Assembly: GCA_937894085.1 (NCBI GenBank)
Contig: CALCSG010000504.1
Coordinates: 1-41,451 of the forward strand
Length of the DNA stretch: 41,451 bases
Reading direction: 5' to 3'
Source of the DNA: an uncultured Gammaproteobacteria bacterium
GTDB lineage: Bacteria > Pseudomonadota > Gammaproteobacteria > GCA-001735895
In this document: positions 1-41,451 of the stretch, one piece after another
Numbering within the stretch: the first letter of the stretch is position 1
Layout of the letters: the number at the start of each line of letters is the position of its first letter
The notes under the pieces: generated by a model
The model's input: the letters and a program-made list of their open reading frames with translations, nothing else
Told to the model about the DNA's origin: nothing
Database searches by the model: none
Made by a program: the position numbers and the translations under genes

Positions 1-3
1 CTT

Positions 4-20
4 ATCCGGCTACGCCGGAT
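4..20. repeat. REP-like foldback at window start
   Basis: ATCCGGC-TAC-GCCGGAT is a perfect 7-bp stem with a 3-base loop at the left edge, in a stretch with no credible gene. A second short palindrome, AGCCAT-CC-ATGGCT, lies at 84-97. Read on the minus strand, bases 40-110 resemble the minus strand of 4560-4650 (both carry AGGTA, GCAGGAG or ACAGGAG, then GCCG with similar spacing), so this looks like one copy of a dispersed intergenic repeat. The stem is seen directly; membership in a genome-wide family is inferred. Confidence 0.45.
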
Positions 21-118
21 TCCCTCTCGATAGGCAACCATTTCCAGGTTACCCGGCAATTGCTCCTGCATTGCTCTACCTACAGCCATCCATGGCTTAG
101 ACCATGCACATCAATCCC

Positions 119-205
119 TTACGTATCTTTTTCGCGCTCAAACGATTTTTCTAGGATAATGGTTTCAATATCATCTACTGAGTCTTTTTGCTCATCAACT
201 GACAT
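119..205 (-). CDS. Possible 28-residue ORF coupled to the peroxidase remnant
   Basis: The ATG at 205-203 overlaps the stop of the peroxidase remnant as TAATG, a common arrangement for translational coupling. It opens a 28-codon, highly charged frame (begins MSVDEQKDSV, ends FEREKDT). There is no recognisable domain and no separate ribosome-binding site. It may be the vestige of a gene that followed the peroxidase in an ancestral operon, or chance. Kept at low confidence. Confidence 0.2.
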   Translation of the reverse strand: MSVDEQKDSVDDIETIILEKSFEREKDT

Positions 206-318
206 TAATCCAACAGCTGTTCATAGCGCTGATCGGTGAGCGTTTTTAAGAAAGCAATCAGTGCATCAATTTTCTGATTTGTTAGTTTTTTAGTTAAGTG
301 CAATGGCTTATTCTTAAT
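205..318 (-). pseudogene. 3' remnant of a di-haem cytochrome c peroxidase (MauG/CCP-like)
   Basis: Minus-strand translation between an upstream TAG (321-319) and TAA (207-205) gives about 37 residues including KPLHLTKKLTNQKIDALIAF and LKTLTDQRYEQLL. This is the typical C-terminal tail of bacterial di-haem cytochrome c peroxidases, where 'LT...I..L.AFLKTLTD.RY' forms the last helix. No haem-binding CxxCH or other upstream part of the family is present, and the DUF3846-like gene ends only a few bases upstream. The rest of the peroxidase was therefore deleted or replaced. The family call rests on the short motif alone. Confidence 0.5.
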
Positions 319-325
319 CTAAGGA

Positions 326-631
326 CTACAGGAATTTAACACGCCGCCTGAGATCATCAATACCTGTCACAACATCAGATAAGGTAACCTCATCATCCTT
401 AACACCAACTACGACACCCTTGCCGGATACAGGAATAATTTTATCAATTTGAAAACGTCCGCTGGTACCGCGTAAAAAACACTCCTCATCGAAAAATAAT
501 CTATCACCATTTTTATCGATTTCATCCGACTCAAGAGTATCGAAGCCTATAATGGATTTTATGTCATTCAGACTGCTGACTTCTACCAGTTCAATTGACT
601 GATTTTCAGGGGTAATTAAATATGCTTTCAT
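326..631 (-). CDS. Small hypothetical protein, DUF3846-like
   Basis: A 101-residue, soluble, acidic protein (begins MKAYLITPENQSIELVEV). The opening beta-strand, the central GFDTLESDEI and GDRLFFDEE stretches and the later SGKGVVVGVKDDEV resemble the DUF3846 fold found in small proteins of phages and plasmids. The similarity is from memory and weak. The start is supported by AAAGGT about eight bases upstream of the ATG. No signal peptide, no membrane segment and no catalytic motif are visible. It lies downstream of the catalase gene but is separated from it by a terminator-like hairpin, so it is probably transcribed alone. It sits where the body of a peroxidase gene should have been, which suggests it arrived or was left there by a rearrangement. 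Confidence 0.65.
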   Translation of the reverse strand: MKAYLITPENQSIELVEVSSLNDIKSIIGFDTLESDEIDKNGDRLFFDEECFLRGTSGRFQIDKIIPVSGKGVVVGVKDDEVTLSDVVTGIDDLRRRVKFL

Positions 632-669
632 TTCATATGACCTTTATTACGTTTGATAAAATAATACCC

Positions 670-707
670 GGATTCAGCAGGAAAAAAATTTCAATTCCGC
701 TGAATCC
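670..707 (-). terminator. Terminator of the catalase gene
   Basis: Perfect 9-bp arms GGATTCAGC (670-678) and GCTGAATCC (699-707), with additional GGAA/TTCC pairing inside the loop. Read in the minus direction the hairpin is followed by the T-rich stretch TATTATTTTATC. It begins about 35 bases after the catalase stop codon, the right place for intrinsic termination. Confidence 0.6.
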
Positions 708-740
708 TGGTATCTGGATATTTGAACTTAAATCGTCAAA

Positions 741-2201
741 TTACCCTGCAACATCATTCGGATTAATACCCAGTGCATTGGCAACCCCTGCCCCGTATGC
801 TGGATCTGCTTTCATGCAATTACCGATATGACGTTTTTGCACTTCGAGAGCAGCACCACCGACAGAACGGGCAGTATTTTCAAATAGTAATTGTTGCTGT
901 TTAGCAGTCATCAGGCGGAACAGATCACCTGGCTGGGTGTAATAATCTGCATCATCCTCACGATAATTCCAGTGATCGGCAGCACCTTCTATTGCCTGTG
1001 GTGGTTCCATACTTTCAGGTTGCTCCTGCCATTCGCCATGAGAGTTAGGTTCATAGCCTTTGGTGCTGCCATAGTTACCATCGACACGCATAGCACCATC
1101 ACGATGAAAACTGTGCATCGGACACCTGGGTGCATTCACCGGAATATGCGCATGATTAACCCCCAGCCGATAACGCTGTGCATCTCCATAAGAGAACAGG
1201 CGACCCTGCAGCATCTTGTCCGGTGAGAAGCCAATTCCCGGTACAATATTGCCTGGATTAAATGCCGCCTGTTCAACTTCAGCAAAATAATTTTCAGGAT
1301 TACGGTTGAGCTCAAGAACTCCAACGTCAATTAACGGGTAATCTTTATGTGACCAGATTTTAGTCAGGTCGAAGGGATGAAAGCGGTAACTGTCCGCATC
1401 CTTTTCAGGCATGATTTGAATTTTAAAATCCCAGCGCGGAAAATCACCCTTTTCGATACTTTCATACAGATCTTTCTGATGGCTCTCACGATCCTGACCC
1501 ACCAGTGCTTCTGCTTCCTGGTCCGTCAAATTCTGTATACCCTGCTGACTCTTGAAGTGAAATTTAACCCAGAAGCGCTCATTGTCTGCATTAATGAAAC
1601 TGTAGGTATGGCTGCCAAAACCATGCATATGACGATAAGTACGCGGATTGCCACGGTCACTCATTAACACCGTAATTTGATGTAATGCCTCGGGTAACAG
1701 GGTCCAGAAATCCCAGTTATTCTGTGCACTACGCATATTGGTGCGTGGATCACGTTTAACAGCATGATTTAGGTCCGGAAATTTTAATGGATCACGTAAA
1801 AAGAAAACGGGAGTATTGTTACCCACCATATCCCAGTTACCTTCTTCGGAATAAAACTTAATAGCAAAACCGCGGATATCGCGCTCGGCATCTGCGGCCC
1901 CACGTTCACCGGCTACCGTCGAAAAACGCACGAAGGTTTCGGTTTTTTTTCCTGCTTCTGCAAACATTTTAGCTTTACTGTAGCGGGAAATATCATTCGT
2001 CACGGTGAACGTACCATAGGCACCTGAACCTTTAGCATGCATGCGGCGCTCAGGAATAACTTCGCGATCGAAGTGTGCCAGTTTCTCCAGAAACCACACA
2101 TCCTGCAACAACATCGGGCCACGCGATCCAGCCGTTAAGACATTTTGATTATCGGCAACTGGACAACCATTTGTCATGGTCAATTTTTTCTTATCAGTCA
2201 T
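741..2201 (-). CDS. katA: Catalase, small-subunit haem type (KatA-like)
   Basis: A 486-residue monofunctional haem catalase that dismutates hydrogen peroxide to water and oxygen, normally as a cytoplasmic tetramer. The distal catalytic histidine is His55 in the signature [20 protein letters not shown]. The catalytic asparagine is in GNNTPVFF (about 128), and the proximal haem tyrosine is in [14 protein letters not shown] (about 338). The length fits the small-subunit clade without the C-terminal flavodoxin-like domain of KatE. There is no signal peptide. The ATG is preceded by AGGAG at normal spacing. An OxyR-type box lies about 90 bases upstream and a hairpin terminator follows the stop, so it appears to be a single-gene, peroxide-inducible unit. 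All catalytic residues are intact. Confidence 0.95.
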
Positions 2202-2287
2202 TTTCCTGCTCCTGTTTAATTTTTCATGTTAAAAAGCCGAATCCTGTTCGGTAGAGCAAAGTATGGACTGAAATTATTATTTGTATA

Positions 2288-2324
2288 ATCGTTTAACTCT
2301 TTTAGATATATAGGTATTAACTAT
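2288..2324 (-). promoter_or_regulatory. OxyR-type operator upstream of catalase
   Basis: Bases 2310-2324 read ATAGGTATTAACTAT and match all ten fixed positions of the OxyR half-site ATAGnTnnnAnCTAT. After a 7-base spacer, 2288-2302 (ATCGTTTAACTCTTT) match seven of ten. The ATAG-N7-CTAT, 7-base spacer, ATAG-N7-CTAT layout is that of the E. coli OxyR site. The element lies 87-123 bases upstream of the catalase ATG, with AT-rich candidate -10 sequences (TATACAAATAATAAT on the minus strand) between them. The sequence match is seen; OxyR binding is inferred. Confidence 0.6.
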
Positions 2325-2396
2325 TAGTAAATTTATTCTTTATTACCCATTAGATTCGGTAATTAATATCATTTTGAATTTAAAGAAAAGCTTTAC

Positions 2397-2542
2397 TCCC
2401 GCCAGAACGCGAGAATGCCAGCAAAGGCTGCTTCAAGTTAATTGTGGCTTGGCCCGGTTTCCCTTTGCGTTCTTTGCGTCTTTGCGAGAACCTGTTTTTC
2501 TTTTTTTTTGGCGAGTGCAGAGTTTCCTGGCCAATCAGGAAA
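2397..2542. repeat. Inverted GCAAAGA-type repeat and foldback between katA and the SulP gene
   Basis: The right arm 2461-2492 contains TTTGCGTTCTTTGCGTCTTT followed by GCGAGAA. The left arm 2397-2428 (TCCCGCCAGAACGCGAG and on to CAGCAAAGG) is a degenerate inverted copy of it. This CGCAAAGA-repeat type is common between genes of many gammaproteobacteria. Next to it, TTTCCTG-GCCAAT-CAGGAAA (2523-2542) forms a perfect 7-bp hairpin just beyond the stop of the SulP gene. It may act as a terminator, although no T-run follows in the minus direction. No gene is seen in 2202-2565. Confidence 0.5.
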
Positions 2543-2565
2543 AATATGATTGCGCTGGGAAAATA

Positions 2566-4122
2566 TTATCCTAAACGATCATCTGCTACATGGTAATTCG
2601 GATCTTCCATGACATTAACTTCAACCAGGTTACCCGCAGTCTCCAGTAAGTCTTTACATTCCTGGCTAAGGTGTTTCAGGTGCAAAGTTTTTCCATGTCG
2701 TTTGTATCGTTCAGCAAGGTTATCAATGGCTTCAATACCTGAGTGATCCGCAACTTTTGAATCGTAAAAGTCGATCACCACATCATCCGGATCATTTTTG
2801 GGATCGAATATTTCACTAAAGGCGCGAATTGATCCAAAAAATAATGGCCCATTTAACTCATATACCTTGGTTCCCTCTTCATTGATGAATGACTTTGCTC
2901 CCATCTGTTTGGCATGCTCCCAGGCAAATACCAGTGCAGAGACAATTACACCGACAATAACAGCGATGGCAAGATCGGATATTACGGTAACCGCTGCCAC
3001 CAGTACTGAGATGAAAATATCAGCAACCGGTACCTTGCCAAACATTTTAAAAGTGGCCCATTCAAAGGTCCCAAGCACCACGATGAACATGACACCAACC
3101 AGTGCAGCAACCGGGATAATTTCTATCAGGCTGGAAGCAAACAGGATAAACCCAAGTAAAAACAAAGCAGCACTGATACCGGAAAGACGACCTTTACCAC
3201 CCGAATTAATATTGATCATAGATTGTCCAATCATTGCACAGCCTCCCATGCCTCCGAACAGTCCATTCACTGTATTACCGAGTCCCTGCCCCAGGCATTC
3301 ACGATTATTCTGACCACGTGTTTCGGTGAGCTCATCGATTAATTGCAAGGTCAGTAAAGATTCGATGAGACCTACACCGGCCAGAATAAAACTGAATGGC
3401 AGTATAATCATCAATGTTTCCCAGTTCATAGGAACCATAGGTATATGCCAGTTTGGCAAACCACCTGCTATTGTCGCTTCGGCATTACCCGACATATCAC
3501 GTAATACATCCACTACCGATCTGCTGTCAAGATCCAGCCCGATTACTAATAAAGTTACAATGATTATGGCGGCTAATGAGGCGGGGACAGCTACCGTCAA
3601 TTTAGGCAGAAAGTGAATTATCGCCATGGTCAGTGCGATTAAACCGAACATCACGTAAAGTGGTTGTCCTGACATCCATTCCAGTTCACCGTTAGCACCC
3701 GTCGTTTGAAACTGCTGGAGCTGGGCTAAAAATATTACTATTGCCAGTCCATTCACAAAACCCAGCATGACAGGAAAAGGTACCAGCCGGATAAACTTAC
3801 CCAGTTTCAGTACACCGGCACTCATCTGGATCAACCCGGTCAGAATGATGGCAGCAAAAAGATATTCAACACCATGTAACGACACCAGTGAAACCATCAC
3901 CACGGCCATAGCACCGGTAGCCCCTGAAATCATACCTGGGCGTCCGCCAAAAATGGCGGTGATGATTCCCATCATGAAGGCACCATAAAGTCCTACCAGT
4001 GGGTCTACACCGGCGACAAAAGCAAATGCAACGGCTTCAGGCACCAGTGCCAATGCTACAGTCAGCCCGGAAAGTACATCATTTTTTACACAAGTTTTTC
4101 CGGGACAGGTTAGCTGAAACAT
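2566..4122 (-). CDS. SulP family inorganic anion transporter with C-terminal STAS domain
   Basis: A 518-residue inner-membrane protein of the SLC26/SulP family, which moves sulfate, bicarbonate or dicarboxylates. About 10-12 hydrophobic segments occupy residues 15-405. They include the family hallmark [20 protein letters not shown] and the following [15 protein letters not shown], and a [17 protein letters not shown] loop near the middle. The STAS domain (about 415-515) has the expected [20 protein letters not shown] strand-helix and regulates transport in relatives. The substrate cannot be read from sequence. The gene is flanked by long non-coding stretches on both sides and seems monocistronic. 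No carbonic anhydrase or sulfate assimilation gene is adjacent, although siroheme synthase (needed for sulfite reductases) is the next gene upstream. Confidence 0.9.
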
Positions 4123-4667
4123 AGAGTTGCCTTAATAGAGCTTAAAAAAAACGGGGGAGTTTAACGAATTATATTAACAATTGCTAATATTATAAACCTT
4201 AAATCCAGGTTTCAGACGACGATTCTAAACCACTGAAAGGCATTAAAAATATATTAAGTAACAGGCACGAATCAGAAATTTCTTCACAAAACACTGCTCA
4301 TTGATACGATACAGAAATCCATTGCATAAGATTTATAGCTATCGCATAAATATAGAATAAACTTTAACTAATTAGTAGAACTAATTGTTTTATATAAGTA
4401 TTATTAAATAATTATTCGTTTTTTATAATCATCGAGGATTTTAGCACCTCTAAATGTTTGTCGGGCAAAAAAATAGAGATCTTATCCGTAATTTTCTGTG
4501 AAGATATTTCAATAATATTAGATCATGCCTGAAAGTAGACAGGCATGAATGTAACGGCCATCGCAGATAATTTTTACCTTCGTGCTCTCGGCTTGAACTC
4601 CTGTGTCGCCTTACCTTCTGCACCCCTGCAGGCGTTCGTGAGCTTGGTGGTAAATTTTTACAGAATA
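4123..4667. other. 545-base intergenic region with a hairpin and a dispersed repeat
   Basis: No credible gene. The 4150-4450 part is very AT-rich and should hold the promoter of the SulP gene. CATGCCTG-AAAGTAGA-CAGGCATG (4524-4547) is a perfect 8-bp hairpin without a T-run. Bases 4560-4650 are locally richer in G+C. Their minus strand (TGCAGGGGTGCAGAAGGTA, then ACAGGAG and AAGCCGAG) resembles the repeat at 40-110, with the shared elements in the same order. Confidence 0.45.
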
Positions 4668-6068
4668 CTATTTGATCTCTTCACCCGGTTTGAACCAGTG
4701 TAATTTTTTGTGTAATTCAACTACTTCACCAACCACAATCAAAGTTGGCGCCTTAACATTATTCTGCAGCACCAGATCCGCTAAAGTATCCAGATCACCA
4801 ATAAAAACACGCTGATCAGGTGTTGTTCCTTTTTCAATTAAGGCGGCCGGAGTACTTGCTTTCCGTCCGTGCTTCTTGAGCTCATCACATATCATCTGAA
4901 CATTTTTCAGTCCCATATAAAAAACCACTGTCTGATTCTTATGTGACAACATTTCCCAGTTCAAATCACTGCTACCATCTTTCAGATGCCCTGTGACAAA
5001 AATACAGGCCTGGGCATAATCACGATGGGTTAAAGGTATACCAGCATAGGTCGTACAGCCGGAAGCAGCAGTAATGCCAGGTACAACCTGGAACGGGATA
5101 TCTTCATCGATCAGTTCAGAAATTTCTTCGCCACCACGTCCAAAGATAAAGTTATCGCCGCCTTTCAGACGTAATACCCGTTTGCCTTCTTTGGCCAGGC
5201 GAACCAGTAACTGATTAATATTTTCCTGGGGTATCGCATGATTAGAACGTTCTTTACCCGCATAAATTCTTTCTGCATCGCGTCGTACCAGATCCATGAT
5301 AGGTTCTGAGACCAGTCGGTCATACACAATCACATCAGCTTTTTGCATCAGGCGTAATGCACGAAAAGTTAACAGGTCCGGGTCACCAGGCCCTGCGCCC
5401 ACCAGAAACACTTCGCCCTTATAATTTGGATCAGCATTCGCTTCTTCGATCATTTTTTCAAGTAAAGCTTTGGCATCATTATTACGTCCGGCAAATACAT
5501 GCTCGGCCACAGGGCCTTCCAGAATCGATTCCCAGAATTTACGTCGTTCTTCAACCTTAGTAAATGTCTGTTTGACCTGTGTCCGATAATTTTCGACCAG
5601 TTTAGCCAGTTGTCCATAGGCAGAAGGCGTACAGCTTTCCAGGTTGGTACGAATCAGTCGAGCCAGTACCGGTGACGTTCCACCGGTGGAAACGGCTATT
5701 TGCACCGGATCGCGATTTATAATTGATGGCATAATAAAACTGCCCTGTTCTGGACTTTCGACCCGGTTGCAGGGAATTTTTAACGATTCTGCTTCTTCAG
5801 CTACCTGCTCATTAACGGCTTTATCACTGGTTGCGGCAATAACCAGATAGGCATCGACCAGATCACCGGACTGAAAAGTTCTATCGATCCAGATTATTTT
5901 CCCATCATCCATAAAGCGCGCCATTTCATTGCCGAGTATGGGTGAAATAACCGTAACTTTAGCACCAGCCTTGTTTAACAGGTCAACTTTACGTGATGCG
6001 ATACCACCTGCACCAACTACTATGCAGGATTTATTTTTTATATCATAAAATATTGGTAAGTAATTCAT
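4668..6068 (-). CDS. cysG: Siroheme synthase: precorrin-2 dehydrogenase/ferrochelatase plus uroporphyrinogen-III methyltransferase
   Basis: A 466-residue CysG fusion that makes siroheme from uroporphyrinogen III: two SAM-dependent methylations, NAD-dependent oxidation and iron insertion. The N-terminal half (1-210) has the Rossmann motif VVGAGGIASRKVDLLNKAGA and the ferrochelatase-type core with STGGTSPVLARLIR. The C-terminal methyltransferase (about 216-460) shows VFLVGAGPGDPDLLTFRALR, the YDRLVS loop and RLKGGDNFIFGRGGEE. Order and length match E. coli CysG, and the enzyme looks complete. Siroheme serves sulfite and nitrite reductases and, in sulfur oxidisers, reverse-acting DsrAB; none of these is in the window. 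It is transcribed divergently from the hybrid kinase across a 308-base intergenic region. Confidence 0.95.
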   Translation of the reverse strand: MNYLPIFYDIKNKSCIVVGAGGIASRKVDLLNKAGAKVTVISPILGNEMARFMDDGKIIWIDRTFQSGDLVDAYLVIAATSDKAVNEQVAEEAESLKIPCNRVESPEQGSFIMPSIINRDPVQIAVSTGGTSPVLARLIRTNLESCTPSAYGQLAKLVENYRTQVKQTFTKVEERRKFWESILEGPVAEHVFAGRNNDAKALLEKMIEEANADPNYKGEVFLVGAGPGDPDLLTFRALRLMQKADVIVYDRLVSEPIMDLVRRDAERIYAGKERSNHAIPQENINQLLVRLAKEGKRVLRLKGGDNFIFGRGGEEISELIDEDIPFQVVPGITAASGCTTYAGIPLTHRDYAQACIFVTGHLKDGSSDLNWEMLSHKNQTVVFYMGLKNVQMICDELKKHGRKASTPAALIEKGTTPDQRVFIGDLDTLADLVLQNNVKAPTLIVVGEVVELHKKLHWFKPGEEIK

Positions 6069-6356
6069 AGTGCCCCGTTCAAAAAAACATTAACTACAAC
6101 CTGAAGTTACGTATTCAAGTTCAATATAAGCATTCCATTGTATAGATTTTTTTTAATCACTGATAGAAAAACTGAGACGCATAACCCACAACGCTTGATG
6201 AAATTAATTATAATTTTATCGTTTTCAGCCAATTCCTTGACATTGTATGGCATAGATTTCGTTTAACCTGGAGCCATTCTGGTCTGTTTCTAATTTTTTG
6301 GTTAATCTTTACCTTACGTCAACACCACTTTCCTGTTATCGCTAAATATGCATAAT

Positions 6357-6400
6357 AAGGAGGAGCTTCGATCTTAATGGACAGAACCTGTTTCAATTGA
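6357..6400 (+). promoter_or_regulatory. Strong ribosome-binding site and 7-codon frame closed by in-frame TGA
   Basis: AAGGAGGAG at 6357-6365 is the strongest Shine-Dalgarno sequence in this region. It is followed by ATG at 6377, encoding MDRTCFN, and then TGA at 6398-6400. The frame is the same as that of the hybrid kinase, whose open frame resumes at the very next codon (TTG 6401). Neither TTG 6401 nor ATG 6428 has its own good ribosome-binding site. This could be a translated leader that controls the kinase by reinitiation or read-through, or a recent nonsense mutation in the original start region. Confidence 0.5.
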
Positions 6401-6427
6401 TTGAGAAATCTGACAGCGGCAACTGCT

Positions 6428-8335
6428 ATGGATAAATCCGTAAATAAGAAAAACAATCCAGCCATAAATCAGGGTTTGTATGAAGATCTAAGTGATGAAA
6501 AGTCCCCATCTCCAACCGATTCCATTAAAGCGATTTCGAGCATGGAAAAACGGGTATTTTCCCAGGCAATAGATTTTATATACCACAACCAGTTCAACGT
6601 TATAGCTACTTTGATATTGATGCAACTTACAGTTCTTGTTGCAATGTGGCAACAGGCAAATCATATGCTACTGTTCAGTTGGTTTGCTGCCGGTGCCATT
6701 GTACTTTTCGGGCGCTATGTTCTGGTTTCTCGCTATCTAAAAAAGCGTGAAGAAATCGATACAGCTCATCGTTGGGCTCAATATTATGCGACCAGTTCAT
6801 TGTTTAACGGCACAATATGGGGCAGTGCTACGCTGTTGTTTTTTGTATCTGAGTCGGTAATCAATCAGGTATTTCTGCTCGCTATAACCATCGGTATGAC
6901 TGTCGGCTCTCTGGTTGTAAATTCCTATTATTTACCCAGCTTTTTATTAGTAGCTACTCCTGTGTTTTTAGGCACTATAATTCGACTGTTAATGGAAGGT
7001 AACCTTGAATATCAGGGACTCACGTTGATCACGATTGCATTTTTTATTTCTGGTGTGAAAATAGCCAAAAACACCAATAAAGCTATGCTTGAAGGCATTC
7101 GCCTGCGCTTTGAAAACCTTGATTTAATTCAACAGCTTAAAATTCAGAAAGAAGCAGCCGAAGAGGCTAATCATGCAAAATCGAAATTCCTTGCTGCAGC
7201 CAGTCATGATCTTCGCCAGCCCTTACACACTTTGAGCTTGTTTACTGCTCTGCTGGATTCTGAAAATAACAAACAAAGGCAGCAAGATTTGATTACTAAA
7301 ATAAACCGTTCGCAGACTGCACTGTCCAGCCTGTTAAATACTTTACTGGACGTTTCCAAGCTGGATGCGGGCATAGTCGAAGCCAAGCTGCGTGATTTTG
7401 AACTGGATACCTTACTCAAACATCTTTTACCCGAATTTGAATCGGAAGGCAGGGAAAAGGGTTTGTATCTAAAATACAAACCCACACATTCTGTCGTCCG
7501 CAGTGATCCCGCATTACTGGAAATCATTCTGCGCAATATACTCAGTAACGCAATTAATTACACCAATGAAGGTGGCATCAGCCTGCTGGTGAAAAAATTA
7601 GAAAAAACTTCGCAGAACCCTCAAATAAGAATCGAAATTGCCGACACAGGCATCGGCATCCCGAAATCTAAACAACAGGAAATTTTTCTGGAGTTCCATC
7701 AACTCGCTAATCCTGCAAGAAATCGCGCAAAAGGCCTTGGGCTTGGACTGGCTATAGTACGCAGGGTAAGTGAACTCCTGAAACATGACATAGAACTGAA
7801 ATCCATCACGGGAAAAGGTTCGAAATTTTTCATTACTCTGGCTGAAGGAAACCCCGAGCGTGTGGTTACAACAAAATTAGAAGATGTTTCCGTCAGTCAA
7901 TATGCTTTTCCACAGACGGTTGTTTTGTTCATTGATGATGAAGATGAAATACGAACCGGTATGCTGAAAACACTCAATACCTGGGGATGCACAGCTATTA
8001 TCGCCACATCGGGTAAAGATGCCGTTGAGCAAATTCAAACTCTGGGACTGCAACCTGAAGTTATACTATCCGATTACCGATTACAGGATGGGGAAAATGG
8101 TGTCGATGCCATACATCAGGTATACCATGAAATAAGCAGGAAAGTACCCGCATTAATTATTACAGGTGATACTGCCCCTGAACGATTACGTGAAGCCAAA
8201 CACAGTGGTTACACATTGCTTCATAAACCCCTTCAGCCTGCACAAATTCGAGCTTTTATTCGAAATGCCATTCATCCACCCACTACACGCCAAGACTCTA
8301 TTGAAAATGTAAAAAACAAAGTTTCTGTTGACTAA
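6428..8335 (+). CDS. Membrane-bound hybrid sensor histidine kinase
   Basis: About 635 residues from ATG 6428 (the frame is open from TTG 6401). About six hydrophobic segments lie roughly between residues 55 and 225, with little extracytoplasmic sequence, so the signal is probably sensed in the membrane. A short coiled linker leads to the HisKA domain with the phospho-acceptor His in KFLAAASHDLRQPLHTL (about 260). The HATPase domain follows with N (ILRNILSNAINYT), G1 (IADTGIGIP) and G2 (KGLGLGLAIV) boxes. The C-terminal receiver domain (about 500-620) has the acidic pocket FIDDEDE and acceptor Asp in VILSDYRLQDG. Its gene converges on that of the LuxR-type regulator, the obvious candidate partner. 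The start is uncertain because of the in-frame stop discussed for 6357-6400. Confidence 0.9.
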   Translation: MDKSVNKKNNPAINQGLYEDLSDEKSPSPTDSIKAISSMEKRVFSQAIDFIYHNQFNVIATLILMQLTVLVAMWQQANHMLLFSWFAAGAIVLFGRYVLVSRYLKKREEIDTAHRWAQYYATSSLFNGTIWGSATLLFFVSESVINQVFLLAITIGMTVGSLVVNSYYLPSFLLVATPVFLGTIIRLLMEGNLEYQGLTLITIAFFISGVKIAKNTNKAMLEGIRLRFENLDLIQQLKIQKEAAEEANHAKSKFLAAASHDLRQPLHTLSLFTALLDSENNKQRQQDLITKINRSQTALSSLLNTLLDVSKLDAGIVEAKLRDFELDTLLKHLLPEFESEGREKGLYLKYKPTHSVVRSDPALLEIILRNILSNAINYTNEGGISLLVKKLEKTSQNPQIRIEIADTGIGIPKSKQQEIFLEFHQLANPARNRAKGLGLGLAIVRRVSELLKHDIELKSITGKGSKFFITLAEGNPERVVTTKLEDVSVSQYAFPQTVVLFIDDEDEIRTGMLKTLNTWGCTAIIATSGKDAVEQIQTLGLQPEVILSDYRLQDGENGVDAIHQVYHEISRKVPALIITGDTAPERLREAKHSGYTLLHKPLQPAQIRAFIRNAIHPPTTRQDSIENVKNKVSVD

Positions 8336-8401
8336 AAATAGAGTTCTGTCATTAATTCACTAAATTTTCATAGTTGCAAAATTAAAGCGGATCAGCTGAT
8401 T

Positions 8402-9016
8402 CTACAAACCTGCTTTTTTCGCTGCTAATGCAGCCTGGGTTCGATTAGCTACATTCAACACTTTAAATATGGCAGCGATATGCGATTTTACGGTGGACTC
8501 AGAAAGATTTAAGTTGCGCGCAGCCTGTTTATTGGATTGTCCGTCCAGAAGTAATCGCAGGACATCTGTCTGGCGTGGGGTGAGATAGTGCTGTGACCGA
8601 TCTATATCGGCATTCTGGTTAACTCGTACCATTGCCGAAGGGATGTAGATTCCGCCGGAAAGTACCAGCTTTATTGCGCTAATCATTATCGATGCTGTGA
8701 CACTTTTGGCGATGTAACCCATAGCTCCGGAGTCCAGTGCCTGTTTCATATCTAACAAGCTTTCTGATGCCGTCAGCATGACAATCGGAATAGTAGGTAC
8801 TTTGGACTGGATAACTCGCATGGTATCAATGCCATCCATGTCAGGCATACTCAAATCCATAAGGATCAAAGAAAGGTTCGGATCATCCTGCGCTATTTGA
8901 ATGGCCTGCTTTGAAGTTGAAGCTTCCAGAGTAATTACGTCTGGATTCATTTCATTGAGAATGTATGTCATACCCTGTCTGAAAAGAGCATGATCATCGA
9001 CAATTAATATGTTCAT
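8402..9016 (-). CDS. LuxR/NarL-family two-component response regulator
   Basis: About 204 residues. The N-terminal receiver domain has the acidic pair in ILIVDDHALFRQGM, phospho-acceptor Asp in LILMDLSMPDMDG (about 54) and Lys in GYIAKSV. The C-terminal GerE-type helix-turn-helix (about 140-200) carries LTPRQTDVLRLLLDGQSNKQ and the recognition helix region LSESTVKSHIAAIFKVL. I prefer ATG 9016 over an in-frame GTG at 9022 because GGATGAG lies just upstream. The gene is tail-to-tail with the hybrid kinase (66 bases apart) and head-to-head with the secreted-protein operon starting at 9238. It probably transfers the kinase's signal to that operon and to its own promoter. The pairing is inferred from position. 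Confidence 0.92.
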   Translation of the reverse strand: MNILIVDDHALFRQGMTYILNEMNPDVITLEASTSKQAIQIAQDDPNLSLILMDLSMPDMDGIDTMRVIQSKVPTIPIVMLTASESLLDMKQALDSGAMGYIAKSVTASIMISAIKLVLSGGIYIPSAMVRVNQNADIDRSQHYLTPRQTDVLRLLLDGQSNKQAARNLNLSESTVKSHIAAIFKVLNVANRTQAALAAKKAGL

Positions 9017-9072
9017 ATTCACTCATCCATGCAGCATAAACCAACAGAATTAGCAGTATAGACTGCCTGATC

Positions 9073-9111
9073 TATGGCGACAACTACGCCATAAGTATTA
9101 GTCCTAAAGTA
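9073..9111. promoter_or_regulatory. Inverted repeat and TACTTTAGG motif in the divergent promoter region
   Basis: TATGGCG-ACAACTA-CGCCATA (9073-9093) is a perfect 7-bp inverted repeat midway between the response-regulator gene and the secreted-protein operon. Directly beside it, 9103-9111 reads TACTTTAGG on the minus strand. The same nine bases recur at 17488-17496 just beyond the end of that operon. These are candidate operators for the adjacent LuxR-type regulator; binding is not shown by the sequence. Confidence 0.35.
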
Positions 9112-9237
9112 TGCAACCTCCTCCGTAAGAAGAATATCTTTTTAAATAAACTTTACATAATATTTTTGTTTATGTTGCCAGGGAAAGCTAAGCAAAATTA
9201 GTTGCTTCCGTTAAAACTCATTCTAAAGGAGATCAGC

Positions 9238-12200
9238 ATGAAGGAATCTACTGCTGTAGGAAAAACAGTCACTGCTTTTTCATTAGTAGTGTCGATAAGT
9301 TTAAGCCCTCCAATCTATGCACTTTCAGGTTGCCCTGACGCTAATGTCAGTGACGAATTCACCCTTGGTAACTTCAGCCTTGTATCTACCACAATATTAT
9401 CCGATAACCAGTTGGAAGTGGTGTTACAGGCAGATGCCGTAAACACACAGGCCGGGAGTTTTTCCAGCCTTAGCGTGACACCTCGTTTTCACGAACGGAG
9501 TGACTTAAATGCCGTGATTATACAGCCGATGACATTTCCTCCGGTTTCTCCCTTCTCAACTATACAGGGTGATTTAGCGAATCAACACCTGACTGTTAAG
9601 GTTGATGCCGATAAGCTGGATGAACTGATGCTGCGCCTGTCGACAGGCATTATACCTGTTGACGTAACGGCTAATGAAAATGTCGTGCTGGAGCCTGGTG
9701 TAGTGGTACAGGGCTGGGAGCCATGGATGGATGCTTTTGCTCTGCTGCCGGGCGGTCAGGAGCCAGCTTACAGTCCGGGAACGTCAGTCAGGTTCGGTAT
9801 GATAAACCCCGCTTCCACGCCCGTTTCACTACCAGCGGGTTTCGTCTCTGCCTCTAATACTAACTGTTCAATTTCACCCGCAGCCGGTGAACAGTGGATT
9901 TTGAATGACGACAATAGCTTCGAATGGGAAAACATTCCATTCGCCTGGCGTAACCTTAAAATCAACAGTTTAGAGCGGATTCCTCTGGTCGACGGTACCG
10001 ATGATTGTAGCAGCTCAATCGGCGCAACTATCGATGCAGAAATTCCGGCGAATCCGCTCACCGAACTGGTCGAATCCGGCAGTTTTTGCAGCGGTGAAGA
10101 ACATTATATCGACCCGCCTGTCTTTACTACTCGCACCTCTTCTTTCGAAGGAGATGACATCCCGGCAGAAGTTTCCGACAGCAACACTCAACCCGTTCAT
10201 TTCAATGATGTATTGATCGGCAACTTAAAAATTAGTGGCCAGCTACAGGGTTATGTACTCAAACCCGGTATCGAATTGCGTATACGTCCTTTCGCTGGCA
10301 GTGATGAATCGAGTGTAAAAATAAGAACTTCAATCGATAACAAGGTCAACATGGCTGTCACCCTCACTGCTCAGGGTCAGGCTTCCATACTGGACCAGGA
10401 AATCGAGATTGGCGCGCTCTGCTTTCCACTGCCACCGCTCAATTTTGGACCACTCCAGATTCCCTGGACATTGCGCCTGGCGCATCACATCGGTGTTAAC
10501 GCCGAACTGTCAGCTGGTGTTACTACCGGCATCGAAAAACAGTTTTCCGCTGGTTATGCGCTGGAATGGGACGACGGCGTATTTGACAGTGAGCACTGGG
10601 GAGAGAGTCCACCCGTCGAATTCACCCCTCCCCGTCTGCCACATGGGCTTGCTGCAACTGCCAGTGTCTGGTCACGCTTTACAACCGATCTCGAACTAGG
10701 GTCGATATACCCGGCATGTGAAACTGGAGCCGGCCCCTATCTGGATATGAAACTGGCGGTGGGCCTGAGCATGGACCCGGCAAATAATCCCCGATGGGCA
10801 TTGGGGCATGAAGCTGAGATAACAGCCGGACTCGAATTCAATATTATGGGAATCGATATTGGATCCACGGTGGATGCAGAACTAGTAAGTTTTCCGGGCA
10901 GTGAAGAGCTGACGCCTGAATTGGATAATTCGACACCGTCTGAACGGATATCATTAAATCGCAGTGCCGCGAAACAGGTCGACACAGCAGAAGATGGAGA
11001 AAAACAACGCTGGCTCATCGCAGTTGAAAATAAGGATGCCGACTATCCAGGGGGCGGATTTGAGCGAACCGCCGTGAGCGCGACCCACGATGGCGGTGCT
11101 GCTGTAGTTAGTTACGCCGCCATCACAGGCGACAACCCGCTGTTACGTTTCGATGCGCTCGGGCAACTAGTATGGCAACAGGAATATAGCAACGGTCGTC
11201 AGCCGATTGCCGTGACAGCATTGGATGATGATAGCTTGGCGGTAGCCGGCCAACCCTCATGGCTAGCAAAACATTCTGCTGATGGCACATTGAGCTGGTC
11301 ACAGGATTATGATTTTACAGATGCCAGTGGTGGATCCGCTGTCTGTTACATAGAAGATATGACCCGATTTGATTACGGCACTAATGGCAGTGGCTATCTG
11401 CTCATCGGCTGGATGCATTTTGGTGTTAACAAACCCTGTGCTGCACGTGTCGATGATAACGGTATTGTGCTGTGGGCGAAAACCTATCAACGTGAAATTC
11501 CACTGGATAGTGTGGAGGGCTATTTACGCGGAAAACTGTATGCAGTAAATGCTACCAGTGATGATGGTTTCGTGTTTGCAGGTTATGAAGCGCTACTGAC
11601 ACCAGCCGCGATTTCGCGCCCACTTGTGATGAAAATTGATGCAGACGGTGAGCCACTGTGGAGCAGCAGTATCGACCTGCCAAACGTTTATCGAAGTGGA
11701 GAATTCACCGATATAAGTGAAGCCGAGGATGGGTCCTTATACCTGACAGGCTACAGTGGAGCTATAGTCACCCAGGACGGTGCGATGTTGGTCAGTCACC
11801 TGGCTGCTGATGGGCAGAGCGCCGACAGTGCATTGTTTTTCCCCGGTGAAGTAGAGGCCGAAAACTATTTGACCAGCCTGGCAGGTTATTCACCGCTCGA
11901 TAAAGGACTGGCGATAGAGTCAGTAGCCAGAGGTGTCGTGATCACTGGCGTGTTAAATGCGCACGAATATGGCATCGGTGAGGAAGCCTGGGTGCTGCGG
12001 CTGAATGACCGACTGGGCGTCGAATGGCTATTTTCCATAGATGGTCCCGGAGACGAAACCATCAACGCCATAACTTATGCGGGTGATGGCCTGTTTGCCA
12101 GTGGTGTCAGTAAGTCCCTGATTCCCATCGAAGATGGTAGCGATAACAAAAACAGCCTGATACTGGCTAAATTACCCTTCGAGGGTCGCCCCGGCAATAT

Positions 12201-12738
12201 TCGCTCTGATTCCAGCCTGAAAATTCAATATCGGCAACCCGCTATTGTTAGCGGCATCCCGGGTGCGGACTATGGCTTGAATACGGCTATTGTTTATAGC
12301 ACGGTCAATCTGGCAATCAATGAACTCGATAATATCGCTGACTTGATGGATGTACCCGACAATGTCTGCGTGACCCGCTTGACCCCGCACTCGGGCGCAG
12401 ATACTGCCGAATCCGTAGATTGTGCAGTAGCTATACCTGAAGCCGACCTGATTCCCGATCCGCTTGAAACTGACACGGATAGCTTTCCTGATCCCGACCC
12501 TGATACAGATACCGGTCCATCCGATCCCGATCCAGCTCCTGACCCTGATCCCGTTTTAGATTCAGATGCAGGTCAGGATCCGGCACCGGAAACCGAAAAC
12601 GGGACTGGTGGTGCCGGCCTGCAACTACTGTTGTGGTCAGCATTACTACTGGTTCTGAAAATCTGTATGAAAACTTTACCACGAAGCTTGCGAATGGCGG
12701 TCACAAAAATTCCCTCAAAAAAGGAGTTGCTGAGATGA
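9238..12738 (+). CDS. Large exported beta-rich protein with acidic Asp-Pro linker and C-terminal hydrophobic anchor
   Basis: About 1166 residues from ATG 9238, chosen because AAAGGAG sits right before it; the frame also opens at 9202. A signal peptide (VVSISLSPPIYALS) starts an exported protein of no family I recognise. The second half (about 600-1060) has loose repeats such as KIDADGEPLWSSS and DGSLYLTGYSG that resemble the blades of secreted beta-propellers. Residues about 1070-1115 are an Asp/Pro/Glu-rich linker. It ends at GTGGAGLQ followed by about 18 hydrophobic residues and a basic tail, which recalls GlyGly-CTERM (rhombosortase) sorting signals, although the tail after the anchor is unusually long. 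Its TGA overlaps the next ATG (ATGA), so translation of the two is probably coupled. First gene of the 9.2-17.4 kb operon. Confidence 0.85.
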   Translation: MKESTAVGKTVTAFSLVVSISLSPPIYALSGCPDANVSDEFTLGNFSLVSTTILSDNQLEVVLQADAVNTQAGSFSSLSVTPRFHERSDLNAVIIQPMTFPPVSPFSTIQGDLANQHLTVKVDADKLDELMLRLSTGIIPVDVTANENVVLEPGVVVQGWEPWMDAFALLPGGQEPAYSPGTSVRFGMINPASTPVSLPAGFVSASNTNCSISPAAGEQWILNDDNSFEWENIPFAWRNLKINSLERIPLVDGTDDCSSSIGATIDAEIPANPLTELVESGSFCSGEEHYIDPPVFTTRTSSFEGDDIPAEVSDSNTQPVHFNDVLIGNLKISGQLQGYVLKPGIELRIRPFAGSDESSVKIRTSIDNKVNMAVTLTAQGQASILDQEIEIGALCFPLPPLNFGPLQIPWTLRLAHHIGVNAELSAGVTTGIEKQFSAGYALEWDDGVFDSEHWGESPPVEFTPPRLPHGLAATASVWSRFTTDLELGSIYPACETGAGPYLDMKLAVGLSMDPANNPRWALGHEAEITAGLEFNIMGIDIGSTVDAELVSFPGSEELTPELDNSTPSERISLNRSAAKQVDTAEDGEKQRWLIAVENKDADYPGGGFERTAVSATHDGGAAVVSYAAITGDNPLLRFDALGQLVWQQEYSNGRQPIAVTALDDDSLAVAGQPSWLAKHSADGTLSWSQDYDFTDASGGSAVCYIEDMTRFDYGTNGSGYLLIGWMHFGVNKPCAARVDDNGIVLWAKTYQREIPLDSVEGYLRGKLYAVNATSDDGFVFAGYEALLTPAAISRPLVMKIDADGEPLWSSSIDLPNVYRSGEFTDISEAEDGSLYLTGYSGAIVTQDGAMLVSHLAADGQSADSALFFPGEVEAENYLTSLAGYSPLDKGLAIESVARGVVITGVLNAHEYGIGEEAWVLRLNDRLGVEWLFSIDGPGDETINAITYAGDGLFASGVSKSLIPIEDGSDNKNSLILAKLPFEGRPGNIRSDSSLKIQYRQPAIVSGIPGADYGLNTAIVYSTVNLAINELDNIADLMDVPDNVCVTRLTPHSGADTAESVDCAVAIPEADLIPDPLETDTDSFPDPDPDTDTGPSDPDPAPDPDPVLDSDAGQDPAPETENGTGGAGLQLLLWSALLLVLKICMKTLPRSLRMAVTKIPSKKELLR

Positions 12739-13871
12739 ATAAATCGAGCGGGATTTTATTTCTGAGTTTACTGGTATCGGCCTGTGGTGGTGGCTCTACA
12801 GAAGACGAACCACCTGTACTGCCAGCATTAACCATCGATAGCCCTGCCCAAAGCGAGGGTGATAGCGGCACAACACAACTGAGCTTCACAGTAAGCCTGG
12901 ATAAGATAGATGATGCTAACGTTAGCATAGACTATGTCACGGCCGATGATAGCGCCAGCGCAGTCAGTGACTATGTCGCACTAAGTGGAAGCCTGACAAT
13001 TCCGGCAGGAGATACTTCGGGCACTATCACTGTCACCATAAACGGCGATACCGAAGTCGAAAGTGATGAATCCTTCATGCTCAATCTTAGCAATATCACT
13101 TCTAATGCTACGCTCGCCACATCAAACGCCACGGCTACTATTTTGAATGATGATGTGGTTGTCATACCACCCACTCCGTCATCTTCGGCACTTAATGATA
13201 CGGGAGTAACCACTTGCAGTGATGATTTTGTTAACGGCCTTGATTGCAATAGTGCTAGCGATGGAACGGATCAGTTTTCCGGGCAGGATGCCGAGCACGG
13301 ACGTGACCTCACCAATAACGCCAGTAGCGATGGCCACGCCGGATTTGTGTTCAGCAAACTCGATAACAACGGCACCCCGCTCGCTGACCAGAGTGTCGAT
13401 TATGCCACCACGCCCTGGCGCTGCGTGCTAGATTTAATTAGCGGTCTGACCTGGGAAGTGAAAGCCGACGACGATGGCTTGCAGGACAAAGACTGGACCT
13501 ACAGCTGGCACAATACCAGCGGGATCAACGATGGTGGCAATACCGGACTCAGTAACGGGGGGCTATGTGTCGATACCAGTAACTGTGATACCCAAAAACT
13601 AATGCTTGCGGTGAATAACGCTCAGCTCTGCGGATTTGACGACTGGCGCCTGCCAACGCGCCGCGAACTGTTATCGATCATGCATTTTGGCGCGAGCGTT
13701 GCGCCTTATATCGACAGCAACTATTTTGTAAATCATGCAGCATTGCCCTACTGGAGTAGCTCACCGGCCACTGACAACAACGTTGCCTATGTAAATTATT
13801 CGGATATTGGCGCGCATACCTCGAGTCGCTCACAGGCCTTTGCCGTGCGCCTGGTACGAGGTGGGGACTGA
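12735..13871 (+). CDS. Lipoprotein with Calx-beta and DUF1566 (Lcl C-terminal-like) domains
   Basis: About 378 residues. The frame is open from 12633, but ATG 12735 is chosen because it has AAGGAG upstream, an ATGA overlap with the preceding stop, and then gives a classic lipoprotein signal, FLSLLVSAC, with Cys at about 18. A low-complexity GGGS tether follows. One Calx-beta domain spans about 35-145 (SEGDSGTTQLSFTVSLD, then GDTEVESDESFMLNL), a calcium-binding fold of surface proteins. The C-terminal half is a DUF1566 module (LISGLTWEVKADDDG, CGFDDWRLPTRRELLSI, YWSSSPA, VRLVRGGD). DUF1566 includes the C-terminal domain of the Legionella adhesin Lcl, so a surface-binding role is plausible. The module is closely related to the end of the next gene product. 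Confidence 0.88.
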   Translation: MNKSSGILFLSLLVSACGGGSTEDEPPVLPALTIDSPAQSEGDSGTTQLSFTVSLDKIDDANVSIDYVTADDSASAVSDYVALSGSLTIPAGDTSGTITVTINGDTEVESDESFMLNLSNITSNATLATSNATATILNDDVVVIPPTPSSSALNDTGVTTCSDDFVNGLDCNSASDGTDQFSGQDAEHGRDLTNNASSDGHAGFVFSKLDNNGTPLADQSVDYATTPWRCVLDLISGLTWEVKADDDGLQDKDWTYSWHNTSGINDGGNTGLSNGGLCVDTSNCDTQKLMLAVNNAQLCGFDDWRLPTRRELLSIMHFGASVAPYIDSNYFVNHAALPYWSSSPATDNNVAYVNYSDIGAHTSSRSQAFAVRLVRGGD

Positions 13872-13873
13872 TC

Positions 13874-16792
13874 ATGAAAACAGCCACGGTGAATTTCATC
13901 AAAAATGGGGATTTGGTCGAGCCTTATTGGGGACAGCTCCCCCAGATACTACTCATATGCCTTTTGATGTTTACCGGCACCTATCCGGCCGACGCAGCTC
14001 AACCGGCACTGGAAGTCTCGGGGTTTTTCGAAATGGACGGCACTACCAGTCTGGATCCTGATCCTGAACACGGGGAATTTTATTTTGGTCCGAATGGAAA
14101 TCCTGATGCCGATTATGAGTTGCCACTTGATGTAACTGCCTCGCCCTGGGAACTTCCTGTTAAGCCTGATTCAGGCATGTGGGTGTACGCCAATAATGAG
14201 GGTCGTGTGCGAACCTATGCTACTACCGGTGCCTATGGAATTGATGATTCTGGTACTGGTTTCGCGTATTCCCAGTTCGGATATGCAAAGATCTTCTGGA
14301 ATGGATATTACATTCGAAGCGATAGCAGCGATCCCAAGTCTACTGTCAATCTAAGCCTGCTGGAGCTCTTTGCAGATAAGCCAGGGCCTGATTTTTTATT
14401 TAACAGGGCCGGTATTCTGACTCCGCCATTTGCAAAGATGAATATCGCGATTACTCTTTGTGGCTACCTTCACAAGGGCGTAGGCGGCGGTGATTTTGAC
14501 TGCGTAAAACTGTATCAACATGAATCACACATAGCAGGAACGTTCGATCACGTGGATTTCCCAATTCAGGTAGTTACTGCTAAGACGTCAAATTTACTAG
14601 GAGATGTCCCCTTAATCAAAACGACAGGAAGCCCAGTGTCCCTGTCGCTCGAACACCCTGTTACAGAAGTGAAAACCGGGTTGGCGGATACCTGGGATAT
14701 TGCTATCGGGGAACATTATAAGATTATATTTGAGCTCGAAGTTGAAGTTGGCCAGGACGCTGACGAAAACATTGCCAAGGCATTATTGGGTGATCCTTTG
14801 GATGCGGATTTAGGTGGCATAACCCTCAATACGACCCACACACGGGTACCCAGCAATATCCACATTTGTAAGCGTGCACTGGACCCCTACCGTTTTGAAG
14901 TGCACAACGATGGCACCGTCACCGATGCGAACACTGGCCTGATGTGGCAACGCTGTCCACTGAACTACACCCTTAACGAGAATGGTACGCCTGCAGATCT
15001 CGGTGATGATCTGTGTACAGTAAATACAATCGTTAGCTTTGATTGGCAATCGGCGCTGCAAAAAGCGTCAAGTGACAGTTTGGCGACCTACACGGATTGG
15101 CAGTTACCCAACGTCAAGCAATTGGAATCTCTGGTCGATTTGAATTGTTATGCGCCAACGATTGATACGCAGTCATTTCCCGCCACGCCAGCCGTCCCTT
15201 TCTGGACATCCACACCGGCAGCGCGCGGTGACCAGGCCTGGCAAGTCAGTTTCGCCAGCGGCGATGTCAGTCCTGACCGCAAGACCGAAACAAACCGTGT
15301 TCGACTGGTGCGTAATAGCGGCACAATCCCCGTGCTACCCACGCCGGCTTTAGTCGCCGGTAATGCGAGTCTCGTTGAAGGCGACGCTGGCAGCAGCCTG
15401 ATGAACTTCAGGATTGAACTATCAAGCCCCTCTAGTTCTGATGTGAGTGTCGAATACGAAACTCAGGAATTTAGCGCGAGCGGGATCGACGATTTTGTCA
15501 ATGCAACAGGCACCTTAACCATCCCCGCTGGAGAACAGGCCGGCACTATAAGCGTAACGGTGAATGGCGATACTTTTGCAGAAGGTAACGAAACTTTCTG
15601 GCTATTTTTGAGTGAGCCTTCGGCGGGTGTTTATCTTGCCAGGGCCGCCTCAATCGGTACTATTTTTGATGATGAACCGACTGTCAGTGTCGCAGCTGCC
15701 ATGCCGCAACTGGTCGAAGGTAATAATACTGGTACGCAGACTTTTGAGTTTGTTGTCAGCCTCGACAAACCGGCCGTAGGCGCGGTCAATGTTGACTACA
15801 CCACGGTTGATAACACAGCTACTGGTGGCGTTGATTATGATGCGGTCAGTGGCACATTGAACTTCAACCCGGGTGAAGACTCGGTATCGATCATGATCGT
15901 TATCCATGGTGACACTCAGCCTGAAAACGACGAAATTTTTGACCTCGTCATCAGCAATGTGATCGGTGGCGCCAGCCTCGACATCAACCCCGCCAGCAGC
16001 AAGGCAATGGCTATCATCATCAATGACGACGCCGCCTCGACTTATCAGGCACTCAATGATAGCGGTGTCACCTATTGTGCCAATGCCGCCGCGACAGGAT
16101 TATCCTGCCCGCAATCTGGGTTTCCACAACAGGATGGCGAGTCTGGTCGCGACGCAACCGCCAACGACGACAGTGACGGAATAGCAGGCTTTTCTTTTAC
16201 CAAACTGGACAGTAATGGCGTGCCGCTGGTCAATCAGGCCGCGATTTATCAATATACTTATTTTCCTGCCGGTCCGGCATACGACATCTGGGACTGTGTG
16301 CAGGACCAGGTGACCGGGTTAGCCTGGGAGATAAAAACCGATGTGATTGCAGATCTGCGTAATTATGACTGGACCTACACCTGGTATAACAGCACAGGCC
16401 TGAATGATGGTGGTAATGCGGGAACAGAAAATGGCGGCGCCTGCGTCGATAGCACGAATTGTGACACGGAGAAATATATTGCAGCCATCAATGCGGCCAG
16501 CCTGTGCGGTTTCAACGACTGGCGCCTGCCGACAGTGGATGAGTTATATACGCTCGCGGTAAGCGCTGCACCCAGTGTCTCAACCAGTCGCGGTCTCGAT
16601 AGCAATTACTTCCCGCATAACTACGCAGTCAATGGCAGCCTGTCACAGGGATATACCTACTGGAGCGCGAACACCGCCGCCAACGTCGCGTTATCGAGCT
16701 GGGCCCTGGAGTTCCAGGCGCCAGATCCGCAAAACATCCAGATTGATAAAGCATCACCGACACCTGTCCGTTTAGTGCGTGGCGGTTCGTGA
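13874..16792 (+). CDS. Large exported protein with two DUF1566 and two Calx-beta domains
   Basis: 972 residues, starting two bases after the previous stop. A long signal peptide (hydrophobic LPQILLICLLMFTGTYPADA) is followed by a unique N-terminal region to about residue 310. Domain order is then DUF1566 number 1 (about 325-490, TGLMWQRCP ... DWQLPNVKQLESLVD ... WTSTPA), Calx-beta 1 (about 495-600), Calx-beta 2 (about 605-720, DYTTVDNTATGGVDYDAVSG) and DUF1566 number 2 (about 735-972, ending VRLVRGGS). DUF1566 number 2 starts with ALNDSGVTYC and QDGESGRDA, matching ALNDTGVTTC and QDAEHGRDL in the preceding lipoprotein. The two genes therefore share a duplicated module. No membrane anchor is visible at the C-terminus; it may be released or held by its partners. 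Confidence 0.88.
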   Translation: MKTATVNFIKNGDLVEPYWGQLPQILLICLLMFTGTYPADAAQPALEVSGFFEMDGTTSLDPDPEHGEFYFGPNGNPDADYELPLDVTASPWELPVKPDSGMWVYANNEGRVRTYATTGAYGIDDSGTGFAYSQFGYAKIFWNGYYIRSDSSDPKSTVNLSLLELFADKPGPDFLFNRAGILTPPFAKMNIAITLCGYLHKGVGGGDFDCVKLYQHESHIAGTFDHVDFPIQVVTAKTSNLLGDVPLIKTTGSPVSLSLEHPVTEVKTGLADTWDIAIGEHYKIIFELEVEVGQDADENIAKALLGDPLDADLGGITLNTTHTRVPSNIHICKRALDPYRFEVHNDGTVTDANTGLMWQRCPLNYTLNENGTPADLGDDLCTVNTIVSFDWQSALQKASSDSLATYTDWQLPNVKQLESLVDLNCYAPTIDTQSFPATPAVPFWTSTPAARGDQAWQVSFASGDVSPDRKTETNRVRLVRNSGTIPVLPTPALVAGNASLVEGDAGSSLMNFRIELSSPSSSDVSVEYETQEFSASGIDDFVNATGTLTIPAGEQAGTISVTVNGDTFAEGNETFWLFLSEPSAGVYLARAASIGTIFDDEPTVSVAAAMPQLVEGNNTGTQTFEFVVSLDKPAVGAVNVDYTTVDNTATGGVDYDAVSGTLNFNPGEDSVSIMIVIHGDTQPENDEIFDLVISNVIGGASLDINPASSKAMAIIINDDAASTYQALNDSGVTYCANAAATGLSCPQSGFPQQDGESGRDATANDDSDGIAGFSFTKLDSNGVPLVNQAAIYQYTYFPAGPAYDIWDCVQDQVTGLAWEIKTDVIADLRNYDWTYTWYNSTGLNDGGNAGTENGGACVDSTNCDTEKYIAAINAASLCGFNDWRLPTVDELYTLAVSAAPSVSTSRGLDSNYFPHNYAVNGSLSQGYTYWSANTAANVALSSWALEFQAPDPQNIQIDKASPTPVRLVRGGS

Positions 16793-16819
16793 ATTCAGTT
16801 TTAGCTCGGGAGAAAAACA

Positions 16820-17374
16820 ATGATTAAATCGAAGGGAATGATTTTGATGCTAACTCTGGCACCCTCAAGCCTGATGGCGCAAGAGTGCAACAATGCGGTT
16901 AATGCAACAACGCCCGACTATCGCTTTGCCGACAATGGCGATGGTACGGTTAGTGATACCCGCACCGGTCTGCGCTGGCAACGATGTCCGGTGGGTTACA
17001 CACTGAATGACAACAGCACCTCGTTTAACAGTGATGATAGCTGCGAATTACAAACGGACACCACCTTCAACTGGCAGGGCGCATTGTTATCTGCAGCCGA
17101 CTTAAACAGCGCGGGAGGTTTTGCTGGATTTAGCGACTGGCGTGTACCCAATATCAAGGAACTGGCATCCATTGTTGAATTTAAATGCCATAGTCCAGCA
17201 ATCAATCCTAACCTGTTTCCCGATACGGCTTCTGATCACTTCTGGTCGTCTACCACTTATGGTACTACCACTACGGCTGCGACAATGCATTTTGAATATG
17301 GCGAAAATAGATGGTCATATAAAGATTTAGCAGGCTTTGAACATTATGTGCGTTTACTGCGAGATGGAAGTTAG
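16820..17374 (+). CDS. Exported single-domain DUF1566 protein
   Basis: 184 residues. A signal peptide (MILMLTLAPSSLMAQE) precedes one complete DUF1566/Lcl-type domain: DNGDGTVSDTRTGLRWQRCP, then DWRVPNIKELASIVEFKC, FWSSTTYG and the terminal YVRLLRDGS. The domain is most like the first DUF1566 domain of the 972-residue protein (both have TGL.WQRCP..YTLN and WQ.AL), so it probably arose by duplication. GGGAGA lies just before the ATG and the gap from the previous stop is 27 bases. It is the last gene of the operon. Confidence 0.88.
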   Translation: MIKSKGMILMLTLAPSSLMAQECNNAVNATTPDYRFADNGDGTVSDTRTGLRWQRCPVGYTLNDNSTSFNSDDSCELQTDTTFNWQGALLSAADLNSAGGFAGFSDWRVPNIKELASIVEFKCHSPAINPNLFPDTASDHFWSSTTYGTTTTAATMHFEYGENRWSYKDLAGFEHYVRLLRDGS

Positions 17375-17476
17375 AGTGAAATTATTGCTATCACTAATAA
17401 ACGTTTATGAAGAATATAAAAATTCTATGATGAACTTTGAAACACGCTTGAGTAATTAAAAAGTGTGTCTCATGAA

Positions 17477-17540
17477 ATCAGGATTCCTACTTTAGGGGGT
17501 AGTCGGAAACCTGATGATAACTATCCACCCCCCTGTAGTA
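17477..17540. promoter_or_regulatory. Structured intergenic element after the adhesin operon
   Basis: ATCAGGATTCC (17477-17487) and GGAAACCTGAT (17505-17515) pair at ten of eleven positions around a loop that contains TACTTTAGGGGG (17488-17499). CCCCCCTGTAGTA (17528-17540) is an imperfect inverse of that loop sequence, so alternative pairing is possible. It lies between the last DUF1566 gene and the small secreted protein gene. It could be an operator pair, a leader structure or a weak terminator; there is no T-run. Confidence 0.35.
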
Positions 17541-17658
17541 TTTTGATTAGCCAGCAATCAACCTGAGCATCACCGTTAAAAATACGTAAAACTAAAGTTT
17601 TAAAGGCTGATTTAATTGGTTGGTCAGATCAATTAATCACACGACAAAGGAATGAAAG

Positions 17659-18000
17659 ATGAAACATCATAGTATAAGGAACAAAGCTTTAACCGCTCTA
17701 CTCATCAGAATGATGGGTGTCATAACCCTTGCTCTGGCGGATGCGGAACTTACAGATAAAAACTGGCAAATCAACACGTTAAATACTCCATCGAAATCCC
17801 AGTTACAACGTGAAAAAAATGGCAGTGTAACTATTTATCATGGACTGACCGATAAAATTGTCGAAAATGCTATGGATAAACAGTTTGATCGCCTTTCATC
17901 AATGATGTTCACGAGCGTAATTGTCACAGACAATAGTGGTGACGCCGTTATTAACCCCGAAACAGGCGAGATTGTAGTTGAGGAGGATAGCTGTGATTAG
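17659..18000 (+). CDS. Small exported protein, paralogue of the one at 26457-26777
   Basis: 113 residues with a clear ribosome-binding site (AAAGGAATGAAAG before the ATG). The N-terminus looks like a signal peptide (basic start, then LLIRMMGVITLALADAE). The mature part has SVTIYHGLTDKIVENAMDKQ, FDRLSSMMF and ends EEDSCD. The same pattern (VMIYDGMKSDTVDAAMNLQF, KRVENMMF, ends ENDGCD) occurs in the other small protein of this window, so the two form a family. I know no named domain for it. The fixed spacing of G-x-V-x-IY-x-G, AM-x2-QF-x-R and MMF and the terminal Cys-Asp point to a folded periplasmic or secreted protein. It converges on the DsrS-like gene. Confidence 0.75.
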   Translation: MKHHSIRNKALTALLIRMMGVITLALADAELTDKNWQINTLNTPSKSQLQREKNGSVTIYHGLTDKIVENAMDKQFDRLSSMMFTSVIVTDNSGDAVINPETGEIVVEEDSCD

Positions 18001-18008
18001 TGAGAAGT

Positions 18009-18482
18009 TTATTCCAGCAGTAACCCTATGTATTTTTGTAACGGATCGGTCAGTGGTTTAAGTTTTTTGCGCATCACCGAACCTAGTGCATCTGTTAAGC
18101 CAAATATTGGAAATAACGTTACTTCACCCATTTGCGCCATCACCAGAATAGCTCTGAACCGTTCACGACACTCGGGACAGACATTAAGACAGGCCTGCAG
18201 ATGTTCATCATCCTTACTGGTTAACCAGACCTGTGCAAGTTGTTCAGCATCTTTAATATCTCTTTGCTTAACTTCAGCAAGCGGAATGCTGTCATTATAA
18301 GCAGCAAGCGCCTGAAACATGGAGACAATGGTATCCTGACTGGCAGCTTTATCAAAAACACGAAGTATAGTTTTCAAAAACACCTGACCGGATTCAGACA
18401 GGTAACGAAGCAATAGAGGCGCATATATATTACCATCCTGCTCTAATTCAGATAGCTTTTGCCCGACTTTTTGATAGGACAT
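18009..18482 (-). CDS. C-terminal part of DsrS-like protein, after an in-frame stop
   Basis: 157 residues, starting at ATG 18482. The frame is exactly that of the upstream 18498-19127 gene: TAA at 18500-18498, then five codons (ALNPH), then this ATG. There is no Shine-Dalgarno sequence before the ATG, so independent translation looks poor. The content is helical (LLLRYLSESGQVFLKTILRV) with a cysteine group CLNVCPECRERF and a conserved-looking end. Joined across the stop, the two parts make about 372 residues. This is the second half of a gene broken by a nonsense codon, a separately translated subunit, or a read-through product. Confidence 0.6.
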   Translation of the reverse strand: MSYQKVGQKLSELEQDGNIYAPLLLRYLSESGQVFLKTILRVFDKAASQDTIVSMFQALAAYNDSIPLAEVKQRDIKDAEQLAQVWLTSKDDEHLQACLNVCPECRERFRAILVMAQMGEVTLFPIFGLTDALGSVMRKKLKPLTDPLQKYIGLLLE

Positions 18483-18497
18483 ATGGGGATTCAGTGC

Positions 18498-19127
18498 TTA
18501 AGGCAACGCATCCGGCAAGGAATGCAGAAAACCGACATACAGGCTCTGTTTGCGTTTCGCCCGTTTCCATAAATCGGCAATTTCATCCTCAGTTAACAGG
18601 TCGGTTTGCAGGCATAACCTGACCGAATCGATCATATCCAGATGTTCCACTTCAAATGGTAAAAATTCGAGTAAAAATTCGGCCAGTTCTCGCGCCAGAT
18701 CGGATTCAGCAATTTCCTTTTTATCCAGTAATCGACGGGCATTTTCTGAAGATGGATAAGCCCACCAGGCATGGCGGGCAATATCGGGAGTTAAAGTCGG
18801 AGCATGCACAACAGCCACAACTGCTTCCGGCTCGCCTAATAATAACAATTGAGCCAGACTCTCTTCCTGTCTATCCTGACCCATACGGGTCCAGCGTTTG
18901 ATATAAACCGGATAACCACCCGGAGACCCGGTGATTTTGTTGGACAATAATTCCTTCACCAGACGAATATATTTCTCATCTTTACAGGTGGGATTTAGTT
19001 GAATCTTTGCATCACCTTTGGAGGATAAGGCATACACGATCATTTTAGACTCATCGATACGCACAGCCTTTAAATCCTGCGCCAGTAACACGTTTAAACG
19101 TAAGTTGTCTTCGTTAGAGAGTTGCAT
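18498..19127 (-). CDS. dsrS: DsrS-like protein, N-terminal part
   Basis: 209 residues, soluble, no signal peptide. The opening LSNEDNLRLNVLLAQDLKAV and the blocks GSPGGYPVYIKRWTRMGQ, LLLLGEPEAVVAVVHAP and AWWAYPSSENARRLL resemble proteins annotated as DsrS. DsrS is a cytoplasmic protein of unknown role encoded at the end of the dsr cluster in sulfur oxidisers such as Allochromatium. The assignment is from memory and not certain. DsrS proteins, as I recall them, are longer, about 360-370 residues, which fits the sum of this frame and the one at 18009-18482. It is the last gene of the Sel1-MoxR-VWA group, 184 bases after the VWA gene. No other dsr gene is visible. Confidence 0.55.
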   Translation of the reverse strand: MQLSNEDNLRLNVLLAQDLKAVRIDESKMIVYALSSKGDAKIQLNPTCKDEKYIRLVKELLSNKITGSPGGYPVYIKRWTRMGQDRQEESLAQLLLLGEPEAVVAVVHAPTLTPDIARHAWWAYPSSENARRLLDKKEIAESDLARELAEFLLEFLPFEVEHLDMIDSVRLCLQTDLLTEDEIADLWKRAKRKQSLYVGFLHSLPDALP

Positions 19128-19147
19128 AATTATGTTTATAAAAAAGA

Positions 19148-19307
19148 TTTCACCACAGAGGACACGGAGATCACAGAGATTTTTAATGTTTTCTCACACT
19201 TAAAGTTAAATATTTCTAACTGTTTAGTACTCATCAACAACCATATTTTTACTATAAATTATAAAAATAATATACCGTAGAAAAACTCTGTGTCCTTTGC
19301 GGTGAAA
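19148..19307. repeat. Inverted CACAGAGGACAC-type repeat pair
   Basis: TTTCACCACAGAGGACACGG (19148-19167, continuing AG) and the complement of 19286-19307 (TTTCACCGCAAAGGACACAG, continuing AG) agree at 19 of 22 positions, in opposite orientation. They enclose about 115 bases of AT-rich DNA with no gene, between the VWA gene and the DsrS-like gene. This is another member of the foldback class seen at 2397-2492. Transcripts could fold across it and separate expression of the two genes. Confidence 0.6.
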
Positions 19308-19311
19308 TATT

Positions 19312-20691
19312 TTAATTCAATTGAATCCTGTCACCCCATGGCACAGGCTTTTTTCCTTTAACCAGCCAGGTAACCGGGTAACTGGCTTCTGATGCGGGAA
19401 ACACACCTTCCGCATCGGTAAAATAAACCAGCAGATCCGGACGCACATCATTCAATTCTATCCACTCAAATACCGGATTAAAATCGGTACTGCCTCCACC
19501 GATAATACGCTCCGGTAACTGACAATATTCCCAGGCTTCAAATACCCACGGACTATCACCGGTAATTTTTGAATCACAGGTTAAAAAGGTGACTCGAGCG
19601 CGAACCTGAGACTTGAGGGAATCTACTTCTGCGATAAATTCATTCAGTTCATCACGATGAATTGATCCACTCACATCAATGGCTACCACTATATTCATTT
19701 GCGGGCTGCGCAAGCTTGGGTAAATGGCCGGATCGCCACGTCGACTGGAGGGCCTTGTATAACTGTAATCATCACGCGAGACACTATTCATGTAACGAGC
19801 CAGTAAAGCACGCCAGGGTAAAGTAGGCTGCAGGAAGAAGTCGATCATGCGTGCCATGCCTTCACCCAGTTTACCAGCCTGCTGCGCCTGCTGAGCAGAA
19901 CCTGCCAGGCGCTGCTGCCACTGCACATGCAGATCGTCTTTCTCAGACTCGGTGAGTGGTTCAGGTTGTGCCATTTGCGCAGGATCATCAACCGGGTCAG
20001 TTGGTTGGGATTGCGGCGGTTGATCACTTTTCTGTTGAGGAAGACCCGATTCCTGTTTCTGAGGATCCTGATTATTATCCTGACCTTCACCCTGTTGCTG
20101 TGAAGGTTTATCCCCTTTCGACTGTTGCTGCTCGTCCAGTTTTACATCGCCAGTACCGCCAGACTCGGTTTTCTGATCTTTCTGATCCAGCGGGTTTTGC
20201 TGCTTATCCTGCCCGCCTTCGGCCTGTTCCTGTTTATCGTAAAGATGCTGATCCAGGGTCTCGGACATATCGTTGTCCTTGATCATCGGGTAAATTTCTT
20301 CCGCCGTCATGCCACGGTATTCTCTCAGCATCAATGAGCCTGGGGGAGGCTTTAGACCTTCATCGACGAGGATCGGATTTATTGCATAGTCACAGGCTAT
20401 ATCCCAACGGTGCTTGACCCGGTGTTCACGTCGCGCAAAATGCGATAGAGCACAATGCAGCGCTTCATGTGCCAGCACAAACTGCGCTTCGTCAGCACGC
20501 AACTCCTGGATGTATTCAGGGTTGTAATAAAATTTTTTAGCATCCGTGCCAGTCGTTGGACACCATTTAGGGTCAGCTGCCTGTAGTGGCAAACGCAATA
20601 CCAGCGCACCCAGAAAAGGTTTATCCAGAATAAGGCGAGTGCGTGCAGCACTCAGTTTATTTTCGATCTCTTCCAACGAAGTATCTGTCAC
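19312..20691 (-). CDS. VWA-like protein with DUF2201 putative metallopeptidase domain
   Basis: 459 residues, GTG start five bases after the MoxR stop. The N-terminal DUF2201 domain contains a zinc-protease-type HExxH, HEALHCALSH (75-84), with DIACDYAINPIL a little further on. Residues about 160-250 form a Gln/Asp/Pro-rich linker. The C-terminal VWA-like domain carries the MIDAS motif DVSGS in VVAIDVSGSIHRDELN (about 332-347) and a second conserved region with GGGSTDFNPVFEWI and YFTDAEG. This MoxR-VWA pairing is a chaperone-like system that typically activates or assembles a client complex. The client is unknown; the neighbouring DsrS-like and Sel1 proteins are candidates. It appears cytoplasmic and complete. 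Confidence 0.88.
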   Translation of the reverse strand: MTDTSLEEIENKLSAARTRLILDKPFLGALVLRLPLQAADPKWCPTTGTDAKKFYYNPEYIQELRADEAQFVLAHEALHCALSHFARREHRVKHRWDIACDYAINPILVDEGLKPPPGSLMLREYRGMTAEEIYPMIKDNDMSETLDQHLYDKQEQAEGGQDKQQNPLDQKDQKTESGGTGDVKLDEQQQSKGDKPSQQQGEGQDNNQDPQKQESGLPQQKSDQPPQSQPTDPVDDPAQMAQPEPLTESEKDDLHVQWQQRLAGSAQQAQQAGKLGEGMARMIDFFLQPTLPWRALLARYMNSVSRDDYSYTRPSSRRGDPAIYPSLRSPQMNIVVAIDVSGSIHRDELNEFIAEVDSLKSQVRARVTFLTCDSKITGDSPWVFEAWEYCQLPERIIGGGSTDFNPVFEWIELNDVRPDLLVYFTDAEGVFPASEASYPVTWLVKGKKPVPWGDRIQLN

Positions 20692-20696
20692 AACAT

Positions 20697-21740
20697 TTAA
20701 TTGTATAGAATCAAATCAGCAATAGAATCGGCCCAGTTAGCAAACTCTTCCACTTCAAACAGGTCATTGCCAATTGCCCTGTGCATATCCGACACCAGCA
20801 TAACGCCCATTTCACGTTGTGCAAAACAACTCGCATACTTCAGGATATTACCAAACACTGTACTGGCATTTTCACTGCTCTGGGCACGAATCGCCCGACC
20901 CACAAGCGCCGATGCAACGGCATATTGCAAATCGATTTCATCTGGAGCCTTAACATCTTCACCGCTTAAAATTTTATCCAGATCAGGCATTTGATCCAGA
21001 CTCTCGATAAACGCATGACACTCTATGCCAGCTGCCTGACCGATACAGGCTTGCAGGGAACCTAATAATAAATGCGGGTGGTCGATGAATTTGTGTAATG
21101 CCCGGTGTGCAAATTCCCAGGAACGCGGCGACGGAAAAGCCACCGGATTATGCGCAGGATCGAAATCAAATAACAGTTCCGGACGAAAGCGTAAAAAGCC
21201 GATAATGCGTTCATCGATGCCATTTTTATAGGCCCAGGCTACCCAGTCATCCAGGTTCAAATCTATTTCGTAGTGCGAAAATCTATTAGCCAGTGGTGCG
21301 GGCATCGCATACGTCACACCACGATCACCCTGGCGGTTACCTGCTGCAAATATAGCCCAGCCTTCTGGAACCTGATAGTTACCCAGTCGACGGTCCAGTA
21401 TTAACTGGTAGGCAGCGGCTGATACGGACGGTGCAGCTGAATTTATTTCATCCAGAAACAATATGCCCGAACTGCCGTGAATATCTTTATCCGGCAGCAT
21501 TGAAGGCACTGCCCACTCTACTTTGTTGCCCTGTTTAAACGGAATACCGCGCAAATCACTCGGTTCCATCTGCGACAGACGAATGTCGATGACCGGCAAG
21601 TCATTACTTTCACCAATTTGCATTACAATCTGTGATTTTCCTATGCCAGGAGGTCCCCACAGCATAACCGGGGTGTGGTGTCCTTTGAGAGTTCCGAGAA
21701 CTTCTTCTTCAAGTACTTTAGAGAGATAGGCAGGACGCAT
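20697..21740 (-). CDS. MoxR-family AAA+ ATPase
   Basis: 347 residues. Walker A GPPGIGKS (29-36), Walker B GILFLDEIN (92-100), sensor 1 Asn in FAAGNRQGDRG (about 135), and an arginine-rich NRFSHYEI segment are all intact. The C-terminal half is the helical lid typical of MoxR/YehL-type ATPases. Together with the VWA protein encoded directly downstream it should form an ATP-driven remodelling pair that matures a partner protein or inserts a cofactor. Its ATG overlaps the Sel1 gene's stop by one base (TAATG), showing coupled translation. Such pairs (CbbQ/CbbO, NorQ/NorD) activate metalloenzymes, but the partner here is DUF2201-type, not CbbO or NorD. Confidence 0.93.
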   Translation of the reverse strand: MRPAYLSKVLEEEVLGTLKGHHTPVMLWGPPGIGKSQIVMQIGESNDLPVIDIRLSQMEPSDLRGIPFKQGNKVEWAVPSMLPDKDIHGSSGILFLDEINSAAPSVSAAAYQLILDRRLGNYQVPEGWAIFAAGNRQGDRGVTYAMPAPLANRFSHYEIDLNLDDWVAWAYKNGIDERIIGFLRFRPELLFDFDPAHNPVAFPSPRSWEFAHRALHKFIDHPHLLLGSLQACIGQAAGIECHAFIESLDQMPDLDKILSGEDVKAPDEIDLQYAVASALVGRAIRAQSSENASTVFGNILKYASCFAQREMGVMLVSDMHRAIGNDLFEVEEFANWADSIADLILYN

Positions 21741-22165
21741 TAAAATCCTGCCTTTTTATACAACTCTTTGGCTTTTTCGGGATTTTTTTCAACACCATCA
21801 CCACTGTCATACATCATGGCCAGTGTGGTCATAGAACCAACCAGTCCCTGATCAGCGGCTTTGGTAAACCACTCAACGGCCTTTGCACCATCTTTTTCGA
21901 CACAGTCCCCATCCATGTACATGAAACCCAGACCATGTTGAGCGACTGCATGACCCTGCTCTGCTGCGGCTTTCATCCATGCAAAGGCTTCCTTTTCTTT
22001 TTTCACCATACCCAGACCATTTTGATACATGATCGCTACACGGTGCTGAGCATCCGGATCACCCTTTTCGGCAAAAGGCACCAGAAATTGGACTGCCCGG
22101 GCAAATTCTTTAGATTCGAAAGCGGACATACCACTTGTAAAGTTCATATCATTATCGGTTATCAT
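21740..22165 (-). CDS. Sel1-repeat (SLR/TPR-like) protein
   Basis: About 141 residues from ATG 22165, preferred because AGGT lies at proper spacing; the frame extends up to 22228 but the extra N-terminus has no support. At least three Sel1 repeats are visible: AQHRVAIMYQNGLGMVKKEK, AQHGLGFMYMDGDCVEKDGA and SMTTLAMMYDSGDGVEKNPE, each with the A-x-Y-x2-G-x-GV/V-x-K/D pattern that forms an alpha-alpha superhelix. Such repeats mediate protein-protein contacts. There is no signal peptide, so it is probably cytoplasmic. Its stop overlaps the MoxR start, so it likely works as an adaptor in the MoxR-VWA system. It is the first gene of this operon. Confidence 0.85.
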   Translation of the reverse strand: MITDNDMNFTSGMSAFESKEFARAVQFLVPFAEKGDPDAQHRVAIMYQNGLGMVKKEKEAFAWMKAAAEQGHAVAQHGLGFMYMDGDCVEKDGAKAVEWFTKAADQGLVGSMTTLAMMYDSGDGVEKNPEKAKELYKKAGF

Positions 22166-22340
22166 GATTGTTACCTGTTTAAAGCTTGATGCAAGATGCG
22201 GTATACAGATGTACAGTTCTCGGATCAAAGGGTGGAATGATAAGCATTTTTAGAAGAAATTCGAATACCTCTAATGGAACGTAATATAAGGACTCTTTCT
22301 ATTCTCCCAATAGAGATATAATATTTTTTTAATAACCTTG

Positions 22341-22346
22341 TATAAT
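22341..22346 (+). promoter_or_regulatory. Candidate -10 element for the 63-residue protein gene
   Basis: A perfect TATAAT preceded by CTTG, 93 bases upstream of the ATG at 22439, in a very AT-rich stretch. No convincing -35 hexamer lies 16-18 bases upstream, so it may depend on an activator or the AT-rich upstream DNA. Confidence 0.35.
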
Positions 22347-22438
22347 ACGCACCATTTTTAAGGCATGTAATAATTTAATTTACAAAGTATTACATGACAT
22401 ACTGGTCTAATTTATTTATCTGATTTGAGGAAATTGTT

Positions 22439-22630
22439 ATGGATCAAGCTTATCGCGACGCTACTACTAAAATGGAAGAAATGGGTGTACAGGAACAATA
22501 CATTATCGGCTGGCAAGGTGGTTACCTGGGTCACCCGGAAAGAGAAGAGCAGCAAGTTAATGATGCCTACTCTGCAGGTTATGAAGACGGCGCAGAAAAG
22601 AGTGAAGATAACTTCGCAAACTGGAAGTAA
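22439..22630 (+). CDS. 63-residue acidic protein with GWxxGYxG / YxxGYxxG motifs
   Basis: A small soluble protein with a good ribosome-binding site (GAGGAAATTGTT before the ATG), a candidate promoter upstream and a hairpin terminator just after it. It therefore looks like a genuine single-gene unit. Two Gly/aromatic motifs, IIGWQGGYLGHPEREEQQ and AYSAGYEDGAEK, are spaced about 25 residues apart. This faintly recalls ribosome modulation factor, in which paired G-Y/W-x2-G helices are separated by a proline. Unlike RMF, which is strongly basic, this protein is acidic, so I do not assign it to that family. Confidence 0.7.
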   Translation: MDQAYRDATTKMEEMGVQEQYIIGWQGGYLGHPEREEQQVNDAYSAGYEDGAEKSEDNFANWK

Positions 22631-22645
22631 CCTCTGCTAGTTTGT

Positions 22646-22671
22646 AAAGCGGGTTCCATCGGACCCGCTTT
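22646..22671 (+). terminator. Terminator after the 63-residue protein gene
   Basis: AAAGCGGGT (22646-22654) and ACCCGCTTT (22663-22671) form a perfect 9-bp stem with an 8-base loop, starting 16 bases after the stop. The tail is only TATTACT, so termination may be partial, but position and stem strength fit. Confidence 0.6.
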
Positions 22672-22716
22672 ATTACTCTCCCTACCGTTCACTTTCTGTT
22701 GACATGATCGATTGTC

Positions 22717-23283
22717 ATGGTTTTATCTCCTGAACAAATTTTTAAACAAACAACCTATATCAGGCGTATCACCCGGTTAACTGAAAACGATTTATCAAAC
22801 ATCGATAGTTACCTGCAATTATTACTCAGAGAAGATTCGTCTCAGCTCACTAAAACGCATTTTTTTCATGATAGATATGAAAATATATATCTTGAAAACT
22901 GTGACCATAAAGATCTAAACCGGTTGATGGATGAAAGCCTGGATTTTTGTGCCGAGCTTTTAGACGTTAACAAAGATGAGCTGGATATCGGCTACTGGTT
23001 TAACTTAATGGCTCCGGGTCATGTGACTACTTTACATACACATGATAATTTGAATGAATTAATTTCCGGTGTGGTTTATTTAACGGTTCCTGAAGATTCA
23101 GGGGAACTGGTTTTGAAAACTGGAAACAGCGAAATCAATTTAAAGCCTGTTAATGGAAATTACATATTCTTCGATCCAGAAACCCCACACCTGGTGTCAA
23201 AAAATAACTCTTTAAAGTATCGACTTTCCATCGGCATGAACATCGGTTTGAAGTCCGAGAAAATTGACTGGAAAAAAGCTTAA
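22717..23283 (+). CDS. Putative 2OG-Fe(II) oxygenase
   Basis: 188 residues. The core of a double-stranded beta-helix is visible: MAPGHVTTLHTHDN gives candidate iron ligands His107/His109, followed by ISGVVYLTVPEDSGEL, then FFDPETPHLV (His158) and YRLSIGMNI with Arg169, which would hold 2-oxoglutarate. The H-x-H...SGVVYL arrangement is that of the putative 2OG-Fe(II) oxygenase family found in cyanophages and many proteobacteria, related to prolyl hydroxylases. The substrate is unknown. There is no signal peptide. It stands alone between the terminator-bounded small gene and the 419-base gap before glgP. Confidence 0.75.
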   Translation: MVLSPEQIFKQTTYIRRITRLTENDLSNIDSYLQLLLREDSSQLTKTHFFHDRYENIYLENCDHKDLNRLMDESLDFCAELLDVNKDELDIGYWFNLMAPGHVTTLHTHDNLNELISGVVYLTVPEDSGELVLKTGNSEINLKPVNGNYIFFDPETPHLVSKNNSLKYRLSIGMNIGLKSEKIDWKKA

Positions 23284-23702
23284 GTCGTTTTATAAATTCA
23301 TTAAGGTATTTTAATTGCTCATAGGATTCTTATTACCGGAGTTGATCTATACTAAGGCTGAGCTAATTTAGAGTTTGTTATAATTAATATCAGGCAGGCA
23401 GTAATTACACTAATTGACCTCTATTTTCTTCCCGTAAGCTTAAAGAAAATAATACCAGAAATTAAAAGACCGTCTTACATCTGTAAACTCATTATTCTAT
23501 GAATTTGGGAAACTATTTGAAAACGCTAACCGATTGATATAATCCGTAAAACGACAGACAGCGAAAATTTGATTTACTGTAATAATGTAATAATGCTTTA
23601 ACACCGGTGAATTACGATATATATCCAGATACTTTTTCACTGTTAATATTAAGACTGCTATTGTCCGTGACATAACGACGGTACCTAAGAGATAAAAATA
23701 AT
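23284..23702. other. 419-base AT-rich gap upstream of glgP
   Basis: No gene, no clear hairpin and no recognised operator. The region is AT-rich, with many TAAT-type stretches near 23570-23600, and must contain the glgP promoter. I could not pick a convincing -35/-10 pair. Confidence 0.4.
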
Positions 23703-26198
23703 ATGAAGGGTAAAAAACAAGAGACTGCGTCTCCTCAAAAACATGATCACACGCGTACCAGTTTAACCATGCAAGGCTTGAAACGGGCTTTCGTTGATAA
23801 CCTGCTATATGCCCAGGGCCGCTTTCCTGAAGTAGCTTCTCCTCACGATTTATACATGTCTGCAGCTTATACTGTTAGAGATCGAATGCTAAATCGCTGG
23901 ATTAAAAGTGCCCGTACTTTTAAGGGAGAGCAGTCCCGTACGGTCTGTTATTTTTCTGCTGAATACCTGCTGGGGCCGCACCTTGCCAATAATCTGATTA
24001 ATTTAGGCATCATGGATGAAGCGCGCGAAGCCGGTAAACACCTGGGACTTGACTTTGATGACATAGTGCTTGAACAGGAAGAAGAGCCCGGGCTGGGTAA
24101 TGGTGGTCTCGGTCGTCTTGCCGCCTGCTATATGGATTCTCTCGCAACCTTACAAATCCCCGCAATTGGCTATGGCATTCGTTATGAATTTGGTATTTTT
24201 GACCAGATTATTGAAGATGGCTGGCAGGTGGAAATTAGTGACCTCTGGTTACGCAATGGCAATCCATGGGAACTGTTTCGTTCTGAACTCCGTTACACGG
24301 TCTGTTTTGGTGGAAGCACCGAACATTATCAGGATAACGGCAGATTGAAAGTAAGATGGAACCCTGACCTGGTAGTGCAAGGAGTAGCTTACGATACGCC
24401 TATTTTAGGTTACGGTGTCGGTAATGCTAACCTGTTACGTTTATGGAAAGCAGAAGCACCAAAGTCATTTGATATACAGGCATTTCATACTGGAAATTAC
24501 TACGGTGCAGTGAATGCAAAAGTTAACGCTGAAAATATCACCAAGGTTCTATACCCAAATGACGAACCTGAAGTTGGCAAGGAATTACGGCTCAAACAAC
24601 AATTCTTTTTTGTCTCATGTTCATTACAGGACATGATACGTCTACAGCTTGAAAGTGAATTACCGCTTGAACAATTCCATAAAAAATTTGCGGCCCAATT
24701 GAATGATACTCATCCTGCTATCGCAGTTCCTGAATTAATGAGACTCCTAATGGATGTCCATTTAATAGATTGGGATAAAGCCTGGAATATAACCTGTAAT
24801 ACTTTTTCATTTACCAATCATACTTTACTACCTGAAGCATTGGAAACCTGGTCAGTACCGCTATTCAAACGTTTACTACCTCGTCATCTGGAGATTATTT
24901 ATGAAATAAACAGGCAGTTTCTGGATGAAATGAGAATTAAATATCTGAATAATGACTCACTTATCTCTCGCCTGTCAATCATCGATGATCGGGGTACAAA
25001 GCGGGTACGCATGGCACACCTGGCGACAATTGGTAGCTGTGCTGTAAACGGTGTTGCAGCACTGCATACCGAGTTACTTAAATCGACTGTCATGAAAGAT
25101 TTCAATGAATTATGGCCGGATAAATTTCATAATATAACTAATGGCGTTACTCCAAGACGTTTTATGGTGGTCAGTAATCCCAGACTGGCGAAATTAATTA
25201 CTGACTCCTGTCAAAGTGAAGAATGGATCAATAACCTGGCCTGCCTGCAAAAAATCGAACCTTTTGCCGATGACAGTGTTTTTCAGAGTGACTGGCAAAC
25301 AGTTAAGACAGCCGCCAAGAGCGACCTGTCCAACTGGATGTTAAAAAATACCGGGATTAAGCTCGATCCACAAACCTTGTTTGATGTACAGGCCAAACGA
25401 ATTCATGAATATAAACGACAGCATCTTAACCTGTTGTACATAATAACACTCTACTTACGACTCAAGGCTGATCCGAATCTGGGCATTACACCACGCACCT
25501 TTATTTTTGGTGGCAAAGCGGCTCCCGGCTACACAATGGCTAAATTGATCATTAAACTGATTAACTCGGTTGCAGAAGTAATCAATCGTGATCCACAAAT
25601 AAACGGGTACTTACGCGTCGCCTTCTTACCTAATTTTAATGTTAAAAATGGTCAACGTTTGTATCCGGCTGCGGATTTATCTGAACAGATATCCCTGGCG
25701 GGCAAAGAAGCATCAGGCACCGGTAACATGAAATTTTCAATGAACGGAGCTTTGACTATTGGTACGCTGGATGGCGCTAATGTAGAAATCAGGCAGGAAG
25801 TTGGAGAAGAAAATTTTTTCCTGTTTGGACTCACTGCTGACGAAGTCCAGCAAAAGCAACTGGCAGGTTATTTACCACATGATTACTACACGAACAACCT
25901 GGAATTAAGCAATGCAATAAATCTGATCAATAGTGGAGTATTTTCTCACGGCGATAGCGAATTATTTCGGCCGCTTACCGAAAACCTGCTATGGCATGAC
26001 CCTTTTATGGTATTGGCTGATTTCCAGGCGTATGTAGAATGCCAGGATGAAGTCAGTCTGGCTTATAAGGATCGTTCCCACTGGAATAAAATGTCAATTC
26101 TTAACGTAGCCAGGATGGGTAAGTTTAGTTCAGATCGTTCTATTCAGGACTATTGTGATAAAATCTGGAAAGTAAAAGCAACTCCCGTGAAAAATTAG
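23703..26198 (+). CDS. glgP: Glycogen/starch/alpha-glucan phosphorylase
   Basis: 831 residues, the usual length of GlgP/MalP. It releases glucose-1-phosphate from the non-reducing ends of alpha-1,4-glucans. Diagnostic stretches are YFSAEYLLGPHLANNLINLG and LGNGGLGRLAACYMDSLATL near the N-terminus, LNDTHPAIAVPELMRLL in the middle, and the pyridoxal-phosphate signature EASGTGNMKFSMNGAL (Lys about 676) near the C-terminus. KRIHEYKRQHLNLL is also present. The enzyme is complete and cytoplasmic. No other glycogen gene is next to it, so it is probably a single-gene unit expressed when stored glycogen is used. The ribosome-binding site is weak (AAGAGA before the ATG). Confidence 0.95.
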   Translation: MKGKKQETASPQKHDHTRTSLTMQGLKRAFVDNLLYAQGRFPEVASPHDLYMSAAYTVRDRMLNRWIKSARTFKGEQSRTVCYFSAEYLLGPHLANNLINLGIMDEAREAGKHLGLDFDDIVLEQEEEPGLGNGGLGRLAACYMDSLATLQIPAIGYGIRYEFGIFDQIIEDGWQVEISDLWLRNGNPWELFRSELRYTVCFGGSTEHYQDNGRLKVRWNPDLVVQGVAYDTPILGYGVGNANLLRLWKAEAPKSFDIQAFHTGNYYGAVNAKVNAENITKVLYPNDEPEVGKELRLKQQFFFVSCSLQDMIRLQLESELPLEQFHKKFAAQLNDTHPAIAVPELMRLLMDVHLIDWDKAWNITCNTFSFTNHTLLPEALETWSVPLFKRLLPRHLEIIYEINRQFLDEMRIKYLNNDSLISRLSIIDDRGTKRVRMAHLATIGSCAVNGVAALHTELLKSTVMKDFNELWPDKFHNITNGVTPRRFMVVSNPRLAKLITDSCQSEEWINNLACLQKIEPFADDSVFQSDWQTVKTAAKSDLSNWMLKNTGIKLDPQTLFDVQAKRIHEYKRQHLNLLYIITLYLRLKADPNLGITPRTFIFGGKAAPGYTMAKLIIKLINSVAEVINRDPQINGYLRVAFLPNFNVKNGQRLYPAADLSEQISLAGKEASGTGNMKFSMNGALTIGTLDGANVEIRQEVGEENFFLFGLTADEVQQKQLAGYLPHDYYTNNLELSNAINLINSGVFSHGDSELFRPLTENLLWHDPFMVLADFQAYVECQDEVSLAYKDRSHWNKMSILNVARMGKFSSDRSIQDYCDKIWKVKATPVKN

Positions 26199-26456
26199 TT
26201 ACAAGGGAGAGAAACATTCAAAAAACATGCTTTACATCAGTCAATTTTTAGTTTCACATTCACTTGCTGAGTCTTATTCTGACAGCCTCGATGCCTAACA
26301 CTCGTATAGCTGAATTAGATGAATAAGAAAATAGTGCTCTAACCCTGTATCACAGGAAACTGAATTGAAGTTGGAAAGGCCAGGATACAATAGATATAAC
26401 CCCGGCCAAATTTATTTGATTTAGCTAATGATATTAAAAATTAGCCCTACAAATGA

Positions 26457-26777
26457 CTAGTCGCAACCATCATTTTCAGTTTCATACTCTCCGTTTTCCT
26501 GTTCATACTGGGTACGAACGAACATCATGTTTTCGACTCGTTTGAATTGTAAATTCATAGCCGCATCAACAGTATCACTTTTCATGCCATCGTAAATCAT
26601 CACGCGGCCCTTTGCTTCAGCCTGTTGAACGCTGCGACCGGGATTAAACAGTTGCTTTAACAGGTATGGATCATCGGCGTGGACGGGTGATGACATTACC
26701 AGAAACAGGAATATAATGAACTTGCCGGCGAATCTACCCAGGCATTCATTACTATTTATTGACAGTTGACTATCCAT
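26457..26777 (-). CDS. Small exported protein, paralogue of the one at 17659-18000
   Basis: 106 residues. A signal peptide (FAGKFIIFLFLVMSSPVHA, cleavage likely before DDPYLL) precedes a mature region of about 70 residues. AGGAG lies at good distance upstream of the ATG. The mature part shares G-x-V-x-IY-x-G (GRVMIYDGM), AM-x2-QF-x-R (AAMNLQFKRV), MMF and an acidic C-terminus ending in Cys-Asp (ENDGCD) with the 113-residue protein 9 kb away. The C-termini of both are rich in Glu, Asp and Asn with one terminal Cys. Function unknown. Upstream DNA contains TTCAGG motifs that also occur before the winged-helix regulator gene, so that regulator may control it. Confidence 0.75.
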   Translation of the reverse strand: MDSQLSINSNECLGRFAGKFIIFLFLVMSSPVHADDPYLLKQLFNPGRSVQQAEAKGRVMIYDGMKSDTVDAAMNLQFKRVENMMFVRTQYEQENGEYETENDGCD

Positions 26778-26911
26778 TTCGCTTTCTCCTGATTATATTT
26801 GTATTCAGGTAGATTTATAAGCTCCAGCTAAAATAAACACCTGACCGAATACAAATTAATAACTATCGTTTTACTAACCAAACCCTACCTTCTTCAAAAT
26901 AAGAACGTTAG

Positions 26912-26983
26912 CCTGAATGTTCATAGGCCGCAAAAAAAGGTCTCCACCCAAAAAAATAAACATTCAGGTATAAATTTATACCT
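26912..26983. promoter_or_regulatory. Inverted repeat and 18-bp perfect palindrome
   Basis: CCTGAATGTT (26912-26921) and AACATTCAGG (26959-26968) are perfect inverse copies. The second runs into AGGTATAAATTTATACCT (26966-26983), a perfect 18-bp palindrome. A related ATTCAGGTA-GATTTATA occurs at 26803-26819, before the small exported protein gene. Candidate operator sites or the eroded edge of the IS1380 element next to it. Confidence 0.4.
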
Positions 26984-27424
26984 TCATGAAAGACCAGAAT
27001 CAGTCCTTAGACGATGATCTAAAGAGGCCATAAATTGATCCGGAGAAACCCTCTGAATATTGATCATGACTTTTCTAACCATGCAGTCTCCAAAATGGCA
27101 AAGCGTGGACTGCCTGCCCAGCACATTGTCTAAATCAACTGCCGTTTGTGGCCCCGGAGCCTAACGAAGTTGCTTTTGATCATTGAGTTTTTCATAACCC
27201 GGACAAATACTGTAAACCAGCTGACGAAGAAGTCTTAATTTAAAGTGATCACTCGACTCCTGCAGAACTTTATCGCTAACAGCCAATAACCCTAGCCGTT
27301 TATCCACCTGACGAAGTAAGAGGACATCACCTTCACTGGCGATATAATCACCTGAAAATTCGGCTTCAAATTTGCGCCGTTTTAAAGCTGGAAATGAGAA
27401 TGATTGTTGTGTACAGTTTGGCAT
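26984..27424 (-). pseudogene. Decayed IS1380-family transposase
   Basis: From ATG 27424 the frame reads MPNCTQQSFSFPALKRRKFE, then FSGDYIASEGDVLLLRQVDK and RLGLL, and ends at GYEKLNDQKQLR followed by TAG (27163-27161). This is the N-terminus of IS1380-type DDE transposases ('F.ALGRR.VE..FSGG...SDGG.LLLRQVD.RLGL ... GYEDLNDH..LR'). After the stop the same frame continues with family-like sequence, QTAVDLDNVLGRQSTLCHF and INIQRVSPDQFMAS, to TGA at 26986-26984. Compared with an intact protein of roughly 430-450 residues, it lacks the catalytic core and the C-terminal two thirds. An old insertion remnant, not functional. Confidence 0.75.
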
Positions 27425-27496
27425 AGGCGATTCATTGTCCAGTGGTAGTATAAACAACTGAATAATATCGAAATATCAGGGCATTACTTTTTTATG

Positions 27497-27511
27497 CCTG
27501 AAATATTCAGG
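27497..27511 (+). promoter_or_regulatory. CCTGAA-ATA-TTCAGG palindrome before the winged-helix regulator
   Basis: A perfect 6-bp inverted repeat with a 3-base centre, 20 bases upstream of the regulator's ATG at 27531. The same half-site TTCAGG recurs at 26804-26809 and 26963-26968. It is in the right place for autoregulation by the encoded DNA-binding protein. Confidence 0.4.
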
Positions 27512-27530
27512 TTAGGGATAGACTTTAGGC

Positions 27531-29240
27531 ATGAACAAGCATTCTCTAGATTTTTCAAATATAGAGTCCGATGCAATTCAAATTGGGCCATGGACATTTT
27601 TAGCCCACGAATTTCAACTTCAGAAAGAGGATGAAATCGTCAAACTTGAGCCACGAGTTGCCCAACTGCTGTCATGCCTCGCGGCGAATGCGGGTCAAAC
27701 GGTCAGGCGAGAAACCCTGATGGAGGAAGTCTGGCCGGGGATGATCGTTGGTGATGAAGCCCTGTCGAACGCCGTCAAAAAATTACGTAATGCCTTCAAC
27801 GATGACTTCCAGAACCCGCGAATTATAGATACCATCCCGAAAGCCGGTTATCGCCTGATCGCCGAGGTAAAACAGCTCAATCCTGTACAAGGGCCAGATA
27901 ATAACGAACTTAACTCTCACCTCGGCCAGAATGATCGTCGCAACTGGCTAGCTTTCGGCGCAATAACCATCACCTTATTAATATTGTCGCTGTGGTTTTT
28001 GGTCGGTACTGAAAAACAGGAGTTATTCCCTTCGTCCAGGCCGGTCGACCCGGCAGTAAAACCTTCGATTGTCGTATTACCGTTTGATAACCTTGGTCAG
28101 GATCCGGATCAGGAATACTTTACCGACGGTGTTACCGACGACATAATCACGCTACTGGCTAAAAATCCTGAACTGGTCGTTATCGCTAGGGAATCGTCCT
28201 TTTTTTATAAAAAAACAACCCGGGATATTCACAGCATTGCTAAAAAACTGAATGTAGCAAATATCCTGAATGGCAGTATTCGGCGAATCGACAATCAACT
28301 GGTTATAAACGCGCAACTGGTCAATGCTGCTTCAGGAACCCACATATGGGCCGAGCAATATCTACTTCCTGCGAATAATATCTTACAGATCGAAGATAAT
28401 ATCGCACATAGGATTACCGCTTCGTTGTTAAACAGGAATCCGGATGATCACTCGCACTCTCCCATTTCGGTACCTGACAAGCGTGTTCTGGCTCATGATT
28501 ACCTGCAGCTGGGCCGCTATCGTTTCTATCAGTTTGCCAGTAAAGCAGAAATCGACAATGCACAAAAACTGTTTCGAGGTGCCATTGAACTGGATCCTGA
28601 ATATGCACTGGCCTATGCGCTACTCGGTTGGTCCTACGACTTTGAAGCGATCAACGGCTGGGTTGATGATCGACTTTCGTCACTGCTGAAAGGGGAGCAA
28701 ATGGCGACCAGGGCTATCAAACTACAACCCGATCTGGCACTTTCTTATTTCGTGCGGGGCCTTTCCTACCGCGAACAGGGCAAGTACACCGAGGCACTCG
28801 AAGAAGCTCAACGCTTGCTCGAATACAATCCGAACGATGCAAACGGCCTCGTTTTATATGCCACCTTGCTGTTTCATGCCGGCCGGCCCAGACTTGGCCT
28901 GGAGTGGCTCAGGGAAGCCATTAAGATAAACCCCCATCACCCATTCAATTATCAGTTCCACCTTGGACAGGCATATTTTTTGCTGCATCAGTACCAGCAA
29001 GCTTTGGAAGCATTCCAGTCAGGTCTTGATTCCAATCCCGGTTCAGAACAATTACATATCTGGATGGCTGCCACCTACGCACTGATGGGAGACATCGAGA
29101 ACGCCAGCTGGCAGGCAGAGCAGGTTATTCTATCCAACCCGGAATTTACAGTCTCACGCATGGAAAAATCGTTTCCTCTCAACAAGCCGGCTGAATTGAA
29201 AAAATTTACTGACGGCTTACATCTTGCAGGCCTGCACTGA
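27531..29240 (+). CDS. CadC/ToxR-type membrane regulator: winged helix, TM segment, TolB-like domain and TPRs
   Basis: 569 residues. An N-terminal OmpR-type winged-helix domain (about 15-115) has EPRVAQLLSCLAANAGQTVR and the typical end NPRIIDTIPKAGYRLIAEV. One membrane segment (about 139-158, AFGAITITLLILSLWFLVG) follows. Next comes the domain often found in these proteins (about 180-290: PSIVVLPFDNLGQDPDQEYF, GSIRRIDNQLVINAQLV, GTHIWAEQY), then about six TPR units (about 310-560). DNA binding should be cytoplasmic and the sensor part periplasmic, as in ToxR and CadC. The strong TTCAGG palindrome at its own promoter suggests autoregulation. The nearby small exported protein (26457-26777), separated by the IS remnant, could be a target or a ligand. 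Confidence 0.9.
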   Translation: MNKHSLDFSNIESDAIQIGPWTFLAHEFQLQKEDEIVKLEPRVAQLLSCLAANAGQTVRRETLMEEVWPGMIVGDEALSNAVKKLRNAFNDDFQNPRIIDTIPKAGYRLIAEVKQLNPVQGPDNNELNSHLGQNDRRNWLAFGAITITLLILSLWFLVGTEKQELFPSSRPVDPAVKPSIVVLPFDNLGQDPDQEYFTDGVTDDIITLLAKNPELVVIARESSFFYKKTTRDIHSIAKKLNVANILNGSIRRIDNQLVINAQLVNAASGTHIWAEQYLLPANNILQIEDNIAHRITASLLNRNPDDHSHSPISVPDKRVLAHDYLQLGRYRFYQFASKAEIDNAQKLFRGAIELDPEYALAYALLGWSYDFEAINGWVDDRLSSLLKGEQMATRAIKLQPDLALSYFVRGLSYREQGKYTEALEEAQRLLEYNPNDANGLVLYATLLFHAGRPRLGLEWLREAIKINPHHPFNYQFHLGQAYFLLHQYQQALEAFQSGLDSNPGSEQLHIWMAATYALMGDIENASWQAEQVILSNPEFTVSRMEKSFPLNKPAELKKFTDGLHLAGLH

Positions 29241-29919
29241 GCTATAGTTGTTCAGTTTTTTTAAGCTTATTCCTTATTTCATAGTTCAGAAAAAACAATC
29301 CAGGTTCTCTCTGCCGTAAACCCAGGACAGTGTATAAAGTAAGTTGGTAGAATAGATTTAGCCACGCCAGTATTTCAGGTTCAAAAATTCCTTTCGAGAA
29401 CTCTCAATCTGATATTGAGAATTCTGGGAGCAGAAACATTTAATAACTTGTGAGAGTAGAATTCTAAACTTGACAGGAGCAGTGTTTACCTTACTGTTTT
29501 TAACGGAAATAGTTTTCATACAGGCTGTGGACTTACCGGTCATTAATGAATTTTGATATATAAAATTGTTACCCAGAATCCCATACTCAAATGACTACAT
29601 ATGACTTATATTCGCATTTTCTGGAACAAAATCTATAGGTGCTGAATAAGTTACTTTGATGATTGATTTGTTGCCTGTTAAAGCGTCAAATACTGTATGT
29701 CTTTTAATCAATAAATTCGTAACCTTTTTTCGGTAATTCATAATGATGATCTCAGAATATTTTCTTAGATAGCCACCACATTATCCTTTACCTGGCTCTA
29801 CCTTAATTATCCATAGAAATCGGGCAGTTTTTTTATCGGATAATCTATCAATTTTTATATACATGGCCATGTTTTTTCATTCATTAAAGAGAAGAAGCAA
29901 GCCACATATTATTTAAATA
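29241..29919. other. 679-base gap with one imperfect hairpin
   Basis: I see no gene with a start signal or known motif here. AGAA-C-TCTCAAT (29397-29408) and ATTGAGA-A-TTCT (29414-29425) pair at 11 of 12 positions around a 5-base loop; there is no T-run, so it is more likely an operator or structured leader than a terminator. The rest is AT-rich and should include the promoter of the RND fusion gene. Confidence 0.4.
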
Positions 29920-32900
29920 ATGAGGCCTCAAGGAAAGATGGGCAAATTATTATTGACCGGTGTAAATCATACCAGGGCAGTCATTACCTTATTGGTATTA
30001 TTGACGGTGATTGCCCTCTACTTTCTACCTGGACTGCGCCTTGAAATTACCGCCGAAGGCATGATGGTTAAGGATGACCCTGCAAGACTATTCTACGAGC
30101 GCACTCTGAATTCTTTCGGCTCTGACAATGTCACCATCGTCTATCTTGAGGACGATAATCTGTTTGATGCGCACAAGCTAGGCCTTATTAAAGAGGCGGT
30201 TAACAAGCTCAACAAGATGGTTCTGGTGGAAAAAACCGATAGCCTGTTCAGTATTCGTTATTTGCGCACGATCGATGACTTTACCTATACATCACCATAT
30301 CTTGATTCCATACCGCAGGATAGTGAACAGGCGGCAGTCTTGAAACAGGCCGCCTTAATCAACCCGTTGATCAAAAAGAACCTGTTGTCTGAAGATGGAC
30401 ACGTTATGGCGATCAATGTCCACTTTGCTACAAAGCGTTATTTTAGAGGTTTCGATGAGGAAGTTTCAAGCCAGTTAGAGCAAATTCTCCAACCACTTAA
30501 AGCGGAACTTGGCCGGGTATTCTTCATGGGCGATCCTTATGTAAGAAACGGTATCTCGCAGCGTATTCATGACGATCAGAAGATGATTTTACCTGGAGCT
30601 ATCTTACTCCTTATCATAGCGTTGGCGATCAGTCTGCGACGCATGCAAGCAGCGCTTATTCCCTTACTCACGGCTGGACTCAGCGTGATCTGGATTCTGG
30701 GTCTGATGGCAGCACTCGATATCCCGGTGAATATCATGAGTTCAGTTATCCCTGCGCTTCTGATCATCATTGGCTCAACCGAAGATATCCACCTGCTGTC
30801 AGAGTATCTGAATAGTTATCGTCAGGGTGTTAGTCGAGACCAGGCAATAAAATTAATGTCGGATAATATGGGCATGGCGGTCATACTCACCTTCGTCACC
30901 ACTTATGTTGGCTTCCTGTCAATCGCTCTTAACGACCTAGAATTGATAAAACAATTCGGCATTTTGACCTCTACCGGACTGCTGATAAATTTCTTGATAA
31001 CAGTACTGCTGGTACCTGCTAGTTTAAAACTTTGTGGACGTTTCAGTTCAACTCAAAAAACCATGGACGGAGATCATCGGTATGCCAGGCTTGCCAGCCT
31101 GCTATTAATCATGACCGACAGGTATCGCTATCAGGTCATGGCGGTGTTGCTACTTTCAGTTCTGCTCTGGCTTTATAATGCTCTCGACCTGCGTTTAAAT
31201 AATAATGTGATGGATTATTTTGACGACAATTCTACAATTATCCAACAATCCAGTCTGTTGCATCAGAACCTGTCCGGTATTCAAACCTTATCACTGGTTT
31301 TAACGGGTACATCGGGTACTTTTTTACAGGTGCCATACATTAAAGAATTGTCGTCGATACAGGAACATATCGATGATATGGGTTATTTTGACAAGTCATT
31401 CTCTTTTGCCGATTTCATTGGCGTGGTGCACAGCGGACTGGATGGTGAAAGGCCGGGTGATATTTACTTACCAGACGAGAATGAAATAGTGGAAGGTTAT
31501 ATGGCTTTTCTGGGTCACACGGTGGCCCAGAATTTTGTGTCTTCTGACTATAGTCAGACCAAAATCATCATACGTCATAACATCAGCGATTCTGATAAAC
31601 TTAATCGTGCGGTTGAGGCGATTTATCTATATGTCAATAACACAGTAGAACCAGGGATCGATGTCCAGGTGACCGGCGAAAGTTATCTTAACAGTCGGGC
31701 GATCGATTACATGGTGCGTGGACAGGCGCAATCACTGGTATTGATGTTAGTGGTTATTTTTGTGCTGATGTCGGTTCTTTTCGTAAATAGTCGGGCAGGA
31801 ATCATTGCCGTCATCGCCAACCTGTTCCCTATCATCATTCTATTTGGTGTGATGGGTTTTTTCGGTATCCCGCTGAATACCGGTACCGCTATGGTAGCCA
31901 CTATATCACTGGGCATCTGCGTAGATCATTCGATGCATTTCATGGTGCGCTATCAACGCATGACAAAAATTACCGTATCACGCTTTGATGCACTCGATCA
32001 TACAGTCCGTTTGGAATCGATGCCGATCATGGCAACCGCCCTGTCACTAGCGGTCGGTTTCGCCGCGTTAACGGTGTCAAATTTTCCACCTTTAGCCAAG
32101 TTTGGGCAGTTAAGCGCGCTTGTCATGCTGCTCGCCCTGATCAGTACTTTTATCATCATTCCACTTTTCCTGCGTTATGTTAGTCTGACTTCCGTGTGGG
32201 ACATGCTGAGCCTGGACCTCAAACGTGATGTGGTAAAGACCAGTCCTTTGTTTGCAGACATGTCTAACTGGCAGGCTCGTAAGATAGTTACACTGAGTGA
32301 AATTCTGGTCTACCGGCAGGATGAAGCCATCCTGATGCAGGACGATTCGGTTGAGCACCTGTTTATGCTGCTAAGCGGTAGTGTTGAAATCTGGCGTAGA
32401 GAGATTGACGGCTCCACCTATATGCTCGAAGGTATAGAGCCGGGTTGCGTTTTTGGTGCTCTGTCAGGGTTGAAACAAAAACAATGTCATGCCGATATAG
32501 TGGCCATCATACCTTCAACCATCATGCGATTACGTGCCGAGTCTATTCATAATATCGGCCGGGGCTCCCCCCGTCTGGCCGTAAAATTGCTGCAGAATCT
32601 GAACAATATTGCCAACAACCTGATCAATTTGTCAGCCTCTACACCCACACCGTTTCGTGACCAGCGCACAGGTGCTTATAACGCTACGTTGTTCCTGGAA
32701 ATGTTGAGTCACAATATTGATAGGGCTAATCGGTATGATAACCCCTTGAGCATAATTGTGATCGACATTGATGGGCTTCAGCGTGAAACCAGGCCAAATG
32801 ACAATATTCAGTTTCAGAAAGTACAGGACCTTATCGCAGACATTATCCTACAGCACATTCGGAAACCGGACATTTTTGGCCTGTGGCCGGATAGCAGTTA

Positions 32901-33147
32901 CTGGATAGCCCTGACCAATACAGATAAGACAGGTGCTGAAACAATTTGCAGTCGACTGAGTCTTGACTTGTCTCAAAATCCACTATTAAAGCAGGAAAAT
33001 TCAAGGGTTAACCTGATAAAAACAGAACTTAAAGATGGAGAGTTTATCGATGGCTTCCTCATACGAATAAACGACCTGAGGGGGACAGCGCAGGAAAATC
33101 CTACGGTCAAACTGGAGTCTTTAAAAACGCTGCCAGAACAAGATTAA
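29920..33147 (+). CDS. RND/MMPL-type exporter fused to a cyclic-nucleotide-binding domain and a degenerate GGDEF domain
   Basis: 1075 residues. Residues 18-37 are the first TM helix; a large extracytoplasmic loop, a TM cluster (about 220-370), another TM (about 400-420), a second loop (about 425-600) and a second TM cluster (about 600-757) give the duplicated RND/sterol-sensing layout. It is most like single-chain MMPL lipid or hopanoid exporters. Residues about 773-906 form a CRP-type nucleotide-binding domain (VEHLFMLLSGSVEIWRRE, GIEPGCVFGALSGL). Residues about 912-1046 match a GGDEF fold: DQRTGAYNATLFLEMLSHNI and PLSIIVIDIDGLQ fit, but the active-site motif is replaced by PDSSYW. It is therefore unlikely to make cyclic di-GMP and probably only senses or binds. 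Start: ATG 29920 or 29938; neither has an ideal ribosome-binding site. Confidence 0.9.
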   Translation: MRPQGKMGKLLLTGVNHTRAVITLLVLLTVIALYFLPGLRLEITAEGMMVKDDPARLFYERTLNSFGSDNVTIVYLEDDNLFDAHKLGLIKEAVNKLNKMVLVEKTDSLFSIRYLRTIDDFTYTSPYLDSIPQDSEQAAVLKQAALINPLIKKNLLSEDGHVMAINVHFATKRYFRGFDEEVSSQLEQILQPLKAELGRVFFMGDPYVRNGISQRIHDDQKMILPGAILLLIIALAISLRRMQAALIPLLTAGLSVIWILGLMAALDIPVNIMSSVIPALLIIIGSTEDIHLLSEYLNSYRQGVSRDQAIKLMSDNMGMAVILTFVTTYVGFLSIALNDLELIKQFGILTSTGLLINFLITVLLVPASLKLCGRFSSTQKTMDGDHRYARLASLLLIMTDRYRYQVMAVLLLSVLLWLYNALDLRLNNNVMDYFDDNSTIIQQSSLLHQNLSGIQTLSLVLTGTSGTFLQVPYIKELSSIQEHIDDMGYFDKSFSFADFIGVVHSGLDGERPGDIYLPDENEIVEGYMAFLGHTVAQNFVSSDYSQTKIIIRHNISDSDKLNRAVEAIYLYVNNTVEPGIDVQVTGESYLNSRAIDYMVRGQAQSLVLMLVVIFVLMSVLFVNSRAGIIAVIANLFPIIILFGVMGFFGIPLNTGTAMVATISLGICVDHSMHFMVRYQRMTKITVSRFDALDHTVRLESMPIMATALSLAVGFAALTVSNFPPLAKFGQLSALVMLLALISTFIIIPLFLRYVSLTSVWDMLSLDLKRDVVKTSPLFADMSNWQARKIVTLSEILVYRQDEAILMQDDSVEHLFMLLSGSVEIWRREIDGSTYMLEGIEPGCVFGALSGLKQKQCHADIVAIIPSTIMRLRAESIHNIGRGSPRLAVKLLQNLNNIANNLINLSASTPTPFRDQRTGAYNATLFLEMLSHNIDRANRYDNPLSIIVIDIDGLQRETRPNDNIQFQKVQDLIADIILQHIRKPDIFGLWPDSSYWIALTNTDKTGAETICSRLSLDLSQNPLLKQENSRVNLIKTELKDGEFIDGFLIRINDLRGTAQENPTVKLESLKTLPEQD

Positions 33148-33151
33148 AACA

Positions 33152-33181
33152 AAACTCTTTGAGTCGACAATTGTAGAGTTT
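33152..33181 (-). terminator. Possible terminator of the three-gene minus-strand operon
   Basis: AAACTCT (33152-33158) and AGAGTTT (33175-33181) are perfect inverse copies. In the minus direction the stem is followed by TGTTTTAATC, a T-rich tail. The 16-base loop is long. A second small hairpin, CTGAGTG-TACAAG-CGCTCAG, lies a little to the right. The region separates the convergent RND fusion gene and the FG-GAP gene. Confidence 0.35.
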
Positions 33182-33326
33182 CAAGATCTGAGTGTACAAG
33201 CGCTCAGACTCAATAAAAGATTCTTAGGTATCCATTATGGCGACAATGAATACTGGTAGTTAAATATCACAACTTCTTTACGAATCTCGAATACAACAGT
33301 TGTTTCATGCCTAATGAGTAAAACTT

Positions 33327-36300
33327 TTACTGAAAAACATACGCAGCTCCCGAATCTGTCGCACCTGTACCGAACTGATCACCATTGATACCGGTGGCAG
33401 CACTATCTTCGCCATAAGCTCCACTGACCAGAGTGTCACCCGACAGGCCTAACGAAGTTCCAAAACGATCATTGGCTTCCGCATTCGATGCCTTGATATA
33501 GGATAAAAGGTTCCAGTTAGAACCACTGCGAGCAAAGTAATACACTGCACCGGCAGATAAGGCATTGTTATTGTAGCTGCCAACACTGCTGGTAGTATCA
33601 CCATCTTCCAGCGTGGCTGCCACCGCCAGTGAATCCAATTCCAGATTGACATTCTGCCCAAACTGGTCACCGGCTTCCGCATTTGGCGCCTTGATATAAG
33701 CCTGCTGTGTCCACAGGCCGGAAGTTCGGGTAAACACATACACGGCACCCGACCCGGGGGCACTATTATTGTAAGACCCCTGGCTACTAAGTACATCACC
33801 ATCCTCACCATAAGCGCCGATGGCCAGTGTATCACCGGACAAGGCAACCGATTCTCCAAAGTAATCCAGAAGATCTGCATTTTCTGCTTTTAGATACGCC
33901 TGTTGTGTCCACACATCGACGCTACGGGTAAATACATAAACCGCACCGGCAAGTGGTGCATTTTCATTGTAAGCACCCTCTATACTAGTCGCATCTCCAG
34001 CTTCAAAAATAGCACCAACAGCTAGCGTATCACCATCGATATCCAGCGATCGTCCAAACTGATCGGATGCCTGAACATTGGATGCCTTCAGCCTCGCCTG
34101 CTGATTCCAGCTGCTGCCACTGCGAGTGAATACATACACCGCCCCGGAAGAACTTCCTCCATCGTCCTCTCCAACCGCTCCTACCGCCAGGGTATTTCCA
34201 TCCAGCGCCAGGTGTTCACCAAACATATCCTCTGTCTGTACCGTATCGGCCTTGATATAAGCCTGCTGAGTCCAGATTCCGGAACTACGAGTAAAGATAT
34301 AGGCAGCACCTGCATTCACCGCAAGATCGTTATAGGCAGACACGCTACTATTCAAATCACCGTCTTCACCCGGTGCCCCGACAGCCAGCGTATCGCCGTC
34401 GAGTGCCACAAATTTGCCAAATTCATCACCCGACTGGGCATTCGATGCCTTCAGATAAGCCTGCTGCGTCCACACTCCACTGGTTCGGGTGAATACATAA
34501 ACTGCTCCTGCATACAGCGCATCATCGTTATATGATCCGTCAGCACTGTTCACATCACCACTTTCCTGGTAGGCACCGACAACCAGGGTGTCTCCGGAAA
34601 TGGCAATTGCTTTACCAAACTGATCATCCGCTCCGGTATTCGAAGCCTTGATATAAGCCTGCTGCGCGTAGGAAGCTGCATTTTGCCTGCTAATCGTTAT
34701 CGAATAGGTCTGTGTCGAGCTATCTTCAGCGGTCACTTCAATTTCAATCAGATTAGGCCCTTCGCTGAGCGCAATTGAGTCACTGGGTAATCCCGAATCC
34801 AGCGGATTTCCATTTAGCTTCAAGGTCGCTGCCGGATCTGAAGCTGTAGCGGTTAGCGTCGTACTGGTCACGGTATAGTTGACCGAGGCGGTATAATTTA
34901 GTTGACTGATTTGAAACAATTGATCCAGCGTTCCGGCTGAAATCGTCAGCGCAGTCAAATCAGCATTAGAAGCTAAACTAAGCGCCGGGGAGATAGTGAC
35001 TGTAGACAAGCTGACTGGCACGACTGCATTCACCACATTAGACAGCTCTACATGAAAACTTTCGCTGCCTTCTGAGAAATCACTGTCTGCAAGCACAGGC
35101 ACAGCAATACTTACAACCTGCTGCCCGGCCTGAATAACCAGCGAATCACTCATTTCCGTAAAATCGATATCAGGAGTAGCCGTATCAATGCCCGTAGCCG
35201 TTACCACATAACTAAAGCTCACATCCTGATCTTGAGCCTTGTCCAGTTGAAAGCTGATTAACAGGTTTTGTGTTTGCCCTGGATAAGGTTCACTGATGAT
35301 AGCACTAGTGCTTATCTGTAGTAATGCGGGTTGAAAACAATCACTTCCTTCTGCAACCGGGCAGTCATCCACGCCATCATAGAGCCCATCCTCATCCGTA
35401 TCAGAAGCCCAGGGGTAGGTTGCTGTGACAAATGGTTGATCGACTTCAATTCGGTTATCAATGCTATCACCATCCGTATCAATGCCATAACCATTAGTAT
35501 CGACCGTCTGCTCAAGCCCAGGTTCAGTCTGCAAACGACTCAAACCGTCCGTAAACAGCGCAAAACGACCCAGGTAACGCAGTTTTTCCATGTCAGCATT
35601 GCCGGATGCCAAAGCCTGTTGTTGCAGCCACTGGCTGATATCCAGTACGTCAATAGTACTACTAGCCTGCAGAGTCTGTAACCAGTTGTAAGTCGGGGTT
35701 AATGCACCGGTTTCCAGCATGTTTTTCAGGTCTTCATAAACCAGCCAGAGATTTCTTCCATTTTCGCGATTTGACAGGTTTTGTTGAAGCTGATGCATAA
35801 TATCCTGATGTGCCAACTGCATTTGATCCCAGGAGAACAGTCCAGTACCACCCTGTAAACCTATTTCATAAGCCAACAGCAGTTGTAGTGCTTCTACATA
35901 GAGATTTTGATCAAGACTCAGTGCAGGTGTTTGATCAACCACCAGATTAAGTCCAAGAAAGGTTATATACTGCTGTTTCCAGTCTTCGGCCGTTAACCAG
36001 CTATCATCAGCAATAAACCGGGCAGGAGTCAGATCGGCAGAAGATGGTAATAATGTTCGATAATGCCAGCGCCTGACAGTTGAGATTTCATTTGCTGTAC
36101 CGGGATTCAACTGAACAGTTTCATCGGCAATAACATCCATTACCTGTGTAAGAGATGCAGCAACTCGAAACTCAGCTATCTGATCTTGCGCCAACCTGCT
36201 CGTAAAAGTCGATTGTTTAAGGCTGTCCTCAACAGATCCAGCATCGCAGTCGACTACAGGCTCGACATCGCTGTCGACAACAACAGCCCATGCCAACTGA

Positions 36301-37379
36301 GCATCTAACAGTAGAGAATCACTGTCAAAGCGTGTATTGCCTGTCAGCGTATAACTTCTGGCAGAAGCATTCCAGATCAGAGTATCTAATGCCGGTTGCT
36401 TACTTGCTGAAACTTGATATTCAACCTCGTAAAGCCGTTGAACTGCAGGGTGTTCCTTAAAGGATAATAATGTATCACGGTATGACTGGGTACCCTGCTC
36501 TGGAGCAGGATAATCAATATCCATGGTTATCAGATTATTTACCTTATCCGCAGCACAAGTTCCGCGCCACCTTTCATCAACATCACTCCAGCCATCGTCA
36601 TCAGTATCCACTGGTAGTTCATTTTTATTGGAGTTGGCAGAACGCAGCCATTGATCAAAATCAGCCCAGCCATCTCCATTGCTATCGGTTTGCCAGTCAT
36701 CCTGCAAAGGATTCAGTCCAACAGCCATCTCCACCAGGTCGGGCAATCCATCCAGATCAGTATCGCGTCGTTCACCATCCGGATGGTTAAGCGTACTAAT
36801 GCTGTAACTGCGATTCATGACACTGATTTCAGTATTCGTATTATCCAGTAATTCGACATGCACAAGATGGGTGCCATCTTTCACCAGAAAAAAATGATTC
36901 TCGAAATAACCCTCTATCGATTCAGTTTCGGCATTTAAAACATTTGAACTGAATGCCCCTTCACCCACTTTCCAGAGTAGTGTCACCGAGCCATAGGTGT
37001 CGATTACACTGGCATCGACATACATCACTACTTCTATAGTTTCATTGTATACACCAGCAACTGGCTCCACCTGTAACGGTTCACCACCAGCAGTAGCCAA
37101 CGGACTCGCATCACCCAACCCTTGCAGACTGAGTGGTGACAACTGACTATTCATTGCAGTCGAACTGGCTGGTATTTCATTAATGAGCACAGTATCTTCG
37201 GATCCCGGTGGCAGGGTATACACCGTGTAATTAAACTCAGTCAGCCAGTTCCCATAGCTATAACTGCTGATATCACCATTGGCTTCAAACAACCAGAAAT
37301 TCGCATTTGTCTGGTTAAACAGGGCACTGCCAACAGCCTGTTGAGTGATAAATACTATGAGTAACAGCCAGTTTTTCAT
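33327..37379 (-). CDS. Giant exported protein: TSP3-like motifs, Calx-beta, cadherin-like domain and seven FG-GAP repeats
   Basis: 1350 residues. A signal peptide (WLLLIVFITQQAVGSA) marks export. TSP3/EF-like calcium motifs occur near 205 (DTDLDGLPDLVEM), 257 (DTDDDGWSDVDERW), 633 (DTDGDSIDNRIEVD) and 663 (SDTDEDGLYDGVDDC). Then come a Calx-beta domain (about 695-795), a cadherin-like beta-sandwich (about 801-897; LTALTISAGTL ... YSITISR) and seven consecutive repeats (898-1350). Each repeat has QQAYIKASN..., D.FG, a DTLAVGA-type strand and AGAVYVFTR, matching integrin-like FG-GAP propeller blades; seven would close one propeller. It probably acts at the cell surface or outside the cell in calcium-dependent adhesion. 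No C-terminal anchor or sorting motif is evident. Last gene of the operon, 11 bases after the preceding frame. Confidence 0.88.
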   Translation of the reverse strand: MKNWLLLIVFITQQAVGSALFNQTNANFWLFEANGDISSYSYGNWLTEFNYTVYTLPPGSEDTVLINEIPASSTAMNSQLSPLSLQGLGDASPLATAGGEPLQVEPVAGVYNETIEVVMYVDASVIDTYGSVTLLWKVGEGAFSSNVLNAETESIEGYFENHFFLVKDGTHLVHVELLDNTNTEISVMNRSYSISTLNHPDGERRDTDLDGLPDLVEMAVGLNPLQDDWQTDSNGDGWADFDQWLRSANSNKNELPVDTDDDGWSDVDERWRGTCAADKVNNLITMDIDYPAPEQGTQSYRDTLLSFKEHPAVQRLYEVEYQVSASKQPALDTLIWNASARSYTLTGNTRFDSDSLLLDAQLAWAVVVDSDVEPVVDCDAGSVEDSLKQSTFTSRLAQDQIAEFRVAASLTQVMDVIADETVQLNPGTANEISTVRRWHYRTLLPSSADLTPARFIADDSWLTAEDWKQQYITFLGLNLVVDQTPALSLDQNLYVEALQLLLAYEIGLQGGTGLFSWDQMQLAHQDIMHQLQQNLSNRENGRNLWLVYEDLKNMLETGALTPTYNWLQTLQASSTIDVLDISQWLQQQALASGNADMEKLRYLGRFALFTDGLSRLQTEPGLEQTVDTNGYGIDTDGDSIDNRIEVDQPFVTATYPWASDTDEDGLYDGVDDCPVAEGSDCFQPALLQISTSAIISEPYPGQTQNLLISFQLDKAQDQDVSFSYVVTATGIDTATPDIDFTEMSDSLVIQAGQQVVSIAVPVLADSDFSEGSESFHVELSNVVNAVVPVSLSTVTISPALSLASNADLTALTISAGTLDQLFQISQLNYTASVNYTVTSTTLTATASDPAATLKLNGNPLDSGLPSDSIALSEGPNLIEIEVTAEDSSTQTYSITISRQNAASYAQQAYIKASNTGADDQFGKAIAISGDTLVVGAYQESGDVNSADGSYNDDALYAGAVYVFTRTSGVWTQQAYLKASNAQSGDEFGKFVALDGDTLAVGAPGEDGDLNSSVSAYNDLAVNAGAAYIFTRSSGIWTQQAYIKADTVQTEDMFGEHLALDGNTLAVGAVGEDDGGSSSGAVYVFTRSGSSWNQQARLKASNVQASDQFGRSLDIDGDTLAVGAIFEAGDATSIEGAYNENAPLAGAVYVFTRSVDVWTQQAYLKAENADLLDYFGESVALSGDTLAIGAYGEDGDVLSSQGSYNNSAPGSGAVYVFTRTSGLWTQQAYIKAPNAEAGDQFGQNVNLELDSLAVAATLEDGDTTSSVGSYNNNALSAGAVYYFARSGSNWNLLSYIKASNAEANDRFGTSLGLSGDTLVSGAYGEDSAATGINGDQFGTGATDSGAAYVFQ

Positions 37380-37390
37380 GTCAATACTCC

Positions 37391-37816
37391 TTATTCATTG
37401 ACTGGAGTCGTCGAAACCCAGTCGGACAGATGCCAGGATTTAATGGCGTGTTGCGGCTCACTAAAAGTCACCGTCTGGTAGCGGTAGTCGTATCCCTGGA
37501 TATAAGGATAGCGATCGACAAAAGCGAGATGCCAGGGAATGGCCTCTTTGTCTAACGAATATTCATGGCGGTACATCGCAAAATAGGGGTCAGATAAAAT
37601 ACTAGCTGAAATTTTAATTCCGCTTCTTTCCCAAAAAATGGACTTAATCAGTGAACTCACCTGAACCCAGGATCCGGTGCTACCCTCAGGTGATCGAGCC
37701 TGACGATAAACCAGAAATGGTTTAATAACCGAACTGTCAATCATGTGCCGACCAGAGTCCCTGCATTCAAAATCCACGGCGAGTAGATGGTGCCGGTCCG
37801 GGTTCAGCTCAGACAC
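37391..37816 (-). CDS. Out-of-frame C-terminal part of the surface protein encoded upstream
   Basis: 141 residues from GTG 37816. The frame overlaps the end of the 939-residue gene and lacks its own ribosome-binding site. Read further back past the start it gives AGHCFNYEEVSELNPDRHHL directly after the G9 tract (37843-37851), so it looks like the true C-terminus of the neighbour shifted by one base. Ten or seven G would fuse them. The content (YPYIQGYDYRYQTV, KSWHLSDWVSTTPVNE) shows no known domain. If the tract count is real, this segment is made only by cells whose tract has slipped; if it is a sequencing error, it is simply the end of the larger protein. Confidence 0.6.
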   Translation of the reverse strand: MSELNPDRHHLLAVDFECRDSGRHMIDSSVIKPFLVYRQARSPEGSTGSWVQVSSLIKSIFWERSGIKISASILSDPYFAMYRHEYSLDKEAIPWHLAFVDRYPYIQGYDYRYQTVTFSEPQHAIKSWHLSDWVSTTPVNE

Positions 37817-40623
37817 TTCCTCATAATTAAAACAATGCCCTGCCCCCCCCCGTCATCAGCCGCTTTAAATAGATTATTAAAGGTTGAAAAACGAATCAAC
37901 AAGGGTAAATTTTCGGGAGCTTCCCCCTGCAACGAAGAAACATAGTCAACAGCTCGCTCAACGTTCAGAGGTACTCCTTCATCTAGTGACCTAATGGTAG
38001 GCCAGGGCAGGTACTCAGTGTCATTGATACCATTCTCGCGCCGGAAACGGCACAGCTTACCACTCCAGTCTGATTGTTTAGCAGCCTGATTATTACCCGC
38101 CAACCCCACCGCCATCGCACGTATGCACCACTTGTCACGCGCGCCCAGCAGGGTATGTACCGAAGCCATTTCTTCGAATTCGAAACCCGGTTGCTGGTTA
38201 TTCGCTGGGAATGATAAAACCTGAGTATCTTCATCACCCACATCCGAGGTAATTTCAATCAACGTGGCAGCTGTGGGTTGCAATGGAGAGCGCCACTTAA
38301 ACTCAAGATGATCACTGAATGCATCCAGCGAAATAATTTGCGGAGGGCTCGGAGCCGTCAAATCTGTCTGAATCACGCTACAGGGTATGTGTACCGCTTC
38401 AGAGCTGTTATTACTGCTATCCCTTGTCAATGCATAACCACAAACCTCACCACCTAGAAACTCTACTTGCAGCTCAAACGGTGTGTCAGTTCCACAGGAA
38501 GTCGCTTCTTTTTTCTGCTGACCGGCGATGTTTTTGTAATACTCGATACAACCATCGGTTGAAGTCAGGGTTAAGGTTTCGTTACCGGCTCCAAAACTAC
38601 CATCCGTCACGACTTGTTCATCAGCGCATTGGGTTTCATACAACTCCCAGTTACCCGATTTGCACAAATTCATTGTTTCAGGAACCTCTACTTCACAATA
38701 AACCGGTAAATTACCTTTTGCAAAGCCGCTATCCTCGGTATATTGCCCCGGATATATCAATTGACGTGGTTTTCCTGTTCCCCAGAAGTCACTGATCCCA
38801 CCTGACTCTTCAGTACACAGTTCAGAGCTTGACAGGCCAAACTGACTCATAAAAAGTGGATTGGTCTGAGACTCACTGTCCGCCAGAGAAAGTGTGTCAT
38901 ATTTTCCTATTGCATCACTAAATTCCCATTCTAATTGCCCCACATTTAGCTCATGTAGCTTGCAGCAGGCCGTGGAGCTATGGCGCACATGTTCATAAGT
39001 TGGCGGCGCTGGAGGAGTGGTATCAGGATAACGCACCCGAAAAGGACCCACAGGGTAACTGAACTTGCCATCATCGGTACCACTAGCCAGCATATAGTGA
39101 TAAAACTCATCTTCAACCAGGTGATTACCACTATCCCGCACACTGATGCGAATGCGTTCTCCGTTTCCAAGCGCTAAATCCGTCATGTCCACAACAGCAT
39201 AACTGGTAGAACCGTCTGGTTGGCTGGTTGAGTCACATTGCAAGCCTTCCTCAGTTTCATCACGATCCGACACACCATCACCGTCACTATCCTTAAACCC
39301 GAGAGCCTGCGTCGCATCGTCAAAACGATACAGGCGGTATTTAGTGACATCGATTCGAGTGACCGAGGGAGAGCCGCAGGTTTTACTACTATCCGCATAT
39401 TCCAGTAAACCTGTGCTGGCAACCTGTAGTGGATTACACACTACCCGATCACTGTATTTTAACAGGTAATTATCCAGGCTAACCTGATCCCAGCTTAATA
39501 CCAGGCCGGGCTGCTCTCCCCCGCGAAAAGAAATTTCAAAGTCCCACGGAGCCTGTGGAGAAAGCCGGTTTGGAATTTGCACCACCAGTGCTGCGGTTTC
39601 ACCATAATGACCACTGAAATCCCGTCCCACCACATAGTAAGCCCGTCGGTCACCCGGTAGCAGCCCGGCTTTTTGTAATTCATTGGCAGTTTCGATAAAT
39701 TCAAAGCTGGTCGGATCACCATCACCATCCAGCGTTAACAATTGCCGATTTACTCGCTGTAGGCCATTAAAGACTACTTCGCCTCGTCCGTCATGGTTCA
39801 AGTTAGATGCGTCATAAGCTAGATATCTTACCGGAGCCTCTAATATATTGTCCTCCAGATTTTGAGTACTGCGATACAGTTCATAACCCGCCAACTGAGC
39901 GTTGTTAGCCACTCGATCGGTGGTCGAGCCACCGGGTGGCAACCAGTCCAATGTTACGGTGTAATGATCCTGGGATGAGTCACAACTGCTGACCAGTTGT
40001 TTTAAATCCTGCACAGGCATCAATTGGTGATGATTGCCCGTATTCACTGTCGCCTGGCCCAGCTTGACCTGCTCTTGCGTATCCAGTTGAATCGCATACA
40101 GAGTATAAACATACTCTGTATCTGGGCTAACCGCTGTGTCCAGATAGGCACGTTTTCGCGCCCGCGCAATATTAAAGTTCTGCCTTGAAGCGAGAAAACT
40201 CCAATAATCGTTATCCGGGTTGGCTAATCGATTATGTAATACAGTAGCAAACTGATCTGGAGTAAAATCATGACCTTCGGCCAGTTCAATCTCTTTTAGT
40301 AGAGTCAGGGTATGCATCAGGCGCTGTTGTTGAGCAGGCTCATGATAAATACGGTTAATTTCGTCAATCGACGGTAAATAATTTATGTCCCATTGTTCCA
40401 GTATCACTCCATTGCGTTCCAGGCGAAGCTCTTCAATATCGACCGGTAACTCACCTTCCAGAACATCCCAACGCAGATAAACCGCCAGACTCGATTGAAC
40501 AGATTTCGCTGCAGCTGCAGTGTTAGCAGGCTTCGCGAGAAAGTAAAACTGTCCTTCGGACTGAACCAGGCTGGAAAACAGTCCACTGACCAGCAATAAC
40601 AAAAACATTAGACTATATTTCAT
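37804..40623 (-). CDS. Large exported FN3-like surface protein ending at a G9 tract frameshift
   Basis: 939 residues as the frame stands. A signal peptide (MFLLLLVSGLFSSLVQSEG) starts an exported protein made of fibronectin-III-like stretches (TLDWLPPGGSTTDRVANNAQ, then LAGYELYRS; later LVLSWDQVSLDNYLLKYSDR) with one calcium-type motif, DSDGDGVSDRDETEEG. Many Cys residues (CCKLHEL, CTEESGG, CNPLQ) suggest disulfides outside the cytoplasm. After KAADD the codons are GGG GGG GGG, from nine G in a row, and the frame ends 12 codons later at TGA. Changing the tract to ten or seven G continues it into 37391-37816 and gives about 1077 residues. It is the second gene of a three-gene operon, 17 bases after the preceding stop. 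Confidence 0.8.
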   Translation of the reverse strand: MKYSLMFLLLLVSGLFSSLVQSEGQFYFLAKPANTAAAAKSVQSSLAVYLRWDVLEGELPVDIEELRLERNGVILEQWDINYLPSIDEINRIYHEPAQQQRLMHTLTLLKEIELAEGHDFTPDQFATVLHNRLANPDNDYWSFLASRQNFNIARARKRAYLDTAVSPDTEYVYTLYAIQLDTQEQVKLGQATVNTGNHHQLMPVQDLKQLVSSCDSSQDHYTVTLDWLPPGGSTTDRVANNAQLAGYELYRSTQNLEDNILEAPVRYLAYDASNLNHDGRGEVVFNGLQRVNRQLLTLDGDGDPTSFEFIETANELQKAGLLPGDRRAYYVVGRDFSGHYGETAALVVQIPNRLSPQAPWDFEISFRGGEQPGLVLSWDQVSLDNYLLKYSDRVVCNPLQVASTGLLEYADSSKTCGSPSVTRIDVTKYRLYRFDDATQALGFKDSDGDGVSDRDETEEGLQCDSTSQPDGSTSYAVVDMTDLALGNGERIRISVRDSGNHLVEDEFYHYMLASGTDDGKFSYPVGPFRVRYPDTTPPAPPTYEHVRHSSTACCKLHELNVGQLEWEFSDAIGKYDTLSLADSESQTNPLFMSQFGLSSSELCTEESGGISDFWGTGKPRQLIYPGQYTEDSGFAKGNLPVYCEVEVPETMNLCKSGNWELYETQCADEQVVTDGSFGAGNETLTLTSTDGCIEYYKNIAGQQKKEATSCGTDTPFELQVEFLGGEVCGYALTRDSSNNSSEAVHIPCSVIQTDLTAPSPPQIISLDAFSDHLEFKWRSPLQPTAATLIEITSDVGDEDTQVLSFPANNQQPGFEFEEMASVHTLLGARDKWCIRAMAVGLAGNNQAAKQSDWSGKLCRFRRENGINDTEYLPWPTIRSLDEGVPLNVERAVDYVSSLQGEAPENLPLLIRFSTFNNLFKAADDGGGQGIVLIMRKCLS

Positions 40624-40640
40624 TTTTCAGGCTCCCATTC

Positions 40641-41451
40641 CTAATGCAGTACGCTCGGTAGTCCCGGAACATAGGACCAGTCTCCATTTTCATAGCTCAC
40701 GCCGGTCTTAAAATCACCGGTTCCACACCAGCGGTCTTTACGCGAACGTCCCACATCGGTCCAGGTCCATCGGTCGCAGTCGGCACCTGCGCCGGCAATG
40801 ACAAACGCTTCACCGGCAAAATAAGGTTTACCATTGATATCGATTGCGCCCACCGTATTCACCTGACCCCGTACCGAACCGACACAGGCTACAGAACCCA
40901 GTGCTGCGCCACCCAGAATGCCACCGACCTGTGCCAACGGTTCCAGCGTGATCCAGCTACCTGCACTACCGCGAAAACCGATCTGCAAAGCACAACCAAA
41001 ATCCAGTACCGGTATCGGAGCACTCACTTCACCGCGTAAATAAAGTCCGGTAAATGGCGAAGGCACATCTGTACCGAAGGGCAGTAAGTGTGCTGACTGA
41101 GGATCAATTTCAGAGACTCTTGTGTCATCGCAGGTGCGTCCAAAAAACGCACTCATATCCATCGCCATATCGCTGAAAGATCCACCTCCACCAGCGCCTA
41201 TGTAAACTTCTTCCAGCCCTAGCGCTGCCGTAAAATTGAAGCGTTCCATGCTAAAACCGGCATATTCCACTGGCTCTGAAATGCCCAGTCCGCCATATAC
41301 CGAAACCGGCTGATAAGCCAGAATATCGCCTTTGGCCAGAATAAATCCCAGTTCTATATAATCAAGAGTGGTGCTGTCACCAAACAGACCGGCCGATACA
41401 TTTTTTGCCCTGATATTGACATCGAAACTGTCTTCTCCCTGTGCGTTACAG
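40641..41451 (-). CDS. Partial gene for an exported glycine-rich protein (N-terminus outside window)
   Basis: About 269 residues are visible. The frame stays open to the window edge, the first readable residues being CNAQGEDSFDVNIRAKNV, so the true start lies outside. GTG 41270 inside it is not a credible start. The sequence is beta-rich and glycine-rich (EEVYIGAGGGGSFSDMAMD, GGILGGAALGSVACVGSVRG) with several Cys (CDD, CALQI, CDRW, CGTGD), as in exported disulfide-bonded proteins. The end WSYVPGLPSVLH is followed 17 bases later by the next gene. I recognise no family. The calm order of three large exported proteins suggests they form one surface assembly. Confidence 0.75.
   Translation of the reverse strand, partial: CNAQGEDSFDVNIRAKNVSAGLFGDSTTLDYIELGFILAKGDILAYQPVSVYGGLGISEPVEYAGFSMERFNFTAALGLEEVYIGAGGGGSFSDMAMDMSAFFGRTCDDTRVSEIDPQSAHLLPFGTDVPSPFTGLYLRGEVSAPIPVLDFGCALQIGFRGSAGSWITLEPLAQVGGILGGAALGSVACVGSVRGQVNTVGAIDINGKPYFAGEAFVIAGAGADCDRWTWTDVGRSRKDRWCGTGDFKTGVSYENGDWSYVPGLPSVLH

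Follow-up and report, generated by a model that had tools for sequence, protein, structure and literature searches.

The window analysed here, a stretch of 41,451 nucleotides from an uncultured gammaproteobacterium, carries on its forward strand a gene that joins an RND/MMPL exporter, a cyclic-nucleotide-binding domain (CNBD) and a degenerate GGDEF domain in one chain. Its features are listed below, with residues numbered from the ATG at 29920 as residue 1.

29920-33147, forward strand: open reading frame of the RND-CNBD-GGDEF fusion, a single uninterrupted frame of 1075 amino acids
29938-33147, forward strand: the whole gene from the likelier start, M7 (1069 amino acids, against 1075 from 29920)
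29938-32190, forward strand: RND/MMPL exporter, residues 7-757, with 12 transmembrane (TM) helices and two periplasmic loops
30769-30795, forward strand: TM4 motif IGSTEDIHL with D289 at the relay position; G285-S-T-E-D289 and H291 are kept in 72/72 relatives
31912-31938, forward strand: TM10 motif GICVDHSMH with D669 at the relay position; D669 and H673 are kept in 72/72
32176-32244, forward strand: linker from TM12 to the CNBD, residues 753-775, with conserved W760-D761 (W 0.93, D 0.92 among CNBD members)
32245-32559, forward strand: CRP-type CNBD, residues 776-880 (Pfam cNMP_binding; VIA-align Z 18.3 to GlxR-cAMP)
32443-32493, forward strand: degenerate phosphate-binding cassette GCVFGALSGLKQKQCHA, residues 842-858, with Glu replaced by A847 (32458) and Arg by C856 (32485)
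32656-33099, forward strand: degenerate GGDEF domain, residues 913-1060 (Pfam GGDEF 3e-7 when searched alone; VIA-align Z 18.6 to DgcR and 18.2-18.3 to PleD)
32860-32871, forward strand: primary I-site motif R981-K-P-D984, placed five residues ahead of the lost signature and aligned to the RxxD of solved diguanylate cyclases
32887-32901, forward strand: PDSSY in place of GG(D/E)EF, residues 990-994, from sequence and alignment
32953-32955, forward strand: R1012, which completes the I-site triad 31 residues after R981, with the spacing of PleD R359/R390 and SgmT R763/R794

Translation probably begins at the ATG at 29938 (M7) rather than at 29920, because AAGGAAAG lies immediately 5' of this codon and the alignments of nearly all relatives open at residue 7. 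At least 19 proteins, encoded in independent assemblies, have the same three-domain order, which puts the fusion well outside what chance would produce and rules out an assembly or frameshift artefact. The gene stands alone, with a CadC-like TPR regulator on one side and a convergent FG-GAP protein on the other, and comparison of the loci found no neighbour common to the window gene and either of two relatives, L049 and L050. The window neighbours consequently gave no result as a guide to the substrate. The regulator (Trans_reg_C), which has a TM segment and TPR repeats, occupies 27531-29240 on the same strand, upstream of the RND gene across a gap of 680 bases. Elsewhere in the window, at 12633-17374, three adjacent open reading frames with Calx-beta-like sequence and repeated WRLP/DWRLP segments (DUF1566-like, by eye) possibly form a surface protein cluster.

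The membrane part matches Pfam MMPL (PF03176; 1.8e-39, 136 bits) in two stretches that cover both halves, with a further match to the Sterol-sensing family (2.5e-12). For the whole chain, an AlphaFold model built on 48 relatives (mean pLDDT 87.5) shows 12 TM helices and two periplasmic domains followed by the CNBD and then the GGDEF fold, and the best Foldseek matches of the membrane part are MmpL4/MmpL5, NPC1L1, HpnN and MmpL3. With the MmpL/HpnN/NPC1 branch (HAE3 family, TIGR00921) the protein shares the 12 TM helices, the two periplasmic domains, a sterol-sensing-like TM region and an Asp at the relay position of both TM4 and TM10; its TIGR00921 score is 212.6, below the cut-off of 351.9, and unlike it, the solved relatives listed all lack a CNBD or GGDEF tail. 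With D289 and D669 invariant in all 72 relatives, the pump itself appears to be functional. The W760-D761 linker that follows TM12 is a candidate coupling element and is missing from related Thiodiazotropha proteins that have no tail.

The structure of the C-terminal tail was predicted separately, as a monomer. Pfam cNMP_binding (PF00027) covers residues 797-879 (1.2e-14, 54.5 bits against a cut-off of 27.5), and VIA-align superposes residues 1-144 of the tail model on the CNBDs of cAMP receptors (Z 18.3, rmsd 2.1, 137 residues). Pfam GGDEF (PF00990) covers residues 913-1025 with 25.3 bits against a cut-off of 23.8, rising to 30.8 bits (3e-7) in a search with the domain by itself, and residues 141-288 of the tail model superpose on GGDEF structures (Z 18.6, rmsd 2.3, 144 residues). 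The earlier note had proposed, from motifs, that an RND exporter, a CRP-type CNBD and a GGDEF-like domain share one chain; Pfam matches above the curated cut-offs, AlphaFold and VIA-align agree on this, and the significant cNMP_binding and GGDEF matches of the tail leave the proposal unrefuted.

The CNBD of the window protein lacks two pocket residues, the ribose-binding Glu (now A847) and the phosphate-binding Arg (now C856), which are present in 83% and 94%, respectively, of the 72 CNBD members surveyed. Four relatives, L042, L049, L050 and L053, likewise lack one or both. Because both key positions are replaced, gating of the window protein by cAMP or cGMP appears unlikely. In a group of Desulfobacterota RND-CNBD proteins (L104, L113, L108 and L110) the cassette Glu is replaced by Tyr or Pro with the Arg retained, possibly denoting a different ligand or an independent loss.

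The GGDEF domain, for its part, has lost catalysis. PDSSY stands at the signature, as the earlier note had recognised, and the N, D, K and G-H columns of the A-site, which serve metal and GTP, are lost, ruling out an active diguanylate cyclase. The c-di-GMP inhibitory site (I-site) is, by its residues, intact: R981, D984 and R1012 are all present, and the distance between the two arginines is that of R359 and R390, the I-site arginines of PleD, 31 residues apart. A comparable state is known from SgmT and PopA, c-di-GMP receptors with a degenerate A-site and an intact I-site, and in SgmT, where R763 and R794 are 31 residues apart, the R763A exchange abolishes c-di-GMP binding (PMC3509222). As in these proteins, the GGDEF signature of the window domain is lost while RxxD and a second Arg 31 residues on are retained (PMC3509222); they are, however, a hybrid histidine kinase and a response regulator, whereas the window domain sits on a transporter and its receptor role is predicted. 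The possibility of c-di-GMP control, raised in the earlier note as one of two options, is thereby strengthened. c-di-GMP itself is surely present in the host, whose genome has 80 GGDEF matches.

Conservation across the fused proteins points to the same site. No fused member has an intact signature, and of 37 columns that are strongly conserved across a reference set of twelve active GGDEF domains, only D914, G918, R981, D984 and R1012 are kept in 12/12 fused proteins outside a group termed clade B. Three of these five columns form the I-site triad (p ~0.001 for a random five of the 37), against a retention of just 0-17% in those 12 for the catalytic columns and 42% for the first G of GGDEF. 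Both the linker and the triad are conserved despite an overall tail identity of ~25-30%. Clade B was delimited on a tree built from only the RND part (support 100), which avoids circularity; within it R981 is left in 25% and R1012 in 0%. The triad is present in 10/10 tree members outside clade B and in 0/8 readable members within it (Fisher p 2e-5, uncorrected for relatedness). Every clade B member has an intact cNMP pocket, and none of the family members examined lacks both the pocket and the I-site. Since each loss corresponds to one clade, this complementary pattern is suggestive and does not amount to a statistical result. A set of stand-alone CNBD-GGDEF proteins of 330-364 amino acids (L137, L138, L140, L145 and L148) has GGEEF and the I-site intact, and a CNBD that keeps the Glu without the cassette Arg; such proteins are a possible source of the fused tail.

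The family extends well beyond the window. Members, full-length or fragmentary, occur in all seven genomes searched from the same genus, in one of the same family and in several more distant ones. A scan of genome contigs yielded 80 loci, most of which encode RND-CNBD proteins of about 900-930 amino acids, from Gammaproteobacteria, Desulfobacterota, Verrucomicrobiota, Kiritimatiellota, Spirochaetota, Planctomycetota, Deferribacterota and others; among these loci the GGDEF extension is confined to a gammaproteobacterial subset. On the RND-part tree the window protein groups with L049, L050, L053 and Thiodiazotropha proteins (support 100). In five Thiodiazotropha relatives, 46-49% identical over the RND part, the entire tail is gone, and no family tail gene lies adjacent to their RND gene. 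Wherever relatives do have a tail, it is fused, so that a tail encoded as a separate gene is ruled out for them. Three paralogs are present in the host genome and differ in their sensor states: the window protein has lost the pocket and kept the I-site, C167 has kept both, and C548+C231, one gene split across two contigs and joined by an exact overlap of 55 bases, has kept the pocket and lost the I-site. In the same genome, CNBD matches number 28 and class III cyclases four.

Several loci depart from the common pattern. A second RND-CNBD subfamily, ~23% identical and without the GSTEDIH motif, is found at L040:767-6903 and L041:5309-8110. Multiple stops and changes of frame break up the member L043/L117 (G005:C208), whose pieces are still conserved; it represents a pseudogene or assembly errors. 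In L053:6428-9544, of the window clade, the GGDEF part gives way to unrelated sequence close to the end of the contig, in a frameshift-like manner.

Gene neighbourhoods provide a link with cyclic nucleotides for the family at large. A class III cyclase gene lies within ~8 kb of 13/53 loci, whereas the cyclase counts of the genomes concerned would predict 0.62; L093 was excluded, its match having disappeared with catalytic-domain seeds. Seven of the 13 cyclases are immediate neighbours, four of which overlap the RND gene (L051, L052, L054 and L056), and about seven independent cases remain when related loci are counted once. Among 20 control loci with related RND genes lacking a CNBD, no class III cyclase was found nearby. 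Cyclases accompany 12/61 pocket-intact and 0/14 pocket-broken members, a difference not significant alone (p 0.11). No other evidence speaks as strongly as this linkage for a family CNBD that reads cAMP or cGMP; with cassettes intact in most members, it makes such control likely for the wider RND-CNBD family. The cAMP/cGMP gating suggested in the earlier note is accordingly likely for pocket-intact relatives, and improbable for the protein for which it was proposed.

At the four overlapping loci, which belong to tubeworm endosymbionts and relatives, the gene of a membrane class III cyclase (MASE6-like with Guanylate_cyc) extends over the beginning of an RND-CNBD gene that encodes an intact pocket. 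L040 and L116 (L116:7992-14216) adjoin a cyclase-AAA gene of more than 1100 amino acids, with TPR repeats in that of L040.

Outside Gammaproteobacteria the usual operon consists of a LolA_like gene (PF17131, ~270 amino acids), the RND-CNBD gene in second place and a gene for a protein of ~490 amino acids, here c2, for which Pfam and NCBIfam searches returned zero matches. With examples in L084-L115 and elsewhere (for instance L086:7050-12223), the operon looks like a so far undescribed system for exporting envelope lipids. Other genes nearby encode MlaD together with an ABC auxiliary lipoprotein, a protein resembling N-acyl amino acid synthases, and CDP-diglyceride-synthase-like and acyltransferase/AMP-ligase proteins; taken together, these neighbourhoods point to lipid export. 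In the host, LolA-like genes adjoin other RND genes (C270, C561) and not the window gene.

The reading favoured here, with a probability of about 0.5, is that the window protein is an exporter whose tail acts as a c-di-GMP receptor. The membrane part would be an exporter like MmpL and HpnN, driven by protons, whose substrate is a hydrophobic compound of the envelope and probably a lipid; the cytoplasmic tail would act as a second-messenger receptor. The ancestral form would have consisted of RND and CNBD, probably under the control of cAMP or cGMP; in a gammaproteobacterial branch the GGDEF domain would have been gained, with catalysis lost early and the I-site kept in most lineages. The window CNBD, its nucleotide pocket lost, would probably now serve as a structural relay. 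Binding of c-di-GMP at R981, D984 and R1012 may alter the packing of the GGDEF domain on the CNBD, and this change could pass through the W760-D761 linker after TM12 to affect, in either direction, pump activity, oligomeric state or position.

Some observations weigh against a c-di-GMP receptor. The tail is dispensable in the five Thiodiazotropha proteins of the window's own clade and could be decaying, D984 is kept in clade B too and may be structural, and RxxD goes back to the ancestral GGDEF domain, so that inertia could partly account for its retention, though the surrounding residues have decayed. Furthermore, the GGDEF domain persists in clade B copies without an I-site, and must therefore have some other, perhaps structural, role there.

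It is rather unlikely that the whole tail is a relic, both domains decaying and the exporter constitutive or otherwise controlled. Both domains are indeed degenerate, the nearest relatives (the tail-less Thiodiazotropha) do without them, and the pocket residues of close relatives differ in every way; however, the tail is in frame and confidently folded in the model, its triad and linker stand out as conserved against the low overall identity, and it is kept with the triad in L042, an ortholog from another species of the genus, and in the more distant L049 and L050. A similarly low probability attaches to a tail that senses otherwise, through a non-nucleotide effector on the CNBD or GTP/(p)ppGpp on the GGDEF domain, or that is only an oligomerisation or protein-docking module. 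Foldseek matches of the tail that include DNR, NtcA and CprK, all of them CRP-fold proteins that bind non-nucleotide effectors, would allow this, as would the survival of clade B GGDEF domains without an I-site or A-site, but no conserved alternative pocket was found and the A-site residues for GTP are lost. Direct gating of the pump by cAMP or cGMP bound to the window CNBD is very improbable: the CNBD fold is intact, most family members have a canonical cassette, cyclases are enriched near family loci, with four overlapping or touching the RND gene, and the host has four class III cyclases, but the residues for both the cyclic phosphate and the ribose are lost, one or both are lost in L049, L050, L042 and L053 as well, no pocket-broken member has a cyclase nearby and the host cyclases all lie on contigs other than the window's.

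The c-di-GMP receptor reading assembles parts that are known from other systems. In cyclic-nucleotide-gated channels a cytoplasmic CNBD follows the membrane domain. MFS-CNBD fusions likewise carry a cytoplasmic CNBD after a membrane domain (PMC10710835), but these and the channels belong outside the RND superfamily, the fusions to another transporter superfamily, and have no GGDEF domain. PelD also controls membrane export via an RxxD-type site without cyclase activity (PMC2170427); it differs in being a separate subunit for Pel polysaccharide that has neither an RND pump nor a CNBD, and its second Arg is 35 residues off. Bd1971 combines a cAMP-sensing CNBD with an EAL phosphodiesterase, a c-di-GMP-related domain, in one chain (PMC6717892), but is a soluble enzyme, whereas the output of the window protein is a pump and both of its tail domains are altered. 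A 2023 review of post-translational transporter control describes CNBD fusions for MFS, and RND transporters only with small protein partners (PMC10710835). The earlier note had considered such control undescribed for this superfamily, and the literature searched, in which subscription papers are thinly covered and absence is no proof, yielded no published RND or MMPL transporter with a CNBD or control of this kind. As far as could be tested, what is new is the combination, with the pump as direct output, and the apparent exchange of sensors.

Control of RND exporters is generally attributed to transcription, to partner proteins or to small proteins. For the family as a whole, it can be put forward tentatively, with less assurance than the receptor role of the window tail, that these proteins form an undescribed, widespread group of RND lipid-type exporters switched by second messengers: ancestrally by cAMP or cGMP from a neighbouring cyclase, and in the window's branch by c-di-GMP through a dead GGDEF domain, with the host paralogs responding to c-di-GMP only, to both, or to the cyclic mononucleotide only. 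The family holds its own natural experiments, among them three paralogs of differing sensor state in one genome, pairs that have lost one site and kept the other, tail-less relatives and pumps whose genes overlap that of a cyclase. If the proposal is true, envelope lipid export would be tied directly to cAMP/cGMP or c-di-GMP, bypassing transcription.

Follow-up and report, generated by a model that had tools for sequence, protein, structure and literature searches.

A gene split at a nine-G tract is one of at least ten broken at G:C runs in an uncultured gammaproteobacterial genome whose mutS reads broken

At least ten genes of the source genome are split at G:C runs, and its mutS reads broken too; one of them is the gene at 37391-40623 of the window, by which we mean the whole stretch of 41,451 nucleotides analysed here. 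The source draft genome (G000) comprises 6.02 Mb in 567 contigs, and the window is the entire contig C504. The explanation that we favour, and to which we give an even chance, is a natural mutS-deficient lineage in which the tract slips and switching is a by-product.

The features of the window on which the argument rests are as follows.

37843 to 37851, minus strand: run of nine G in the sense direction, where the reading frame is lost (sequence and frame analysis)
37804 to 40623, minus strand: frame A, 939 aa with a signal-peptide-like start, made of 926 ancestral N-terminal residues and 12 out-of-frame ones
37391 to 37852, minus strand: second frame of 153 codons, encoding the conserved C-terminal portion of that protein (homologues and coding score)
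33327 to 37379, minus strand: downstream partner, 1350 aa, with FG-GAP repeats and a Cadherin-like domain (Calx-beta below the curated cut-off)
40641 to 41451, minus strand: C-terminal portion of the upstream partner, truncated where the contig stops; the upstream genes at the five homologues end alike

Direct inspection of the plus strand at 37843-37851 gave exactly nine C, in agreement with the initial annotation, and this tract is the sole G/C run of at least 7 within the window. Frame A stops 12 codons past the tract, and the second frame is open from 37852 at the tract to its stop at 37391; the two are open together for only ~45 bases, starting at the tract, and downstream of it codon usage and coding score prefer the second frame. 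The length of the tract sets the frame of the gene, a feature of poly-G contingency loci, and the earlier arithmetic, by which ten or seven G would restore one frame, is correct modulo 3. The split gene is present once at such identity in the assembly. The FG-GAP gene begins 11 bases past the stop of the second frame, a distance that had also been given correctly, and the break may have a polar effect on it.

Both parts matched the same five full-length homologues, and all five carry them in a single frame; therefore, frame A and the second frame are one gene truly split in the assembly, with the second frame, as had been proposed, forming the natural C-terminus. The homologues are listed below.

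L033: same genus as the source genome
L034: paralogue within the source genome itself
L035: uncultured gammaproteobacterial MAG
L036: Thalassolituus MAG
L037: Sulfurimonadaceae MAG

A sixth relative is partial (G218; L039/L041) and was excluded from the count of five. Frame A is 43% identical to L035 (query 5-925) and 39% to L033 (query 2-926), and the second frame, which matched all five homologues, 51% and 49%, respectively. The second part is as well conserved as the rest of the protein, and the window gene has no additional lesion or loss of similarity. With no decay of the C-terminal part, the break would have to be recent, switchable or an artefact. The truncated product would be without ~150 conserved C-terminal residues. 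The outcome that the initial annotation had named as speaking against itself, namely relatives ending the protein alike and no homologue over both parts, is not what we found, as the homologues cover both. At the site of the tract, a G/C run of 6 or more was found in none of the five homologues, including the genome's own paralogue; the L035 gene has a C6, but away from that site.

The same two partner genes flank the gene in all five homologues, the likeness of the partners being judged by eye from their ends and starts. This three-gene block (33327-41451 of the window, and L033-L037) is probably a cell-surface one; it encodes a large secreted protein, the split protein of ~1,100 aa and an FG-GAP/thrombospondin-type protein, and it recurs in gammaproteobacterial MAGs and one Sulfurimonadaceae MAG. 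For its first two genes, neither Pfam nor NCBIfam offers a family of note. The gene family is rare, being present in 2 of 369 genomes of the class and 2 of 40 relatives, the source genome counted in each. The frame-A protein has no Pfam match, nothing significant was found in Pfam or NCBIfam for the gene and its homologue, a PDB sequence search gave one weak, chance-like match only, and a plasmid search gave none. The AlphaFold model of the intact homologue L035, built on a four-row alignment, has a mean pLDDT of 42.

A run of nine is not improbable by itself in the source genome, which contains 46 G7, 30 G8 and 25 G9 exact runs, 5 G10 runs and, at the end of a contig, a single G18. Its G9/G7 ratio is 0.54, whereas none of the 29 other genomes scanned with identical patterns exceeds 0.21 (ratios computed by hand). 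The G7/G8/G9 counts of relatives fall more steeply (44/13/8 in G005, 32/4/0 in G014), and from base composition chance would be expected to lower the count ~4.5-fold per base added to a run. High densities of G8/G9 runs were also seen in G027, where mutS is intact, and in G031, and G026 has no mutS match at 99% completeness yet few long G runs.

We scored a run as passing or switching according to whether a long frame passes it or switches there, with 80 codons on each side. Fifty-five of the 61 runs of eight or more G in the source genome were examined, with six G8 runs left out; 16 look frame-breaking, 4 are passed, and 35 lie near gene ends or outside genes. For a conservative count we retained the 10 of the 16 in which Pfam, PDB or homologues tie the two frames into one protein, namely:

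Window gene: break at the nine-G tract
L002, RnfD-like: break at a sense-strand C run, with a shift of two bases
L011, YfiR-like: break at a G:C run
L012, DyP peroxidase-like: break at a G:C run
L016, P450: break at a G:C run
L029, PTS enzyme I: break at a sense-strand C run
L042, TraG-like: break at a G:C run
L051, PAS sensor kinase: break at a G:C run
L052, Lnb/DUF7840: break at a G:C run
L062, AAA_14/DUF4143: break at a G:C run

AAA_14 and DUF4143 usually share one protein; a PDB search with the L062 pieces gave no match. Five of the dropped cases (L005, L014, L019, L049 and L072) have nothing tying the two frames into one protein, and L043 was rejected because its 5'-nucleotidase domain is complete. 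By a simple tally, the ten supported breaks span metabolism, regulation, conjugation and envelope. Phase variation, as suggested by the initial annotation, therefore stands as a possible behaviour of the tract but not as a special property of the window gene, at least ten genes being split at G:C runs. The PAS sensor-kinase gene shifts frame at two G runs, a G8 and a G7 (L051 and L123; C255, ~32212 and 33078).

Shorter runs, runs of the other bases and other genomes were scored in the same way. Among 30 of the 46 G7 runs of the source genome, 3 switch and 10 are passed; among 30 of its 633 A8 runs, 1 switches and 10 are passed, and the lone switching one proved to be two unrelated genes. In seven same-genus genomes, 40 G8/G9 runs (all 29 G9 runs and 11 of the 13 G8 runs of G005, the other 39 G8 runs of G001-G007 being left out) gave 1 switch and 12 passes. 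Fisher tests gave P 6e-5 for the source genome (16/4) against the genus (1/12), P 0.0013 for the conservative count (10/4) against the genus, and P 8e-6 for 10/4 against 0/20 A/T runs, where it should be kept in mind that runs of one genome are not strictly independent. Inside homology-supported genes of the source genome, all 55 A/T runs of 7-9 are in frame.

The background of frame changes is low. Across 833 kb of the source genome, 171 genes (154 kb) were aligned to relatives' ORFs and only 2 frame changes were found, one in the window gene and one in what we read as a degenerate transposase; this rules out a generally noisy assembly. Among 87 genes in smaller loci, changes were found in mutS, in the sensor kinase (two overlapping loci) and in a transporter (two). 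The latter gene (L110, 2590-3008 of C81), which we take to be NhaD-like from its sequence, shifts frame twice, near a T8 run and outside any long run. In relatives, frame changes numbered 3 in 187 genes of G005 (all in one locus), 0 in 58 of G001, 1 in 38 of G004 and 0 in 11 of G007. Frameshifts are thus concentrated in homopolymers, at G:C above A:T, as expected of a mutator, and breaks at any base or at random, as expected of assembly error, were not seen, only G:C runs being affected.

The mutS profile was recovered from the source genome in pieces, with residues 85-329 in one frame of C431, 328-839 in another frame of that contig, and residues 1-92 at the end of C303. By comparison, mutS is full-length, in a single frame and over the cut-off in seven same-family relatives (G001-G005, G007 and G008); in G006 we found a piece only, at a contig end. 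The junction in the source genome is one base short and outside any long run, the remaining mutS is ~80% identical to that of relatives with no other lesion, and mutL is intact. Disruption of mutS, a mark of mutators, is seen for the assembly only. Because mutS spans two contig ends (L182 and L183; C431 and C303) that overlap by ~26 bases with one mismatch, the region around it may be mis-assembled. Breaks that cross functions, together with a mutS that reads broken, point to a genome-wide cause, either lost mismatch repair or an assembly error specific to G runs. The initial annotation had offered slippage and homopolymer error as the two candidates, which was the right pair.

The direction of change was estimated in three of the broken genes. 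Judged by the spacing of homologues with solved structures, the RnfD-like gene would have a run of 6, where 8 is observed, and PTS enzyme I a run of 7, where 8 is observed; for the P450, the spacing, read from alignment coordinates, fits a run shorter than the observed 9. As the homologue spacing is shorter in each, the runs look expanded in all three genes checked. The modulo-3 classes agree with growth from ~7 in many cases, each with an alternative, which makes this agreement no proof.

Several published signatures resemble this one. In mismatch-repair-deficient P. aeruginosa, G:C runs accounted for 104 of 108 indels, insertions outnumbered deletions 3.32-fold, rates levelled off from 7 bases, and one 9-base run had a rate of ~0.13 per generation (PMC4702332). 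Deletion of mutS in two Vibrio species raised indel rates 102-fold and 142-fold, mainly as single bases in homopolymers, according to the cited part of PMC5854121, and in a natural P. aeruginosa lineage 7 of 7 mutS/mutL hypermutators had independently frameshifted one 7xG run in an outer-membrane receptor gene, as given in a section of PMC3764201. The source genome shows a signature of the same kind as that published for mismatch-repair loss in Pseudomonas. As far as the cited portions of PMC3764201 and PMC4702332 go, the likeness extends to G:C-run frameshifts, insertion bias, runs of ~6-9, a damaged mutS and an envelope gene among those hit; the difference is that for those hypermutators there are isolates, reads, parental strains and measured rates, whereas here the phenotype is inferred from one draft genome.

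On the reading that we favour, the window gene is one ancestral ORF in the three-gene, probably cell-surface block. A frameshift in mutS would have removed mismatch repair from the lineage, and slippage at G:C runs of ~7 or more, biased toward insertion, would then go unrepaired, so that such runs would grow and lose frame genome-wide. In the sequenced population the nine-G tract would have slipped out of frame, truncating the protein at residue 939. If the lineage is a mutator, the tract would often slip back as well, giving a fast on/off switch that arises as a by-product and not through selection. If mutS was lost and unrepaired G:C runs then expanded, this alone accounts for the tract in the window, its base specificity, the breaks elsewhere, the excess of long runs and the low background. 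The split gene, its intact homologues, the G:C-specific breaks and a mutS in two frames are seen in the assemblies; we infer that the cells themselves carry this broken mutS and these tract lengths, that the loss of mutS is what caused the breaks, and that the changes are reversible.

The alternative that survives best is consensus or assembly error at long G:C runs, in which the gene is intact, the G count is wrong here and elsewhere, and mutS is mis-assembled. The draft is in 567 pieces with mutS spanning contig ends, and the share of broken genes is similar to the 0.32-1.02% of genes with homopolymer errors that a passage of PMC3277595 gives for Illumina metagenome contigs, also single-base-type frame errors at runs in draft contigs. 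However, the same passage describes Illumina errors without a pronounced base pattern and 454 errors as A/T-biased, whereas here only G:C runs are affected and all 55 A/T runs are in frame. Same-genus drafts keep their G8/G9 genes in frame by 12 to 1, and neither the genome-wide excess of G8-G9 over G7 nor the two-base shift of L002 resembles single-base miscalls. Other points speak against a mutator. Everything rests on a single draft assembly and its consensus sequence, and broken metabolic genes (RnfD-like, PTS enzyme I), which also favour assembly error, would be surprising as the majority genotype of a living strain. In G026 and G027, the number of long runs does not follow the state of mutS. 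The overall frequency of frameshifts is not unusual against the figures cited from PMC3277595, only the restriction to G:C being so, and slips at the G5 of P. aeruginosa mucA are usually deletions, not insertions, according to PMC2781719. Finally, for four tracts near contig ends other than that of the window we found no second contig with a different tract length and hence no second allele, which again favours assembly error. Owing to these points we put the mutS-deficient lineage no higher than an even chance and regard assembly error as a possible, though doubtful, explanation.

Tracts lie within 150 bp of contig ends more often than expected (5 of 55 against 1.45, P 0.014). We take one of the five, the G18, for an artefact, and another is on C510, which ends in a multi-copy repeat. 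As no partner contigs with another length were found, this clustering was not used as a sign of mixed lengths.

Campylobacter and Neisseria have poly-G contingency loci, and the initial annotation likened the tract to a classic locus of this kind in an exported-protein gene. In the strict form of that reading, the locus is a dedicated one whose tract selection keeps as an on/off switch under normal repair. The likeness is real in that a run of about nine G lies out of frame in the gene of a large exported protein, and the conserved C-terminus indicates that the intact form is useful now or was recently. In contrast to those loci, a tract maintained in orthologues is not what we see (none of the five homologues has six or more G/C in a row at that position), surface genes are not enriched as far as seen, the G-run breaks strike unrelated functions, mutS reads broken and a genome-wide cause is likely. 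We therefore rejected a dedicated locus as the first choice and consider it unlikely.

Equally unlikely, in our estimate, are fixed pseudogenes, that is, ordinary frameshift losses under relaxed selection with working repair. The genome is large (6.0 Mb against 2.5-4.5 Mb for same-genus drafts) and includes the degenerate transposase and the transporter-like gene with two frame changes, but frame changes outside G:C runs are few, and neither the window gene nor mutS has other lesions or has lost similarity. Programmed frameshifting or transcriptional slippage, by which a stable gene would yield a short and a full-length protein, fits the ~45-base overlap at the tract and the conservation of both parts, but homologues without the tract need no shift and breaks also occur at sense-strand C runs (L002, L029), which makes it very improbable.

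Natural mutators have been reported, in the literature that we searched, from isolates and from patients' metagenomes, the latter including hypermutators found by metagenomics (PMC8407408); in this limited search we found no mutator recognised from G:C-run expansion in one MAG. If loss of mutS is the true cause, we would have here a natural mismatch-repair mutator from outside any infection, and the frame status of genes at G:C versus A:T runs combined with mutS/mutL integrity would make a cheap screen for mutators. The full claim is that dozens of expanded G:C runs act as fast reversible switches on unrelated genes, the window gene among them, in a gammaproteobacterium that is uncultured, probably free-living and by nature a mutS-deficient mutator, and that mutators could then be recognised from one metagenome assembly by expanded G:C runs together with a broken mutS; we hold it at somewhat short of even. 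If it is false, frame breaks at G runs in draft genomes can mimic phase variation.

Other features of the window were observed. A candidate further break at 12549-12738 was rejected because the second ORF has a lipoprotein-like signal of its own at its start. The region 9202-16792 encodes a protein of 1178 aa with a Gly-rich, hydrophobic and basic tail resembling a sorting signal, followed by two Calx-beta/Lcl_C proteins. At 29920-33147, an MMPL/RND-type transporter, a cyclic-nucleotide-binding domain and a GGDEF domain are joined in an unusual fusion.
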